Shown one piece after another: positions 1 to 64,000 of a stretch of DNA of 64,000 nt. Both the position numbers and the translations under genes were made by a program. Where the stretch lies: the NCBI RefSeq assembly GCF_024506435.1, contig NZ_JANIET010000001.1, positions 620,001 to 684,000 on the forward strand, written 5' to 3'. How positions within the stretch are numbered: the first letter of the stretch is position 1; the number at the start of each line of letters is the position of its first letter. The DNA is from Pantoea trifolii (GTDB lineage: Bacteria; Pseudomonadota; Gammaproteobacteria; Enterobacterales; Enterobacteriaceae). Below the pieces are notes generated by a model. The model was not told where the DNA came from, made no database searches, and was given only the letters and a program-made list of their open reading frames with translations.

Positions 1-2854
1 ACAATGCCGCAATCACGCCCTGCTGTTCAAACAGTTTTGCTTTTGATTGCTCAAGCTCAGCCACGCGCTCACGCTCTTTCGCGACAACCGCTTCCGGCGC
101 ACGTGACACAAAGCCTTCGTTCGCCAGCTTGGTCTGGATTTTCTCGATTTCGACATCAAGTTTCACCAGCTCTTTCGCCAGACGCTCCAGCTCGGCTTCT
201 TTGTTGACCAGATCCGCCATCGGGATCAGCAACTCAGCGCCTTCAACAATCTTGGTGACCGAAACCGGGCCTTTCTCGCCCGCAGGCAGAATGGTTAGGC
301 TTTCCAGACGCGCCAGACGCGACAGGAAGGTGCGGTTCTCTTCTACGCGACGCTGAGCGGCGGCAGAGCAGTCACGCAGCAACACGTCGAGCGGCTTGCT
401 TGGTGCAATGTTCATCTCAGCACGGATATTACGCACCGCAACGATCGCCTGCTTCATCCACTCGATATCGGCCTGCGCCTCGGCATCCTCTTTCGCCGCT
501 TCATACTGCGGGAACGGCTGCAGCATGATGGTATCGTGGTCGATGTTTTTCAGGCCTTTCACACGCTGCCAGATGGTTTCGGTGATGTAAGGAATGATTG
601 GATGCGCCAGACGCAGCAGCGCTTCCAGCACGGTAACCAGCGTATTACGCGTACCGCGCAGCTCCGCTTCGCTACCGCTGGTCATCACCGGCTTGGTCAG
701 CTCCAGATACCAGTCACAGAACTGGTTCCAGGTGAAGTCGTACAGAATGTTGGCCGCGATATCAAAGCGATAGCTATCCAGCGCTTCGCGATAAGCTTTC
801 ACGCTGCGGTTGAATTCGCTCAGGATCCAGCGATCCGCCAGCGACAGCTTCATTTCGCCGCCGTTTTGGCCGCAATCCTGCTCTTCGGTATTCATCAGCA
901 CGAAGCGGCTGGCGTTCCACAGCTTGTTACAGAAGTTGCGGTAACCTTCGAGGCGCTTCATATCCCAGTTGATATCACGACCGGTAGACGCCAGCGCGGC
1001 GAGGGTAAAGCGCAGCGCATCGGTACCTGAAGGCACGATGCCGTCCGGGAATTGCTTCTCGGTACGTTTGCGGATTTTCTCAGCCAGCTGCGGCTGCATC
1101 ATGTTGCCGGTACGTTTCTCCAACAGATCTTCCAGCGAAATGCCGTCAATCATATCCAGCGGATCGATGACGTTGCCTTTCGACTTGGACATCTTCTGGC
1201 CTTCTTCATCACGGATCAAACCGGTCATGTAGACGGTTTTGAACGGCACTTGTGGCTTGCCGTTTTCATCTTTAATGAAGTGCATGGTCAGCATGATCAT
1301 GCGCGCAATCCAGAAGAAGATGATGTCGAAGCCGCTCACCAACACGCTGGTTGGATGGAAGGTACGCAGCGCTTCGGTGTTCTCAGGCCAGCCCAGCGTC
1401 GAGAAGGTCCACAGACCGGACGAGAACCAGGTGTCCAGCACGTCGTCGTCCTGGCGCAGCGCCACGTCGGCGGCCAAATTGTTTTCCTGACGTACTTCAT
1501 CTTCGGTGCGGCCAACGTAGACGTTGCCGTCGTTGTCGTACCATGCTGGGATGCGATGTCCCCACCACAGCTGACGTGAAATACACCAATCCTGAATGTC
1601 GCGCATCCATGAGAAGTACATGTTTTCGTACTGCTTCGGCACAAACTGGATGTCGCCGTTTTCTACCGCTTCAACTGCAACTTTCGCCAGCGGTGCGGTG
1701 CGCACATACCATTGGTCGGTCAGCATTGGCTCGATCACCACGCCGCCGCGATCGCCGTAAGGCACGGTAAGGTCGTGCGGTTTGATCTCTTCCAGCAGGC
1801 CGATCTCATCAACGGCAGCCACAATCGCTTTACGCGCGGCGAAACGCTCCATCTTCTGGAACTGTGCCGGGATGTCGTCGGCGCACTCGTCGCTGACTTC
1901 GCCATTGGTGTCGAACACTTCCGCGCGCTCGCGGATATCGCCATCAAAGGTCAGAATGTTGATCATCGGCAGCTTATGACGACGACCCACTTCGTAGTCG
2001 TTGAAGTCATGCGCTGGGGTGATCTTCACGCAGCCGGTGCCTTTTTCCATGTCAGCGTGTTCATCGCCAACGATCGGAATGCGACGGTTCACCAGCGGCA
2101 GGATCAGCTCTTTGCCGATCAGATCTTTATAGCGCGGATCTTCCGGGTTAACTGCCACGCCAGTATCGCCCAGCAGGGTTTCCGGACGCGTGGTCGCCAC
2201 CACCAGATAATCTTTGCCTTCCGCGGTTTTCACGCCGTCAGCCAGCGGATAGCGGATGTGCCACATCGAGCCTTTGCTCTCGCGGTTTTCCACTTCCAAA
2301 TCGGAGATGGCGGTACGCAGTTTTGGATCCCAGTTCACCAGGCGCTTGCCACGGTAAATCAGGTTCTCTTTGTACAGGCGGACAAACACTTCGCGCACTG
2401 CGTTGGACAGACCTTCATCCATGGTGAAGCGCTCGCGCTCCCAGTCAACCGAGTTGCCGAGACGACGCATCTGGCGCGTAATGGTGCCGCCAGATTCCGC
2501 TTTCCACTGCCAGATTTTGTCGATGAACGCATCGCGGCCGTAATCCTGGCGCGTTTTGCCCTCTTCAGCGGCGATTTTACGTTCTACCACCATCTGCGTG
2601 GCGATACCGGCGTGATCGGTACCGGCCTGCCACAAGGTATTTTTACCCTGCATGCGCTGGTAGCGAATCATGGTATCCATGATGGTCTGCTGGAAAGCGT
2701 GACCCATATGCAAGCTGCCGGTGACATTCGGCGGCGGGATCATGATGCAAAAGCTTTCCTGGCTGGTATCGCCATTCGGTTTAAAGTAGCCCTGCTGTTC
2801 CCAGTGCTCGTAGAGCGGCTGCTCGATATCTTGCGGGTTATATGTCTTTTCCAT
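1..2854 (-). CDS. valS: valine--tRNA ligase, lacks its last residue or two at the window edge
   Basis: Cytoplasmic class I aminoacyl-tRNA synthetase that charges tRNA-Val with valine. The minus-strand frame is open from an ATG at 2854 to position 1, about 951 codons, which equals the usual enterobacterial ValRS length, so only the last residue or two and the stop lie outside. The N-terminus reads [20 protein letters not shown], typical of the family. The start lies 2 bp after the holC stop, so the two genes are co-transcribed in the order pepA, holC, valS known from E. coli. Long plus-strand open frames across this gene are antisense shadows. Confidence 0.96.
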
Positions 2855-2856
2855 TT

Positions 2857-3318
2857 CTACACTGTCGTTTGCGGCGAGGGTGGCGTCGCCGTATTCAATT
2901 GGAAACCAACGCTGCGATAGGCTTTATAGCGATCGCGCGCCAGTTGTTTTAGGGATTCTTCATAAGGAACGAAGTCTATCACTTCATGGAAACCAGTAGC
3001 AAAATCTGCGAACTGTGGCAGAAGGCTGATCAGCAGATCGCGCGGTGAACTGCCGCGACGCTGCGGCCAGGCCAGCTCAACCGGTGCGCCGTAGCGCGGG
3101 CCTTCACCGGCCAGGTTGTGCGGCACAAAGGCGTTGGCCGGGAGCTGCCAGAGCGCTTCATCCAGCCGATTGGCTTGTTCTTCGTTTTCGCAGGCAATCA
3201 GGATGCGTTTGCCGTCACGCCAGCGTGTTTCGGCAAGAGAGCAAACTAGAGCCTCGATGGCGGTTAAGCCGTCGCTGGCGCTCTCAGACTCCATCACATA
3301 GAAAGTGGCGTTTTTCAT
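2857..3318 (-). CDS. holC: DNA polymerase III chi subunit
   Basis: Clamp-loader accessory subunit that, with psi (HolD), links DNA polymerase III holoenzyme to single-strand binding protein. The 153-aa product begins [12 protein letters not shown] and carries the family signatures [13 protein letters not shown], the [11 protein letters not shown] stretch and [20 protein letters not shown], and ends in NTATPP-type residues, close to E. coli HolC (147 aa). A longer reading from 3489 exists, but its extra N-terminus is translated through an inverted-repeat element, so the ATG at 3318 is chosen. It lies 2 bp upstream of valS and downstream of pepA. Confidence 0.96.
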
Positions 3319-3353
3319 GGGATCCTTTGGATGAGAAGGGGGGCTGGGTGCTT

Positions 3354-3480
3354 GCTGTCCCCCACCTCGGTCCTCCCCCACAAGTGGGGGAGGAAGATGC
3401 TGCCCTATGTTAGTTGTGAATTCGCATGTAGCAGCGTCTCCTTCCCCCACTTGTGGGGGAAGGCCGGGATGGGGGACAGC
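3354..3480. repeat. 127 bp inverted-repeat element, copy A
   Basis: Perfect 11 bp terminal inverted repeats (GCTGTCCCCCA and TGGGGGACAGC) enclose two inner hairpins of the form TCCCCCAC..GTGGGGGA. A second copy in the opposite orientation lies at 10442-10566, where the arm carrying CTCGGTCCTCC and GATGCTGCC is on the other side. It sits between the pepA stop and the holC start inside the pepA-holC-valS transcription unit. It has no coding capacity and looks like a miniature inverted-repeat or REP-doublet element. It could fold in the mRNA and affect the expression ratio of pepA to holC-valS. Confidence 0.8.
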
Positions 3481-3490
3481 CATCACCAAA

Positions 3491-5017
<1,527 letters not shown>

Positions 5018-5271
5018 TTAAAGACAACGGCCTAAGCTGTCGTTAGAATGTAGCGCGCTCGTAACTCATTAATTCGTTACGACGCCATGACAATTCAACG
5101 CCGGTAGTCATAATGAGTGGTGGTGACAAGTATGTTGTTTTTTCACCACGCTAACGCGTTCGTCATACTATTTTAGCTACGATGACGGCCATTGATGAAG
5201 AAAAATGGCTGATAAGCGTTGAAACTAGCGATTTTCCTGCAAAAAGACAAGTTATCACAGGCGTACTAAGC

Positions 5272-6372
5272 GTGATCATCATTAGATATCTGGTTCGGGA
5301 AACGCTCAAAAGCCAGCTGGCTATCCTCTTCATCCTGCTACTTATCTTCTTTTGCCAGAAGTTAGTGCGGATTTTGGGAGCTGCGGTGGATGGCGAAATT
5401 CCAACAAACTTAGTTCTGACATTGTTAGGACTTGGCGTGCCTGAAATGGCACAACTTATCCTGCCCCTAAGCCTGTTTCTGGCGATTTTAATGACCCTTG
5501 GGCGGCTGTACACCGAAAGTGAAATCACGGTGATGCATGCCTGCGGCTTGGGGAAAAGTGTGCTGATCAAAGCCGCGATGATCCTGATGCTGTTCACATC
5601 AATTGTGGCGGCGGTCAACGTCATTTGGTTAGGGCCATGGTCCTCACGTTATCAGCAGGAAGTGACGCAAAACGCCAAAGCCAACCCAGGCGCGGCGGCG
5701 CTGGCGGCTGGACAGTTCCAGACCTCCAGCGACGGCAATGCGGTGCTGTTTGTTGAAAATGTGAAGGGCAACCATTTCGGTAACGTATTCCTGGCGCAGT
5801 TGCGTCCGAAAGGCAATGCACGTCCATCGGTGGTGCTGGCTGATAGCGGCCACATGGAGCAGAAAAGAGATGGCTCGCAAGTGGTAACGCTGGACAAAGG
5901 CACGCGTTTTGAAGGCACCGCCTTGCTGCGTGACTTCCGCATTACCGACTTCGTCAACTATCAGGCGGTTATAGGCTACAAAGAGGCCACGCTCGATCCG
6001 AACGATGCCGATCAGGCGGATATCAGCACGCTGTTCCAGACCAAAACCCCGCAGTTCCAGGCGGAGTTACATTGGCGCTTAACGCTGGTGTTCGCGGTGC
6101 TGATTATGGCGCTGATGGTGGTGCCGCTCAGTGTGGTTAACCCGCGTCAGGGCCGTGTGCTGTCGATGCTGCCGGCCATGCTGCTGTACCTGATCTTCTT
6201 CTTGCTGCAGAGTTCTCTGCGCTCCAACGCCGCGAAAGGCCGCTTCGATCCGGCCATCTGGATGTGGGTGGTGAACTTCTCCTATCTGGCGCTGGCGGTG
6301 CTGCTGAACCTGTGGGATACCGTGCCGATGCGTCGCATCCGTGCGCGCTTTAGCCGTGGAGGATCGGTCTGA
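5272..6372 (+). CDS. lptF: LPS export ABC transporter permease LptF
   Basis: Inner-membrane permease of the LptB2FG complex that extracts lipopolysaccharide from the inner membrane and feeds the LptC-A-D bridge. A GTG start at 5272 (VIIIRYLVRETLKS) gives 366 aa, matching E. coli LptF in length and N-terminus. The open frame runs upstream to 5182, but that extension does not resemble the family. N-terminal membrane segments are followed by the periplasmic beta-jellyroll domain (about residues 135-260) and C-terminal helices containing VVPLSVVNPRQGRVLSMLPAM. The stop overlaps the lptG start (TGATG). Confidence 0.96.
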   Translation: MIIIRYLVRETLKSQLAILFILLLIFFCQKLVRILGAAVDGEIPTNLVLTLLGLGVPEMAQLILPLSLFLAILMTLGRLYTESEITVMHACGLGKSVLIKAAMILMLFTSIVAAVNVIWLGPWSSRYQQEVTQNAKANPGAAALAAGQFQTSSDGNAVLFVENVKGNHFGNVFLAQLRPKGNARPSVVLADSGHMEQKRDGSQVVTLDKGTRFEGTALLRDFRITDFVNYQAVIGYKEATLDPNDADQADISTLFQTKTPQFQAELHWRLTLVFAVLIMALMVVPLSVVNPRQGRVLSMLPAMLLYLIFFLLQSSLRSNAAKGRFDPAIWMWVVNFSYLALAVLLNLWDTVPMRRIRARFSRGGSV

Positions 6373-7448
6373 TGTTTAAGGTTCTTGACCGCTATATCGG
6401 CAAAACCATCTTCAACACCATCATGCTGACGCTGTTCATGCTGGTGTCGCTGTCGGGCATTATCAAGTTCGTCGATCAGCTGCGTAAAACCGGGCAGGGC
6501 GCCTATACCGCGCTGGACGCCGGTTACTACACGCTGCTCAGCGTACCGAAGGATATTGAAATATTCTTCCCGATGGCGGCGCTGCTGGGCGCATTGCTCG
6601 GTTTGGGCACGCTGGCGCAGCGTAGCGAACTGGTGGTGATGCAGGCATCGGGCTTTACCCGCATGCAGGTGGCGCTGGCGGTGATGAAAACGGCGATTCC
6701 GCTGGTGCTGTTAACCATGGCGGTGGGCGAATTCGTTGCGCCGCAGGGCGAACAGATGGCGCGTAACTACCGTGCGCAGCAGCTGTACGGCGGCTCGCTG
6801 GTCTCGACGCAAAACGGCCTGTGGGCGAAGGACGGCAACGATTTCATTTACATCGAGCGCATCAAAGGTGATAACGAAATTGATGGCGTCAGCATCTACA
6901 AGTTCAGCGATCAGCGTCGTTTACTGAGTGTTCGCTATGCGGCGAGTGCCACCTGGAATGCGGATAAAAAGCTGTGGGCGCTGTCGCAGGTCGATGAATC
7001 GGATCTGCAAGACGCGAAACAGATTACCGGCTCGCAAACGCTGAGCGGCGAATGGAAAACCAACCTGACGCCCGATAAGCTCGGCGTGGTGGCGCTGGAT
7101 CCGGACGCGCTGTCGATCACCGGCCTGTATAACTACAGTAAATATCTCAAGCAGAGCGGCCAGGTTTCAGGGCGCTACCAGCTGAATATGTGGAGCAAAA
7201 TCTTCCAGCCGCTGTCGGTGGCGGTGATGATGTTGATGGCGCTGTCGTTTATCTTTGGTCCGCTGCGTAGCGTATCAATGGGCGTGCGCGTGGTGACGGG
7301 GATCAGTTTTGGCTTCCTGTTCTACGTGCTGGACCAGATCTTTGGTCCGCTGAGTCTGGTCTACGGTTTGCCGCCGATTCTGGGTGCGATTTTGCCAAGC
7401 GGCGCGTTCTTCGCCATCAGCTTGTTCCTGCTGATGAAACGCCGATAA
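6372..7448 (+). CDS. lptG: LPS export ABC transporter permease LptG
   Basis: Partner permease of LptF in the LPS exporter. The 358-aa product starts MFKVLDRYIGKTIFNTIML, has paired N-terminal membrane helices, a periplasmic domain around residues 130-260 and C-terminal helices with SVAVMMLMALSFIFGPLRSVSMG. Translation is coupled to lptF through the overlapping TGATG. A hairpin followed by five T residues lies just downstream. Confidence 0.96.
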   Translation: MFKVLDRYIGKTIFNTIMLTLFMLVSLSGIIKFVDQLRKTGQGAYTALDAGYYTLLSVPKDIEIFFPMAALLGALLGLGTLAQRSELVVMQASGFTRMQVALAVMKTAIPLVLLTMAVGEFVAPQGEQMARNYRAQQLYGGSLVSTQNGLWAKDGNDFIYIERIKGDNEIDGVSIYKFSDQRRLLSVRYAASATWNADKKLWALSQVDESDLQDAKQITGSQTLSGEWKTNLTPDKLGVVALDPDALSITGLYNYSKYLKQSGQVSGRYQLNMWSKIFQPLSVAVMMLMALSFIFGPLRSVSMGVRVVTGISFGFLFYVLDQIFGPLSLVYGLPPILGAILPSGAFFAISLFLLMKRR

Positions 7449-7452
7449 GCCT

Positions 7453-7482
7453 TGTAGGGTCGCCATTTATGGCGACCTTTTT
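7453..7482. terminator. REP-like hairpin acting as lptG terminator
   Basis: The perfect palindrome GGTCGCCATTTATGGCGACC (7458-7477), preceded by GTA, is followed by TTTTT. It separates the convergent lptG and yjiN genes. The same hairpin recurs at 16484, 17221, 17266, 50628 and 61596, and around the IS at 42167-43613, so it is also a dispersed repeat. Confidence 0.75.
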
Positions 7483-8758
7483 ACTGAATACGCTCAACCC
7501 ACCCCGGCACCTGTGACAACAAATACAAAATCAGCCCAATTGTCCCGCCAACCAGCGTGCCGTTAATGCGGATAAACTGCAGGTCGCGGCCAATATTCAG
7601 CTCAATTTGCTGCGACATATCGCGCGCGTCCCAGCTTTTCACCGTATCGCTAATATGGCGCGTCAGGAAGGCAGCAAACTCCGGCGCCACGCTACGTGCA
7701 GCGTCTTCGAGATGCTGATTCATAGAAGCGCGCAGCGCTTCATCGGCCGCAAGGGTTTCGCCCAGCCACAGTGCCGCCAGACGGACGCGCTCCTGCACCC
7801 GCGAATCTTCGCTGTTCAGATCGTCTTTCAGCCAGCCACGTAAATCCTGCCACAGCTCGCCAATGTAGCGATTGAACGACTCATCTTCCTTCAGCCAGCT
7901 CTTGATGGTTTCGGCGCGTTCCGCCATCTCAGGATCGCTTTTCAGCCGTTCAATCAGGCGCTGCACCGCGCGGTCAAAGCCGAGACGTAACTCATGTCCC
8001 TGGTCGAGCGCCACCTGATCGAGTATCGAATCCACCGCATTCGCCACCAAATCGGCGCTGTGCTCGCCCAGCCATTCGGTCGGCAGCATTTTGGCTTTGA
8101 TCGGATGCTCGCGCTTCAGCCAGCGCACAATCTGAGCGGCGATAAACTCGCGTGTACCGGGCTTGTGCAGCAGGCGCAGCAGCTGTTGTACCGCCGCATC
8201 CAGCAGCTCCTGATGGCGATTATTTTTCGTCAGGCTATCCAGCAGCAGCGCGCTGGATTGGGTGAGATCAATCTTATCCAGTGCGCGATGCACTGCACGG
8301 CGCAGAAAACGCTGAATGCGTTGATCATCGGTGAGATCGAGAAAACCGCGCATCACCTGCAACAGATGGCGGCCAATGCGATCGGCGTTGCCCGGCGTGT
8401 TCAGCCACTGCGCCAGCATCTGCGAGGGATCGTGGCGGCGAATCAGCGCCAGCAGCGAATCGGTATCAAGGAATTTCTCCTGCACAAAGCGACCCAGATT
8501 CTCGCCAATGCGATCTTTATTGCGCGGAATAATCGCCGTATGACGCGAGATAAAGGGCACCGGCACGCGGCGGAACAGCGCCACCACCGCGAACCAGTCG
8601 GCTAATGCACCGACCATCGCCGCTTCGGCAATCGCCTTCAGCCCGAGTACCCAAAAGTTGGGGGGCAAAAACAGCGTTACCACAAAAGTCGCTGCCGCTA
8701 TCAGCAGCAGCGACAGCGCCAGACGTTTGCTGCGCTTGAGTTGTTGAAATTTATCCAT
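7481..8758 (-). CDS. yjiN: DUF445 family inner-membrane protein YjiN
   Basis: The 425-aa protein is close in length and sequence to E. coli Yji[27 protein letters not shown] near the N-terminus, then [19 protein letters not shown], and a C-terminal [17 protein letters not shown] membrane segment. One N-terminal hydrophobic pair and one C-terminal segment flank a long helical soluble domain. The biochemical role is unknown. It lies downstream of yjgR on the same strand, separated by a short palindromic repeat, and converges with lptG. Confidence 0.92.
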
Positions 8759-8769
8759 AGCTCCTTAAA

Positions 8770-8838
8770 TACCCTAAATAATTCGAGTTGCAGGAAGACA
8801 TGCAGCCAACGCACCTGCGGCTTGAAGTATGACGGGTA
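8770..8838. repeat. 69 bp imperfect palindrome of a dispersed enterobacterial repeat
   Basis: The ends are TACCCTAAATAATTCGAGT and, inverted, ACTTCAAGCCGCAGGT..., finishing in GGGTA. The arms TTGCAGG and CCTGCGG pair with a short centre. This resembles the ends of a longer repeat common in Yersinia, Serratia and Erwinia genomes, here reduced to a short internal-deletion form. It lies between the yjgR stop and the yjiN start. Confidence 0.6.
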
Positions 8839-10341
8839 TTAGCGACGACGTCCGCCAAGAAGGCTGCCAAGTACACCACGAATGATCTGATTGGTGACCT
8901 GGCGCGCGGCACTTTTTGCCACGCTCTGCACCACGCCGTCACGCTTGCCGCCGCGCGGGCCGGTGCTGCCGAACAAGATCTCCTTCAGGCCGCCGAGAAT
9001 GCCATCATCGACGGCAACATTGTTGCCTTTGGCTTCCGGTGCATTGGCTTGCTGCGTGGTGGCCTGCACGCCTTTTTGCAGCATTTCGAATGCCGATTCA
9101 CGATCCACTTCCGTGTCGTATTTACCGTACAGCGGCGAGTTGTTAATCAGGCCGTTACGTTCATCCTGGCTTACCGGCCCCATGCGCGAGCCGGGCGCAA
9201 TCACCATCGCCCGCTGCACCATCGATGGACTGCCTTTTTCATCGAGGAAGGAGATCAGTGCTTCGCCAGTGCCGAGCGCCTGAATCGCCTCGACGGTATC
9301 AAACGCCGGATTGGCGCGCATGGTTTCGGCGGCACTTTTTACCGCTTTCTGATCTTTCGGCGTAAAGGCGCGCAGCGCGTGCTGCACGCGGTTGCCAAGC
9401 TGGCCCAGCACGTTGTCGGGAATATCGGCGGGATTCTGCGTAACGAAATAGACGCCAACGCCTTTCGAGCGGATCAGGCGAATCACCTGTTCCACTTTCT
9501 CCAGCAGCACCGGTGGCGCGTCGGTAAACAGCAGATGCGCTTCGTCGAAGAAGAACACCATTTTCGGCTTATCGAGATCGCCAGCTTCGGGCAAGTGCTC
9601 ATACAGCTCGGCCAGCAGCCACAGCAGGCTGGTGGCGTAAAGTTTCGGCATTTGATAGAGCTTTTCCGCCGAGAGGATGTTGATAAAGCCTTTGCCGTTG
9701 CTGTCGCAGCGCATCCAGTCGCGGATATCCAGCATCGGCTCGCCAAAGAAGTGTTCAGCACCTTGCTGCTCCAGCGCCAGCAATCCGCGCTGAATCGCCC
9801 CAACGGATGCGCTGTTGATGTTGCCATATTGCGTCTGGAAGGCTTTGGCATTGTCGCCGATGTACTGCGTCATGGCGCGCAGATCTTTGAAATCCAGCAG
9901 CAACAAGCCCTGATCGTCGGCGATACGGAAGATGATTTGCAGTACGCCCGATTGCACCTCGTTGAGGTTGAGCAGACGCGCCAGCAGCAGCGGGCCGAGA
10001 TCGGATACCGTGGCGCGCACCGGATGGCCTTGCTGACCAAAAATATCCCACACCATCACCGGATTTTTCTGCGCCTGCCAGTCGGTAACGCCAATCTTCG
10101 CCAGACGCGCCAGCAGCTTCTCCGCACCTTCACCCGCAGCGGAAATGCCGGTGAGATCGCCTTTCACATCGGCCATAAACACCGGCACACCGATATCGGA
10201 GAAGGATTCCGCCAGCTTTTGCAGCGTGACGGTTTTGCCGGTACCGGTGGCGCCGGTGATCAAACCGTGGCGGTTGGCCATGTTGGAGAGAAGATGCAGT
10301 TGAACGTCAGGCGTTTGGGCAATCAGTAACGGAGTGGTCAT
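8839..10341 (-). CDS. yjgR: DUF853 family HerA-like NTPase YjgR
   Basis: P-loop NTPase of the HerA/FtsK-like superfamily, most similar to E. coli YjgR. Its cellular role is not established. The ATG at 10341 gives 500 aa, equal to YjgR; the frame also opens from a TTG at 10362, which lacks support. Walker A GATGTGKT is at residues 30-37 and Walker B is [13 protein letters not shown] in the middle. The C-terminus ends in ...[12 protein letters not shown], as in YjgR. It is followed by yjiN on the same strand. Confidence 0.94.
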
Positions 10342-10441
10342 GATTTTTTCGCTCTCAGGCAATAGGTTATGCCTGAAAGGATAGCAAGCGGCGTGAGAGG
10401 AGAGAGGAGGATTGTGCCAAAAAAGGCGTAATTATGTGCCT

Positions 10442-10566
10442 GCTGTCCCCCATCCCGGCCTTCCCCCACGAGTGGGGGAAGGAGACGCTGCCACATGCAG
10501 CTTCAGTACTGACATGTGGCAGCATCTTCCTCCCCCATTCATGGGGGAGGACCGAGGAGGGGGAAT
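10442..10566. repeat. ~125 bp inverted-repeat element, copy B
   Basis: This is the reverse-orientation counterpart of 3354-3480. It begins GCTGTCCCCCATCCCGGCC, contains two inner hairpins TCCCCCACGAGTGGGGGA and TCCCCCATTCATGGGGGA, and ends ACCGAGGAGGGGGAATGC, where the outer repeat has decayed. It lies between the start of yjgR and the end of the binding-protein gene and has no coding capacity. Confidence 0.78.
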
Positions 10567-10582
10567 GCGAGCACGCTCTAAA

Positions 10583-12151
10583 CTACTTCTGCACCGAATC
10601 AAAAAACAGCAAACTCACGCCAATCCCTTGCTGCACATGATTCACGTTATTCCGCACCGCCACCTGCTGTGCGCCTTGCAGCGTCACTACGAACGGTGAG
10701 TTCTGTTGCACGGTTTTCTGCAACTCGGTATAGAGCGCGCGGCGCTTAGCGGCATCGCTTTCACCGGCGGCAGCGCGGGTTTTCGCGCTCAGATCCGGAA
10801 TATCCCAGCCGACGCGCCACGCCAGGGTTTTGGAACCGCCCGGCACGTTATACGCAAAGGCGCTGGCGTTGGTGTTCGGATCGACATAGTCCGCGCCCCA
10901 ATAGATGAAGATCGACTGGAAATCGCGACCGCGCATTTTGCTCCACAACTCGGATTCCGCCACCGGCTGCAACTCAATCTGCATATCGGCTTTGGCGAAG
11001 CTGGCCTGCAGCGCCTGCGCCACGTCAATGTAGGGCGGCTGATTGATCACCGTCAGCGCAAACTTCGTCCCTGGCTTGATGCCGCCTTTGGCTAAAATCG
11101 CTTTGGCTTTCGCCACATCGTAGTGGAACGGCTGATCGTCCAGCGCGCCGTCAAAGCCCTGCGGCAGGAAGCTCTGATGAATGCGGTACTGACCTTTCAG
11201 CAAATCCTTCGAGATGGAATGGTAATCCACCAGCCAGCGCGCGGCTTGCCACAGCGCCGGATTGCCTAATGCCGGTTGTGCTTTGTCTTTGGTATTGAAA
11301 CCGAGGTAGTAAACCAGGCTAGATGGGAAGGCTTCAATGCGCAGGTTCTTGTCGCTCTTCAGCGCATCAATCTGATCCGGGCCAAGCTGATACGCCACAT
11401 CGACATCGCCTTGCTGAATCAGCAGACGACGCGCACCGGCATCCGCCACGCCTTTAAGCAGAATGCGTTTCAGCTTCGGCTGCGGATTAGCTTGTTGGTT
11501 GGCGCTCAGCACCAGCGCCTGCTGCGGCACATATTGCTGAAGGATAAATGCGCCGCTGCCGGCGGAGTTGGTGTGCAGCCAGCCGTTGCCGAGATCGTTA
11601 TTAGCGACGTGTTGCTGCACGGTTTTGCTATCCACCACCGAGGCCACCGGCGCGGTCAGCAGGCGCAGCGCCAGGTTCTGACCAATCTGCGCTGGCCACT
11701 GAATCTCCAGCTGATGGTCATTCAGCACTTTAAACTGGCTGGCGATGTTTTCATTGGTCCAGCCAAATTCGGCGAGAATGAAAGAGGGCGCTTTGTTGAG
11801 CTGTACCGCGCGCGTCAGTGAGAAGATCACATCCTGCGCCGTCACCGGATTGCCGCTGGAGAAGTGTGCGTCGGGTTGGATGTTGAACACTAAGCTGTGC
11901 GGCGTGCTGCCTTGTTGCCAGTGGGTGGCCAGCAGCGGAGCCAGTTTCTGTGGATCATTACGATCCGCCTCCACTAACGTTTGGTAGATGTTGTGCTGCA
12001 CGCTGTTACTGACGGTTTCGAAGCTTTCAGCGGGGTCGAAGCTAATAATGCCGTCGAGCGGGACGGCGACGACAAGGGTATCTTTCGGTGTGGCGGCGTG
12101 CAGTGCAAAGCTGCTGCCCCATAAAGCGACGAGTAAAATCAGTGAGCGCAT
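10583..12151 (-). CDS. peptide-type ABC transporter substrate-binding protein (SBP_bac_5)
   Basis: Periplasmic binding protein of the DppA/OppA/NikA class (family 5). The 522-aa precursor starts with a cleavable signal peptide (MRSLILLVALWGSSFALHA). Family features are DGIISFDPAESFE near the N-terminus, SGNPVTAQDVIFSLTRA (about residues 98-115), and VDYHSISKDLLKGQYRIHQSFLPQGFDG. No permease or ATPase gene is adjacent, so it must work with components encoded elsewhere or be an orphan. The substrate cannot be told from sequence: di- or oligopeptides, nickel chelates or opines are possible. It is divergent from the dehydrogenase operon, and the shared intergenic region holds a Fur-box-like site. 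Confidence 0.88.
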   Translation of the reverse strand: MRSLILLVALWGSSFALHAATPKDTLVVAVPLDGIISFDPAESFETVSNSVQHNIYQTLVEADRNDPQKLAPLLATHWQQGSTPHSLVFNIQPDAHFSSGNPVTAQDVIFSLTRAVQLNKAPSFILAEFGWTNENIASQFKVLNDHQLEIQWPAQIGQNLALRLLTAPVASVVDSKTVQQHVANNDLGNGWLHTNSAGSGAFILQQYVPQQALVLSANQQANPQPKLKRILLKGVADAGARRLLIQQGDVDVAYQLGPDQIDALKSDKNLRIEAFPSSLVYYLGFNTKDKAQPALGNPALWQAARWLVDYHSISKDLLKGQYRIHQSFLPQGFDGALDDQPFHYDVAKAKAILAKGGIKPGTKFALTVINQPPYIDVAQALQASFAKADMQIELQPVAESELWSKMRGRDFQSIFIYWGADYVDPNTNASAFAYNVPGGSKTLAWRVGWDIPDLSAKTRAAAGESDAAKRRALYTELQKTVQQNSPFVVTLQGAQQVAVRNNVNHVQQGIGVSLLFFDSVQK

Positions 12152-12683
12152 TATTATTGTCCTGAGTGATAGATAAATTCACTCTATCTCTGCCGTCGCG
12201 TTGGCAAAATGCCGGTTTGTTCTGAGCTGTGCCGGAAAATAACAATTGATTACCTTGAGGTATTATTGCGTTTGTTTTGTGCGCGACTTGTCATTTTCGC
12301 GAAATAGATCGTTCATCTGCTGGTCAATAAAGTAAATAGGATGTTATAAATGAGAATAATTCTCTGGTATGGAAGTATGATTTTTTTTCATTGATTCATT
12401 TGTGCGATTATTTCTTCGCGCGATAATACCTGGTCAAATGCCCACTGATTAGTGCCAATATCCCATCAAATGTACGGTTAAAACCGTGTTTTTCGCCTCG
12501 AAAGCCTTTTACCAAGCCTTAACCTAAATTCAACATGATGATTGAATTTCATCAAAACACATCCTTAATTGAATTTTTACATTCAGAAATACCTATATCC
12601 CTAAGATTGCCAGGTTATTTACCGATTTATAAAGCCATTAACAAAAATAATTATCTTTCTTAGCAAGTGAGAGTCGTCGCGCC
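12152..12683. other. divergent intergenic region, 532 bp
   Basis: A+T-rich spacer between the divergent binding-protein gene and the dehydrogenase operon. I see no credible gene in it. It contains a Fur-box-like palindrome at 12351-12365 and an A+T-rich stretch before the gamma-subunit start. Promoters for both directions must lie here, but I cannot place them firmly. Confidence 0.6.
12351..12365. promoter_or_regulatory. Fur-box-like 7-1-7 inverted repeat
   Basis: TGAGAATAATTCTCT is a 7-1-7 palindrome with one mismatch and agrees with the Fur consensus TGATAATNATTATCA at most arm positions. It lies about 190 bp upstream of the binding-protein start and 320 bp upstream of the dehydrogenase operon, so which gene it serves is uncertain. 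Confidence 0.4.
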
Positions 12684-13415
12684 ATGCTTCTAAATAAACC
12701 GACCACCAGACGTAAGTTTTTACTTGGGTCGCTTCTGGCTTTGCCATTAAGTGACCTGGTATTTAAGGGATTGACTGCGGCGCAAGCTGCGGAAATGGCA
12801 GCACCTGAGCTCGCCGACTATAAACCGATCTTTTTCAGTGCCGATGAGTGGCAATTTATTCTGGCCGCAGCCGATCGTCTGATTCCCGCCGGCGGCAAAG
12901 GTAAAGCGCCAGGTGCACTGGAAACCAACGTACCGATCTTTATCGATCAGCAGTTACACAGCCCGGAGTTTGGGGCAGAGATCTACATGCAAGGTCCTTT
13001 CAACGTGCATGCGCCTGCCACCATGGGTTATCAAATCCCGTTCACGCCACAGCAGATGTACCAAACCGGTATCAAGCTGGTGAATCAATGGACGCAAAGC
13101 AACTTCCAGAAACCGTTCCATGCGCTGTCACTGGAAGAGAAAGATGCGGTCCTCACCAAAGTGAACAAAAACGACGGTATCGACTTCGCCGCGCTGGGCG
13201 AAGAGAACCTGAAAGCCTCGCAGTTCTTCAGCCAGCTGCTCTCAGATACCAAACACGGCTACCTCGCTGACCCGATGTACGGCGGCAACAAAGGCATGAA
13301 AGCCTGGATTGCCATCGGCTTCCCGGGCGCACGCGCCAGCTTTACCGAATGGGTGAAGCAGCACAACGTGCCGTACCCGCTGGGACCGGTCAGCCTCTTG
13401 GGTGAAAGCGCGTAA
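12684..13415 (+). CDS. gluconate 2-dehydrogenase-type small (gamma) subunit
   Basis: Small subunit (gluconate 2-dehydrogenase subunit 3 family) of a periplasmic flavoprotein-cytochrome c dehydrogenase. The 243-aa precursor has a twin-arginine signal, TRRKFLLGSLLALPLSDLVF, used to export the folded complex with its flavin subunit. The mature part contains FSADEWQFILAAADRLIP and the C-terminal GYLADPMYGGNKGMKAWIAIGFPGAR, both characteristic. It is the first gene of a three-gene operon, with 37 bp to the next. Small subunits of gluconate and 2-ketogluconate dehydrogenases look alike, so the substrate is open. Confidence 0.92.
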   Translation: MLLNKPTTRRKFLLGSLLALPLSDLVFKGLTAAQAAEMAAPELADYKPIFFSADEWQFILAAADRLIPAGGKGKAPGALETNVPIFIDQQLHSPEFGAEIYMQGPFNVHAPATMGYQIPFTPQQMYQTGIKLVNQWTQSNFQKPFHALSLEEKDAVLTKVNKNDGIDFAALGEENLKASQFFSQLLSDTKHGYLADPMYGGNKGMKAWIAIGFPGARASFTEWVKQHNVPYPLGPVSLLGESA

Positions 13416-13452
13416 GCACACCCCCGTTTTTGGTATGTGAGACAGGATTAAC

Positions 13453-15222
13453 ATGGCACAGATTACAAAGAAAGAAGTCGACGTCGTCGTTTGCGGCCTC
13501 GGTTGGGCCGGCTCGTTGATGAGCATCGAACTGGCGATGGCGGGACTCGAAGTACGCGCATTAGAGCGCGGCGGCGAGCGTGATTACCCGGATTTCGCTT
13601 ACCCGAAACCGGCTGATGAATACGCCTACAACGTGCGTAACAAAGTGTTCGCCACCCCGAAAGAAGTGGCGGTTACCGTGCGTTACAACAGCAGCCAGAC
13701 GGCGTTGCCCACCCGTAAATGGGGCGCGTTTGCGCCGGGTACCGGCGTCGGCGGCGCGGGCATGCACTGGACGGCGGTGCTGATTCGTCCCACCCCAACC
13801 GATATCAAGCTGAAAACCTACGTCGATGAGGCCTACAAGCCGGGTATCCTGCAGGAAGATATGCGCGTGATGGACTTCCCGTTCACCTGGGAAGAGATCG
13901 AGCCGTATTACTACAAGTTTGAGCTGATCTGCGGTCAATCGGGTAATACCGGCAACCTGCGCGGCCAGATTCTGCCGGGCGGCGATCCGTTTGAAGGCCC
14001 ACGCTCTGAACCTTATCCGTTGCCTGCACTGGAAGACACGCTGAACAACGTGATGTTCAAAGAGGCGGCCACCAAGCTCGGCTATCATCCGTTCCCGAAC
14101 CCTTCTGCCTGCGTATCGCGCGCGTGGAAAAATCCGTACGGCAACCAGATCGCGCCATGTAACTACTGCGGCTACTGCTCCAAATATCCGTGCCTTAATT
14201 ACTCAAAGGCCTCGCCCCAAACTGCGGTGATGGATGCGCTGAAGCGCATGCCAAACTTCTCTTACGAAGTGCATGCCGAAGTGGTGAAAGTGGTGCTGCA
14301 CGACGACCAGAAAACTGCCAAGGGCGTGATTTATTACGATGTGGATGGCAACGAAGTATTCCAGCCAGCGAAGATCGTGGTGCTCTCCAGCTTCCAGCTC
14401 TACAACGTGCGCCTGATGCTGCTGTCCGGTATCGGCAAGCCGTATAACCCAATCACCGAAGAAGGTGTGGTAGGGCGTAACTACGCGTTCCTGTCGAACG
14501 GCGGCGCAACCCTGTTCTTCAAAGACAAAAACTTCAACTCTTACGCCACCGCAGGCGCCACCGGCCAGATGTTCAACGACATCTCGCCAGGCAACTTCGA
14601 CGGTCCGGGCCTCGGCTTCCTGGGCGGCGCCAAGATCCACAGTTCACAGGCCACCGGTACGCCAATGGCCGCTGCGTTGCCGAAAGGCACACCGAGCTGG
14701 GGCATGGGTTACAAGGAAGGTCTGGAGGAGTGGTACAACCATTCCATGAAGATCAGCATCACCACCACGTGCCAGTCGTACCGTGATATCTATCTGGATC
14801 TGGATCCAAACTACACCGACCATCGCGGTCAGCCGTTGCTGCGTATGACGTTCAACTGGAAAGAGAACGAACTGAAGCTGCAACAGCACCTGAAAGGCAT
14901 CGTCGGCAACATCGCCAAAGAGCTGAACCCAGACAGCATGAGCATGAGCTTCCTGCCAATGGGCGCGGACTTTGACCTCACCAAATACGTCTCGACCCAC
15001 AACGTGGGCGGCGCGGTGATGGGCGATAACCCGAAAACCTCTGCATTGAACAAGTACCTGCAGAGCTGGGATGTTCATAACGTGTTTGTGCCGGGCGGCA
15101 ACGCCTTCCCGCAAAACTTCCAGGCGAACCCGACCGATACCATCGGCGCGATCACCTTGATGGCGGCACAAGCGATTAAAGAACATTATCTGAAAAATCC
15201 CGGTCCACTGGTACAGGCATAA
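13453..15222 (+). CDS. GMC-family FAD dehydrogenase, large (alpha) subunit
   Basis: Catalytic flavoprotein (589 aa) that oxidises a sugar acid, probably gluconate to 2-ketogluconate or 2-ketogluconate to 2,5-diketogluconate, and passes electrons to the cytochrome subunit. The Rossmann motif GLGWAGS lies near residue 16, and GTGVGGAGMHW marks the flavin loop around residue 95. The C-terminal GMC signature is THNVGGAVMG... through NPTDTIGAITLMAAQAI. A cysteine-rich motif CNYCGYCSKYPC (about residues 236-247) could bind an iron-sulfur cluster, as in related FAD-dependent glucose dehydrogenases. It has no signal of its own and is probably co-exported with the gamma subunit. It is followed after 4 bp by the cytochrome gene. 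Confidence 0.92.
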   Translation: MAQITKKEVDVVVCGLGWAGSLMSIELAMAGLEVRALERGGERDYPDFAYPKPADEYAYNVRNKVFATPKEVAVTVRYNSSQTALPTRKWGAFAPGTGVGGAGMHWTAVLIRPTPTDIKLKTYVDEAYKPGILQEDMRVMDFPFTWEEIEPYYYKFELICGQSGNTGNLRGQILPGGDPFEGPRSEPYPLPALEDTLNNVMFKEAATKLGYHPFPNPSACVSRAWKNPYGNQIAPCNYCGYCSKYPCLNYSKASPQTAVMDALKRMPNFSYEVHAEVVKVVLHDDQKTAKGVIYYDVDGNEVFQPAKIVVLSSFQLYNVRLMLLSGIGKPYNPITEEGVVGRNYAFLSNGGATLFFKDKNFNSYATAGATGQMFNDISPGNFDGPGLGFLGGAKIHSSQATGTPMAAALPKGTPSWGMGYKEGLEEWYNHSMKISITTTCQSYRDIYLDLDPNYTDHRGQPLLRMTFNWKENELKLQQHLKGIVGNIAKELNPDSMSMSFLPMGADFDLTKYVSTHNVGGAVMGDNPKTSALNKYLQSWDVHNVFVPGGNAFPQNFQANPTDTIGAITLMAAQAIKEHYLKNPGPLVQA

Positions 15223-15226
15223 GCGC

Positions 15227-16477
15227 ATGAAATTAAAATCATTGTTAATCGCCAACGCCGTGCTGCTGGGCAGCTTTGCAGTGCAGGCACACGCGGAAGA
15301 TGAAGCTCAATTGATCAAGCAGGGTGAATACCTGTCGCGTCTCGGTGACTGTATGGCGTGCCATACGGTTTCTGGTAAAGGGGATTACGCCGGTGGTTTG
15401 GCGATTGAGTCGAATCTCGGCACCATTTACTCCACCAACATCACGCCGGACAAAGAGCACGGCATTGGCAACTACAGCGAGCAGCAGTTCTCGGACGCGG
15501 TGCGCAAAGGCGTGTTGCCGAACGGGTCGCGTCTCTATCCGGCGATGCCGTATCCGGATTACGCCAAAATCTCCGATGCTGATATGCACGCGCTGTATGT
15601 CTACTTTATGAAAGGCGTGAAGCCGAGCAGCGAGCAGCCGCCGGAAACCGATCTCAGCTTCCCGTTCAGCCAGCGCTGGGGCATGCGCTTCTGGAACTGG
15701 GCGTTCACCTCTGACAAGCCATTCCAGCCGATTGGTGGCGCGTCAGAAGAGGTCAATCGCGGGGCTTACATCGTGGAAAGCCTCGGTCACTGCGGCAGCT
15801 GTCATACGCCACGCGGCCTCGGTATGAACGAGAAAGCGCTGGATAGCAGTGACGAGCAGTTCCTTGCTGGTGGCAGCCTGAATAACTGGGATGTGCCGTC
15901 ACTGCGTGGTTTGCCACGCTGGAGCGAGCAGGAGATCGTCGATTACCTGCAAACCGGTCGTAACGACAAGTCAGCGGTGGGCGGTGAGATGAAGTCGGTG
16001 ATTGAGCACTCGAGCTCGCACATGACCGATGCTGACCTGAAAGCGATTGCCTCCTATCTGAAGTTCCTTGGCGGCAACCCGGCGCTGCAGGCGTATGACG
16101 TGAAGAAGCAGCAGGCGACGGAAGCGAAACTGACTGCCGCGAAAGGTTTGTCGGAAGGCGAACGTCTGTATATCGACAACTGCGGCGCTTGCCACTTTGT
16201 CACCGGCAAAGGCGCGCCGGGGATCTTCCCGGAGCTGGATCAGGCGACGATCGTCAATGCCAAGGATCCAAGCGGTTTGATCCACACCATTCTGGCCGGT
16301 GCGCAGCAGCCATCGACTGAGAAGGCGCCATCAACGCTGGCGATGCCAGGTTTTGCTAAGCGTCTGGATGATGATCAAGTGGCCAAACTGGCGACCTTCA
16401 TTCGTCAGGGCTGGAGCAACAATGCGCCAGAGGTGACGAAAGATCAGGTAGCAGAAGTACGTAAGACGTTGAAATAA
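15227..16477 (+). CDS. triheme cytochrome c subunit of the gluconate-type dehydrogenase
   Basis: Membrane-associated electron-transfer subunit that carries electrons from the flavoprotein to ubiquinone. The 416-aa precursor has a Sec signal (MKLKSLLIANAVLLGSFAVQAHA) and three heme c sites, CMACH, CGSCH and CGACH, spaced as in the family. Each is followed later by a methionine-bearing loop (for example LYPAMPYPDYAKI). It is the third gene of the operon, 4 bp after the GMC subunit, and a REP-like hairpin follows its stop. Confidence 0.93.
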   Translation: MKLKSLLIANAVLLGSFAVQAHAEDEAQLIKQGEYLSRLGDCMACHTVSGKGDYAGGLAIESNLGTIYSTNITPDKEHGIGNYSEQQFSDAVRKGVLPNGSRLYPAMPYPDYAKISDADMHALYVYFMKGVKPSSEQPPETDLSFPFSQRWGMRFWNWAFTSDKPFQPIGGASEEVNRGAYIVESLGHCGSCHTPRGLGMNEKALDSSDEQFLAGGSLNNWDVPSLRGLPRWSEQEIVDYLQTGRNDKSAVGGEMKSVIEHSSSHMTDADLKAIASYLKFLGGNPALQAYDVKKQQATEAKLTAAKGLSEGERLYIDNCGACHFVTGKGAPGIFPELDQATIVNAKDPSGLIHTILAGAQQPSTEKAPSTLAMPGFAKRLDDDQVAKLATFIRQGWSNNAPEVTKDQVAEVRKTLK

Positions 16478-16483
16478 AACCGT

Positions 16484-16507
16484 AAGGTCGCCATTCCTGG
16501 CGACCTT
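16484..16507. terminator. REP-like hairpin between convergent genes
   Basis: AAGGTCGCCATTCCTGGCGACCTT forms a 10 bp stem with a four-base loop, followed by CCTTT. It is a variant of the dispersed GGTCGCCA/TGGCGACC hairpin. It lies between the cytochrome stop and the marC stop and probably terminates transcription from both sides. Confidence 0.65.
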
Positions 16508-16510
16508 CCT

Positions 16511-17200
16511 TTATGCCACGACCGAATGATAAGTGTGAATCACTTCTAACACGCCGTTTATCACGAACTGCACGCCCATACACACCAGCAAAAAGCCCAT
16601 CAGACGCGAAATCGCCTCGATCCCGCCTTTACCTACCAGCTTCATGATGGCGCCAGAACTGCGCAGTGAAATCCACAGAATCACCGAAACAGCCAAAAAC
16701 GTCAGCACCGGTGCAACGGCAACCACCCACGCCGGGAAATCCACGCCCGATTTAACCGTCGACGCGGAACTGATGATCATCGCGATGGTGCCCGGACCCG
16801 CAGTGCTCGGCATCGCCAGCGGCACAAACGCGATGTTTACGCTTTCACGGTTGCTATCGGTCGCGTCCAGCTCATCCTGCTTATGCTCGGCTTCGACCGA
16901 ATGCCCCACCGGTTTGGCCGGAAACAGCATGCGAAAACCGATAAACGCCACAATCAGCCCGCCCGCCATGCGCAGGCCGGGAATTGAGATACCAAAGGTG
17001 TGCAGCACTGCGCTGCCGGCGTACCACGCCACCATCATAATCAGGAACACGTAGATCGAGGCCTGCATCGCCTGACGATTACGCTCCTGGAAATTCATCT
17101 CTCCGGCCAGGCCGAGAAACAGCGCCACGGTGGTCAGCGGATTGGCGAGCGGCAAAATCACCACCAAACCCAGCCCGATGGCTTTAAACAACTCCAGCAT
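16511..17200 (-). CDS. marC: MarC family inner-membrane protein
   Basis: Six-helix inner-membrane protein of the MarC/YchE family. The function is unknown, and the older link to multiple antibiotic resistance is not upheld. The 229-aa sequence aligns closely with E. coli Mar[21 protein letters not shown] at the start, [41 protein letters not shown] and [21 protein letters not shown]. The central loop (about residues 95-120) is hydrophilic and variable. It is a single-gene unit converging with the dehydrogenase operon. Confidence 0.93.
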
Positions 17201-17220
17201 GAAATGTCCTCAGAATTCCT

Positions 17221-17289
17221 GGTCGCCATAAATGGCGACCCTACAAAAAACGGCAACGCCCAAACGTAGGGTCGCCATTTATGGCGACC
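17221..17289. repeat. head-to-head pair of REP-like hairpins
   Basis: GGTCGCCATAAATGGCGACC with trailing CTAC (17221-17244) and, inverted, GTAGGGTCGCCAT...GCGACC (17266-17289) flank a 21 bp spacer. The pair forms a larger palindrome, as in BIME-type repeats. It lies between marC and the next minus-strand gene. Confidence 0.75.
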
Positions 17290-17316
17290 GTGTCAGACGC
17301 CGCACCTACCCGAACA

Positions 17317-17952
17317 TCAATGCTTCGGCGTATCCAGTGCCTCGATCAACTCGGGGAAGAAATCCTGCAGCAGTTCTGGTGTCATCAGCTCGGGATAATT
17401 GATCAAATGCTCACGAATGCGCTCATTCACATCGGGCAGCAAGCGCTGGGCAGCATCTTGCGCGCTGATCTTCTTCTGCTTCATCAGGCGCAGCACGTCA
17501 TCCGGCAGATTGTCTTCATCTTCGACTTCATCCACACCTTCGAGATCGTCCAGCTCATCCAGCAGATCCATCAAGGCTTCAATCTGTGGCGTGCGCGACT
17601 GGTATTCGGATGGCTGCTCGCTCTCCAGATAGCGCAGCAGCGCGCGCACCGGTGAACCATCGGGTTCGGCAGGCGGTTCGTTGGCGAACCAGGTCAAGAG
17701 ATCGTGCTGCGTGACCTGATGGACGTGATAACCGTTATCCACCAACTCATCGGCGAGGATATCGGCGGTATCGTGCTCAATCAGGCAAATGTGGGTGCGA
17801 TTAGGTGTGAACTGCTCCAGCCACTGATAAATCTCTTCAATTACGCTGTCGTCGTAAATAAAGGTTTGGCTGAGATAGCTATCATCCTGCTGGTGAACAC
17901 AGATGTGAATCTGGTCGGGATCGAAGTAAATCGCAATGTTGATGCCTTTCAT
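17317..17952 (-). CDS. hypothetical acidic protein with an IS110-like N-terminal pattern
   Basis: I do not recognise this 211-aa protein. The N-terminal ~95 residues alternate short strands and helices (INIAIYFDPDQIHICV; later ICLIEHDTADILADELVDNG; then VHQVTQHDLLTWFA). The order and spacing recall the RNase H-like N-terminal domain of IS110 transposases, which is an inference from pattern only. The middle is strongly acidic (ALMDLLDELDDLEGVDEVEDEDN) and the C-terminus is helical. There is no transposase C-terminal domain and no flanking IS. It is a single gene between the hairpin pair and the AhpD-like gene. Confidence 0.7.
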   Translation of the reverse strand: MKGINIAIYFDPDQIHICVHQQDDSYLSQTFIYDDSVIEEIYQWLEQFTPNRTHICLIEHDTADILADELVDNGYHVHQVTQHDLLTWFANEPPAEPDGSPVRALLRYLESEQPSEYQSRTPQIEALMDLLDELDDLEGVDEVEDEDNLPDDVLRLMKQKKISAQDAAQRLLPDVNERIREHLINYPELMTPELLQDFFPELIEALDTPKH

Positions 17953-18047
17953 GTGCGCTGTCCTGTGTGGTGCAAAATCTCACTATAGCCTCAGGCAGCG
18001 CAGATGAACATGGTGGTGCCAGCAGCATGGGCTACTGGCGGTAAAAA

Positions 18048-18527
18048 TTAACGTAAATCAGCACGATCCAACCCATAAGCGCTGTCCAGTGCGCCCGGCG
18101 TCATCTGCGACAGCACCATCAGGCGGTTCCAGGTGTTAATCACCGCGATGCAGAACGTCAGTTCGCTGGTCTCCACTTCAGAGAAGTGTGCGCGTATCTC
18201 GTTGTACAGCGCTTCGTCGATGCCGTGATCGCCCAGACGCGTCAGCGCTTCGGTCAGCGCCAGCGCCGCTTTCTCTTTGGCAGTGAACAGCGGCGATTCG
18301 CGCCAGATCGCCACGTGATGTAGACGCAGCTCGCGCTCGCCGTGCAGTTTGGCCTCTTTCACATGCATATCGACGCAGAACGCGCATTGGTTGAGCTGCG
18401 AGGCGCGCAGATCGACCAGATGCTTCAGTGAGGTTTCTAATGAAACATTACTGACGTTCATAGAGAGATCGGACATGGTTTTGACCAGTGTCGGAACGGT
18501 TTTGAAGTGGTTAACGCGTGCAGTCAT
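18048..18527 (-). CDS. carboxymuconolactone decarboxylase/AhpD-fold protein
   Basis: 159-aa member of the AhpD-like superfamily. The redox-type motif CAFCVDMH (about residues 46-53) has the CxxC and downstream histidine seen in peroxidase-like members, so a role against peroxides is more likely than decarboxylation. The Asn-Trp segment VINTWNRLMVLSQ is also typical. It is divergent from a MocR-type regulator with 110 bp between the starts, which suggests control by that regulator. Confidence 0.88.
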   Translation of the reverse strand: MTARVNHFKTVPTLVKTMSDLSMNVSNVSLETSLKHLVDLRASQLNQCAFCVDMHVKEAKLHGERELRLHHVAIWRESPLFTAKEKAALALTEALTRLGDHGIDEALYNEIRAHFSEVETSELTFCIAVINTWNRLMVLSQMTPGALDSAYGLDRADLR

Positions 18528-18637
18528 GTTTTTATCCTCAGGTCAGTCGTTTTTCAATGCGAAGGTAATGCGGGCATCTTAAACTTCCATGTCTGAGTGA
18601 AAAGGGTCAAAAAACGTGAAAACAGATAGGACATGGC

Positions 18638-20014
18638 GTGGGATATAAAGAGATTTATGCGCGATATCGCCAGCAGATTCTTGCAGGGCAGCTGAAGCCG
18701 GGCGACCGCGTCCCGGCGATCCGTACGCTGGCGAGTGAGTTGCAAGTGGCGCGAAAAACGGTGGAAGCTGCTTATGAAATCCTGATCGGCGAAGGCTATT
18801 TTGTCAGTCAGGGCGCGAAAGGCACGCGTGTTAATCCCGAACTGATTCTGCCGGAAACAACCGGAAAAACGGCAGTGCCTGCGCCGTCAGTGAGCGCGTT
18901 AATCCAGCGCGAGAGCAAAGGCGAGCTGCGGCTTGGCATCCCGGCACTGGATGCGTTTCCACATAAAAAGTGGCTGCTGATTTCCGGCAAAGCAGCGCGA
19001 ACCCTGCGTGCGGATGAGATGATTTTGCCGCCAATTATGGGTTATCAGCCGCTGCGTGAAGCCATCGCCAGCTATCTGAATATATCGCGTGGGCTCAACT
19101 GCCAGCCGGAACAGATCTTTATCACCAGTGGTTATCGCGCCAACCTGCGACTGATTCTGGCGGTGCTGGCGCAGCCGAGCGACAAAGTGATGTTTGAAGA
19201 TCCCGGCTACTTCTTCGGACAAAAACTGCTGAAGCGCATCGCGCCGAATCTGCATTACGTGCCAGTCGATCGGCAAGGTATGGATGTGGATTATCTGCTG
19301 CGCTATCACGCCGATGCGCGTTTCGCCATCGTCACGCCCACGCATCACAGCCCACTGGCGGTAACCTTATCGCTGCCACGCAAGCATCAGCTGCTGGAGT
19401 GGGCGCAGAATAACGATAGCTGGATCATTGAAGATGATTACGACGGCGAGTTCCACTACACGCGCAAAGTGATTCCGGCGCTGAAAAGTCTCGATGTGCA
19501 CGATCGAGTGATTTACACCGGCACCTTCAGCAAAACCATGATGCCGGCGATGCGCGTGGGTTATCTGGTGATGCCGAAAGAGACCATCGCGCGCTTTAGC
19601 GAGCTGGGCGAAATCCTCGAAACCGGCATGTCGCTGCTGCCGCAAAAGATTCTGGCGCAGTTCCTGAGCGAAGGGCATTTCTATCGCCACATTAAAAAGA
19701 TGCGCACGCTTTATCAGCAGCGACGCCGCATGATGCTGGATGCCTTGCAGGCGTGTTTCCCGGATGTGTTTGATTTTGAACTGACCGATGGCGGCATGCA
19801 CATTGTCGCCTTCCTGCCACGCGGCACGCAGGACGCGGCGTTGGCGGCGATTTGGCAGCGGCATCAGCTGCGCGTCTTGCCGCTTTCCGGCTGGTATATG
19901 CAGACGCAGAAACGTTATGGCCTGGTGATTGGCTATACCAATATTCGATCGGTGGAGCAGGCGCGGGAGTTGTTGCAGAGAACGGTGCAGGAGACGCGAG
20001 CGTTATTGGGTTAA
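18638..20014 (+). CDS. MocR-type regulator: GntR HTH fused to aminotransferase-like domain
   Basis: 458-aa transcription factor. The N-terminal GntR winged helix (YARYRQQILAGQLKPGDRVPAIRTLASELQVARKTVEAAYEIL, residues ~7-50) is joined to a fold-type I PLP-binding domain containing IIEDDYDGEF and the lysine segment YTGTFSKTMMPAMRVGY. The GTG start at 18638 is used because an in-frame TGA lies at 18617 and ATAGGA precedes it. The divergent AhpD-like gene is the likely target. No pyridoxal synthesis genes are nearby. Confidence 0.9.
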   Translation: MGYKEIYARYRQQILAGQLKPGDRVPAIRTLASELQVARKTVEAAYEILIGEGYFVSQGAKGTRVNPELILPETTGKTAVPAPSVSALIQRESKGELRLGIPALDAFPHKKWLLISGKAARTLRADEMILPPIMGYQPLREAIASYLNISRGLNCQPEQIFITSGYRANLRLILAVLAQPSDKVMFEDPGYFFGQKLLKRIAPNLHYVPVDRQGMDVDYLLRYHADARFAIVTPTHHSPLAVTLSLPRKHQLLEWAQNNDSWIIEDDYDGEFHYTRKVIPALKSLDVHDRVIYTGTFSKTMMPAMRVGYLVMPKETIARFSELGEILETGMSLLPQKILAQFLSEGHFYRHIKKMRTLYQQRRRMMLDALQACFPDVFDFELTDGGMHIVAFLPRGTQDAALAAIWQRHQLRVLPLSGWYMQTQKRYGLVIGYTNIRSVEQARELLQRTVQETRALLG

Positions 20015-20018
20015 AGAA

Positions 20019-20044
20019 AAGGCGCGAGGGACAGCTCGCGCCTT
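20019..20044 (-). terminator. intrinsic terminator downstream of yjjA
   Basis: A 10 bp stem, AAGGCGCGAG paired with CTCGCGCCTT around a short loop, is followed on the minus strand by TTTTCTTT. It lies between the convergent MocR gene and yjjA and mainly serves yjjA. Confidence 0.75.
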
Positions 20045-20059
20045 GATACCGGCGCGTCC

Positions 20060-20560
20060 TTACATGCCGATATATTTTTTGCCTTGCTTCAGAACCACGT
20101 CGCAGGCTTTGGTTTTCAGCTTCTCACCCATCGGCGAGTTGCTCAGACTCTGCAAGTTCAGCTGCTGACCGTTGCCGGTGTTGAGCAAGCCTTGCAAACC
20201 CTGCTGATAATCGGTTTTCTGCTCTTGCGCGGTGGTGCTGTTCAGGCCGAGTTTGCTCAATACCTGATCTTTCACCGACTTCACGTTGTTATCCACCACG
20301 TTGTGCTGCACGCAATACGACATCACGCCTGCAGCGTTGGTCATGCTGTTGGAACTCACCGCTTTATCGCCGCCGTTCAGCAGGCCGGTGAGCGATGAGA
20401 GCGACATGCCGCCGTTCTGCGTGGTGCTGGTGCTGTTGTTCTGCTGCGACAGCTGCGATGCCGCGCTGCTCAGCTGATCCTGCCAACTTGCCGCGGATGC
20501 GCTCCCCGCAACCATGGCTGCCGCGATGCCCCATCCCCAAATCATGCCTTGTAATTTCAT
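20060..20560 (-). CDS. yjjA: DUF2501 family protein YjjA
   Basis: Small secreted protein of unknown function (166 aa) with a signal peptide ending near SASAASWQ. Similar to E. coli YjjA: ASWQDQLSSAASQLSQQ after the signal, SLSSLTGLLNGGDKAVSSNSMTNAAGVMSYC, VKDQVLSKLGL, GLLNTGNGQQLNLQ and a C-terminal KTKACDVVLKQGKKYIGM. It is a single-gene unit just upstream of leuX on the opposite strand. In E. coli, yjjA lies near opgB. Confidence 0.92.
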   Translation of the reverse strand: MKLQGMIWGWGIAAAMVAGSASAASWQDQLSSAASQLSQQNNSTSTTQNGGMSLSSLTGLLNGGDKAVSSNSMTNAAGVMSYCVQHNVVDNNVKSVKDQVLSKLGLNSTTAQEQKTDYQQGLQGLLNTGNGQQLNLQSLSNSPMGEKLKTKACDVVLKQGKKYIGM

Positions 20561-20777
20561 CTCAACCTCGTTGTCTTTTATGTTCTGACTGCGTCAGTTT
20601 TGGTTAAGAGAGGTTTGACTGCTGAAAGTTCCAGTTAAGCGGGCGGATTGGGGAAAATTGGGACCGTTCTGGGTTTTTGTTTTTGTAATTCGGTTAGTGG
20701 GATTGACGGTATAACAAGCAGTTATCTGCGAAACGCTGTTTTTTTCAACGCTTAGCGCACATCCCTAACGATTCCGG

Positions 20778-20805
20778 TTGCGCACTCTGCTCGTAACGGT
20801 ATAAT
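20778..20805 (+). promoter_or_regulatory. leuX promoter
   Basis: A -35 TTGCGC (20778-20783), 16 bp spacer and perfect -10 TATAAT (20800-20805) precede a C-rich discriminator (CCCCAACG), as in stable-RNA promoters under stringent control. Transcription would begin about 20 bp before the tRNA. Confidence 0.7.
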
Positions 20806-20833
20806 CCCCAACGTTTTCCGCATCCTCTTCAGT

Positions 20834-20918
20834 GCCGAAGTGGCGAAATCGGTAGACGCAGTTGATTCAAAATCAACCGTAGAGATACGTGCCGGTTCGA
20901 GTCCGGCCTTCGGCACCA
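20834..20918 (+). tRNA. leuX: tRNA-Leu(CAA)
   Basis: 85-nt class II tRNA including encoded CCA. The acceptor GCCGAAG pairs with CTTCGGC, the anticodon arm GTTGA-TTCAAAA-TCAAC gives anticodon CAA, a long variable arm (CGTAGAGATACG) follows, and the T arm contains GTTCGAG. leuX is a known integration hot spot in enterobacteria, and here foreign DNA starts directly after its 3' end. The gene remains intact because the element reconstitutes the 3' segment. Confidence 0.97.
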
Positions 20919-21388
20919 TTTACACCTTTCTTAGGAAAATCAAGCAGATAGGAAACATACTCTATCTTTCTTGCCCCTAAAAATTGTCTTAACTCTTTCC
21001 CGTATAAAAGCCACTGCGTTTGTTAATGGCTTTGGTATGTTATCACGCTGTGGCAAGTAGTTACCAGGCTCAACCTTGTACTGCTGTTCCCTTTGAAGCC
21101 GGAAGATGTGCCAGCATCTCTAAACCTTATACCAAGACACGATTGATCACACGCATTTAAGCCCGATGTGCGGCCTTATGGCTGCGTAAACAGGTCTATG
21201 GTGGTATATGCCCCGGTAGCTACAGATCCGGCTCTACCAGCGTCTCAGCCACGCTCCTAACGGTACACGGTTATCCTGATAAGGTGTGGTCATTCTGGAC
21301 AATTGATGAAGTCGCTACGCTCCGCTTGTTGCCTTACCACCAACGGGGCTTTATGGCTGCTATTGTCTAAAAAATAGCTTTGATATTA
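20919..21388. other. gene-free left end of the island
   Basis: 470 bp between leuX and the first island gene. I see no convincing gene. A 7 bp inverted repeat, AAAGCCA...TGGCTTT (21007-21033), is the clearest structure. Integrase arm sites would be expected near here, but I cannot identify them. Confidence 0.5.
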
Positions 21389-21595
21389 TTATTCCTTGTT
21401 AGTCTTTTTTAAGAGCTTAAGGTGGTTGGCGATAGCCTTTGCGATCTCCTCCTTCATCTTTAAGCCCCTAGCGCCACACTCCGCTTTAAACGTCCTGTAT
21501 AGCTCTAAATCAATCTCAGCGCTGATCTTGAACAGCTTAGCCTTTGCTAATTCGTCTGCCGTAAGCGGGTGATAGTACTCTTTCTTCTGTGTCAC
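21389..21595 (-). CDS. ribbon-helix-helix protein (partition or repressor type)
   Basis: 68-aa basic protein. After a flexible N-terminus, LFKISAEIDLELYRTFKAECGARGLKMKEEIAKAIANHLK fits a ribbon-helix-helix DNA-binding fold: one strand and two helices, as in ParG/Arc-like proteins. The frame opens at a TTG at 21610, but GGAGGG covers that spot and lies correctly before a GTG at 21595, which is chosen. It could be a repressor or a partition centromere-binding protein. No ParA partner is present. A terminator at 21633-21657 separates it from the genes to its right. Confidence 0.7.
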   Translation of the reverse strand: MTQKKEYYHPLTADELAKAKLFKISAEIDLELYRTFKAECGARGLKMKEEIAKAIANHLKLLKKTNKE

Positions 21596-21632
21596 TGGCT
21601 TACCCTCCAAAGATGTTTAGAGATAAGGATAC

Positions 21633-21657
21633 AAAAAAGGCCAGCACGATGCCAGCC
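21633..21657 (-). terminator. intrinsic terminator of the envelope module
   Basis: On the minus strand GGCTGGC-ATCGT-GCTGGCC pairs over 7 bp with two G-T pairs and is followed by TTTTTT. It ends transcription coming from 22.8-21.7 kb before the ribbon-helix-helix gene. Confidence 0.6.
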
Positions 21658-21727
21658 CTCTAAAATGTATTGAAAACATTGTCTAAAAGCTTTCAATAAA
21701 AGCATTAATTCATTGAGTTTGGGCTTC

Positions 21728-21889
21728 TTAATCTCTTATGAGCATAATAAACGCGATGAACTGTACTACCAGGAGCACAGCGGCTATCCGCTTAGCCCAC
21801 ATATTCTTAGTCAACTGCGACAACCAAGACCGCAGCACAATGTTGCGATAGCTTCTTTTCCACTGTTTCCGAGCGCTGAGCATCTTCAT
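21728..21889 (-). CDS. small basic single-span membrane protein
   Basis: 53 aa from an ATG at 21889 preceded by AAGGA. The N-terminal half is basic (KQWKRSYRNIVLRSW) and the C-terminal half is a membrane span (RIAAVLLVVQFIAFIMLI). The 5' end overlaps the neighbouring secreted-protein gene by 83 bp in another frame. The nested arrangement recalls phage spanin pairs, but no lipobox is present, so that identity is not supported. Function unknown. Confidence 0.5.
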   Translation of the reverse strand: MKMLSARKQWKRSYRNIVLRSWLSQLTKNMWAKRIAAVLLVVQFIAFIMLIRD

Positions 21890-22028
21890 AAAAACATATC
21901 CTTTTGTTGTCGGTTTCAAACTCATCTACAAGCTGTAATGTCTTCTGCTGGTAGGCGTTGGCATCGATGGTGAACAACATTCCGACAAGGAATACCAACG
22001 CACAGCCTCTTACCTGGTGACTTTTCAT
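21807..22028 (-). CDS. small secreted cysteine-containing protein
   Basis: 73 aa with a signal peptide (VRGCALVFLVGMLFTIDANA) followed by a short mature part containing two cysteines (RICFYEDAQ and SQHCAAVLVV). I do not recognise a family. It is part of a minus-strand run with a Rap1a-like protein and a lipoprotein, all aimed at the periplasm, and its 3' end overlaps the small membrane-protein gene. Confidence 0.55.
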   Translation of the reverse strand: MKSHQVRGCALVFLVGMLFTIDANAYQQKTLQLVDEFETDNKRICFYEDAQRSETVEKKLSQHCAAVLVVAVD

Positions 22029-22095
22029 TATGCCAACCTTTATAGATCTAAAGATCTTATGGGTGGAGGGAAATCGTTAGATAACCCTGTTTATG

Positions 22096-22422
22096 TTACT
22101 TGCAACTGTATTCAAGCATAAGAATACGTCTGATCATCTCTGAGGCTGACAGGCTATATAATTCGCTATGTCGTATAATGGAATAAGCCGCAGTGTTAAC
22201 GATCTCCCCATTGGTAATCTTGTCAGGTAGGCAAAGCATTTGCGGCATATTTTCCAATGTACCTATAACATAACCGTAAAAATACCCATCATCCCAAGTA
22301 GGTGCAGATTGCGCTACCATCCCTTTAGCTACTTTTACGAGGTCAGAGGTGCTTATTGCAGAAGCTGGAGCACTTGCCAGAGACAGTGCAACCGCTGCAC
22401 CTGTAAATAAACGTTTAATCAC
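22096..22422 (-). CDS. Rap1a/Tai-like secreted immunity-type protein
   Basis: 108-aa precursor with a signal peptide (MIKRLFTGAAVALSLASAPASA). The mature part matches the Rap1a/Tai pattern: GYFYGYVIGTLENMPQMLCLPDKITNGEIVN, then a helix and a C-terminal MLEYSCK. Rap1a-type proteins in Serratia neutralise type VI amidase effectors in the periplasm, but homologues are also common in phages without a proven role. The GTG at 22422, preceded by AAGGAATGGGAA, is the start. It follows the lipoprotein gene by 12 bp, so the two are co-transcribed. Confidence 0.72.
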   Translation of the reverse strand: MIKRLFTGAAVALSLASAPASAISTSDLVKVAKGMVAQSAPTWDDGYFYGYVIGTLENMPQMLCLPDKITNGEIVNTAAYSIIRHSELYSLSASEMIRRILMLEYSCK

Positions 22423-22434
22423 TTCCCATTCCTT

Positions 22435-22809
22435 TTACTTACAGTGGTTCGCGCTGCCTACTGCATAGCCGCCGCTTTTCAGTTCGGATTTGATGTAATA
22501 AGCCATTGTCTGATCATTCTTCAATGGCTCTTTGTCCCACACTCGGAAGCGGTTCCCATTAGGCAACTTCACCCACTGATCGCCGTCTGAGAACGTCACC
22601 AGCATAACGGCGGGTAGCGTGGAATACGTCTTACCGTCATACGTAGCTACAAACCTACACACAGACACGTTAACGATCCGCACGGTAGACGCTGGAGCCT
22701 GCTCTACCGGAGCCGCTACAGGCGCTGGCACTTGCACATAACGAGTCACACAGCCAGAAAGCAACAGAGAACCAAAAACAGCCAAAGACGCAATAATCTT
22801 AACTTTCAT
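22435..22809 (-). CDS. small lipoprotein of the island
   Basis: 124-aa precursor with a lipobox LLLSGC at about residues 15-20 and a Pro/Ala-rich linker (VPAPVAAPVEQAPAS). The globular part contains CRFVATYDGKTYSTLPAVMLVTFSDGDQWVKLPNGNRFRVWD and a C-terminal cysteine. It is probably anchored in the envelope with the co-transcribed Rap1a-like protein. Phage-borne lipoproteins often alter surface receptors or exclude other phages, and that role is only inferred here. Confidence 0.65.
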   Translation of the reverse strand: MKVKIIASLAVFGSLLLSGCVTRYVQVPAPVAAPVEQAPASTVRIVNVSVCRFVATYDGKTYSTLPAVMLVTFSDGDQWVKLPNGNRFRVWDKEPLKNDQTMAYYIKSELKSGGYAVGSANHCK

Positions 22810-22954
22810 CTAATACCCTTTTCATTTCTAAGTTTATAGTTTGGTTTACTTTTACAATCAAAACAATAAGTAATGCAGTTATCATCCTCATTGTTGTTTG
22901 GAGGGTATCTCCAGATATTTCTAAAGTTATTGCAACTTCTCTTATGTAAACCCC

Positions 22955-23512
22955 TTAGATTTCAATGTGTGACACTGCAATGCCTGCACTTTTAGCACTT
23001 AGCTTTAGATAAGCTTTGGTACTCTGGAAGTTAGTGTGATTCAGAAGATCGCTAACCTGTGCTAAGTCTCTTGTCTTATCTAGCACCTGTGTAGCGCCAT
23101 ACTTGCGGAAGCTGTGAGCGCTGATTGTTCCTTCAATACCTAACTTTGTTGCCACCTTCTTGATCGACGTTGAGACGTATACGCGGCTTACTGGCGTATC
23201 CTTTTTGCAGCGGTTGCCCTTGCCAGCAAAGATAAACGTGTCTTTGGGGTAGGCCGCACGACGATTAGCCACCATAGCCAGGATTGAGGCTGGCAGGTTT
23301 TCAATCTCCTTTTTCTTCCCTGTCTTCTGCTCTACGATCTTCAACGTACCGCGCTCAAAGTCGCTGTAACGTAGGTTGATTGCATCTGACACACGGAGCA
23401 GACACACAGCCATAACACGGCACACATCAGCTACTAAATCGTTTCCTTGCTGTTCCAGTTCCTCAATGATTGCCTTTGTCTCGCTCACTTCTAAAATTGC
23501 TGCTGCTTTCAT
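22955..23512 (-). CDS. short tyrosine recombinase (catalytic domain only)
   Basis: 185-aa site-specific recombinase, close in size to fimbrial-type FimB/FimE enzymes and lacking an N-terminal core-binding domain. Active-site blocks are LLRVSDAINLRYSDF (Arg I), SAHSFRKYGAT (His-x-x-Arg), LLNHTNF (second His) and STKAYLKL (Tyr). A second, full-length integrase lies at the other end, so this one may resolve multimers, invert DNA or assist excision. It faces away from the long gene-free region. Confidence 0.85.
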   Translation of the reverse strand: MKAAAILEVSETKAIIEELEQQGNDLVADVCRVMAVCLLRVSDAINLRYSDFERGTLKIVEQKTGKKKEIENLPASILAMVANRRAAYPKDTFIFAGKGNRCKKDTPVSRVYVSTSIKKVATKLGIEGTISAHSFRKYGATQVLDKTRDLAQVSDLLNHTNFQSTKAYLKLSAKSAGIAVSHIEI

Positions 23513-23796
23513 TCTTATTTACTCCTGTGTTGATTTGATAAGTAGGAGGCTACATTGGCTTTAAATAGATGTAAAGATCTTTTTTTGGGTATGCGTATAA
23601 CGACAGCAATATCGTCTACACTCATTCACCCCCACGCCAGGGAGAAGGGAAGATAGCCGCACAAGGATGTGTAATTTATCAAGCGCACTTATTGAGTGCC
23701 GGAACGGATTTCAAAGGGGCGGGGGGATCTGACATTCCAAGCGCCGCAAATATCACTCACATTATTATTTCAATCGAAATTATTTTGTCGCAATAC

Positions 23797-23825
23797 TGCA
23801 TAAACACTGCATAAACCTTGCATAA
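23797..23825. repeat. three TGCATAA direct repeats at 11 bp spacing
   Basis: TGCATAA occurs at 23797, 23808 and 23819, in phase with one DNA turn. This is typical of iteron-like binding arrays for an initiator or repressor. Single copies recur at 24757, and the motif forms half of the palindromes at 28733 and 29174. Confidence 0.6.
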
Positions 23826-23894
23826 GTTGGTTAGTGAGGTAGGCCCATTGCACGTAACAAGCGGGAAGCCTTGCTATTGCTGGGTTTGTTGAGT

Positions 23895-23926
23895 CTAGTT
23901 AACACAATCTATATAAAGTTAACTAG
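23895..23926. promoter_or_regulatory. 9 bp inverted repeat, possible operator or recombination site
   Basis: CTAGTTAAC (23895-23903) and GTTAACTAG (23918-23926) are perfect inverted copies separated by 14 bp of A+T-rich DNA. The form suits a dimeric regulator or tyrosine recombinase core. Nothing in the sequence decides between these. Confidence 0.4.
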
Positions 23927-24337
23927 TGATTCAGCCCCGATCAGGGGCCACCACCTTGCACATAATAGTAACATACTGCGATTAATAGTGTCGTTATGAA
24001 ACTATCACGCTTTGGTCAGAAACCAGGCAAGAAATCACGCTTTTTTCAGCTTTACTTTTAAAGTTAAAAACTCGTTCAGCAAAAGCCACTATAAGTGCAT
24101 ATTGTGGGGCAAAGTACTTTCATTCTACTTTCAGACATTGAGCTTAAGCCTTGCTGTGTGCGGCTTGTAGTGCTGTTGTGTAATTATGTCAGATGTAAGG
24201 GGATCTGTGTGGGGCAAGGTATTGGGCAAGAGTAAGGCTTACATTGGGGCATATATAGACTGATTATCGACTAAATAACGAAAGAATATTAATCAAGGTG
24301 TTTTAGATGTGTTTTGCAGGTGTTTTAGGTGACTAAC

Positions 24338-24466
24338 CCCCCATCAGTCTGATACCCCCATCAGAATTATACCCCTACCCCCATCAATCTGATACCCCAC
24401 CCCCATCAAATCAATACCCAATAAGAATAACTATAATAATAAACATAAGAATATATCTTTTATATG
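24338..24466. other. putative replication origin: iterons plus A+T-rich tract
   Basis: Four related direct repeats of the form CCCCATCA..(TGA)TACCC start near 24339, 24356, 24379 and 24401, at 17-23 bp spacing. They are followed at once by ~45 bp of almost only A and T (24420-24466). Iterons beside an unwinding-prone tract are the classic layout of plasmid and satellite origins. A winged-helix initiator candidate is encoded 1.1 kb downstream (25584). I see no clear DnaA box. Confidence 0.5.
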
Positions 24467-25164
24467 TTCTTTAGGCGGTTATCCCGCCTAATGATCTTAC
24501 GCTGCCGCGTACCAGGTCAACTAATGGGCCTGCGGTTGTTACCGTTGGCTGTTTGTTCTATCTGTTCAGCTACCCGCTGAAATACTTCCTGATCATCTAC
24601 TACGTGCAATGCCTACGGCAATAGCGAAGCTATGCCAGTATGGGTAAGAACCTGTCACGCTACGCTACCACGTTCAAACCTGCCCTAACTCCAACCTTCA
24701 ACAAACAACAAACTAAAGTTTGTATGTCTGTCTTAGTCTGGTGAGTGCAGGCTCTTTGCATAAGTGTATGTGCTGCCCGTAGGGTGGAGAGTCTCCACAG
24801 CACAAGATCTTATAGAGGAAAGTTTCTTGAAATTATCAAAAGGGGCTTTAGATAAATTAGGGAAACTTTTATAAGTTCAGAAATATTATCTAAAGGTGCT
24901 TTCTAATAATAAAAATGAACTTTTCACTACGTGAAGCCGGAAAACAAACCTGTTTAAGTGTTGCATCTTCCTGTGTGGCTTCACTGGAGCGATTCTAAGC
25001 CCACCTGAGAGGCTTCCTAATACGTTTCCTCATCTTTGCTGTTACAGAGGCTTAGAGAGCGTTACAGGAGGTGTTAAGATGGTAAGATAATTACATAAAG
25101 TGCTTGCACTCAGAAGCTAAGTTGTGCTATATTACCTCACTTGAAAAAATATTAAATAAATCTA

Positions 25165-25193
25165 TTGACAATGTACCTTTATTAGGATACAAT
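25165..25193 (+). promoter_or_regulatory. near-consensus promoter of the small-gene operon
   Basis: -35 TTGACA (25165-25170), 17 bp spacer, -10 TACAAT (25188-25193). Transcripts would start near 25200 and meet a terminator hairpin after about 55 nt, so productive transcription probably needs read-through or antitermination. Confidence 0.75.
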
Positions 25194-25226
25194 GGAGATA
25201 TAGACCAAAGAAACTGTTTTACAATG

Positions 25227-25257
25227 CACTGCCAGCTAAGTAGCTGGGCGGTGTTTT
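25227..25257 (+). terminator. leader terminator or attenuator before the small-gene operon
   Basis: CACTGCCAGCT-AAGT-AGCTGGGCGGTG forms a stem of about 11 pairs with one bulge and one G-T pair, followed by TTTTCCTGTTT. It lies between the promoter at 25165 and the first gene at 25308. It could alternatively mark the 3' end of a ~57-nt small RNA. Confidence 0.6.
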
Positions 25258-25307
25258 CCTGTTTCTAAATTGACACTAACACTAACTACACAAGGAGCAT
25301 CTGACCA

Positions 25308-25529
25308 ATGCCAACACGACTACCACAGGGCGGCAAGCCTAGAAAATACATCGACAGCAATCACGTATTCATTCTTATTGCTAACGCGAAAGATCCAGAT
25401 GCAGAGGCAAAGAAAATTCTCAACACTGCTAAGGTTGCTAATCAGCGTGGAAATACAGACTATGCAAAAATGTTACGTCACGGTGTAAACCTTTATCGCG
25501 CTAAAAAGCTCGTAGAAGCTAACGCATAA
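25308..25529 (+). CDS. island hypothetical protein, 73 aa, basic
   Basis: First gene of the plus-strand operon, with AAGGAG ten bases before the ATG. The product is small and basic (LPQGGKPRKYIDSN..., LNTAKVANQRGNTDYAKMLRHGVNLYRAKKLVEAN), mostly helical in its C-terminal half. No family is recognised; a nucleic-acid-binding role would fit the charge. An overlapping frame from 25270 has no ribosome site. Confidence 0.65.
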   Translation: MPTRLPQGGKPRKYIDSNHVFILIANAKDPDAEAKKILNTAKVANQRGNTDYAKMLRHGVNLYRAKKLVEANA

Positions 25530-25583
25530 TAAAGGGAGGGGCTAGCGCAATGAGGAGAGCTATCACCCACAAGGAAAAACACA

Positions 25584-26186
25584 ATGACAAGTACCGGATT
25601 TTTAATGATGCCTAATAACATTATGGCGATCAAAGAAGTAACCCATAACGGGAAGCAGCACAAACTAACGTTTCAAACTAAAGGCGTTTATTGTTACCTG
25701 TCATCACTATCTGATTCTTTCGAAATGGTTCGCCCGTCGATGCAGGGGATCGCAGATTGGTTAGGACTGACTGACGAACAGGCCGCACGTAGAGAGGTCA
25801 AGAAGCTGGCAGATGCCGGACTGATTGAGATCATTTCACGCCCTGGAACATCCAACGCTTTTATAGTGAAGCCGTTCCCTGTAGAGCAGCCAGAAACGCA
25901 ACAGGAAGTCACACAGCAGCCTGAAACAGTGCAGGACGTACAAACGCCAGCGCCAGCATTAGAAGCCGTTACAGAGAAACACAGCGATTGTGATGATGAC
26001 ATTATCCCCGAACTGATGCACGGTTATAGCGCCCCTGTAAGATCTTTACATCTAGGAGAAACTGTAACGCCGCTTCGCACTACAGCCGCAGAAAATGACG
26101 CATTAGAAGACGCGAAACGCCGCGTAGCAAACAATAAAACACCGCTTATCACACCCCCACATAAAGAGGATGACGAGCCATTTTAA
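25584..26186 (+). CDS. winged-helix replication-initiator-like protein
   Basis: 200 aa. Residues ~5-90 form a winged helix: GFLMMPNNIMAIKEV, FQTKGVYCYLSSLSDSFEMVRPSMQGIADWLGLTDEQAARREVKKLADAGLIEII. This is the pattern of HTH_36/RepA-like N-terminal domains found in plasmid and phage replication proteins. The rest is a long Gln/Pro/Glu-rich linker and a C-terminal acidic tail ending in DDEPF, similar to the DDxPF tail that binds host single-strand binding protein partners. It is downstream of the iteron region, which makes it the best initiator candidate. Confidence 0.65.
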   Translation: MTSTGFLMMPNNIMAIKEVTHNGKQHKLTFQTKGVYCYLSSLSDSFEMVRPSMQGIADWLGLTDEQAARREVKKLADAGLIEIISRPGTSNAFIVKPFPVEQPETQQEVTQQPETVQDVQTPAPALEAVTEKHSDCDDDIIPELMHGYSAPVRSLHLGETVTPLRTTAAENDALEDAKRRVANNKTPLITPPHKEDDEPF

Positions 26187-26204
26187 ATAAAAGGAATAAC
26201 AACA

Positions 26205-26504
26205 ATGATTTTAAGAAATGATAAGAAAGAAGAATATTTGATTCTTGCACCTAAGCAGGCCGAACTATTCCGCTTTATGGTAGAACAAACTGAACGTGCA
26301 AGATCATTAGAGAATGCTCTAGGGTATTTTGAGTTTACTATTAAAGACTACCTAGAAACACACAAAGGCACACAATCATATTTGTATAATGTCTTAAGCA
26401 AGCTAAAAGCCTTTGGTGCTATCCAGCATATTCCACGCGGTGCTTTACCTTCATATGTAAAAGTTAACCAGGGATTCACTTTGATTGAGGTATCAGAATG
26501 CTAA
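26205..26504 (+). CDS. island hypothetical protein, wHTH-like, 99 aa
   Basis: 99-aa product preceded by AAAGGA. The segment YFEFTIKDYLETHKGTQSYLYNVLSKLKAFGAIQHIPRGALPSYVKVN could form a winged helix, suggesting a regulator or replication accessory factor. I do not recognise a family. Its stop overlaps the next start by 7 bp, so the two are translationally coupled. Confidence 0.6.
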   Translation: MILRNDKKEEYLILAPKQAELFRFMVEQTERARSLENALGYFEFTIKDYLETHKGTQSYLYNVLSKLKAFGAIQHIPRGALPSYVKVNQGFTLIEVSEC

Positions 26505-26713
26505 CAACCGACAGACAGCTTTTTATCAGATATAACGAAGACAAGCACGAACAACACTTTATTCAGTATGCAGAAGAGTTAGGAGAAGACTTAGATCAAT
26601 GTGAATTGTTCTTTGATCATACCCCCGACAAAGTGCGAACCATTTTGAAGACACCTAATCACGGTAACTTTCTATTGGAGACTCTAATCAATGACAGCAA
26701 GAGAAGCAATTAA
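26498..26713 (+). CDS. island hypothetical protein, 71 aa
   Basis: Small acidic protein (FIRYNEDKHEQHFIQYAEELGEDLDQCELFFDHTPDKV...) of unknown family. It overlaps the preceding gene by 7 bp and the next by 23 bp. Its gene position, not its sequence, supports it. Confidence 0.55.
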   Translation: MLTTDRQLFIRYNEDKHEQHFIQYAEELGEDLDQCELFFDHTPDKVRTILKTPNHGNFLLETLINDSKRSN

Positions 26714-26873
26714 CTTGCATTATAAGTATTTGAGAGAAGACCTGAAAGGGACAGAAGAATACACAAACGACTTTTACAGAAGAAGTAATAAGAAAGGCAA
26801 TAAACTTTTCACCTTCTTTGTAAACGTAGAAACACAGAACTCTTATTACTATTGGACAGATTTAAATGACTAA
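26691..26873 (+). CDS. island hypothetical protein, 60 aa
   Basis: 60-aa product rich in Tyr, Asn and Lys (INLHYKYLREDLKGTEEYTND...SYYYWTDLND). No family recognised. Start and stop overlap both neighbours (23 and 8 bp), consistent with coupled translation in the operon. Confidence 0.5.
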   Translation: MTAREAINLHYKYLREDLKGTEEYTNDFYRRSNKKGNKLFTFFVNVETQNSYYYWTDLND

Positions 26874-27132
26874 CAAAGAACAGCATTACGATTGCTTACT
26901 AGCAGCTTTAGAAATGAAACGCATCAAAGAATCAGGAAACCACGGAACATATGAGAGTGCATTGTTTGGATTTGCTCTTAAGTATTCTGACTTATTCAAG
27001 AACGTTAGCAGTGATAGCAAGTTTGATTATGATCGCCTTATGCTTCTGAAAGAGCTAAGCAACATTCTACCGGATTATTTCGTAAACTTATTTGATGATA
27101 ATGGAGAGGTACACGCACATTATGTTAGTTGA
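26866..27132 (+). CDS. island hypothetical protein, 88 aa
   Basis: Helical 88-aa protein (HYDCLLAALEMKRIKESG..., LMLLKELSNILPDYFVNLFDDNGEVHAHYVS). No family recognised. It overlaps the preceding gene by 8 bp and the next by 11 bp. Confidence 0.55.
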   Translation: MTNKEQHYDCLLAALEMKRIKESGNHGTYESALFGFALKYSDLFKNVSSDSKFDYDRLMLLKELSNILPDYFVNLFDDNGEVHAHYVS

Positions 27133-27625
27133 TACACAGTTATTAGGATTTGTACGCCGTGCCATCTATGCAGATGCAACTAAGATTTCAGATGAGCAAC
27201 TATTAGAAATCATCAACCAATACTTTGAGAGTATCGGGAAACAGAATAACAAACGCTGCTTGATTCTATTCAACTCTATCTTATCTGCCCTTCAATACCT
27301 CGCTAACGTTTATAACATCGAACTAGCAGCCTCTACAGGAGGCGCTACAGAGCGAACGGAGAGAGTCGGACAGGTAGAATTAACAGCGAAGTATAACGAT
27401 AAAAACTTATACGCTGATAACCCCTGGCAGCGCCTTTATGATGCGTACTTTTACGGACGCACTCAGGTGATTGGTTGTCCTGTTCAAGCGAAAGCAACAG
27501 ATAACGTGCTAATCGGCGGCGTAGACCGTAGCGAGATCCACCGCGTGAAAGATAATTGCAACAGCGTAGATGGATTACAGGGACTTTATAATAAAAAGAG
27601 ACATTGGGATCTAAGACGTGTTTAA
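27122..27625 (+). CDS. island hypothetical protein, 167 aa
   Basis: The ATG at 27122 is chosen because GGAGAGG precedes it; an in-frame ATG at 27092 lies before that site. The N-terminal half is helical (LLGFVRRAIYADATKISDEQLLEIINQYFESIG), and the C-terminal half contains NPWQRLYDAYFYGRTQVIGCPVQAKATDN and ends YNKKRHWDLRRV. It is the second largest product of the operon and I do not recognise it. A packaging-interference or structural role is conceivable but unsupported. Confidence 0.6.
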   Translation: MLVDTQLLGFVRRAIYADATKISDEQLLEIINQYFESIGKQNNKRCLILFNSILSALQYLANVYNIELAASTGGATERTERVGQVELTAKYNDKNLYADNPWQRLYDAYFYGRTQVIGCPVQAKATDNVLIGGVDRSEIHRVKDNCNSVDGLQGLYNKKRHWDLRRV

Positions 27626-27995
27626 TAAATTTCGTACAGATAAAGTCCCTACTAAAGCAGAAACAACACTAGATGTTAACGTGATGAGGGCGAAGCAGAG
27701 ACGCAGGGTAAAAGGGGAAGATAAGAAAAGTTTACCCTCAGGATATGCACTGGTAACTATTGAAGAAGATAGCAAACCTCTTTCACAGGAAGAATATAAA
27801 GCCGTCTCTGATATTACATCTGTGAAAGGTGTTTATTATAAACCCCGCAAGACTAAAACAACAAAGCCTAACGGAATCAAACCGCACAAATGGGAAGCTT
27901 TGGGCTTTCCTAGTGCAGAAGATTACGAAGGTTGGTTGATGTTCAACTATAGACAGATTACAGAAGAGGAAATGTTAGATGACAAGATGCACTAA
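27618..27995 (+). CDS. island hypothetical protein, 125 aa, basic N-terminus
   Basis: 125 aa with a basic N-terminal half (VMRAKQRRRVKGEDKKSLPSG, YKPRKTKTTKPNGIKPHKWEALGFPSAEDYEGWLMFNYR) and an acidic tail. This charge split suggests nucleic-acid contact. No family recognised. It overlaps the preceding gene by 8 bp and the next by 17 bp. Confidence 0.55.
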   Translation: MFNKFRTDKVPTKAETTLDVNVMRAKQRRRVKGEDKKSLPSGYALVTIEEDSKPLSQEEYKAVSDITSVKGVYYKPRKTKTTKPNGIKPHKWEALGFPSAEDYEGWLMFNYRQITEEEMLDDKMH

Positions 27996-28344
27996 GAAAC
28001 CAAAAATGATCGACAGTGGAAAGATGAATAGCCTAGCCGCAAGACTTCAAACCCTAATAGAAAAAGACTTTCCCGACCTTGATAAAAAGTTGGAGAAGTT
28101 ACTGTTTACTTTTCCTGTTTTGGAAGGTGAGGAGCTAGAGAAAACAACGGGAGAGGTTCAGGATCTAGATATCTACATCGGGAAAGAATACGACGACATT
28201 ATACTAACTGCAAACGTCTGGCTTCAATCAGGAGAAATAACAGATCTGCAAAGTGACCATTTGAACTTAGTAGCTAATGACTTTTTAGCTGCTAGACAAG
28301 ATATTATTTTCAAGTACGGATTTGACCAACAGGAAACACAATAA
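27979..28344 (+). CDS. island hypothetical protein, 121 aa, acidic
   Basis: 121-aa protein, basic only at its N-terminus, otherwise acidic and helical (LIEKDFPDLDKKLEKLLFTFPVLEGEELE...). GAGGAA lies just before the start inside the previous gene. The stop shares one base with the next start. No family recognised. Confidence 0.55.
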   Translation: MTRCTKKPKMIDSGKMNSLAARLQTLIEKDFPDLDKKLEKLLFTFPVLEGEELEKTTGEVQDLDIYIGKEYDDIILTANVWLQSGEITDLQSDHLNLVANDFLAARQDIIFKYGFDQQETQ

Positions 28345-28727
28345 TGAATGCACGTATTTTACCAGAACAGAAACAATCAGGCGCTTACACTTACTTTGTA
28401 TCACTGGTTAATGACTTTGAAGACACCCACTATAAGCCAGTGATTGAAGCCTCTCTAAACTTCTCAACCCTACAGAGTGCAGAAGCATTGCAGGTAGTGA
28501 AAGCAGCCCTAGAAACCGCCTCCAAGCGTCTTAAAGCGTTGATTGACTTCGTAGCCGTCACAGCAGACAGCAAAGACTTTAGAATGTCTCTGGATGAGGT
28601 TAAGAGCCTACAGGCAATGCTACAAGACCAAGTAGATTGGCTGGGGTCTGAGGCGATGATTGTAGATGACGAGATTCACCAACAGATCGAACTAGCCGCC
28701 TTTGTGGTAGCAGAAGAAGCTAATTAA
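28344..28727 (+). CDS. island hypothetical protein, 127 aa
   Basis: Last gene of the operon. The 127-aa product is helical and acidic (YTYFVSLVNDFEDTHYKPVIEASLNF..., ALQVVKAALETASKRLKALIDFV...). No family recognised. It is followed directly by the palindrome and promoter of the capsid operon. Confidence 0.55.
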   Translation: MNARILPEQKQSGAYTYFVSLVNDFEDTHYKPVIEASLNFSTLQSAEALQVVKAALETASKRLKALIDFVAVTADSKDFRMSLDEVKSLQAMLQDQVDWLGSEAMIVDDEIHQQIELAAFVVAEEAN

Positions 28728-28730
28728 CAT

Positions 28731-28786
28731 TTTGCATAAAATAATATGCAAAAAAGGTTGACAAAGATCTTAAGATGTAGTATTAT
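28731..28786 (+). promoter_or_regulatory. capsid operon promoter with palindromic operator
   Basis: The inverted repeat TTTGCATA-AAATAA-TATGCAAA (28731-28752) lies just before a perfect -35 TTGACA (28758-28763), 17 bp spacer and -10 TATTAT (28781-28786). The 18 bp core TGCATAAAATAATATGCA recurs exactly at 29174-29191. The site could bind an activator touching RNA polymerase or a repressor. The spacer also contains AAGATCTT. Confidence 0.7.
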
Positions 28787-28850
28787 TAAAGGTGAGGGGA
28801 ATACTAATCTCCTTCCTCTTACTTCAAGCACTTACGGCTACGAAGTTGAT

Positions 28851-28894
28851 AGACCGCGACTCGCTGATCCCGCCTGCGCGGTCTGTCTTTTCCT
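28851..28894 (+). terminator. leader terminator of the capsid operon
   Basis: AGACCGCG (28851-28858) pairs with CGCGGTCT (28877-28884) and is followed by GTCTTTTCC. It lies about 65 nt after the expected transcription start, so the capsid operon also begins with a terminator. Confidence 0.6.
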
Positions 28895-29213
28895 TTTAGT
28901 ATTCTTTCAAAAACTTATCATTGGGTTTTCTGACATAACATCCTTATTATGTTTTTTCCTACTTTCCTAGAAGTAGGTTTTTTAAAGAATATTACTATTC
29001 TACCTCATTAGCTTATTAAGCGTTCGCTAATAGTGTTGAGAAGCACTTAAAATTAAGAAACAGTTAGAGCCTGAGAGCCTCTAAATGTAGCTTATTAGAT
29101 ATCCTTTTAAATATGCAAAAGTATCCCCGATGACGGTTGTTAGATTCCCGAGGGGGCTTTTTTTATATCTGTCTGCATAAAATAATATGCATCCCTTCAA
29201 GGTATAAAATCAA
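28895..29213. other. gene-free leader of the capsid operon with a second terminator-like site and operator copy
   Basis: 319 bp before the first capsid-operon gene. It contains a short C/G hairpin with a T7 tract (CCCGAGGGGGC then TTTTTTT, 29147-29164), a TATGCA half-site at 29112, and the second exact copy of the 18 bp palindrome at 29174-29191, which ends 22 bp before the first gene. A 74-codon frame starting at 28746 begins upstream of the promoter and is not credited. Confidence 0.55.
29174..29191. repeat. second exact copy of TGCATAAAATAATATGCA
   Basis: Identical to 28733-28750. It lies after the second terminator-like structure and just upstream of the first capsid-operon gene. Two identical sites about 440 bp apart suit looping by a repressor or two-site activation. 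Confidence 0.7.
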
Positions 29214-29540
29214 ATGGTATTACTTAACGCGCCAGACGCGCAACAACGCATTCTTAAATCTTGTAATGTTACAGGATTTACTAAGTCTGATTTAGAGTTT
29301 ATTGCAAAACACTCTAACTCAACTGCAATAGAAGTTAAAAAGGCTTCTGAACTTCTGACAGGTGAAAAAGTTCCCGTAACTTTATTTGTCGATGACCTGG
29401 AAGAAGCAAACAATATTGTTATTCAAGCACGAAAATCAAAACTTGAAGCAACAATCATCAAAGCAGATACAGCTAAGCCTAAACCATCATTACAAGATTT
29501 AGTGAATGGCATTAAAAGTAACGCAGTATCTAAAAAATAA
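29214..29540 (+). CDS. first protein of the capsid operon, unknown
   Basis: 108 aa. The N-terminus GFTKSDLEFIAKHSNSTAIEVKKASELLTG is helical, followed by VPVTLFVDDLEEANNIVIQARKSKLEATIIKADTAKPKPS, a small alpha/beta unit, and a Lys-rich C-terminus. No family recognised. Its place directly before decoration and capsid proteins suggests a structural or assembly role such as scaffold, but I cannot show this. Confidence 0.55.
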   Translation: MVLLNAPDAQQRILKSCNVTGFTKSDLEFIAKHSNSTAIEVKKASELLTGEKVPVTLFVDDLEEANNIVIQARKSKLEATIIKADTAKPKPSLQDLVNGIKSNAVSKK

Positions 29541-29561
29541 AAACTTAAGGAAAATAATATA

Positions 29562-29936
29562 ATGGCTCGTTTCGGTCGTATTTTTCAAAGCGTGGACTTT
29601 CGTCACGCAGTAGTAGCTTATTCAGGTGATGGAATCCTACAGGATCGCAAACTTGAACTTTCAGCCCCACTAACCAGCGATTTGGTAGTCGGAAGTGTTA
29701 TTGATGCAAGCGGAGCACTGATTCCAGATCTGTCTACTCCTATTGCTGGCGTCCTGGTAGAACCTGCAAACGCTGGAGATATTTTCGTTGTTATTGCATC
29801 TAAAGAACACACCATTCTGAAAGATCAAGCGCTGGTATTCAGTGAAAATGCTAATCGTGATGCAATTATCGCAGCAATGGCTAGTGATAAATATCGCTTT
29901 GCGTCTTGGGCTGAATTCGCTCTACCAACTACCTAA
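29562..29936 (+). CDS. lambda gpD-like head decoration protein
   Basis: 124-aa beta-rich protein with an AAGGA ribosome site. The pattern VSAPLTSDL..VGSVIDASG..., PIAGVLVEPANAGDIFVVIASKEHTILKDQALVFSENANRDAIIAAMAS matches trimeric capsid-stabilising decoration proteins. It lies 18 bp before the major capsid gene, the same order as D-E in lambda. The assignment rests on pattern and context. Confidence 0.68.
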   Translation: MARFGRIFQSVDFRHAVVAYSGDGILQDRKLELSAPLTSDLVVGSVIDASGALIPDLSTPIAGVLVEPANAGDIFVVIASKEHTILKDQALVFSENANRDAIIAAMASDKYRFASWAEFALPTT

Positions 29937-29954
29937 TAACAAGGAAATATAAAA

Positions 29955-31010
29955 ATGGATCTACGTGAAATCTTTGGCAGTAATGTTTCTATTGCAAACA
30001 CTTTCGAAGTGCCAAACACACAAAATACCGTCTTCCTGAATAGTAACCTATTCCAGACTCAGCGCCACGCAAGCAACGAAATTCTGATCGAACGTCAGGA
30101 AGCAGACGGCGTTAATTTTATCAGTACTGAGACAATGCCTTTTGCTCAGAGTGATTGGAACTCTGCACCATCTAAAAAATGGCAGGCTTACAACTATCAA
30201 CTGATTCACTCAGCAATCACTAATGATGTTAGTAGTAAGGATCTGGAAACTCAGCTTCGTTTCGGTATCTTTGACCGTACTGATCAGGCTGTAGCTCAAC
30301 TGGAAGCCTATTCTAACCGTCAGCTAGTTATGGCAACTAACTTTGTTGAAGACAAGCTAGCAGAAGCTGTTATGAGTGGTGTAGCTCGTTCTACCTATGC
30401 AGGGCAGAAGGATCTAGACTTCTTCACAGAGTTTGAGCAAGAGCGCACCAACTTTACTCTGAATGTAGATGATACTTTCGGCGTGGATATTTTCGAACAA
30501 CTGGACGACATTAGCCGCATTATGGGTACTAAGCTTTTAGGGCTGGAAACCTATCGTGAATCTATGATCGTACTGTGTGCCGGTAAAGCGGCTAAAGCCT
30601 TTAAGCGTCACAAGTCTATTAAAGACTTCGTACAGTTTACTATGGCGTTTAACAACGATGCTAACCCACTAACCCAGATTGCACCTAACCTGAACAAGGC
30701 CCGTAAATGGGAACTGAATGGTGTTGTTTTCCTGGACGTTGGCGGCTTGCCTCAGTATGAAAAATACCTGAGTAGCAAAGATAGCTTTGTTGCTGTTCCT
30801 CGCCTGATTGGTGCATCGCTGTTTGATCTGCACGTAGGGCAGGCTGTACGCCATATGGAGAGCCACGCGCTTAACGATAATGGTATCGGTAGCTATCTGA
30901 CATACGATCAGCGCTGGGGCTTCCCTGGTGTGCATACTGAGGTTAGCATTCTGCCTGTTGTACAGCAGCCGCAAGCAATCGTCTATGGTAACGTTATCGG
31001 CGACATTTAA
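29955..31010 (+). CDS. lambda gpE-like major capsid protein
   Basis: 351 aa, close to lambda gpE (341 aa). Family-type features: an extended N-terminal arm (EVPNTQNTVFLNSNLFQTQ), I.IERQ region EILIERQEADGVNF, the helix with KDLETQLRFGIFDRTDQAVAQLEAYSNRQLVMATNFVEDKLAEAV, DIFEQLDDISRIMGTKLLG..RESMIVLCAGKAAKAFKRH, and a C-terminal DQRWGFPGVHTEVSILPVV. It should form the shell. It has no protease or delta-domain gene nearby. A strong terminator follows. Confidence 0.78.
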   Translation: MDLREIFGSNVSIANTFEVPNTQNTVFLNSNLFQTQRHASNEILIERQEADGVNFISTETMPFAQSDWNSAPSKKWQAYNYQLIHSAITNDVSSKDLETQLRFGIFDRTDQAVAQLEAYSNRQLVMATNFVEDKLAEAVMSGVARSTYAGQKDLDFFTEFEQERTNFTLNVDDTFGVDIFEQLDDISRIMGTKLLGLETYRESMIVLCAGKAAKAFKRHKSIKDFVQFTMAFNNDANPLTQIAPNLNKARKWELNGVVFLDVGGLPQYEKYLSSKDSFVAVPRLIGASLFDLHVGQAVRHMESHALNDNGIGSYLTYDQRWGFPGVHTEVSILPVVQQPQAIVYGNVIGDI

Positions 31011-31037
31011 GATCTTAAGAGTTTAAGATTCTTTTTA

Positions 31038-31068
31038 AGGGGCGGGGCTTATAGCCTTGCCCTTTTTT
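31038..31068 (+). terminator. intrinsic terminator after the major capsid gene
   Basis: GGGCGGGGC-TTATA-GCCTTGCCC (9 pairs, two G-T) followed by TTTTTT. It is preceded by the perfect palindrome TTAAGATCTTAA (31007-31018). It probably lowers expression of the downstream genes relative to the capsid gene. Confidence 0.75.
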
Positions 31069-31089
31069 ATTATCTATAGGGGTATAGAA

Positions 31090-31281
31090 ATGCAAATGAT
31101 TTTAAAGAGTGCCGGAACACTTATTGAAGTGGATTTAAGCAAGCACGAAAACGCTATTAACGTTAGCTGGATGTGCAGACTCTTAGATGTGAATTACAGC
31201 ACTTTAAAAAGTTACATCAACCGAGACGGTTTATCGCTGGATGCAGCATTAAAGAAAGCTGTAGCAAACAGCAAGAGTTAA
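31090..31281 (+). CDS. small HTH-like protein, 63 aa
   Basis: The ATG at 31090, preceded by AGGGGT, is chosen over an open start at 31057 that lies inside the terminator. NVSWMCRLLDVNYSTLKSYINRDGLSLDAALKKAVAN has a helix-turn-helix look, similar to small phage DNA-binding proteins. It lies between the capsid and tape-measure-like genes and is possibly a regulator or a virion-associated DNA-binding protein. Confidence 0.55.
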   Translation: MQMILKSAGTLIEVDLSKHENAINVSWMCRLLDVNYSTLKSYINRDGLSLDAALKKAVANSKS

Positions 31282-31313
31282 CTAGGATTAAATATTAGAG
31301 AGGTAATGTTAGG

Positions 31314-33215
31314 ATGAATGTACAGAAGCTAACTAACGTCGTAGATTTTAAAGTTGATAAGCGTTCATTCAATGACGCAAAGAAATCTATTGAGCAGTTA
31401 AAGAAGTATTCAGAATCAGTAAAGGTGCGATCAGCGCCAGCTAAGAAGTTTAACGATAACCAGAAAAAAGCGGAGCAGGCATTAGCCCGAGTTAAAGCAG
31501 AGAATGCGCGTAAGGAACTCACAGCACAGCGCGAAGCAGCCCGAGCACAGAAGCAGGCAGACAGAGACGCGCTTGCAGGTGCCAGACGTAAAGAACAGGC
31601 AGACATTAAACGCCGCTCAGCACTGTTACAGCTTAATGGCATTACAGGCCGTACAGCAGAAGAAGAGCACAAAGTAAGCCGTGCTATTCACCAACAAACC
31701 CGCGAACTTGAACACGGACGCCAGAGCGTTGCACGTACCAACTTAGAGATCAGAGAACAGATCACCCTGTTACGCCGTGCGGCCAGAGAAAGGCATAAAG
31801 CGGAAGGCGGGGGCGCTGGCGGTGCTGGACACGGATCACACGGTGGAGGATTTGCCGCTGGGGTTGCAGGGGGAGCCGCTAGAGATTTCGTTAAGAAAGG
31901 TAGCCTTTCAGAGGGTCTATTAGGGGGCCTGGGGGCCGCTGGAGTGGGTGCAATCGGTGTAGGTGCTCTAGGGCTAGGGCTTGAGAAAGCGATCAGCGTG
32001 GTAAGCGATACAGCGCGAGAAAACAGGGAAGTAATCAACACAGCTAAATCTCTGGGAATCAACTCTAACAGCTTGCTTGCTATGACTCAGGCACAGAAAG
32101 CCGCTGGCTTCATTGGTGCCAACAATGAGAAATCAGGAGATCAGATTAAAGATACCCGAGAAAAGATCGGTGACTTCCTGAACAATGCCAGCGTGAACAA
32201 GAAAGGCGAGTTTACAGGCGGCGGCGCTGTGGGCGACATTGCCAACCAATTTGGCTGGGACAAAGACACAATCGCCAGCTTTAGCAAGAATCCTTTAGAT
32301 TTCATTCAGGCTACAGTGAATGCAGGACAGCAAAAAGGGCTATCAGACGGCGAGATCTCCAACCTGATCGAGAGCCTGGGCGACCAGCTAACCTACCTGC
32401 TACCCGCGCTTAAGAATAACGGGCAAGGGCTGATTGATACCGTTAAGCAGTTGACATATGCAGGCGCAAACCTGACAGATACAACGATTGCCAACAACGA
32501 TAAAGCCACACAGTTTACTACTGCATTAGAGTTAGGATCTGATGGGCTTAAAAACGAGTTTAGCAACGGTGTGTTAGATGCAGTTGGAAGCAGTGAACAA
32601 CTTACAGAAGCCTTGCACAACTTGCTTCCTGCTGCTGAATGGATGGGCCAGCAAGTAGGAGATTTCATTACTCAGCTTGGGAACCTCGTTAAGAGCATCA
32701 AAGAGACCAAAGAGAGCATTTCTAACCTCTTCCATCGTAACGAAGTGACGCCGGAGCAGAAGAAAGACGTGCAAGACGCACTCTCTATGAAGCCTGCACC
32801 TGTTAACCCTAACACTGGTATTGCCGGAGCCGATGCAGCCGCTACAGCTAACGCTAATGCGTCTGGTGATGCACTCTGGAACTGGATTAAAGGCTTTAGC
32901 AGTAGATCGCAGGAAGCAGCACAAAGCACATCGAATATGTTCGCACCTGTCCTGGGTGAAAAGCCTAACCAGCTTGATAGCAGCGCACAGCAGATGATCA
33001 ATGCATACAGTCCTAACGGTGCAATGTCTCAGGCTGTAGGCTATCCGAAGCCAGCCCCTGTGATCGTTAACATTCCTGACATTATCGTAAGAAGTGAAAC
33101 AGGCGTTAATGATAGCGAGTTTAGACGTGTTATTAACACTAACGTTACTGCACTGTTTGAGGAAGGCCAGCAACGCACTACGCAGGCTCTACAGTCTTCT
33201 TATGCAGGATGGTGA
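31314..33215 (+). CDS. 633-aa tape-measure or ejection-like protein
   Basis: Largest island product. Residues ~1-160 are a long charged coiled coil (KKFNDNQKKAEQALARVKAENARKELTAQREAARAQKQADRDALAG...). Residues ~165-225 are a Gly/Ala-rich membrane-active segment (GGGAGGAGHGSHGGGFAAG..., LLGGLGAAGVGAIGVGALGLG). The rest is mixed helical with SLGINSNSLLAMTQAQKAAGF, and ends FEEGQQRTTQALQSSYAGW. This composition is usual for tape-measure or internal ejection proteins. No tail genes accompany it, so an internal virion or DNA-ejection protein is as likely as a tape measure. Confidence 0.6.
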   Translation: MNVQKLTNVVDFKVDKRSFNDAKKSIEQLKKYSESVKVRSAPAKKFNDNQKKAEQALARVKAENARKELTAQREAARAQKQADRDALAGARRKEQADIKRRSALLQLNGITGRTAEEEHKVSRAIHQQTRELEHGRQSVARTNLEIREQITLLRRAARERHKAEGGGAGGAGHGSHGGGFAAGVAGGAARDFVKKGSLSEGLLGGLGAAGVGAIGVGALGLGLEKAISVVSDTARENREVINTAKSLGINSNSLLAMTQAQKAAGFIGANNEKSGDQIKDTREKIGDFLNNASVNKKGEFTGGGAVGDIANQFGWDKDTIASFSKNPLDFIQATVNAGQQKGLSDGEISNLIESLGDQLTYLLPALKNNGQGLIDTVKQLTYAGANLTDTTIANNDKATQFTTALELGSDGLKNEFSNGVLDAVGSSEQLTEALHNLLPAAEWMGQQVGDFITQLGNLVKSIKETKESISNLFHRNEVTPEQKKDVQDALSMKPAPVNPNTGIAGADAAATANANASGDALWNWIKGFSSRSQEAAQSTSNMFAPVLGEKPNQLDSSAQQMINAYSPNGAMSQAVGYPKPAPVIVNIPDIIVRSETGVNDSEFRRVINTNVTALFEEGQQRTTQALQSSYAGW

Positions 33216-33218
33216 TCG

Positions 33219-33377
33219 ATGTTTCAACGTAACAAGAAAGAAGAGCCAGAGAGTAAGCTGGCTTTTGCCTGGTGCATTATCGCTGTGCTGTTTGTCTGGT
33301 ATGAATCAACATTGCCAGCAAGCCAACAGCTTTCAATAGCGGATATCTTCAAGGTGTTAGCAGCAGTATTTCTATGA
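33219..33377 (+). CDS. 52-aa single-span membrane protein
   Basis: The short frame starts 3 bp after the 633-aa gene. After a charged N-terminus (MFQRNKKEEPESK), one membrane span follows (LAFAWCIIAVLFVWY), then a short tail with SIADIFKVLAAVFL. It could be a holin-like or virion membrane protein. Function unknown. Confidence 0.5.
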   Translation: MFQRNKKEEPESKLAFAWCIIAVLFVWYESTLPASQQLSIADIFKVLAAVFL

Positions 33378-33429
33378 ATAAGGCTAAGGCGCAGAACGTT
33401 CTTCTTATGCTCTCGCGCCTCTGAATCTA

Positions 33430-34659
33430 TCAGTTATTGCTTGATTTTATTTCGAAAGCGACTTTCTCAATATATTCTGATAACTCAGCAGGCGAAGCGG
33501 AGTTTTTCGAATATGTTTTAAAACTTTCCGTATTGCCGCGCTCGTGTCCTGCAAGCAAAGCGATACGGTCTTCTGGTATTTTTTCTCTATCCAACTGGCT
33601 TATAAACATACCCCTTAACGAATGGAAAACTTTATATTCATTTCCATTTTCTCCCAAAGCCTTACGCTTAGCCCTGGTAAATCGTTGTGTGTGCCACGTA
33701 GAGCGCTTGCCGTCTGCACGGTCTGTGATTGATGCACGGTAGAAAAGGAAGCCGTCATAAGGCTTCTGTTGCAACGTAATAACGAGATCCTTTAACTGAC
33801 TATGCACAGGGACAATCCTTGCTGCTGATTTCGTTTTCCCCTCCTTGATTTCAAAACACAATACACCCTCGACTGTCTTAATACTTTCTGATTTCAGTGA
33901 ACAGATCTCATTGAGTCGCATCCCGCTATACATCCCAATTAATGTAACAGCTTGCATCTCTTCGTCACCTTCCAATGCTGAAAATACTTTTGCTAACTCT
34001 GACACTGTGAACGGTTGGTAACTCACCTTACTGCTTTTTGCCTCCAAAGCGTGACCACGCCACGGGTTATCCTGTGGTGCATCGTGATACCGGTTCCTAG
34101 CCAGATCCCAAATCTGAGCAAGGGAGCTGATGTAGTTTTGTATTGTCTGTGCGGCCTTATCTTCCTTAAGGCTGTCTATCCAAGCGGTTACTGTTGTTCT
34201 GTTTACATCCTTCAACTTCACATCACGTTTTTTCAGGTGCAATAACAGCACTTCAACCGCTTTATTGGTTTTTGATAGGGTGGTGAGTTTTCTCTTCTCA
34301 CTGAATTTCAAAATGTAGATGTCACGCATCATAAGTAGGGTGGGGACACCGCCAGATTGCACACTACTGAATTGCGGCATCGGCATTTCAAATGCACTTG
34401 TACTGGCTGATTTTAGCTCTTCAATAGCCTTCTCAATCTTGCTGGCTTCTTTAGGTTTTACCTGCTCCCGTAAACGTGCCCATTCAACGGCTATGGCGTC
34501 TCTGAATAGCCTTGCTTGCCTTATGTCACTTGTTCCTGTGCTCTTTACAAAATAGCGCTTCTGTTCGAACAGATGGCGCATATATGCAGGGATAGTGATC
34601 CTTACATAGTAGTTTCCGCATAAATCTAAAACGAGATAACGATCTTTCTTGACCTGCAT
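33430..34659 (-). CDS. full-length tyrosine integrase of the island
   Basis: 409-aa phage-type integrase. The N-terminal region (LDLCGNYYVRITIPAYMRHLFEQKRYFVKSTGTSDIRQARLFRDAI) resembles the short DUF6538-like arm found in many integrases. The catalytic part shows GMYSGMRLNEICSLK (Arg I), HSLRGMFISQL (His-x-x-Arg), LLAGHERGNTESFKTYSK (His and Tyr). It lies 55 bp from the degenerate tRNA copy at the right border, the normal position for the enzyme that recombined the element into leuX. Confidence 0.92.
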   Translation of the reverse strand: MQVKKDRYLVLDLCGNYYVRITIPAYMRHLFEQKRYFVKSTGTSDIRQARLFRDAIAVEWARLREQVKPKEASKIEKAIEELKSASTSAFEMPMPQFSSVQSGGVPTLLMMRDIYILKFSEKRKLTTLSKTNKAVEVLLLHLKKRDVKLKDVNRTTVTAWIDSLKEDKAAQTIQNYISSLAQIWDLARNRYHDAPQDNPWRGHALEAKSSKVSYQPFTVSELAKVFSALEGDEEMQAVTLIGMYSGMRLNEICSLKSESIKTVEGVLCFEIKEGKTKSAARIVPVHSQLKDLVITLQQKPYDGFLFYRASITDRADGKRSTWHTQRFTRAKRKALGENGNEYKVFHSLRGMFISQLDREKIPEDRIALLAGHERGNTESFKTYSKNSASPAELSEYIEKVAFEIKSSNN

Positions 34660-34714
34660 ATAAACCCCGGTTATTTTGCAGGGGCTTTTACACGGTAGAA
34701 TTGCTTGTGTAGAT

Positions 34715-34821
34715 TGTCGAAGTGGCGAAATTGTAGCTGTTGTTTCAATAGCTTAGATCAGCTTGCTGGATAAGCGACCACCGCCGCGAGGCGTGCCGGT
34801 TCGATTCCGGCCTTCGCACCA
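34715..34821 (+). pseudogene. degenerate tRNA-Leu-like copy and right attachment site
   Basis: The 5' part (GTCGAAGTGGCGAAATTG) and 3' part (GTGCCGGTTCGATTCCGGCC, then TTCGCACCA) match leuX with a few changes: one T-loop substitution, a lost G in the acceptor 3' strand, and a substitution in the acceptor 5' strand. The middle is longer and unrelated, with no proper anticodon arm. It cannot be a normal tRNA. The 3' segment serves as the right direct repeat (attR-like), and the extra 5' similarity suggests the element's attP carries a whole tRNA-like module. Confidence 0.75.
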
Positions 34822-34838
34822 TCGATTGATGCAAAATT

Positions 34839-34863
34839 AAGTCGCTTACGAGCGGCTTTTTTT
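34839..34863 (+). terminator. probable displaced leuX terminator
   Basis: AAGTCGCT-TACG-AGCGGCTT (8 pairs, one G-T) followed by T7. It lies 18 bp after the tRNA-like 3' end, where a leuX terminator would be without the island. Its position supports insertion between leuX and its terminator. Confidence 0.75.
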
Positions 34864-34974
34864 GTGTCTGAAATTCGGCTTATTTCCTCAGTCTCGCATA
34901 ATCACTTCTGCCTTAAGATCCTGTTAAGAACTCTTCGTATAATAGCGACCATCAACGTAAACCAAGAGTTCACC

Positions 34975-35361
34975 ATGAAAAACACCCTGATTTCCCTTTC
35001 GATTCTTTTCTCTGCCTTGACTGTAACTTCTGTACAGGCTGCGAACCCAGTCTCCGGCTGCGCCGCCAAAAAGCAGGATATCCAGCAAGAACTGGCGATG
35101 GCGCGTGAGCATGGCAATCCAGCACGCATCGCGGGTTTGGAGAAAGCGTTGCGTGAAGCTAGCGAACATTGCACCGACAGCGGCTTACTCAAAGCGCGCC
35201 AGGAAAAAGTGGTCGAGAAGCAGTTGAAAGTGCAGGAGCGTGAGCAAGATTTACAAGAAGCGCAGGCCAAAGGCCGCAGCGACAAAATTGCGAAGCAGCA
35301 GCGTAAACTGGCCGGCGCGCGTGAAGAGCTGAAACAAGCACAGGACGCTTTGACGCAATAA
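34975..35361 (+). CDS. yqjC: DUF1090 family periplasmic protein YqjC
   Basis: 128-aa precursor, similar to E. coli YqjC. The signal peptide MKNTLISLSILFSALTVTSVQA is followed by NPVSGCAAKKQDIQQELAMAREHGNPARIAGLEKALREASEHC and a charged coiled coil (ARQEKVVEKQLKVQEREQDLQEAQAKG...). The ATG at 34975 follows AAGAG; the longer frame from 34864 starts in the terminator. Function unknown. It is the first host gene right of the island. Confidence 0.9.
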   Translation: MKNTLISLSILFSALTVTSVQAANPVSGCAAKKQDIQQELAMAREHGNPARIAGLEKALREASEHCTDSGLLKARQEKVVEKQLKVQEREQDLQEAQAKGRSDKIAKQQRKLAGAREELKQAQDALTQ

Positions 35362-35487
35362 ACCGGGCGTCCCGCCCAGAAAATTCGCGCTTTGTCTCAA
35401 AATTCCCCCGCAGAGATTTTTTTCATCCAACTGTCGGGATTGCATGGCAGAATGGCGCTCCGGTGAAATCAGTGGAGTGCAGAAGCG

Positions 35488-35817
35488 ATGACAGTTGAAA
35501 TTGAGCAGCGTATCTACGAGCTGGTGAGACGTTACGACGGCGTTTACCTGTTCAAGCAGAAGACGCTGACGCCGCAAATTGATATCGATAGCGATCTCAA
35601 CTTCGAACGTGAAGAAGCGGCTGCGCTGATGGATGAGTTCTTCGGCGAGTTCAGCGTTGATCGCGGCGGATTTGTCATCGAAACCTACTATCCCGATGAG
35701 CCCTCGCTGGCGCAGATTCTCAATCCTTTCAATAAGCGTGAAGTGCCGGTGGTGCCCGATTTCACGCTGGGAATGTTGATTGAATCGGCGAAAGCGGGGC
35801 GCTGGCTGTACGAGTAA
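35488..35817 (+). CDS. DUF1493 family protein
   Basis: 109-aa acidic protein. LTPQIDIDSDLNFEREEAAALMDEFFGEFSVDRGGFVIETYYPDE is typical of DUF1493, a small enterobacterial family with an acyl-carrier-like helical pattern but no visible Asp-Ser-Leu phosphopantetheine site here. Function unknown. It stands alone between yqjC and the quinone reductase gene. Confidence 0.78.
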   Translation: MTVEIEQRIYELVRRYDGVYLFKQKTLTPQIDIDSDLNFEREEAAALMDEFFGEFSVDRGGFVIETYYPDEPSLAQILNPFNKREVPVVPDFTLGMLIESAKAGRWLYE

Positions 35818-35847
35818 CCGCAGGCTCAGCGCCGAGCCTGCTACCTT

Positions 35848-36627
35848 TCACCGCTTTACATGCACGCCAAAGCCGCTCTCTTCGGCTACACACTCCGCTT
35901 TTAGCGTCAGCGCAGGAATTTCATAGTCGCCGCCGTTTTGCTGACGGTAGGCAATTGGCGCAGTTTCTGCCAACGTATCCAGCCTTGTGGCCAGCGCATC
36001 GCACCAGCCAGAAAATCGTTCTGCTGCCGACTTTTGTACCCGATAGAAAACCAGCGGCGGCAGCACGCTAAAGCCGGGATAAAACAGCATGCCGTGCTGA
36101 ATCGGGAACAGCAGATCGTTCATCGGGCCGTTAATGCCGCGCGGACTGTAATGCGATTCCCATCCGCCTGTCGTCACCACCAGCATCGCGCGTTTGCCGC
36201 TGAGATTGCCTTCGCCGTAGCGATCGCCCCAATGCTGTTCGTTGTGCTCGCCTACGCCGTAGGCAAAACCGTTGGCGTAAACGCGGTCAAACCAGCCTTT
36301 CATGATGGCGGGCATCGAAAACCACCACAGCGGAAACTGGAAAATCACCGTATCGGCCCAGCGCAATTTTTCCTGCTCGGCGGCGATATCCGCAGCCTGA
36401 AGCTGATGATCGTAGGCGAAGCGTGAATCCACTGTCGCATCGTAATGGTCGCCCACTAACGGGGCGCGTGTGTCATCAGCATCGAGCTGCGCTTTCCACT
36501 GCATCGCATAGAGATCAGAAACCTGCACCTGATGTCCGGCCTTTTTTAAATGCTGCACGGCAAAGTCTTTGAGTGAACCGCTCAACGAACGCGGTTCCGG
36601 ATGGGCATACACAATCAGTACATTCAT
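35848..36627 (-). CDS. NAD(P)H-quinone oxidoreductase of the flavodoxin-like NQO1 family
   Basis: 259-aa cytosolic FMN/FAD-dependent reductase. The ATG at 36627 gives MNVLIVYAHPEPRSLSGSLKDFAVQHLKKAGHQVQVSDLY, the usual N-terminus. Downstream are IFQFPLWWFSMPAIMKGWFDRVYANGFAYG and TTGGWESHYSPRGINGPMNDLLFPIQHGMLFYPGF, the active-site segments of the family. It is divergent from a LysR gene 91 bp away, which probably controls it. Confidence 0.92.
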   Translation of the reverse strand: MNVLIVYAHPEPRSLSGSLKDFAVQHLKKAGHQVQVSDLYAMQWKAQLDADDTRAPLVGDHYDATVDSRFAYDHQLQAADIAAEQEKLRWADTVIFQFPLWWFSMPAIMKGWFDRVYANGFAYGVGEHNEQHWGDRYGEGNLSGKRAMLVVTTGGWESHYSPRGINGPMNDLLFPIQHGMLFYPGFSVLPPLVFYRVQKSAAERFSGWCDALATRLDTLAETAPIAYRQQNGGDYEIPALTLKAECVAEESGFGVHVKR

Positions 36628-36718
36628 GGGCTTAATCCTGTGAGATGAAAACCACTGCAGATTAAGTCGATGCTGGATATAGTAGAAATAAATTGCTGAT
36701 ATCTCAGGTATAGACAGA

Positions 36719-37618
36719 GTGAATATCAACTCACTGGATTTGAATCTGCTGCAGACGCTCAACGTGCTGCTAACCGAACTCAATGTCACGCGCGCGGCGC
36801 AGCGTCTTCATCTTTCGCAGCCGTCCGTTAGCGCTCAGTTGGCGCGATTGCGAAGGCATTTTGACGATCCGCTGTTGTTGCCCGGACCGCGCGGCATGTT
36901 GCCCACAGCGCGCGCAGAAGCGTTGCGTGAGCCGCTGCGGTTGGCGCTTGAGGCGGTGGAGCAAGCAGTCGCGCCGCCCGATACCTTTAATCCGGCCAAT
37001 GCCGAAGTCACCTGGCGCATCGCTGCCACCGATTACACCTCGTCGGCGTTGGTGCTGCCCGCCCTCAACCTGATGCGCGCTGCTGCACCGCAGAGTCGTA
37101 TGGCGATTCTGGCGCTTAATCCGCCGCTGGTGGCGCAGCAGTTGGAAAAAGGTGAGCTGGATGTGGTGTTTCACACCGGCGATAACGCGCCGCCGACGTT
37201 GCATCAACGCAAACTGTTCAGCGAGCGCTATGTGCTGGCGGGGCGATGCGAACACCCGCAATTACAACGTCCGCCGACGCTGGATCAATTCTGCCAGCTG
37301 GAATTTGTCATGGTGTCGCCGGATGGCGGCGGCTTCAGCGCCGCCACCGATCATGCGCTGGCGAAGCTGGGACGTTCACGCCGCGTGGTGTTGTCGGTGC
37401 CGCACTTCTTGTTTATGCAGGAGACGCTGGCGAACAGCGATTTGGTCGCGGTGCTGCCTGAGCGGTTGGTGCGTCATACTTCACACCTTGCGGTTGTCGA
37501 TTTGCCGCTGGAGGTGCCGGGCTTTGATATCTTGCTGTTATGGCATGAACGTCTGCACCGCGACCCGGCTCAGCAGTGGCTGCGACAGCAGATTGTGGCG
37601 GCGCTGATCCTTTCTTAA
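36719..37618 (+). CDS. LysR-family transcriptional regulator
   Basis: 299 aa from a GTG start. The winged-helix domain is LDLNLLQTLNVLLTELNVTRAAQRLHLSQPSVSAQLARLRRHFDDPLLLPGPRGMLPTARA (residues ~5-65), followed by a substrate-binding domain. It is divergent from the quinone reductase, its likely target. Its TAA overlaps the stop of the converging helicase gene in a shared TTAA. Confidence 0.93.
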   Translation: MNINSLDLNLLQTLNVLLTELNVTRAAQRLHLSQPSVSAQLARLRRHFDDPLLLPGPRGMLPTARAEALREPLRLALEAVEQAVAPPDTFNPANAEVTWRIAATDYTSSALVLPALNLMRAAAPQSRMAILALNPPLVAQQLEKGELDVVFHTGDNAPPTLHQRKLFSERYVLAGRCEHPQLQRPPTLDQFCQLEFVMVSPDGGGFSAATDHALAKLGRSRRVVLSVPHFLFMQETLANSDLVAVLPERLVRHTSHLAVVDLPLEVPGFDILLLWHERLHRDPAQQWLRQQIVAALILS

Positions 37619-40600
37619 TCAACGTGAACAACCGCGAGTTTTTCCGGCATTTCAGGCGGCTCTATTCTGCTTAGCATTTCGTTAGCGACATTAAAATAAT
37701 CGCATCCTGCCCAAATGGCCTTACTACCGATGATATAAACTCGGTTCTGCGCACGCGTTACTGCAACGTTTAACAAATTGGGTTTTGAAGATGCCCATTT
37801 TTCTCCGCCAGAATTATTAGCCGATAAACCAAGCACAATAATGACATTTTTCTCTTCTTTTCCCTGAAAGGTATGAACGGTGCCCACCCTATCATCAATC
37901 CAACGGTTGATATCCTTGATGCCTTTTAGTTCCTGACTCAATAAGGATTTAAGTTGGTTTTTAATCTGTTTAAAAGGCGAAATAATATAGACGTCCGGCA
38001 GCGCACCATGATGTTCAAACCAGTCATTAATCATCATGAGGACTTTTTTTCCCTGTGCGGGAACGTAATGTTTTCCTTTCACTTCACCACAAACATCTAA
38101 CCAGCCGCTCTCTCCCCAAAGATTATTGTCAGTTGGCCAACGCTTGTCCCGACCATGTAGCATTTTATTGTTGTAAGCAATCTTGTTGGCGATACTGAAC
38201 ATGGGCTCATCACAGCGTCGATGGACGCGCAGCGGACTACCGAGCCAGTTCTCATTAGATATTTGTGCTGAACCATAGGGGTTCACTCTATCTGCAAGAT
38301 TTTGTACTGACTGAGTTGTTGGAGACCACTCACGCCAATCATCGGCAAAGGCGCGTTGAGCAAGAGCTTCAACGAAGGCAGGAGGAATTGTAAAAACGGG
38401 CTCAATCTGTAAGGGGTCTCCCACCACAACAGCACGTTTCGCGCGCCATAATGCTCCAGCCGCTTGTTGAGGTGTTGCCTGCCCAGCTTCATCAATAAAT
38501 AACCATCCAATATCACCGGCACCTAAATGCATAAACTGACGATGAACGGATGCAAATGTAGAAGAAACTACCGGCACAATCATAAAAAGAAGTTGCCACA
38601 AAGCGAGGCAGGCTTTGGTTTCTTGTACACCACCATTTATGGCGTCGCTGACGGAGAATATAACTTTAAGTAAGTTGCACTCTTTATAAGCCTCTTTCAG
38701 CCATGATTGATGTAAATCCAGGGCGCATGCTGAAAGCTGACTACGGGCTGCATTTAATATTGCGCCATGGCCGAAAGAGGTACGCTGAATGTCCTCAGCT
38801 TCGATATTGATTTCATCTGCGGCAAAAATGGTGTCTTGATACTTAATCTGCAATGCTAAACAATGTTTATGTTTAGCATCCAATTCATCTTGGATTTGAC
38901 TTAAACGTTGCTCCGCCAGTTGTAACGCGGCAATGGTAGAATTTAATCTGTTTTTTAATCCAGTAATAATGGCTTTAACCCGGAAAATTTTTCTGAATTT
39001 TAAGGTTAACCAATGCGGTTCACGCTCTGCACATCGCGTAATTCGGGCGTTGAGCATAAACCTTCGTAAACGTAGTTTTTGTATTTTTATCTGCTGTTGA
39101 TGGTAATAATTGGAAAGATCGTTAAGATCTTCAAGTTGCTGAAGTTCCTGAATGATAGAATGATGTTTTTGTTGAGCGTCAATGAAAGCTTTTTTAGCTG
39201 CTGCGAAGCTCGCTATGTCTTTATTTTTTAGTGATTCAAATAGGTGTCTATATTCATCAGCTGGTGGTGAAGTCACAGCTTTCGTATGATTATGTGTAAA
39301 CACTCGCTCTTTAAAGCGATCGCGATTCTTTTTCTTTCCCAAAGCTACAGCAATCAATCCCCAACAATCATCATCTGGGGCAAGCGGTTTGATAAGAAAA
39401 GTTTTTTCTGGCTGTTTTTCGCTATTTTTTAGAGGTCGTGAAAATGCCGCGAGTTTTCGCGCAGCTGATTTAAAATAATCATGATGTTGCCACTCATCTC
39501 CAAGGCTTTTTAGCTGAGGTAGTTCGCGTGAGATATTTTCGACAGCAGCATTATTGCTTGAAGCTACCACCATTTCATAGCCACAAAGTTCAGGGCGAAG
39601 ACAGGGTATCTTGCGCGTGTTGCCATTGACGCTAATGCTGATTGAGCCAGAAAAAACATCCTCAACCCGATTATAATTCGCAAGAATGGCAGCGCGCTTA
39701 ACGATATTGTTTGCAATGATATCACGAAGTAGAGTTGTTTTACCCGTACCTGGTGGACCATTAACTGAATAAAGTCCTTGATGAGTAAGTTCTTGCTCAA
39801 GAGTATTAATAGCAAACTGCTGCATTAAACTCATGTTGTGTTTTCTATCTGAAAGCCAGCGTCCAGCAGGAAGTTGGGCTAGTCGTAATTTCTCAATCAA
39901 TAGCGTCCTTCCTGCCGGTAGAAGTAAATCTACGTTTTTCTTACGACTGCCGGTCAGATAGCGTCCTAATGGTGAGTCAATATCAAGTTTATTTCGCTTG
40001 ATATCTTCTATTATCCGCTCAATATCACGTATGTAGAAGCTATTTAATATACTGATCTCATTTGAATTATCTGAAGCGGAAGTCAGCGGAAAATCAGAAT
40101 CGTTTGATAATGCCAGTTCAGTCTCGTCACTAAGTTTTGAAAGTAAAGATGGATCTAGCTGAGCTGAAATATTGAGTTTATTGGGTTTTGTTTCACTTAA
40201 TTTAATGAATAGTGCAGGCGTAGGGGTTTGAGGAGAAAAAGTAGTCCACTGCGCCATTGATTTTAAAAATTCAATTATTTCAAATGTGGTTAAAATAGGT
40301 GGTAATTGATGTTTTGTTTTTATATTGTCAGCGGTGGTGACAATTTCATTAAAACGCTGCTGTAATTTTTTTGTATCGACTTCATAGGCATCAAAGTTCA
40401 GTCGTTCTAATCCACCTGTAGATATCTGACCTAATGCCCAGGTCACCGTTGAAAACTCAAAACTCTCGCTATCAATAACACCATTATGATCAAGCTTACA
40501 TTTTATCGAGCATGTACGACCTTCATTGCCGAGCGCGTCATTCTCTATGTCACTTTGTTTATAAATAAAAGGCTTTGCTTGCTGAAATATTTCGTCACGT

Positions 40601-40857
40601 TCAAAGATGCCAAAAAAGAGCTCGTAACGATATTTTTTTTCAGGTGAATAATCACTTCCTGCACGCCTGATTTGCTGAGGTTCAATCCAGGGAAGTGATG
40701 TATTATGCTGTAATTCCTCCATGCTCAGTTGAATTACGCCATCCGCATTATTTTCAAGATCTTTAATGTCAGTTGATTCGAAAAACTCTATTTTGTGCCA
40801 ATAATCCAGAATACGTATAGCTTGCTGGGTGGGCAACATTTTGCTTTGATCGTCCAT
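37615..40857 (-). CDS. large stand-alone SF1 (Upf1-like) DNA/RNA helicase
   Basis: 1080-aa ATP-dependent helicase. About 350 N-terminal residues match no family I know. The motor shows Walker A GPPGTGKTTLLRD (about 365), Walker B DEAGQATPQQAAGALW (about 788), motif III VVVGDPLQIEPVF, motif V GTVHTFQGKEEKNVIIVLG and motif VI VAVTRAQNRVYIIG (about 1030). Between Walker A and B lies a charged coiled-coil insertion (about 540-690). The gene is clearly A+T-richer than its neighbours and has no partner gene, suggesting transfer. Similar helicases occur in defence islands, but a defence role is only inferred. Confidence 0.85.
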   Translation of the reverse strand: MDDQSKMLPTQQAIRILDYWHKIEFFESTDIKDLENNADGVIQLSMEELQHNTSLPWIEPQQIRRAGSDYSPEKKYRYELFFGIFERDEIFQQAKPFIYKQSDIENDALGNEGRTCSIKCKLDHNGVIDSESFEFSTVTWALGQISTGGLERLNFDAYEVDTKKLQQRFNEIVTTADNIKTKHQLPPILTTFEIIEFLKSMAQWTTFSPQTPTPALFIKLSETKPNKLNISAQLDPSLLSKLSDETELALSNDSDFPLTSASDNSNEISILNSFYIRDIERIIEDIKRNKLDIDSPLGRYLTGSRKKNVDLLLPAGRTLLIEKLRLAQLPAGRWLSDRKHNMSLMQQFAINTLEQELTHQGLYSVNGPPGTGKTTLLRDIIANNIVKRAAILANYNRVEDVFSGSISISVNGNTRKIPCLRPELCGYEMVVASSNNAAVENISRELPQLKSLGDEWQHHDYFKSAARKLAAFSRPLKNSEKQPEKTFLIKPLAPDDDCWGLIAVALGKKKNRDRFKERVFTHNHTKAVTSPPADEYRHLFESLKNKDIASFAAAKKAFIDAQQKHHSIIQELQQLEDLNDLSNYYHQQQIKIQKLRLRRFMLNARITRCAEREPHWLTLKFRKIFRVKAIITGLKNRLNSTIAALQLAEQRLSQIQDELDAKHKHCLALQIKYQDTIFAADEINIEAEDIQRTSFGHGAILNAARSQLSACALDLHQSWLKEAYKECNLLKVIFSVSDAINGGVQETKACLALWQLLFMIVPVVSSTFASVHRQFMHLGAGDIGWLFIDEAGQATPQQAAGALWRAKRAVVVGDPLQIEPVFTIPPAFVEALAQRAFADDWREWSPTTQSVQNLADRVNPYGSAQISNENWLGSPLRVHRRCDEPMFSIANKIAYNNKMLHGRDKRWPTDNNLWGESGWLDVCGEVKGKHYVPAQGKKVLMMINDWFEHHGALPDVYIISPFKQIKNQLKSLLSQELKGIKDINRWIDDRVGTVHTFQGKEEKNVIIVLGLSANNSGGEKWASSKPNLLNVAVTRAQNRVYIIGSKAIWAGCDYFNVANEMLSRIEPPEMPEKLAVVHVD

Positions 40858-41069
40858 GAAACTTTAATCCTCTGAATGTTTACCTGCTGATTCTTATACT
40901 ACCGCTTTGAATGCTTGGCATTCAATGATTGGCTCATCGGTGGAATGGTTAAAGATGAACGATCGAATAGCTGCCGATTCATTAGCCATCCACATGACCT
41001 CAAAAATTCACTTCTCCCGCATCACAAAAATCATCACACTAGCCACCTTTACCATTATGGAGAGATGGC

Positions 41070-42125
41070 ATGATTACCCGATTGCTGCTGGCGATGTCGC
41101 TATTTGCCAGCCTGAGTGCGCCGCTGTTGGCAGATCAAGACGGCGTCTCCTTTAGCCACAAAGACTGGGAATTGGCCTGCGATAACACGCTGACCTGTCG
41201 CGCCGCCGGTTACAGCGCCGAAGAGGGCGCGGGCGGCTCGGTGCTGCTGGTGCGTGCCGGAGGTCCCAATGCGGTGACGCACGGTCGCGTGGTGCTGGCC
41301 GATACCGGCGATGATGATTCTAAAGTGGTGAACAACTTAGCGTTGTGGATTGATGACCGTGCGCTGGGCGACGTGGCGAAAGCCGATAACGACGAATGGA
41401 CGCTGACCGATGAACAAACCCAGGCGCTGATCAACGGCATCAAAGGCAGCGGCAAAGTGGAGTTTCGCGGTGGTGAAGAGCCTTTCGATCTCTCCAGCAA
41501 TGGCGCGTTTGCGGTGCTGCTGAAAATGGATGATGCGCAAGGTCGTCTTAGCACGCCGGGCGCGCTGGTGCGTAAAGGCAACAAGCCGGAAAACAGCGTA
41601 CCGGCAGCGGTGGCGATGCCGGTGATTCAGCAGGTAAAAGTGGTGAAGGCCGATGCGCGTCCGTTGACGGCCGATGAGCTGGCACTGTTGAAGCCGAAGC
41701 TGATTGCCTCGCTCACCGATGACGACAGCTGCGACAATCTGGCACCGTCCGACGATCAGCCGGAAGAGGGCGCGGAGCCGCTGACGTTAACGCCGGTTGA
41801 TGATGCGCACGTGCTGATCGCCGCGCTGTGCTGGCGCGGGGCGTATAACGAAGGTTACGGCTATTGGCTGATCGACAAAGCGTTGCAGGGCACACCGCAG
41901 CTGGTGACGGATTCCGGCTCTGATTACAGCGAAGGTGTGATCACTGAAGCGCAGAAAGGGCGCGGCATCGGCGACTGCTGGAGCACAGCGGCGTGGGTGT
42001 GGGATGGCAAAGCGTTCGAGCAGAGTAGCGACGCTACCACCGGCATGTGCCGTGCGATTCGCGCGGGTGGCGCATGGCAGTTGCCAACCTGGGTGACCGA
42101 GGTGAAAGCGGCATCGCTGCCGTAA
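41070..42125 (+). CDS. DUF1176 family periplasmic protein
   Basis: 351-aa precursor with a signal peptide (MITRLLLAMSLFASLSAPLLA). FSHKDWELACDNTLTCRAAGYSAEE... near the N-terminus, several paired cysteines and a C-terminal GRGIGDCWSTAAWVWDGKAFEQSSDATTGMCRAIRAGGAW are characteristic of DUF1176. Function unknown. GGAGAG precedes the ATG. Its 3' side is followed by a hairpin repeat into which an IS has inserted. Confidence 0.88.
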   Translation: MITRLLLAMSLFASLSAPLLADQDGVSFSHKDWELACDNTLTCRAAGYSAEEGAGGSVLLVRAGGPNAVTHGRVVLADTGDDDSKVVNNLALWIDDRALGDVAKADNDEWTLTDEQTQALINGIKGSGKVEFRGGEEPFDLSSNGAFAVLLKMDDAQGRLSTPGALVRKGNKPENSVPAAVAMPVIQQVKVVKADARPLTADELALLKPKLIASLTDDDSCDNLAPSDDQPEEGAEPLTLTPVDDAHVLIAALCWRGAYNEGYGYWLIDKALQGTPQLVTDSGSDYSEGVITEAQKGRGIGDCWSTAAWVWDGKAFEQSSDATTGMCRAIRAGGAWQLPTWVTEVKAASLP

Positions 42126-42153
42126 GGGGCGCAGTTATGCGCATCTCGTTGGC

Positions 42154-42166
42154 AGGTCGCCATGAA
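42154..42166. repeat. left half of a REP-like hairpin split by the IS
   Basis: AGGTCGCCATGAA ends at the IS left end. The right half, TGAATGGCGACCCTAC, resumes at 43614. Removing the IS and one TGAA gives GGTCGCCATGAATGGCGACC, a perfect member of the dispersed hairpin family. Confidence 0.85.
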
Positions 42167-42197
42167 TGAACTGAACCCCATAACCTGGACCGTTTAG

Positions 42198-43037
42198 TTA
42201 AAGCGCTGCGTAATGCTGAGTCCTGTACGCTACCGGACTCAGCCCACCCAGCCCCATTTTTATCCGCTTAGTATTCCAGAAGTGGATATAGTCTCCGATG
42301 TCCTTCTCCAGCTCCTCTACGTCACGGTATTTCTTCAGGTAAAACATTTCCGACTTCAGATGACCGAAGAAGTTTTCCATCACCGCGTTGTCCAGGCAGT
42401 TTCCTCTGCGCGACATGCTCTGTTTTATCCCGTTTTCCGCCAGGCGCCGCTGATACTCCGGCATCTGATACTGCCAGCCCTGATCGCTGTGAAGAAGCGG
42501 ACGCTGCTCGCCCGTCAGATGCTGTAAGGCTCTGCTCAGCATACCGTTTATCATCGGCATCAGCGGCTTACGCGCCGTTTCCCAGCCCACGATTTCGCCG
42601 TTATACAGGTCCAGAACCGGGGACAGGTAGCATTTTTCACCCGCAACGCTGAACTCCGTTACGTCCGTTACCCACTTCTCGTTCGGTGCCTGTGCCCGGA
42701 AGTTGCGCTGCAGCACGTTGCCGGCTGTCCGCCCCTCGGGCCCGCGACAGGACCGGTATCTCTTCTTTCTTACCGGCGACTGCAGACCCAGCGCCGACAT
42801 CAGCTTCAGCACGGTTTTCCCGCTCAGCGCCCAGCCGTGCTGCCTGAGCAGGCAGCCCATGCGCCGGTAGCCATAAACACTGCGATGCTCCTCTGACAGC
42901 CTGACGATAAGCGTCTTCACCTCTGCGTACTTATCCGCTGCCTGCTGGCGGGCAAGCTGATAAAAAAAAGTGCTTTTTGGCAGCCGCGATACGCTCAGCA
43001 GCACCGGCAGGCGATGCCGCGTGCGCAGCAGCGTCAC
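42198..43037 (-). CDS. IS3-family transposase orfB (DDE integrase domain)
   Basis: 279-aa catalytic part. After a helical HTH_21 region (IVRLSEEHRSVYGYRRMGCLLRQHG), the retroviral-integrase-like core has VTDVTEF (first Asp), HSDQGWQY (second Asp) and NCLDNAVMENFFGHLKSE (Glu). It overlaps orfA by 4 bp in the -1 direction. Full activity normally requires the OrfAB fusion made by frameshifting on the A-rich stretch near GAGAAAAAGCC at the end of orfA. Confidence 0.95.
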   Translation of the reverse strand: MTLLRTRHRLPVLLSVSRLPKSTFFYQLARQQAADKYAEVKTLIVRLSEEHRSVYGYRRMGCLLRQHGWALSGKTVLKLMSALGLQSPVRKKRYRSCRGPEGRTAGNVLQRNFRAQAPNEKWVTDVTEFSVAGEKCYLSPVLDLYNGEIVGWETARKPLMPMINGMLSRALQHLTGEQRPLLHSDQGWQYQMPEYQRRLAENGIKQSMSRRGNCLDNAVMENFFGHLKSEMFYLKKYRDVEELEKDIGDYIHFWNTKRIKMGLGGLSPVAYRTQHYAAL

Positions 43038-43561
43038 GGCTGCGGCTTTTTCTCCCGCTCCCGGCGCTTTTTTTCCAGGATAATCTCCTGCATGACCTTC
43101 AGATAGTCGTTTTCGGCACGCAGGTATTCGAGCTCCTTAAGCAGCTCTTCCGGCGTCATTGACCCGACTGGTTTTGGTGATTTTTCTTTGCCTGACATTG
43201 GTGTTCTCCGCGTGCTGTTTTCGGGCGGGAAAGCATAGTGACCTTTAAGGCTGTACTGGCGGACCCAGGATTCAACCGTTTTGTGTGAGCTGATATTAAA
43301 ACGCGCCGCAACCGCAGCGTATGACTCACCGGTATGAGCCAGAGCATAATGCGCCACCTGGACCCTGAAGTCAGAAGAATAACGCCGGTGCCCGCGGGGA
43401 AGCAAAGCCTGCTCACCGTGATGCTGATAGCGCGCAACCCAGCGGCGGAGGTTAGTAGGGGCAATGCTGAAGTGCTTAGCCGTTCCATCAATACCGGCAT
43501 GGCCGCTAAGAAAATAGTGAATGGCCGAGAGTTTAAATTCGATGGGATATTTTGTTGTCAT
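43034..43561 (-). CDS. IS3-family orfA (helix-turn-helix protein)
   Basis: 175-aa protein with two helix-turn-helix units (IEFKLSAIHYFLSGHAGIDGTAKHFSIAPTNLRRWVARY and VQVAHYALAHTGESYAAVAARFNISSHKTVESWVRQY), which recognise the IS ends. A C-terminal leucine-zipper-like helix follows (LLKELEYLRAENDYLKVMQEIILEKKRRE). It is of the InsJ type of IS150-group elements. Confidence 0.94.
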   Translation of the reverse strand: MTTKYPIEFKLSAIHYFLSGHAGIDGTAKHFSIAPTNLRRWVARYQHHGEQALLPRGHRRYSSDFRVQVAHYALAHTGESYAAVAARFNISSHKTVESWVRQYSLKGHYAFPPENSTRRTPMSGKEKSPKPVGSMTPEELLKELEYLRAENDYLKVMQEIILEKKRREREKKPQP

Positions 43562-43640
43562 AGAGCTGCACCTTCAATGTCAGATTATGGTCCAACATTT
43601 GGGGTGCAGTTCATGAATGGCGACCCTACAAATGGTGCTC

Positions 43641-44318
43641 CTACTTGCCGCAGCACTGCTTATATTTTTTACCGCTGCCGCATGGGCAAGGATGGTTGCG
43701 GCCGGTTTTCTCGCCGGCAAAGTGCGGCAGTTGAGGCTCTGGATCGGGCTGCGCCATGCGCTGTTCCTGCCAGTATTCATGCAGTTCCAGCGCCGCAGGG
43801 CGAATCGCCTCGATGCTGGCTTCAAACTCGTCCGGTGTGAAGGCTTCGCGCTTCGCCAGGTGATCTTCGCTGCCGTGCAAGGCAATCACCTCCATCATCG
43901 GCTGCAGTGATTCGGGCAGCAGCGACCAATCTGCATCCAGCGCCACGCCGCGCAAATAGCCGTAGCACCAATCTTCCACCACGGTGAATTCCTGGCCTTC
44001 CATCTCTTGCGTGCCAAACAGCGGATCGAACTGCTCCGGGAATTCGGCCAGGCGTTCGGCGATGTCGTTGAGATGCTGGAACGTCAGCGTCATAAAGCGA
44101 TCCATCTCGCGCTCATTCGACCATTTTGGAATGTGCTTTTTGCCGCCCCACATCGCCACCAGCCATTCGCTCGGTTCGATGTCGTTCGGGCCGGAGAGTA
44201 GCGCTGTCAGCATGCCGTCCAGCTCAGCGGTATCCACCACCGAGTGCTCGTTGCCGTATTTCTCCAGCATATCTTCCAGCCAGTTCAGCTCTTTTTCAGT
44301 TAACGGACCCTGGTTCAT
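43641..44318 (-). CDS. yecA: UPF0149 family protein YecA with SEC-C zinc motif
   Basis: 225 aa from the ATG at 44318, preceded by GGAGAT; a longer frame from 44348 has no ribosome site. It aligns with E. coli YecA (221 aa): [19 protein letters not shown]..., [19 protein letters not shown] segment, [15 protein letters not shown]. The C-terminal SEC-C zinc finger is [22 protein letters not shown] domains bind zinc and often contact ribosome- or SecA-linked partners; the exact function of YecA is poorly defined. Confidence 0.93.
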
Positions 44319-44531
44319 ACGGCATCTCCTGCTTTCATTGATGGGCAATGCCCAAAGTTAATTGGCGGCGATTATAGCGGGAAGCGGGCGCGATTTATCG
44401 CTTTTTGCATATCGATTGCTGAACCTCTCCTAAAAAGGATTCGCCATAACTTATCACGCAACAGTATTGGCTGCTGTTGTCGACAGATGGCAGCGTAAAG
44501 GCAGAGTTTTTCTGCATAAAGGATGCAAATT

Positions 44532-45548
44532 ATGGCCAGCACATTGCCGGTACTGGATTTAGCGCTGCTGGAACTGCCGGATGCGGAGCAGGCGCAATAC
44601 CTTGCCGAACTGCGCGAAACCGCGCGTGACGTCGGTTTCTTCTATCTGGTGAATCATGGCATCAATCCGCAGCTATTGCAGAACGTACAAAGCATCACGC
44701 GCGCGTTCTTTGCGTTGCCGGATGAAGAGAAGCAGCGCGTTTCGATGATCCATTCGCCGCATTTTCGCGGCTACAACCGTGCGGGCGTGGAATACACCCG
44801 TGAGCAGCGCGATCAGCGTGAGCAATTTGATATCGGTGCAGAACGCGCCGCGCTGACGTTGCAGCCAGACGATCCAGCATGGAAGCAGCTGCAAGGGCCC
44901 AATTTGTGGCCGCAGGCGCTGCCGCAGCTGCGTCCGGTGATCCACGCGTGGCAGCAGGCGATGACTGACGTGGCGTTGCGTTTACTGCGCGCCTTCGCCA
45001 AATCCCTGGCGCTGCCGCCGGACGCTTTTGATGCGCTGTACGGCACGCATCCCAACGAACATGTGAAGCTGATTCGCTATCCGGGGCAGGATGCCGCTGC
45101 CAGCCAGCAAGGTGTTGGCGCGCATAAAGATTCCGGCTTTTTGACCTTTCTGTTGCAGGACGATCAGCCTGGGTTGCAGGTAGAAGTCACGCCGGATCAG
45201 TGGGTTGATGCGCTGCCGAAAGCGGGCGCTTTTGTGGTGAACATCGGCGAACTACTGGAAATTGCTACCAACGGTTATCTGCGCGCCACTGTGCATCGCG
45301 TGGTGTCGCCGCCGATAAACCAGCAGCGCATTTCCATCGCTTTTTTCCTCGGCGCACAGCTCAATGCCGAAGTGCCGCTGTATCAGCTACCGCCGCAGCT
45401 GGCGGCAGAAGCGCGCGGGCCCACCAGCGATCCCAGCAATCCGCTGCTGCGTGAAGTGGGTTGGAACTATCTCAAAGGACGTTTGCGATCGCATCGCGAC
45501 GTGGCGCAGCGTTATTACGCTGACACTCTCAATCGCGTTAAATCATAA
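44532..45548 (+). CDS. isopenicillin N synthase-like 2-oxoglutarate/Fe(II) oxygenase
   Basis: 338 aa from the ATG at 44532, preceded by AAAGGA (an ATG at 44523 overlaps that site). N-terminal DIOX_N segment: ETARDVGFFYLVNHGIN...FFALPDEEKQRV. The Fe-binding facial triad is visible as VGAHKDSGFLTFLLQDD (His, Asp) and ATVHRVVSP (His), and 2-oxoglutarate is held by RISIAFFLG (Arg-x-Ser). The substrate is unknown. A MetQ-like binding protein gene follows 17 bp later, so the two may act on the same imported compound. Confidence 0.9.
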   Translation: MASTLPVLDLALLELPDAEQAQYLAELRETARDVGFFYLVNHGINPQLLQNVQSITRAFFALPDEEKQRVSMIHSPHFRGYNRAGVEYTREQRDQREQFDIGAERAALTLQPDDPAWKQLQGPNLWPQALPQLRPVIHAWQQAMTDVALRLLRAFAKSLALPPDAFDALYGTHPNEHVKLIRYPGQDAAASQQGVGAHKDSGFLTFLLQDDQPGLQVEVTPDQWVDALPKAGAFVVNIGELLEIATNGYLRATVHRVVSPPINQQRISIAFFLGAQLNAEVPLYQLPPQLAAEARGPTSDPSNPLLREVGWNYLKGRLRSHRDVAQRYYADTLNRVKS

Positions 45549-45565
45549 GAAACTAAGGGAAGCAG

Positions 45566-46348
45566 ATGAATAAAAAGGTGATAGCGGCGTTAGCGATGGT
45601 TTCGGTGTTCAGCAGTTACGCGTCGGCGGCCGCGCTGCGCGTAGCGGCAGATGCCGTGCCGCACAGCGAAATCCTCAACCACATTAAACAGACCGACAAG
45701 AAGCTCGATCTCAAGGTGATTGAACTCAACGGCAACCTCAACGCCAACGAACTGCTGGCACGCGGTGACGTCGATGCCAACTACTTCCAGCATGTGCCTT
45801 ACCTGCGCGATCAGGAAAAAGCGCTGGGCGAGAAATTTTCTGTGGTCGCCACCGTACATATTGAGCCGCTTGGCATCTACTCGCACAAAGTGAAATCACT
45901 GAAAGATCTGCCTGATGGCGCGCAAGTGGCCGTGCCGAATAATGTCACCAATCTCAGCCGCGCACTTTATCTGTTGCAGGCCAATGGGTTGATCAAATTG
46001 AAGAGCAATAGCGCCAATACGCTGGTGACTTCCGCAGACATTACTGACAATCCGCACCATCTGAAAATTATCGAAGTGGAAGCGCCGCAGCTGCCGCGCG
46101 CGCTGGATGATGCGCAGTTGGCGATCATCAATGGCAACTACGCGTTGCAGGCCGGTTTAGTGCCGTCGAAGGATGCGCTGGCGCTGGAACAAGCGAAGGA
46201 TAATCCGTATGCCAACGTGCTGGTCACCACGCCGAAACTGGCGCACGATCCGCGTATTTTGGAACTAGCGAAAGATCTGGAGTCAAAGCAAACCGCTGAA
46301 TTTATTAACCAGCACTACCAAGGATCGGTTATTCCCGTTAATCAATAA
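45566..46348 (+). CDS. MetQ/NlpA-family periplasmic binding protein
   Basis: 260-aa precursor. MetQ-type features: IKQTDKKLDLKVIELNGNLNANELLARGDVDANYFQHVPYLRDQEKALG, HIEPLGIYSHKVKSLKDLPDGAQVAVPNNVTNLSRALYLLQANGLI, and ALDDAQLAIINGNYALQAGL. The signal peptide ends ASA-A without a lipobox cysteine, so it is probably soluble, unlike MetQ. No MetN or MetI gene is adjacent. It is co-transcribed with the upstream oxygenase, which suggests a ligand other than methionine. Confidence 0.9.
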   Translation: MNKKVIAALAMVSVFSSYASAAALRVAADAVPHSEILNHIKQTDKKLDLKVIELNGNLNANELLARGDVDANYFQHVPYLRDQEKALGEKFSVVATVHIEPLGIYSHKVKSLKDLPDGAQVAVPNNVTNLSRALYLLQANGLIKLKSNSANTLVTSADITDNPHHLKIIEVEAPQLPRALDDAQLAIINGNYALQAGLVPSKDALALEQAKDNPYANVLVTTPKLAHDPRILELAKDLESKQTAEFINQHYQGSVIPVNQ

Positions 46349-46462
46349 TCCCCGCCGCCACCTGTTTTTGGCAGGTGGCGCTGACTTTCTTCTGTGTTAT
46401 ATTTCGCCACCAACACCCGTCGCACCCTTTATAAAACATAAAAATTCGCTCAATCCATTGCC

Positions 46463-47677
46463 ATGATTATCTTTACCAGGAATAAATGGGTGCTGTGCCA
46501 TCGTTTAGTAACATGCATCATTCTGCTGGGCATGAGCGTATTGCTCAGCGCCTGCGGCACCTTGTCGCAAACTTCCGCGCCCGTCAGCGATAAAGTCTAT
46601 CTTTCGCACGCGACCTTTAAAGAAAATGTCGATGACATCGTGCGCCATTACATGCAGCAGAAGCAGGTTTCCGGCATCAGCATCGCCATCATCCATCAAC
46701 GCAGCCAGCCTAAATTTTACAGTTTTGGCGTCACCGATGCGGTGCACCGTTATCCCATCACGCCAGATACTTTATTTGCGCTCGGTTCGCTGAGTAAAGG
46801 CATCACCGCTGAGGTGATTATTGAGCTGGTGGATCGCGGCGAACTGCACTGGAACGACACGCTCGCGACGCTGTTGCCGCCCAACGTGCCGCTGAGCGAC
46901 GATGCCAAACGCATCACGCTGTTGCAGCTGGTGACGCACACCTCGGGCTTGCCGCGCCAGGATATGGATTTACCGATGTTCATGAAATTTATGGGCTATC
47001 TGCGTAGCGGCGAGAACTTTTACGGCAACCTCGACAGCGACGCAGTGCTGGATTATCTGGCCGACTTTGACGCGCCCGCGCATCCCAGCGCGCGCTATTC
47101 TAATCTCGGCTATGCGCTGTTGGGCTACATCCTCAAACATCGCTTCCATCAGGACATCGAAACGCTGGCGCAGCGCAATCTGTTTCAGCCGCTGGGCATG
47201 ACCAGCAGCAGCTTCAAGCCGCAGCGTCTGCGCGGTTATCCGTGGCGTGCGCTCGGCCATGCGGGCGATCAGCCAAAGCTGATTCCACGCGGGCAAATTA
47301 CGCCGGATTGGGCGTTTAACAACAATATGGTGGCGGCCGCCAGCCTCTACAGCAACGCGCGCGATTTGATTCGCTATCTGGATGCGCATCTGCATGACGG
47401 CGCGGGCGCTGCGCTCAACGCGGCCTTTGCGCAGGTTAATCACGGCTACGAGCAGCACGGCAATCAGGCACAAAATATCGCCTGGGTAACCGATACCTAC
47501 GGCGATCAGCAGATCACCTATCAGGTGGGTTATATCGGCGGCTACTCGAGTTTTATTGGCTTTGATAAGCAGAACGGCAATGCGATTGTGGTGCTGCAGA
47601 ACGCGTTTAACTGGAGTAACTATCTGGGCATCGCGTTATTGATGGATCTGGCGCAGAAAGCGCACGACAAAAACTAA
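46463..47677 (+). CDS. serine beta-lactamase-like hydrolase, lipoprotein
   Basis: 404-aa class C/EstB-type protein. A lipobox LLSAC lies after an N-terminal hydrophobic segment (about residues 15-31). The SxxK catalytic motif is in ALGSLSKGITAEV, the Tyr-x-Asn motif in RYSNLGYALLGY, and the third box region is YIGGYSSFIGFD. It could be an esterase, D-amino-peptidase or penicillin-binding-like enzyme. Resistance cannot be inferred. It stands alone between the MetQ-like and RcnB-like genes. Confidence 0.88.
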   Translation: MIIFTRNKWVLCHRLVTCIILLGMSVLLSACGTLSQTSAPVSDKVYLSHATFKENVDDIVRHYMQQKQVSGISIAIIHQRSQPKFYSFGVTDAVHRYPITPDTLFALGSLSKGITAEVIIELVDRGELHWNDTLATLLPPNVPLSDDAKRITLLQLVTHTSGLPRQDMDLPMFMKFMGYLRSGENFYGNLDSDAVLDYLADFDAPAHPSARYSNLGYALLGYILKHRFHQDIETLAQRNLFQPLGMTSSSFKPQRLRGYPWRALGHAGDQPKLIPRGQITPDWAFNNNMVAAASLYSNARDLIRYLDAHLHDGAGAALNAAFAQVNHGYEQHGNQAQNIAWVTDTYGDQQITYQVGYIGGYSSFIGFDKQNGNAIVVLQNAFNWSNYLGIALLMDLAQKAHDKN

Positions 47678-47833
47678 CATGGTTGCTTGCAATTTTACTG
47701 CGCCAAAAAATGCCTGAGCTGAGGTATGCTGAGCAGCGAAATTTGACGCGCTAAGCGCGCCGGGGGAACCTTCTGCGTGCTTAACTTGTCAGTTAAATGG
47801 ACAGTTAATAATTAACCAGAGTGGAAATCACCC

Positions 47834-48346
47834 ATGCGCAGGACACACGTCAATCTTCTTTCTGCAGGAATTTTTCTGGGCGCTTTAAGCCTTGCTCCGG
47901 CCGCGCTGGCGGAAGGCGAGCAAACAGACGCCGTACCGATGCCGCCACAAGTGCAGCAAACCGCACCCGATGCCCAAACCCAGGCGCCAGCCGCAGACCC
48001 GCAAACGCAGGCTCCGGCAGCCGATGCGCCAGCCAGCAATGAACCGGCTGAATCCAGCGGCGATGTCGCGCCAATTCGCCCACCGCAAAGCGGTGATGCG
48101 GCTGCACCAAACAACTACGATCTGACTACCATCATCATCGACTACAAAGAGTATAAAGTGGGCGATGTGGTGCCAGATGAGTATCGTAAAAAGCAGTACA
48201 CCATTGTTGAGTGGAAGCCACGTCATCTGCCAGCGCCGCAGCCAGGCACGCACTGGGCGTACATCAATGCCAACTACATCCTGATCACCGATGACAGCGG
48301 TAAGATCGTGATGGGCAAATCAGGCGAAATCTTCTTCCGCGGTTAA
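47834..48346 (+). CDS. RcnB-like periplasmic protein with Ala/Pro/Gln repeat linker
   Basis: 170-aa precursor with a signal peptide (LLSAGIFLGALSLAPAALA). A low-complexity linker includes the tandem unit QTQAPAADP/QTQAPAADA. The C-terminal domain has YKEYKVGDVVPDEYRKKQYTIVEWKPRHLPAPQPGTHWAYINANYILITDDSGKIV, the RcnB/DUF-type fold. E. coli RcnB takes part in nickel and cobalt homeostasis; no rcnA efflux gene is nearby here. The stop shares TTAA with the convergent MocR gene. Confidence 0.82.
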   Translation: MRRTHVNLLSAGIFLGALSLAPAALAEGEQTDAVPMPPQVQQTAPDAQTQAPAADPQTQAPAADAPASNEPAESSGDVAPIRPPQSGDAAAPNNYDLTTIIIDYKEYKVGDVVPDEYRKKQYTIVEWKPRHLPAPQPGTHWAYINANYILITDDSGKIVMGKSGEIFFRG

Positions 48347-49791
48347 TTCCCGCGCAGCAGACGCGCTAACTGCGCGACGCCTGCCGTAATCTGGCTGGTG
48401 CTGGTGTTACCGTAACCCAGCACCAGCCCTTGTTGCTTCTGCTCACCCGAATAAAATCCCGACAGCGCGCCCGGCGCGTAGCCGCTCTGGATCAGCCGAT
48501 CCACCAACCGCATATCGTTTTGATCCGCTTCCAGTGATAACACCAGATGCATGCCGCATTCGCCGCCCAGCAACGGAACCTGATCGCCAAACGTATGCTG
48601 CAAAGCCTGCCGCAAAGTTGCCTGCCGTTGGCGGTACAGACGGCGCATTTTGCTCAGATGACGGCTAAAATCACCGCTGCGTAAAAAAAGCGCCAGCGCC
48701 TGCTGCTCGGGACGATTGCCGCCGCGCAGCAGTTCATGTAGCGCAGGGCGGAGCGGCGTGACCAGCTGCGGCGGCAACACCATAAATCCAAGGCGCAACG
48801 CGGGAAACAGCGTTTTGCTGAACGAGCCAACGTAGATCACGGGCGTTGGTTGCGTCATGCCCTGCATAGCGGCGATCGGCTCGCCGCTGTAGCGAAAATC
48901 GCTGTCGTAATCATCTTCGATAATCCACGTTTGCTGTTGCCGGGCGGCCGCCATCAGTGCCAGACGACGCGGTGCGCTCATGATCACGCCGGTGGGATAT
49001 TGGTGCGTTGGCGTGGTGTAAATCAGGCGCGGCGCACGCTGTTGCCAGTCCTGTGGCTGCGGCGCCAGCCCTTGCGCATCAATCGCTATCGGTTCAATAC
49101 GCATATCTCCCAACCGCATCGCCGCTTTCGCGCCGCGATACCCTGGCTCCTCCACCCAACCAATGTCGCCTGGGCTGCTGAGCAGCGCCACGCACAGCGT
49201 CAATGCCTGCTGCGCGCCTTCGGTAATCACGATTTGTTCGGGCGTACAGCGCACGCCGCGCGCCAATGCCAGATGCTGCGCCAGCGCTTCACGCAGTGTG
49301 CGTTCACCGAGCGGATCGCCGTAACCCAGCAGTTGCTGCGGCTGATGCAGCATCACGCGGTTCAGCGCCCGTCGCCATTGAGCTAGCGGGAAATGTGCCA
49401 GCGAAGGCACGCCGGGGCGCAGCGCCATCTCCTGACTGAAGCTGCGATGGCTGGATCTCAGCTGAGCGATGCGCGGCGACAAGGTGATTTCGCTGTTGGT
49501 GTGCGGCTGATTTTCCTGCGGTAGCTGCGCCATATTGCTGATGCGACTGCCCTGGCGATCGCTCAGCAAAAAGCCTTCCGCCTGCAGCTGCGCCCAGACG
49601 GCGATCACAGTATTGCGTGAAACCGCGAGATCCAGCGCCAGCTGGCGTGTCGCGGGCAAACGCGTGCCGGCGGCGAGTTTGCCCGTCAGAATCGCCTGCC
49701 TGATACGTTGAAACAGTTGCTGTTGCAGCGTTAACTTGCCGTTGGTTTCCAGCGGAGCCAGCAATAATCGATGTAGCTCAATATCACTCAT
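48343..49791 (-). CDS. MocR/PdxR-type regulator
   Basis: 482-aa fusion of a GntR winged helix (LFQRIRQAILTGKLAAGTRLPATRQLALDLAVSRNTVIAVWAQL, residues ~27-70) with an aminotransferase-like domain carrying IIEDDYDSDFRYSG and the PLP lysine in YVGSFSKTLFPALRLGF. The divergent GNAT acetyltransferase gene starts 107 bp away and is the likely target, though pyridoxine genes elsewhere are possible. Distinct from the shorter MocR gene at 18638. Confidence 0.9.
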   Translation of the reverse strand: MSDIELHRLLLAPLETNGKLTLQQQLFQRIRQAILTGKLAAGTRLPATRQLALDLAVSRNTVIAVWAQLQAEGFLLSDRQGSRISNMAQLPQENQPHTNSEITLSPRIAQLRSSHRSFSQEMALRPGVPSLAHFPLAQWRRALNRVMLHQPQQLLGYGDPLGERTLREALAQHLALARGVRCTPEQIVITEGAQQALTLCVALLSSPGDIGWVEEPGYRGAKAAMRLGDMRIEPIAIDAQGLAPQPQDWQQRAPRLIYTTPTHQYPTGVIMSAPRRLALMAAARQQQTWIIEDDYDSDFRYSGEPIAAMQGMTQPTPVIYVGSFSKTLFPALRLGFMVLPPQLVTPLRPALHELLRGGNRPEQQALALFLRSGDFSRHLSKMRRLYRQRQATLRQALQHTFGDQVPLLGGECGMHLVLSLEADQNDMRLVDRLIQSGYAPGALSGFYSGEQKQQGLVLGYGNTSTSQITAGVAQLARLLRGN

Positions 49792-49898
49792 GTACGCAGT
49801 TCCGTGGATCCATCAATTTCATGCATTGTGGCGCTTTTTAACACGCCAGCAAAGTGGCACTCTGCATTTCTGGTCCTGACTGATAAAGGAATTGAGGA

Positions 49899-50606
49899 AT
49901 GTCGCAACACACCAACGCTTACGGACAACCGGTAGGATTTCCGCTGCCAGATTGGCAACCCCGCGCCTGGCCGAGCTATGAAACCTTCACCGGTGACTAT
50001 TGCCGCCTGGAACCGCTGAGTGCCGAGCGCCATGGCCGCGAACTGTATGCTGCCTATGAGCTGGCTGCAGATGGGCGTGACTGGACCTATATGTTCGCCG
50101 AACCTTTTGCCGATGAAGCAGCCTATGTTGCCTATGCGCGCAAGCTGGAAAATGGGCGCGATCCCATGCATTTCGCGGTGATCGATCCAGTGAGTAATCG
50201 TGCGGTTGGCAGCCTGGCGTTGATGCGCATTGATGCGACAAACGGATCGGTGGAGATCGGCCACGTCGCCTTCTCGCCGCTGCTGAAGCAAACGCGCATG
50301 GCCACCGAAGCGCACTATCTGCTGATGCGCTACGCCTTAGAGCAGCTGGGCTATCGTCGCTACGAGTGGAAGTGCGACAGCTGCAATCAGCCATCACGCA
50401 ACGCGGCGCTGCGTTTAGGGTTTCAGTTTGAAGGCACCTTTCGGCAGGCGATTGTCTATAAAGGCCGCAGCCGTGATACCTGCTGGTTCTCGATTATCGA
50501 CAGCGACTGGCCGCAGGTGAAACAAGGCTTCGAACGCTGGCTGGCGGCAGAGAACTTTACGGTGGAAGGGGCGCAACGCGAAAAACTGGAGGCGCTGCGT
50601 TCGTAG
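49899..50606 (+). CDS. RimJ/RimL-type GNAT N-acetyltransferase
   Basis: 235-aa cytosolic acetyltransferase. Features: GQPVGFPLPDWQPRAWPSYETFTGDYCRLEPLS, AVGSLALMRIDATNGSVEIGHVAFSPLLKQTRMATEAHYLLMRYAL (acetyl-CoA site), YRRYEWKCDSCNQPSRNAALRLGFQFEGTFRQAIVYKGRSRDTCWFSI. The acceptor is unknown. AAAGGAATTGAGGA precedes the ATG. Divergent from a MocR gene and followed by a REP-like hairpin. Confidence 0.9.
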   Translation: MSQHTNAYGQPVGFPLPDWQPRAWPSYETFTGDYCRLEPLSAERHGRELYAAYELAADGRDWTYMFAEPFADEAAYVAYARKLENGRDPMHFAVIDPVSNRAVGSLALMRIDATNGSVEIGHVAFSPLLKQTRMATEAHYLLMRYALEQLGYRRYEWKCDSCNQPSRNAALRLGFQFEGTFRQAIVYKGRSRDTCWFSIIDSDWPQVKQGFERWLAAENFTVEGAQREKLEALRS

Positions 50607-50627
50607 ACTGCGCATCCATGCGCACCT

Positions 50628-50647
50628 GGTCGCCATAAATGGCGACC
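50628..50647. repeat. REP-like hairpin
   Basis: GGTCGCCATAAATGGCGACC with CCTAC on the right, preceded by a shorter hairpin TGCGCATCCATGCGCA (50609-50624). It lies between the convergent GNAT and opgB genes. Confidence 0.75.
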
Positions 50648-50652
50648 CTACG

Positions 50653-52944
50653 TTAGGTTTGCGGAATTATTTTTATATCCACCATGCCGATCCCCAGTTT
50701 GCGCGGATCCTGGCCGATGATATTGCCGACATTCGACTCCTGCGGCTCCGGCGGCGCAATGATCAAATTACGGCTGCCGGTTGGATTGGTGAAATGCAGC
50801 GTGGTGGTGGAGAACTCATCTCCCAAATTCAGTTGCTGCTCTTCATCGCCAACGTGCACGGGAATCGGTCGATGCGCATTCGGACCAAAAGCCCGCGCGG
50901 TGATTACCACATCAAAGCGTTCAGGCAGCGGATCGGTATACTCAATGTTCACTTCCGGTGCCAGATTGGCATTCGACCAGCGTCCCCACGCTTCCGGACG
51001 TGATATCCCCTTAAAACTCTTCACGCTATTTGGCGCGCCGGGCACCGTTAACAGGAAACTGTCGGCGTTGTAGCGAATCGCATTGTCTTCGATGCGTATT
51101 TGCTGCTCGTTGAGCTGGAAGGTTGCCGCACTGACTTCTGCTTTCGGGAAGCTGACTTTACCTTTCCACTGCGCTTTATCGATGCGGGTTACGCTGGGTT
51201 TGGCGCCCATTTGTCCCATCGACACGCACAAATCGTTCGACAGGGCTAAATCTGGCTGCCACAGGCGCGCCATCTTGAAGCAGCGATCGACCCAAACGAA
51301 CTTGTCGGCGGCAGCAAAACTCGCCAGCTGATAACGCAGCGGTTCGGAGTATTCCCCTTCCGGCAGCGGTTCGACATGTTTGTCGGAGACGCGGAACAGA
51401 ATCGGTAATTTGAAGGTCGCGCCAGAGAAGCTGAAGGTGTTTTTCTGTTGATCGACGGTGAAGCTATCCATCTTGCTGGGGAAATTCCACAGCTGAATAA
51501 TGTCCGCTTTCCACGATGTGACGCGCTTTGCCATGTCGTCGAACTCGGTGGACAGCGATTTCGAAGAGAGGCCGCTGCGACCGAGCCCAATCGCGTTATC
51601 CCCGCCGAGAATATCCAGTACCGTGGCGCCGTTATCCAGCGTACTGCGTTTGGCGTCGAGCACTTCCGCCTGTGGCTGATCGCCACGAATCACCATAAAC
51701 AGGTCACGGCGCGGCTGCTTGATCAGATATTGATGCGCGGTGTTGTTCATCGCCAGATGATCGGAGGTCACCACGATGATGGTGTTTTTAAACCACGGCG
51801 ACGCTTTGATGCGTTCAATCAGACGCGCCACATGCTCCTGCGAGCAGGCGACCGCGCTAAAGGATTGGTTGGGTTTACCATCATAGCTGTAGCTTTTGCG
51901 CTGGCAGCTGCGCGAGATAAAACCATCCGGATGATGGGTGTCGACGGTGAGCGTGAACAATGCGAAGCGTTTTTGCGCGCGCGACAGCTCCTCGTATTTC
52001 TCAAACACCTCGTCCATCACCGTGTCATCGTAGTAGCCCCAGTTATTACGATAGCTGGGATCGGCAACGCGACTTTTCAGCTCCTGCGAGCCATACATAT
52101 TGGCCGCATCAAAGCCATGCGACAGCAGAAAAGTGTCTTTACCGGCGAAGCGTAAATCGGCGCCCTGAATAAACCAGTTCTCATAGCCAGAGTTTTTCAG
52201 AATGTCGCCCAGACAAATATTCTGCGGATAGAAGCTGGAGAGCGAGGCCGAAGCATTGCCATCAAAAGGCGCAAACAGCGGGATGCCGCACTGTGAAGCT
52301 ACCATGCCGGCAATGGTGTAATCGGTGCCGGGCAGCTGTTCGGTTTGGCTGAAATCGATGCTGTTCTCTTTTTCCCGGCTGAGTTCCGGGGCCAGACCAG
52401 GAAATGCCTGTTGATCGAAATAGGTCCGTTCAAGACTTTCGCCATAAATGTAGACCAGATTGAGCTTGGGCTCAGCGATCACCTTATTGGGCGTTTTGAA
52501 GTAGGTTTCGAAATCCGAATCGGCGAGGCGTGAATGTGAGGCAATCAACTCCTTCACCTGGCGGAACGCAGGCGTGGTTTGTACCGAACCTGCGGCACAG
52601 GCAATCGCCAGCAAACTCCAGCCGAGGTGATGCGGCCGCTTACGGCGGCGCAGTAACCACGAAAGCAGGCAAAACAGCGAGAACAGCGCGATGATCAGTC
52701 CGATGGCCGGCACCACATATTTGCTCACGCCCGCGCCGGTCAGGCTGTTGGTCAGCGTATACAGCACTGCGTCATTAATGCCATCGCCGGTAAAATAGTT
52801 GCTGGCGACCAGCGTGACGTTAAGCACGATAAACAGCGTGAGCAGCAGCAGGATCAGACTAAACCAAAATTTATTTCGCCCGGCTTTAGAGGAGTAGACC
52901 GCAATCGCGGCCAAAAAGAGTACAACCGAAACCAATTCGGACAA
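50653..52944 (-). CDS. opgB: phosphoglycerol transferase I
   Basis: Inner-membrane enzyme that transfers phosphoglycerol from phosphatidylglycerol to osmoregulated periplasmic glucans. Its 763 aa equal E. coli OpgB. The N-terminus has four membrane helices (up to residue ~125). The periplasmic sulfatase-like domain includes [15 protein letters not shown] with the nucleophile region, [15 protein letters not shown] and [14 protein letters not shown]. The extra C-terminal domain of this family follows. It is transcribed toward a REP-like hairpin. Confidence 0.96.
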
Positions 52945-53158
52945 CGTTAGATCCTCATGTTGAATGAATACGCATTCCTTGCGTCAACGACCCTCTGTGG
53001 GGATTTTGCGTCAATCTATATTGGGTGTCACAGGGCTGCAACACATCCAACCAGATTTGTGCGATGCATTCCGATTCGTTTAAGGCGGGTTAAGGCTAAC
53101 TGTGGTTTCGCCTGGCAGCAACGGACGCGCTGCTGCCAGTGAGGGCAGAGAAGGGAGA

Positions 53159-53548
53159 TTAGAGTTTTCCAGTGAGGTATTGCGCTTCGCCGTCGGCAAA
53201 GCTCCAGTCACCTTTACTGTTGGTGATAAAACTAATCATCAAATCTGTGCCCTGAACGCCGCAACTTTCCAGCAGTTCGCGCGCTAACTCTGCCATAAAC
53301 AGGCACTTCTGTTCTTCACTTCTCGGGCTGGTATACACGCGCACCATCACCAGATTGTCGGTTCGCGCAAAGCCTAAGCCGGTATCCTGAAAGACCATCT
53401 GATAACCTTTGTTTTCATGAACAATCTGATAACGATCGCGGGCCGGGACTCTAAATGCGGTTACCACCGCGCGATGTGCGGCATCCAGCAATGTGCGGAT
53501 TTCTGATTCTGAACGGCCCTGAATAACGTCGAATGTCAGTAACGGCAT
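53159..53548 (-). CDS. tautomerase-family protein
   Basis: 129 aa from the ATG at 53548, after GAGGG; processing of Met1 would expose the catalytic Pro in MPLLTFDVIQGRSESEIRTLLDAAHRAVVTAFRVPARDRYQIVHE. Other family parts are MVFQDTGLGFARTDNLVMVRVYTSPR and ARELLESCGVQGTDLMISFITNSKGDWSF. The substrate is unknown. Divergent from a LysR gene 120 bp away. Confidence 0.9.
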   Translation of the reverse strand: MPLLTFDVIQGRSESEIRTLLDAAHRAVVTAFRVPARDRYQIVHENKGYQMVFQDTGLGFARTDNLVMVRVYTSPRSEEQKCLFMAELARELLESCGVQGTDLMISFITNSKGDWSFADGEAQYLTGKL

Positions 53549-53668
53549 AAATAAACCCTCGTTTTTGCTCACATGAAAAGAGTAGGATATGGCTCTATGC
53601 TGCCGCTTGCTGCCGGAAAGAAAAAGCGCGCTGGTTGAAATGATTATTTATTATTTTGAACAATCGAT

Positions 53669-54592
53669 ATGAAAGAAATTAAAACCGATAGCCTTTGGGT
53701 CCATTTGCACTGGTTAACCGTGCTGGCTGAGCTCGGCAGTTTTACGCGCGCGGCGGAACGATTAGACGTCAGCAAAGCGGCAATGAGTCAGAAGATTAAA
53801 GAGCTGGAAAAGATGGCGGGTGTGGCGTTGGTGCAGCGCACCACGCGCAGCGTGCGGCTAACCTCTGCCGGTGAAAAGCTGGTGGATGAGCTGCGCGATC
53901 CCTTTGCGCGTATCGCGCAGAGCTTTTTCAGCGTGCGTGATGAAGCGGGGCCGGTGCGTGGCATGGTACGCGTGACTGCGCCAGTGGCGTTTGCGCGTCA
54001 GCAGCTGGTGCCGATCATCGGCGATTTCTTGCGCGACTATCCGCAGGTGCGCTTGCAGCTGGACGTCACCGATCGTCTGGTGTCGCTCGGCAGTGAAGGC
54101 TTTGATCTGGCGATTCGCCATAGCGATAGCCTGCCGGAAACGCATGTTGCGCTGCCGCTGTGTGAAACCCGCGCGCTGCTGGTGGCGTCGCCGGCGTATC
54201 TGGCGCAGAACGGTTTGCCGGATTCACCGCAGGCGTTGCAGCAGCACAATTGTCTTTATTACCCGCGCGGACTCGAGTCGCCGCAGTGGCGCTTTCAATT
54301 AGCGGACGGCGGCAGCGAAACCGTGCAGGTGAAGATTCAGGGCAACTTTGCCACCAACAACAGCGAGTCGATCCGTGATGCTGCATTGCAAGGTTTGGGC
54401 ATTGCGATGCTGCCGGACTTCAGCGCCAGCGCGGCATTAGCCAGCGGCACGCTGCAGCAGGTGCTGCCGCAGTGGCAAGCGGTGGATGCCTTCGCCGCCC
54501 GGTTGTGGGTGGTGCGCCCGTATGCCGCACAGGTGCCACGGGCGGTGACCACCTTTATCCATTGGTTACGCGCGCGCTTTGTTGATGGGTGA
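53669..54592 (+). CDS. LysR-family transcriptional regulator
   Basis: 307-aa LysR protein with the N-terminal HTH HLHWLTVLAELGSFTRAAERLDVSKAAMSQKIKELEKMAGVALVQRTTRSVRLTSAG (residues ~13-70) and a co-inducer domain. It resembles regulators divergent from oxidoreductase or tautomerase genes, and the neighbouring tautomerase is the likely target. Its last 27 bp overlap the end of the converging transferase gene. Confidence 0.92.
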   Translation: MKEIKTDSLWVHLHWLTVLAELGSFTRAAERLDVSKAAMSQKIKELEKMAGVALVQRTTRSVRLTSAGEKLVDELRDPFARIAQSFFSVRDEAGPVRGMVRVTAPVAFARQQLVPIIGDFLRDYPQVRLQLDVTDRLVSLGSEGFDLAIRHSDSLPETHVALPLCETRALLVASPAYLAQNGLPDSPQALQQHNCLYYPRGLESPQWRFQLADGGSETVQVKIQGNFATNNSESIRDAALQGLGIAMLPDFSASAALASGTLQQVLPQWQAVDAFAARLWVVRPYAAQVPRAVTTFIHWLRARFVDG

Positions 54593-55579
54593 AGCCAGCG
54601 CGATCGGTGCAGGCGTTTGCATCATCTGGCCCAACAAACTGCTGCGGTTGTAATGGCCGAGCCGCAGGTTGAAGTCGAGATGCAGCTGCTCATTGCCGCT
54701 GAGTTTAATCACTGGCGGTGGCGTGAGTGGACGCTGGTGAAACAGCACCGCGTGGGCAAACGCCTCGCTCTTCCAGCCACTTAAACGCTGATAGTAATAG
54801 GCGTTGGCTTCGCATTTACGCAGGTAGAGATTTACCCGGCGATGTTCGCGCATGGCGATCTGCTGCGCCAGTGAACCTAATTGCTGCTCCGGCTGCGCAA
54901 TCTTCTGCGTTAGCAGGGAATAATCATCGCGCTTGGTCAATTCACTGAAGTAATTCTGTTCGCCGAGATGTTTGATTGGCGCGTAATGTTTTTGCCATTC
55001 GCGGATAAACGGATTATTGGCGGTCGCCGCCAGGAACCAGCTCTCAATCACCGGTGCGAGATAGTTGACGGTGGCATTTTCGTGATAATAACCAATCACA
55101 TCCATACAACGTTCCTGATGCGCGCGATGCACCCAGGAGAGATCTTCAAATAATAAGGTGCTGCAATCAATGGCAATACCGCCATAGCGCAGCAGTAATT
55201 CCAGGCGAATCACTTCGCTTCTTTGTTGGGCGGTTAATTGGGTCGAGGTGAAGATAAAATCCGGTAAAACTTCTTTTACCGTTAAACGATTTAATAAATG
55301 GATTTCATGGTCGGGATTATCCTGACGAATCTTTTTAATATTTAATGCCAGTGATTTCGGTAAATATTCATTATCCCAATACATCCAGACTTTCTTTGGA
55401 ATCTCTGGCAGATCTTTTTCGCCAGAAAGTAACACGATATTGTCCTCTTCGCTGGGATCGTATTCCGGCGCACAGAGCGCAGTATGCTGTTTTTTCTGCA
55501 GGAAAGTCTGGCTGGTAAACGCGAGTCTTTTCCAGTTATGCCAGAGGGTTAACGCTGGCTGAAGGCGTTTTTTATTCAT
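54566..55579 (-). CDS. DXD-type sugar transferase (capsular/OCH1-like)
   Basis: 337-aa cytoplasmic glycosyltransferase of the Gly_transf_sug/Caps_synth type. IPKKVWMYWDNEYLPKSLALNIKKIRQDNPDHEIHLLNRLTVKEVL and RSEVIRLELLLRYGGIAIDCSTLLFEDLSW are the signature blocks; the usual DxD appears as IDCST, so one acid is replaced by a serine or cysteine context. The acceptor is unknown. It is an isolated gene, not in a polysaccharide cluster. The middle of the gene is somewhat A+T-richer than its neighbours. Confidence 0.83.
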   Translation of the reverse strand: MNKKRLQPALTLWHNWKRLAFTSQTFLQKKQHTALCAPEYDPSEEDNIVLLSGEKDLPEIPKKVWMYWDNEYLPKSLALNIKKIRQDNPDHEIHLLNRLTVKEVLPDFIFTSTQLTAQQRSEVIRLELLLRYGGIAIDCSTLLFEDLSWVHRAHQERCMDVIGYYHENATVNYLAPVIESWFLAATANNPFIREWQKHYAPIKHLGEQNYFSELTKRDDYSLLTQKIAQPEQQLGSLAQQIAMREHRRVNLYLRKCEANAYYYQRLSGWKSEAFAHAVLFHQRPLTPPPVIKLSGNEQLHLDFNLRLGHYNRSSLLGQMMQTPAPIALASPINKARA

Positions 55580-55994
55580 GATGCACCTGATTATTGTGAT
55601 TATGGTGGCAAGGCGTCCCTGATCAGCGGCGCTGAGCGCTCTTGATTGTCCTTTAGGCTGTGTGTAAAAAAGTACTCTCCTATGCTTAATAAAACATTCT
55701 GTGCGATGCGGCTATCACTTTTTGATCCTTTCAGATAAACCGGAAAATCAAGGATCCGTTAAGCTTTAAATTAACGATAAATAATCGCGTGAATTGTTGG
55801 TGTTTCTATTTTATCTCATTAAGACTATTCCTAATAAAATAAGCGTGGCATGGCGTAAGTAGCGGGTGAGATTAAAAAGTGCGCGTGAGATCACGCGTTA
55901 ACCTGGCTGCATTTTTCGCTGGTCTGCCGGGAGAATCCCACCCTGAGTGAGGGTTAGCTACGCTTAAAGCAGGTGATCAACTAAAGGAGACACT
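55580..55994. other. intergenic region, 415 bp
   Basis: A+T-rich spacer between divergent genes. I see no gene, clear promoter or repeat family member in it beyond the ribosome site AAAGGAGA before the beta-propeller gene. Confidence 0.5.
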
Positions 55995-56945
55995 ATGCAG
56001 CGACACAACCGTGGATTATTGGCGGTCGATAAGCAGGGCAATCGCGTGCTGTTTCTCAATCCCGAAACCTTTGCCGTTGAGCAAGTGTTAAATGCCTTTC
56101 CGCCGCGTCCACACGAGCTTCTGATGCTGCCACAGCTGGAAAAAGCGTACGTGCCGATCTACGGGGACGGCATTCACGGCGACAATCCGCATCCTGGCCA
56201 CAAAGTGGCGATCATCGATTTGCGCCTGCGGCAGATCAGCGGTTTTATCGATCTGTCGCCGTTAAAGGCACCGCACAGCGGCCAGTTAGGACGTGACGGC
56301 AAAGTTTATCTCTGCTGTGAAAACAGCGCGGTGGTGGCGGTGATTGATCCGGTTAGCGATCGCGTGGAGAAAACTATTCAGCTGCCGTCGCACAATGCGC
56401 ACCGACTTACCTTGTCGCCCAGCGGCCGCAAGCTGTTTACCGAAAATGAAGAGGACGCCAGCATTACCGTGGTGGATCTGTGTGAGGCGGAAGGGCGGAT
56501 TATCGACAATATCCTGATGCCCGGCCCGATCTCGGGTATCGCTGCCTCGCCGAAACATCCTTATCTGGTGGCGAGCGCCGCCGATGCGCCGCTGCTGTAT
56601 GTGGTGGATCGGCAAAGCCATCGCATCCGCCAACGCCTGACGTTGCCGGGCCATCAGCAACCCTGTCAGGTGGTGCGCTTCAGTGCCAACGGCGAGCGGC
56701 TGGTGGCGATTGGCGATCAAGAACCGGTGGCGACGCTGTTTGACGATCTGCTCAATCCGCTCGGCGATATTCAGGTTGGCAATAAGCCGATGGATGGCTG
56801 CTTCAGTGAGGATAATCACAGCTTGCTGATTGCGAATGAGGGCGACGGTTCGCTCAGCCTGATTGATCTGCAGCAGATGAAGGTGATTGCCACGCCGCAA
56901 GCCGGTACCGGTTGTGAGGTGCTGAGCTACTTCCAACTTAAATGA
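55995..56945 (+). CDS. YVTN/YncE-like beta-propeller protein
   Basis: 316 aa, no signal peptide. Repeated blades of the type LLAVDKQGNRVLFLNPETFAVEQVL, VYLCCENSAVVAVIDPVSDRVEKTIQLPSHNAHRLTLSPSGRKLFTENEEDASITVVDL and LLIANEGDGSLSLIDLQQMKVIAT show a beta-propeller. Some relatives are lactonases, others bind partners; no catalytic motif is clear. Its end overlaps the converging phosphatase gene by 8 bp. Confidence 0.85.
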   Translation: MQRHNRGLLAVDKQGNRVLFLNPETFAVEQVLNAFPPRPHELLMLPQLEKAYVPIYGDGIHGDNPHPGHKVAIIDLRLRQISGFIDLSPLKAPHSGQLGRDGKVYLCCENSAVVAVIDPVSDRVEKTIQLPSHNAHRLTLSPSGRKLFTENEEDASITVVDLCEAEGRIIDNILMPGPISGIAASPKHPYLVASAADAPLLYVVDRQSHRIRQRLTLPGHQQPCQVVRFSANGERLVAIGDQEPVATLFDDLLNPLGDIQVGNKPMDGCFSEDNHSLLIANEGDGSLSLIDLQQMKVIATPQAGTGCEVLSYFQLK

Positions 56946-57492
56946 ATGGACGATGATAAATCGCACTGCTCCAGTGGCGGCTGCTGGCATGTTTTTCGGC
57001 CTGCCAGCCGCGCTTGCGTAACTCACGCGCAATCAGCTTGTTCATGATGCCGTGACCAACCAATAACACCGTGCCTTGCTGCGACAGCGTCACCAGTTTA
57101 TCTGCCGCCAGACGGGCGCGTTGACGCGCATGCTGCACCGATTCCACATGGCCACTATAGCCGCACAGCCATAACAGGCGTAATAGCGCCAGCCAGACGT
57201 TGAGCGGCAGATGCAGGCGCTCAAACGGCAACGTCGGTATCGCGACTTCGCTAAAAACTTCATCCACCGCGTGCGGCTGTAAACCCAGACGCGTTAACGA
57301 CGAACGGGCGCGCGGCAGCGGGCTGGTGGCGATCACACTCGCGAGGCGCGCAATGGTTTGGCTGCGCGGCGGCGGGGAGTCGCAAATATCAGCCTGATCG
57401 TAACCTTCACACCAGTCAGCCAATGCCCGCGCCGAGAAGCGCCCATTGACAGGATGATCGGGTTTACCGTGTCGCATAAGAATAATGGTCAT
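56938..57492 (-). CDS. histidine-phosphatase (phosphoglycerate mutase-like) protein
   Basis: 184 aa from the ATG at 57492, after AGGAGC. The phosphohistidine motif LMRHGKPDHP is near residue 5, with a second His in LLVGHGIMNKLIARELRKRGW. SixA/GpmB-like size. The substrate is unknown. A longer frame from 57546 lacks a ribosome site. Confidence 0.88.
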   Translation of the reverse strand: MTIILMRHGKPDHPVNGRFSARALADWCEGYDQADICDSPPPRSQTIARLASVIATSPLPRARSSLTRLGLQPHAVDEVFSEVAIPTLPFERLHLPLNVWLALLRLLWLCGYSGHVESVQHARQRARLAADKLVTLSQQGTVLLVGHGIMNKLIARELRKRGWQAEKHASSRHWSSAIYHRPFI

Positions 57493-58073
57493 AGCGCTCC
57501 TGTGATATTGCTCCAGTGTAATGCAGAGGTTGAGCAACTCGCGCATCCATGACGGGATTTAAGAGTATTGCCTGCTTGTCATTAAACCTTAACTGAACTG
57601 TGCGAAAAACAGCGCGATGAAGAGTTAGCCTGCGCCGTTAAATGGTAAGCAATAATCGTCAATCAAGCTTCAATAAGACAATTCTTGCGCCATGCATTAG
57701 ATGTAATGTCATGATTTGAAGCCATTTTTGCCTTGTTTTCATGAGTTATAGTGAAGTTTATCTAATAAATTTCTCTATTATCACTTGATTTATCTACGCG
57801 CGTAGATAGACTGTATCCACAGTGATAACTCACGGTGCCAGAGACGAAGTTGGCCTTGAGATGACCCAGTTACATTTGCCTCACTAATGCGATCGATGAA
57901 AATTACATCGGCGGGAACAGGCGAAGAAGCGAATTCCAACACCAGGGAATTCATTACTGATTTTTCATCCAGGTTTGCCTACTGAACGTCGCCACCGGGG
58001 AGTTCCGCTTGTTGCAAGGGAACTGACCCACGGAAGGGCGTTTGCTGTTTTTACCTCATTCAGGGATTGGGTT
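57493..58073. other. regulatory region of the nucleoside-type operon, 581 bp
   Basis: No gene seen. It contains the palindrome and promoter described separately (57785-57812), and about 260 bp of 5' leader before the MFS start at 58074. A frame from 57975 reads into the MFS gene but lacks a ribosome site. Confidence 0.55.
57785..57812 (+). promoter_or_regulatory. promoter with LacI-type operator in the spacer
   Basis: The perfect 18 bp palindrome TATCTACGCGCGTAGATA (57791-57808) has the central CG typical of LacI-family operators. It fills the 16 bp spacer between TTGATT (57785-57790) and TAGACT (57807-57812). A repressor bound here would block RNA polymerase. The LacI gene at 59532 in the same operon is the likely regulator. 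Confidence 0.6.
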
Positions 58074-59456
58074 ATGACGGTTTCGCAACAAAGCTCACTG
58101 ACATCCTCCTCAGCTGCCGATGCGCGGCTTGAAACATCCTCCGGCCGTAAAGATTTCTGGCGCGCCACGTTCTCCTGCTGGCTTGGCACCGCGATGGAAT
58201 ATGCGGATTTTGCGCTCTATGGCCTCGCCGCCGGCATTATTTTTGGTGACGTCTTCTTCCCGGAAGCTACGCCGGCTATCGCCTTACTCTCGAGTTTTGC
58301 CACCTGGTCGGTGGGCTTTATTGCCCGCCCGATTGGTGCCTTGCTGTTCGGCTGGATCGGCGATCGCAAGGGCCGCAAAACGGTGATGATCTCAACCATC
58401 ATTCTGATGGGCGCCTCCACAACACTCATTGGTTTGATTCCTTCCTATGCCAGCATTGGCGTCTGGGCTCCCGCATGTTTGGTGCTGCTGCGGTTTACCC
58501 AAGGTTTGGGGGCGGGCGCTGAGTTGTCCGGCGGTACGGTGATGCTGGGCGAATATGCCCCGGTTGAACGTCGTGGATTGGTGTCGTCGGTGATTGCGCT
58601 GGGCTCAAACAGCGGCACGCTGATTGCGTCGCTGGTCTGGCTGGCAGTGATCCAGATGGACAAAGAGAGCTTGCTGGCGTGGGGCTGGCGTATTCCGTTC
58701 CTCAGCAGCGCGCTGATTGCGGTGGTGGCGTTGTGGATTCGTCGCAACCTACGTGAAACGCCGGTGTTTGAACGTCAGCAGGCGGAATTGCAGGCCGAAC
58801 GTAACGCCACGCTGGCGCAGGCGAAAGAAGAAGTGGATACGCGCAGCTTCTGGCGCCGCACCCGCGCCTTCTGGACCATGGTCGGTTTACGTATCGGCGA
58901 AAACGGCCCTTCTTATCTGGCGCAGGGCTTCATTGTCGGTTACGTCGCCAAAGTGCTGATGCTCGACAAATCGGTGCCCACCACAGCGGTGTTCATCGCC
59001 TCTTTACTTGGTTTCCTGATCATTCCGTTTGCTGGCTGGCTGTCGGATCGCTTTGGTCGCCGCATTACCTATCGCTGCTTCTGCTTATTGCTGATGTTCT
59101 ACGCCTGGCCTGCCTTTAGCCTGATGGACAGCCGCGATCCAGCGATTGTGATGGCGGTCATTGTGGTCGGTATGGCGCTGGCATCGCTGGGTATTTTCGG
59201 CGTGCAGGCGGCGTGGGGCGTCGAGATGTTTGGCGTGAAGCGTCGTTACACCAAGATGGCGGTAGCGAAAGAGCTGGGATCTATCCTTTCAGGAGGTACC
59301 GCGCCATTAGTGGCGGCGGCGCTGCTGTCGTTTACCGGACACTGGTGGCCGATTGCGGTTTACTTCACGGCGATGGCCAGCATCGGTTTTCTCACCACTT
59401 TCGTGGCGCCGGAAACGCGCGGACGCGATCTTAATCTGCCGGAAGATGCCATCTGA
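58074..59456 (+). CDS. MFS transporter, metabolite:H+ symporter (MHS) type
   Basis: 460-aa, 12-helix carrier from the ATG at 58074 (AGGGA upstream). MHS signatures: WRATFSCWLGTAMEYADFALYGLAAGIIFGDVFFPE, FIARPIGALLFGWIGDRKGRK, RFTQGLGAGAELSGGTVMLGEYAP, and GWLSDRFGRR. Relatives move shikimate, proline or dicarboxylates. Co-location with a LacI gene and a nucleoside hydrolase suggests a nucleoside or related substrate. First gene of the operon. Confidence 0.88.
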   Translation: MTVSQQSSLTSSSAADARLETSSGRKDFWRATFSCWLGTAMEYADFALYGLAAGIIFGDVFFPEATPAIALLSSFATWSVGFIARPIGALLFGWIGDRKGRKTVMISTIILMGASTTLIGLIPSYASIGVWAPACLVLLRFTQGLGAGAELSGGTVMLGEYAPVERRGLVSSVIALGSNSGTLIASLVWLAVIQMDKESLLAWGWRIPFLSSALIAVVALWIRRNLRETPVFERQQAELQAERNATLAQAKEEVDTRSFWRRTRAFWTMVGLRIGENGPSYLAQGFIVGYVAKVLMLDKSVPTTAVFIASLLGFLIIPFAGWLSDRFGRRITYRCFCLLLMFYAWPAFSLMDSRDPAIVMAVIVVGMALASLGIFGVQAAWGVEMFGVKRRYTKMAVAKELGSILSGGTAPLVAAALLSFTGHWWPIAVYFTAMASIGFLTTFVAPETRGRDLNLPEDAI

Positions 59457-59531
59457 CCAGCAGGATCGCGTAAATCAAAACCCCCATTGGCCGGCGATTC
59501 CGGCCAATGGCATTTACGCAGGGGCAAAGGA

Positions 59532-60554
59532 ATGGCGAAATCTCCAACCGGAAACGTCACGCGCACCGACGTGGCAAAAATCGCCGGCACCTCGGTGGCG
59601 GTGGTCAGTTACGTGATCAATAACGGCCCGCGACCGGTGGCAGAAGCCACGCGTCAGCGCGTGCTGGAGGCGATCAAGCAGACCGGCTATCGCCCTAATG
59701 CGGTGGCGCGCGCGCTGGCTTCGGGCAGCACCAAAACCTTTGGTTTAGTGGTGCCGAACATCGGTAATCCCTTTGTTGCTTCGATGGCGCACATGCTGTT
59801 GCAGGAGTCGATGAATCACGGCCACGTCATGCTGCTGGGTGATGCCGGTGACGATCGCAAACGCGAGCTGGAGATTATTCAGGGCCTGTTAAATCGTCAG
59901 GTTGATGGCCTGTTTTACAACAGCGTCGATCGCCATCCCTATATTGATGTGATTCAGGCCAGTGGTACGCCGCTGGTGATGCTGGATCGCATTGAGCCGC
60001 GTCCGGGCGTCAGCATGCTGCGCGTTAATGAGCGTGAAGCGGCGTGTCAGGTAACGTCGCATCTGCTCAGCCACGGTTATCAGCAGGTAGGCATGATCAG
60101 CGGTCCGCTAGACATGCTTAACGCGCAGGATCGTATTCAGGGCTGGCGCGATGCGCTGGCGCAGAAAGGATTGCTGGCGGATGAGGCGATGATTTTTCCG
60201 GCCAGCTACACGCGGCAGGGCGGTTACGACGCCGCGCAGCGCATGGTGGCCAGCGGTCGTGTGCCGCGTGCGCTGTTTACCAGTAATGAAGGCCAGGCGA
60301 TTGGCTGCATTCGTGCGCTGTCAGAGCATGGACTGCGCGTGCCGCAGGATGTCGCTCTGGTGTGTTTTAACGGTACCGATCAGTCGGCGTTTCATGTGCC
60401 GACGCTCACTACCGTTCGTCAGCCGCTGCGCGATATGGCGCGCAGTGCGATTGCCATGCTCAAAAATTGGGATGGCGATGCGAAGCTGGCGGAATTCCCT
60501 CACCATTTAGAAATCGGTGAGTCCTGTGGCTGCCAGTTTACTCAACAACAATAA
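59532..60554 (+). CDS. LacI-family repressor
   Basis: 340 aa from the ATG at 59532, preceded by AAAGGA. The DNA-binding head is TRTDVAKIAGTSVAVVSYVINNGPRPVAEATRQRVLEAIKQTGYRPNAVARAL (residues ~10-62), followed by a periplasmic-binding-protein-like domain. It lies between the MFS and nucleoside hydrolase genes. The inducer is probably a nucleoside or ribose-like compound. The hairpin ATTGGCCGG/CCGGCCAAT just upstream may be an inter-gene attenuator. Confidence 0.93.
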   Translation: MAKSPTGNVTRTDVAKIAGTSVAVVSYVINNGPRPVAEATRQRVLEAIKQTGYRPNAVARALASGSTKTFGLVVPNIGNPFVASMAHMLLQESMNHGHVMLLGDAGDDRKRELEIIQGLLNRQVDGLFYNSVDRHPYIDVIQASGTPLVMLDRIEPRPGVSMLRVNEREAACQVTSHLLSHGYQQVGMISGPLDMLNAQDRIQGWRDALAQKGLLADEAMIFPASYTRQGGYDAAQRMVASGRVPRALFTSNEGQAIGCIRALSEHGLRVPQDVALVCFNGTDQSAFHVPTLTTVRQPLRDMARSAIAMLKNWDGDAKLAEFPHHLEIGESCGCQFTQQQ

Positions 60555-60566
60555 AACTATAACACT

Positions 60567-61550
60567 ATGAAAAGATTGATTATCGATTGTGATCCGGGAA
60601 ACGGCATAGCGGGTGCCAACACCGACGACGGCCTTGCGCTGGCGTTAGCATTGGCTTCCAGCTCGCTGTCGCTGGAACTGATTACCACCGTCACCGGCAA
60701 CACGCCGAGCGCGGTGGGTGCGCAGGTGGCGAAAGATTTGCTGCAGCGGCTGGGACGTAACATTCCGGTGGTGCAGGGCGCGCTGCAGGCGCTGCGCGAA
60801 GATCCTGCGCCGTGGCGTGCGCGTCTTGATCACGTTGCCGATGAAAAGCTCGGTGAACTATGGCGCGGCGTGCGTCAGCCGCAGCGTATTCCGGCAGATG
60901 GGCATGATGCGGCTGGCGTGATGGGCCAACTGATTTGTGACAACCCCGGCGAGTTTACGCTGGTGGCGATCGGTCCGCTGACCAACGTGGCGCTGGCGCT
61001 GCAGCGTTATCCGCAAATGGCAGAATCGGTGGCAGAGATTGTGATTATGGGCGGCGTGTTTGCGCTGGATGATTACATCAAAGACACCAATTTTGGCCTC
61101 GATCCGGAAGCGGCGCATCAGGTACTGCACAGCGGCGCCACCATCACGCTGGTACCAATGGACGCCACCACGCAAACCTTGCTGACGCAGCAGGATCTCA
61201 CGCGGCTTACCGCCAACGATCATCCATTGCCACAGTTTGTGCGCGAGACGTTACGCCCATGGATCGATTATTCGGTTCGCACCCGTCATTTGCCAGGCTG
61301 CTGGATTCATGATGCGCTGGTGGTCGCCTGGTTGCTGAATCAGCGTGTCGCCGACGGCGTGGATTACTATGTGGATATTGAGCTGCGTCCCGGCGCCACG
61401 CGCGGCAAAAGCTGGCGTTATCGCACGCCGCTGCGTCTGGATATCGGCGTGCCACCGCAAACTGGCGCGTTGGTGCATGTAATTCAAACCGTCAATAACG
61501 CGCTGCTGCTCGAGATGATCGAAAAGGCGTTTAATCAGCTGAAACGCTGA
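60567..61550 (+). CDS. inosine/uridine-preferring nucleoside hydrolase family protein
   Basis: 327-aa calcium-dependent N-glycosidase that splits nucleosides into base and ribose. The N-terminal metal motif is IIDCDPGNGIAGANTDDGLALALAL; compared with the usual DxDPGxDD it carries an insertion of about eight residues. Other blocks are LVAIGPLTNVALALQRYPQMAESVAEIVIMGG and NFGLDPEAAHQVL, with a C-terminal HDALVVAWLL His-Asp. It starts 12 bp after the LacI gene. Substrate preference cannot be told. Confidence 0.9.
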   Translation: MKRLIIDCDPGNGIAGANTDDGLALALALASSSLSLELITTVTGNTPSAVGAQVAKDLLQRLGRNIPVVQGALQALREDPAPWRARLDHVADEKLGELWRGVRQPQRIPADGHDAAGVMGQLICDNPGEFTLVAIGPLTNVALALQRYPQMAESVAEIVIMGGVFALDDYIKDTNFGLDPEAAHQVLHSGATITLVPMDATTQTLLTQQDLTRLTANDHPLPQFVRETLRPWIDYSVRTRHLPGCWIHDALVVAWLLNQRVADGVDYYVDIELRPGATRGKSWRYRTPLRLDIGVPPQTGALVHVIQTVNNALLLEMIEKAFNQLKR

Positions 61551-61562
61551 AGCCGTTTTCCA

Positions 61563-61619
61563 GGTGCGCATAAATGCGCACCCTACAAAATCGCCGTAGG
61601 GTCGCCATTCATGGCGACC
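61563..61619. repeat. pair of REP-like hairpins, two sequence variants
   Basis: GGTGCGCATAAATGCGCACC with CCTAC (61563-61587) and, inverted, GTAGGGTCGCCATTCATGGC then GACC (61596-61619). The first unit differs from the usual stem at paired positions on both arms, keeping pairing. The pair lies after the nucleoside hydrolase gene and may terminate the operon. Confidence 0.72.
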
Positions 61620-61812
61620 TATTTCTCTCTGACTCACATGACACGCTTTTTTACACCGCGAATCACTCGCTGACAATTCCCGCCACAGCCCGCCTTTCTG
61701 ACATGCTATATACAAACAGTTAACATAATAGTAACCCGTGAAATTATTCGCGCGGTAACTTCTACTATAAATCCGGCCATCGATCCGGAAGCTAATCAGA
61801 CAGGATACCGAC

Positions 61813-63033
61813 ATGTTCAACTGGACTGCGACCCAGCGCAACGTGGCTTTTGCCAGTTTCGCGAGCTGGACGCTGGATGCGTTCGACTTCTTCATCTTAG
61901 TGTTTGTCCTCAGCGATCTTGCCCAGTATTTCCATACCAGCGTCTCCGATGTTTCCCTCGCCATCATGCTCACGCTCGCCGTGCGCCCGATCGGCGCGCT
62001 GCTGTTTGGTCGGCTGGCGGAGAAGTACGGCCGCCGACCGATTCTGATGCTCAATATCGTGATGTTCTCGGCGTTTGAACTGCTTTCGGCATGGTCGCCC
62101 ACCTTCACGGCGTTCCTTGGTTTCCGCGTGATTTACGGCGTGGCGATGGGCGGCATTTGGGGCGTGGCGTCGTCGCTGGCGCTGGAAACCATTCCGGATC
62201 GCTCGCGCGGCTTGATGTCCGGCATCTTCCAGGCCGGTTATCCGTGCGGCTATCTGCTGGCGTCGGTGATTTTTGGTTTGTTCTTCGAAACGGTCGGCTG
62301 GCGCGGTATGTTCCTGATTGGCGCGTTGCCGATTCTGCTGCTGCCGTTTATCTACTTTAAAGTGCCGGAATCGCCGGTGTGGCTGGCGGCGCGCGAGCGC
62401 AAAGAGAGCAATGCGCTGCTGCCGATTATCCGTCAGCACTGGAAAATCTGTATTTATATGGTGCTGCTGATGGCCTGCTTTAACTTCTTCAGCCACGGTA
62501 CGCAGGATCTCTATCCCACCTTCCTGAAAGTGCAGCATCAGTTCGATCCGCACACCGTCAGCATCATTGCTATCAGCTACAACATCGCGGCGATGCTAGG
62601 CGGCATCACCTTTGGTGCATTGTCCGAGCGGATTGGCCGCAAGCGCGCAATTATTCTGGCGTCGTTCCTCGCGCTGCCGGTGCTGCCGCTGTGGGCCTTC
62701 TCCAGCGGTTCATGGATGATCGGTATCGGCGCGTTTCTGATGCAGTTTATGGTGCAGGGCGCGTGGGGCGTGGTGCCGACTTATCTCACCGAACTGGTAC
62801 CCGCTAATGCGCGCGCGGTGCTGCCGGGCTTTGTTTATCAGCTGGGGAATTTGATCGCCTCAGTGAATGCGACGGTGCAGTCACGTATCGCCGAAGCACA
62901 CGGCGGCAATTACGGTTTGGGGATGGCGATTGTCGCCGGAACGGTGGCGGTGCTGATTTGCGTGTTGGTGGCGTTTGGTCGGGAGACGCGCGGCATCGAA
63001 ATCTCCGGTGCCGCCGCGCGCGAGTCGTCTTAA
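61813..63033 (+). CDS. MFS transporter, sialate/lactate:H+ symporter-like
   Basis: 406-aa 12-helix carrier. N-terminus FNWTATQRNVAFASFASWTLDAFDFFILVFVLSDLAQYFHTSVSDVS is typical of the SHS/JEN-like group that carries carboxylic acids; RPIGALLFGRLAEKYGRRPILML and WGVVPTYLTELVPANARAVLPGFVYQLGNL follow. The substrate is unproven. It has its own upstream region with TATAAA near 61768. The stop shares TTAA with the converging deacylase gene. Confidence 0.88.
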   Translation: MFNWTATQRNVAFASFASWTLDAFDFFILVFVLSDLAQYFHTSVSDVSLAIMLTLAVRPIGALLFGRLAEKYGRRPILMLNIVMFSAFELLSAWSPTFTAFLGFRVIYGVAMGGIWGVASSLALETIPDRSRGLMSGIFQAGYPCGYLLASVIFGLFFETVGWRGMFLIGALPILLLPFIYFKVPESPVWLAARERKESNALLPIIRQHWKICIYMVLLMACFNFFSHGTQDLYPTFLKVQHQFDPHTVSIIAISYNIAAMLGGITFGALSERIGRKRAIILASFLALPVLPLWAFSSGSWMIGIGAFLMQFMVQGAWGVVPTYLTELVPANARAVLPGFVYQLGNLIASVNATVQSRIAEAHGGNYGLGMAIVAGTVAVLICVLVAFGRETRGIEISGAAARESS

Positions 63034-63494
63034 AGCGCCTCGCAGACGTCAACCCATTTCGCCGCGGTGAGTTCTGCCATACGCTGCGGCGAAATGCGTA
63101 CCGCACTATGAATCGATCCGGCTGCGGGCAGCACTTCGTCAAAGCTGCGCAGCGACACATCGCAATAGACGGTAAGCGGATTTTCCAGCCCGAATGGGCA
63201 AACGCCGCCGACCGGATGTCCGGTCCAGTTCACCACTTCATCCACGCTTAACATGCGCGCCTTGGCGCCGAGCGCAGCTTTCAGCTTGCGGTTGTCGAGA
63301 CGCGCATCGCCGCGCGTAACGATCAGCACGATGGCATCTTTCACTTTCAGCGATAAGGTTTTGGCGATTTGCCCAGGCTGAACGCCATGAACGCGTGCGG
63401 CCAGCTCAACGGTGGCGGTGCTTTCCGGCATCTCGATGATGTCGATATCCGGTGCATGTTCGGCAAAGAAGTGCCGTACCGACTCCAGGCTCAT
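63030..63494 (-). CDS. YbaK/EbsC-family aminoacyl-tRNA deacylase
   Basis: 154-aa cytosolic protein. STATVELAARVHGVQPGQIAKTLSLKVKDAIVLIVTRGDARLDNRKLKAALGAKARMLSVDEVVNWTGHPVGGVCPFGL shows the conserved lysine and the GG.CPFG loop of the trans-editing deacylase fold, which clears mischarged tRNA (Cys-tRNA-Pro in YbaK). The exact specificity is not visible. Confidence 0.9.
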   Translation of the reverse strand: MSLESVRHFFAEHAPDIDIIEMPESTATVELAARVHGVQPGQIAKTLSLKVKDAIVLIVTRGDARLDNRKLKAALGAKARMLSVDEVVNWTGHPVGGVCPFGLENPLTVYCDVSLRSFDEVLPAAGSIHSAVRISPQRMAELTAAKWVDVCEAL

Positions 63495-63589
63495 TGTTAT
63501 CTCCGGTAAAAACAGAGCCGAAAAAATGCCATAAGCCTGGAAAAGTGTAAACGGGAGAAAAGGAGAATCTGTAACAGAATGCGCGGGTG

Positions 63590-64000
63590 CTACACCGCTT
63601 TTAACGTGCAGTTACCACAACGTTCTACATCGGGGATGCGATAGCGCTGGCAGCAGCTGCGTCGCTCCATTTCGCCATTGCGCGGGATCATGGTGCGATA
63701 CAGCGGGTTATCGCTGCCATCGAGCAGTGACTGAGTGAAAAATAGCGCCTGCTCTAACTGCAAAATCGTCTCTTCCGGCAGCTGGTTTTTCAACTCGCCA
63801 AGGAACCAGTAAAACGAAAAGCCCATGTTGTTCCAAATGAGCTTTGCATTGATATCACCGTGCTGTGTCATGCCATTCACTGCCGGCATCAGGCATTGCT
63901 GAATCAGGCGATCGATACGCTGCTGGCCATTGAAGTAGCGCGCATCCTCATCTTCCTGCACATCCAGCCAGAACGCGCACGGATGGCCGTTTTCGTGGAA
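63590..64000 (-). CDS. fhuF: siderophore-iron reductase FhuF, C-terminal part, cut by the window edge
   Basis: The minus-strand frame is open to 64000 (reads FHENGHPCAFWLDVQEDEDA... inward), so the N-terminal half of a ~260-aa protein lies outside. The C-terminus has the [2Fe-2S] signature RSCCQRYRIPDVERCGNCTL: Cys-Cys-x10-Cys-x2-Cys, specific to FhuF. FhuF reduces ferric iron from hydroxamate siderophores in the cytoplasm and is normally Fur-repressed; its promoter is not in the window. Confidence 0.92.
   Translation of the reverse strand, partial: FHENGHPCAFWLDVQEDEDARYFNGQQRIDRLIQQCLMPAVNGMTQHGDINAKLIWNNMGFSFYWFLGELKNQLPEETILQLEQALFFTQSLLDGSDNPLYRTMIPRNGEMERRSCCQRYRIPDVERCGNCTLKAV

Follow-up and report, generated by a model that had tools for sequence, protein, structure and literature searches.

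Putative satellites of Escherichia coli that encode a decoration protein (Dec), a major capsid protein (MCP), a tape-measure protein (TMP) and an integrase were described in 2023 in PMC10448857, where 224 satellites were predicted; in the passages of that source cited here they have no terminase, prohead protease or head-tail adaptors. A match between their initiators and nucleases of phages Inny, Muut and Mt1B1_P17 is reported there, and the nucleases were named odn homologs after Odn of ICP1 (PMC8263062). Mobilisation of these Odn-target satellites by a helper is not shown in the same passages, and we found no experiment on this family in the open-access literature searched. The cfPICIs encode their own capsid together with terminase, prohead protease, head-tail adaptors, alpA and Pri-Rep (PMC10448857). 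In PLE11 of Vibrio cholerae, the satellite TMP was shown to enter chimeric tails, and the particles still use the phage capsid (PMC12987554).

The window analysed here, a stretch of 64,000 nucleotides from Pantoea trifolii, contains an AT-richer island of 13.9 kb. Like the Odn-target satellites of E. coli as described in the cited passages of PMC10448857, the island encodes Dec, MCP, TMP, an integrase and a modular RepA-like initiator and has a tRNA attachment site, and no terminase, protease, head-tail adaptor, alpA or Pri-Rep was found in it (22 products compared with PHROGs, 20 with Pfam). It differs from them as a deep separate clade at tRNA-Leu(CAA), by a short (185-aa) tyrosine recombinase whose place is taken by a serine recombinase in the E. 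coli relatives, and by having no baseplate or Dit-like gene, which the cited passages give as a feature of the representatives. With the PLEs (PMC12987554, PMC8263062, in the passages cited) it shares a large lytic myophage as presumed helper, a TMP of its own, and an origin of iterons served by an initiator, the DNA-binding domain of which has a copy in a phage nuclease. The virions of PLE11 contain ICP1 capsid proteins (PMC12987554), whereas the window carries genes for an MCP and a Dec of its own. The first-pass annotation had named cfPICIs as the closest published concept; the E. coli satellites of PMC10448857 are nearer. The family was thus already predicted in 2023, and the window element is most likely a divergent and distant new member of it. 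Relative to the cited passages of PMC10448857, the comparisons below point to a wider host range, an origin in the window similar to the one in Muut-type satellites, and two-headed phage nucleases in which the second domain matches another satellite Rep type.

Insertion site and reverse-strand genes

20834..20918, + strand: tRNA-Leu, anticodon CAA (ARAGORN)
about 20888-20919, + strand: left attachment core, the tRNA-Leu 3′ end (comparison of flanks)
21389..21610, - strand: 73-aa protein, no credible family in PHROGs or Pfam
21807..22028, - strand: 73-aa phage-type protein (phrog_4641, E 9.5e-10)
22096..22422, - strand: 108-aa Rap1a-like protein (PF18602, E 3.6e-7, above cut-off)
22435..22809, - strand: 124-aa lipoprotein-like product with weak spanin matches
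22955..23512, - strand: short tyrosine recombinase, 185 aa
33430..34659, - strand: tyrosine integrase, 409 aa, convergent with the late operon and closing the element
34792..34823 (about), + strand: right attachment core, an imperfect copy of the tRNA-Leu 3′ end (repeat and flank comparison)

The island is bounded by tRNA-Leu(CAA) and an imperfect copy, of about 32 bp, of the tRNA 3′ end, and so lies between attachment sites at a tRNA as the E. coli Odn-target satellites do. In five genomes of the same genus, chosen by matching flank from 60 genomes searched, the left flank, which reaches 20919, and the right flank, which starts at 34792-34794, share about 30 bases and together form one intact tRNA-Leu. 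The right flank continues well beyond the junction in two of the five, and in the other three different DNA begins within 80-100 bases of it. Since the flanks meet in an intact tRNA in these relatives, the island is a precise insertion at tRNA-Leu(CAA).

Among the reverse-strand genes, the Rap1a-like product is possibly immunity cargo and the lipoprotein-like product possibly cargo as well; the latter is matched weakly by Rz1-like spanin models (E 0.016 and 0.24 in PHROGs) and by LysC of Pfam (0.059). A comparison of nine island products with PADLOC for defence genes returned a single weak match (E 0.0091), with no stretch passing.

Capsid and tape-measure operon

29214..29540, + strand: 108-aa protein preceding Dec, with sequence relatives in Klebsiella L009 and Raoultella L030
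29562..29936, + strand: head decoration-like protein, Dec (Pfam HDPD, E 0.027, far below cut-off)
29955..31010, + strand: major capsid protein, MCP (phrog_29, E 1.7e-5; Phage_cap_E, E 2.8e-4)
31037..31065, + strand: terminator-like stem of 13 pairs between the MCP and tape-measure genes
31087..31281, + strand: HTH-like small protein, 64 aa, with relatives at the same place in several family members
31314..33215, + strand: tape-measure protein, 633 aa (phrog_16051, E 1.1e-45)
33219..33377, + strand: 52-aa protein at the place of the E. coli Dit-like gene

The plus-strand capsid operon proposed from the sequence at the outset is present, with Dec, MCP and TMP at 29562-33215; the late operon runs from the 108-aa protein through Dec, MCP and the 64-aa HTH-like protein to the 633-aa tape measure. 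The identification of the MCP holds: besides phrog_29, its family profile matches the solved capsid proteins 9zbi_A (E 5e-12) and Phi92_gp124 (E 1.6e-9), and its Phage_cap_E match reaches 20.5 bits against a cut-off of 22.9. The proposed likeness of Dec to lambda D stands in part: its place in the operon, the HDPD match, weak as it is, and a remote relative in locus L015 (phrog_2680, E 1.8e-4) suggest it, while a profile comparison with Dec of phage tuntematon was negative (probability 1.7%). Dec is the weaker call of the pair, and homology to phage Dec was not established. Of the two roles first offered for the 633-aa protein, tape measure or ejection-like, its profile match identifies it as a tape measure, a ruler of tail length, and nothing marking an ejection protein was found. 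The 108-aa protein is possibly a scaffold, judged by position only; the phage head protein encoded at the equivalent place gave no match to it. The terminator-like stem may set MCP in excess.

The search covered 22 island products, 20 of them against both PHROGs and Pfam (E<=1) and the other two against PHROGs (E<=0.1), with small or antisense ORFs such as 28746-28970 left out of the set. Of these products, none gave a credible match to terminase, portal, protease, connector, tail tube or sheath, or endolysin. The initial description of a capsid shell encoded without packaging, portal and lysis genes is thereby borne out, the weak spanin-like matches being the exceptions. No tail assembly chaperone was recognised in the window. 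A Dit-like or baseplate gene is present in E. coli loci L019-L021 and was not found in the window, nor in Klebsiella L009 and Raoultella L030.

Replication module and control signals

24338..24420, + strand: four iterons of the type CCCCCATCA-N-TCTGATAC, candidate origin
25165..25193, + strand: sigma-70-like promoter, 11/12 matches, preceding the replication operon
25584..26186, + strand: replication initiator, winged HTH, O-like (PHROGs, Pfam)
26205..28727, + strand: early operon of small proteins, starts at 26205, 26498, 26691, 26866, about 27119, 27618, 27979 and 28344
27618..27995, + strand: 125-aa protein, in most family members examined
28733..28750, with an identical copy at 29174-29191: 18-bp near-palindrome flanking the junction of the early and capsid operons
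28758..28786, + strand: sigma-70-like promoter, 11/12 matches, 5′ of the capsid operon

The four iterons likely constitute the replication origin. They are similar to repeats at 7206-7340 of the E. coli satellite L057, whose initiator is of the Muut type; other initiator types go with other iterons. The two best promoter-like sites precede the two operons, and the total of such sites is not above that of shuffled sequences (18 versus 16.2 +- 4.8). When early-operon genes were tested among relatives, 27618-27995 alone was found to recur widely. The near-palindrome was considered as a shared helper signal and set aside: its pattern is absent from 11 other loci scanned, phage included, and it is not a family-wide signal.

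Relatives and selection

Relatives of the capsid and tape-measure module occur in Kluyvera, Kosakonia, Raoultella, Citrobacter, Enterobacter, Klebsiella and E. coli. MCP homologs with the module were found in 8 of 295 genomes of the family, four of the eight merely weak, and in five named GTDB contigs (Kosakonia, Kluyvera, Raoultella, Enterobacter, Citrobacter). Dec and MCP DNA matched 242 of 5426 E. coli genomes, 226 of them over at least 80% of the query; annotation was read for some of the 242, and alleles as divergent as those of L056 and L057 would escape this count. In its own genus the window MCP matched two of 61 genomes, one being the window itself. A scan of viral_contigs gave no confirmed locus with a single MCP sequence and nine loci with an MCP profile. 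With 50 seeds, Dec, MCP and TMP were found together in 14 loci, the window included, and helper seeds for terminase, portal, neck, sheath, tube, chaperone and hub in none of 18 loci at E 1e-4.

Several genera share the order Dec, MCP, in some cases a small gene, and TMP, with the integrase convergent behind it, and copies also lie at other tRNAs. The arrangement varies: Enterobacter L031 has a Dit-like gene in the early region and the integrase at the opposite end, the Citrobacter contig stops before any integrase, and L009 and L030 have no recognised small gene separating MCP and TMP. In a second, more distant branch (L015, L016, L017) a tape measure of 700-720 aa lies upstream of MCP, found in two of the three. 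L015 also encodes a 115-aa protein with a short match to phrog_2970, a helper head-region family, which suggests that the boundary between borrowed and own parts varies.

In the MCP tree, the window groups with full support with three proteins (P0017-P0019) at 58-65% identity, one of them from Erwinia aphidicola, and this clade stands apart from the other enterobacterial copies, identity to the main set being about 27-37%. The window TMP is 98% identical to a Pantoea ananatis protein. In 13 pairwise comparisons of MCP, TMP, Dec and Dit genes between relatives, none including the window, dN/dS ranges from 0.03 to 0.23, which indicates purifying selection on these genes in the relatives.

Likely helper phage

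With the window TMP, 263 phage records were matched; the best 20 are mostly Phapecoctavirus-like and 94 of the 263 are Vibrio phages, so that TMP similarity alone is not helper-specific. The Dit-like protein of the E. coli copies is 52% identical to a Stephanstirmvirinae protein encoded directly downstream of TMP. The MCP profile aligns with the MCP of tuntematon at an hhalign probability of 96.4% and about 15% identity in the profile alignment; phi92-like phages belong to Justusliebigvirus in the source consulted. By tblastn at E 0.01, the window MCP had no match in 50,697 phage records. Tape measures are 602-633 aa long in the main-branch satellites versus 662 in tuntematon. The satellites thus appear to hold parallel versions of four helper parts, namely MCP, TMP, Dec (by position) and, in some, Dit; no other component of the helper virion set was recognised in them at the thresholds used.

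The initiator points the same way. It matches six of the 50,697 phage records, five being Odn-like nucleases and one from a Geobacillus phage (E 7e-4); the five belong to Muut, Mt1B1_P17 and BI-EHEC of the Stephanstirmvirinae, and no nuclease of this type was found in a Pantoea or Erwinia phage among these records. Over 105 aa, the window initiator and the first domain of the Muut nuclease are 38% identical, and the E. coli copies reach 89-99%, so homology extends to the window at a lower level. In E. coli L019, the first 105 residues of the initiator are 99% identical to the first domain of the Mt1B1_P17 protein, which ends in a GIY-YIG-type nuclease domain. The helpers are likely Stephanstirmvirinae-like lytic myophages, presumably also for the window copy. 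A resident prophage was set aside as helper, the homology pointing to lytic myophages; the host genome has one Terminase_6N match, at C1:3623564, outside the window.

A probable satellite supplying its own shell

We consider it probable that the island is a satellite of a Stephanstirmvirinae-like lytic myophage that makes its own shell and tail ruler and borrows the remainder of the particle. This reading draws on what can be taken from sequence, namely the element ends, the gene set, its conservation and recurrent order, purifying selection among relatives (dN/dS), homology to phage parts, the link of the initiator to anti-satellite nucleases and the L057-like iterons, and on the precedent of PLE11. 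Counted against it are the lack of a phage match for MCP by tblastn, the Dec profile mismatch, the unspecific TMP, the missing Dit-like gene, the failure to find such a nuclease in a Pantoea or Erwinia phage, the phrog_2970 match in L015 and the rarity of the window MCP in its genus. The claim that the element would borrow more than a cfPICI while supplying the shell gains support, no terminase or portal having been found among the island products in PHROGs or Pfam and no full prophage at the site in the five relatives compared.

For the window copy, we infer induction, excision, packaging, the incorporation of Dec, MCP and TMP, and the identity of the helper. The element would remain resident in tRNA-Leu until such a myophage infects, would then be excised by its integrase, possibly with the short recombinase, and would replicate from the iteron origin with its own initiator. 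Its own Dec, MCP and tape measure would then be produced and mounted on the portal, terminase, connectors, tail tube, sheath and baseplate of the helper; the resulting particle would be chimeric, its shell coming from the satellite and its tail length being set by it.

The same proteins might instead serve as decoys, spoiling helper assembly and protecting the cell, with no infectious satellite particles formed. Co-assembly of such divergent homologs with the structural proteins of the helper could make particles abort, PLEs, too, block their phage (PMC12987554), and the island carries Rap1a-like and lipoprotein cargo; yet an integrase with attachment sites, an origin with its initiator, and a spread over genera and integration sites speak for a mobile replicon. 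We regard this interference island as unlikely, although the two roles can coexist. The possession of capsid and tail genes without the others, and weak prophage-like MCP homologs elsewhere, would fit a deleted remnant of a full prophage. Against such an origin, the same reduced set occurs in many genera, the relatives' genes are under purifying selection, the MCP relatives from the protein search are of the satellite kind wherever their context was seen, and no full or parent prophage was seen at the tRNA-Leu site in the five same-genus genomes with matching flank. A remnant is accordingly very improbable, as the first-pass annotation had also argued. Equally hard to credit is self-packaging in the manner of a cfPICI, by a terminase that escaped recognition: several products of the early operon have no match, but the unmatched products, at 60-168 aa, fall short of the size of a large terminase or portal, and the profile search for a distant terminase or portal gave no PHROGs or Pfam match at E<=1.

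Two-headed phage nucleases

If the preferred reading of a satellite with its own shell is true, one phage's portal and terminase have to fit a shell built from an MCP only about 15% identical, in the profile alignment, to that of the helper, and the specificity of head assembly becomes directly testable. Both the E. coli relatives and the phages presumed to help them can be grown in the laboratory. The chances seem to us about even for the wider proposition that these satellites replace, rather than remodel, the helper capsid, and that the class spans Enterobacterales under two-headed nucleases (four phages) carrying two satellite-derived origin-binding domains in tandem, each directed against a different replicon type.

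In the cited passages of PMC10448857, the second RepA_N domain of each nuclease is without detectable homology to the cognate satellite repA. We compared this domain in four phage proteins, those of Inny, Muut and Mt1B1_P17 and an unannotated one of BI-EHEC, and all four match the initiator of L020, a satellite of another type, at 88-90% identity over 93 aa. The tandem domains suggest that phages gather anti-satellite specificities much as spacers are gathered, a sharper picture than the published single-domain match. At the DNA level, the second domain was detected in 223 of 5426 E. coli genomes; of the two such loci that were opened, L056 is a complete-looking satellite and L055 an island without capsid genes.

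Capsid genes of related satellites

The major capsid proteins encoded by two E. coli satellites share only about 18% identity with that of a third (L019), against 22-24% with the phage major capsid protein; capsid modules seem to be swapped.
L056:12813-13841, major capsid protein gene
L057:11778-12806, major capsid protein gene

Decoration-like and major capsid proteins are also present in a distant second branch of relatives (L015, L016 and L017), two of the three loci carrying a tape measure of 710-721 aa upstream of the decoration gene; L015 additionally encodes a 115-aa phrog_2970-like protein, and L018 and L059 are further weak matches. The Klebsiella satellite encodes a 263-aa anti-repressor-like protein (L009:13037-13828; phrog_5817, E 6.3e-9).

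Phage nucleases and satellite initiators

The second winged-HTH domain of four Odn-like phage nucleases is 88-90% identical to the replication initiator of L020-type satellites, and the nucleases may therefore have two satellite types as targets.
L023:4042-5028, nuclease gene
L024:2535 onwards, nuclease gene
L025:2575-3573, nuclease gene
L026:2733-3836, nuclease gene
The BI-EHEC gene is left without annotation in its record.

Sequence features of the island and its surroundings

The gap between the early and capsid operons is flanked by two identical 18-bp near-palindromes, a pattern search for which returned no match in 11 other loci.
Window 28733-28750, near-palindrome
Window 29174-29191, near-palindrome
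Upstream of the right attachment core is another stretch (window 34715-34731) with similarity to the 5' portion of tRNA-Leu, which gives the look of a degenerate tRNA copy there. Outside the island, window 37615-40857 encodes a 1080-aa helicase-like protein with MkoC as its top PADLOC match (E 1.7e-70).
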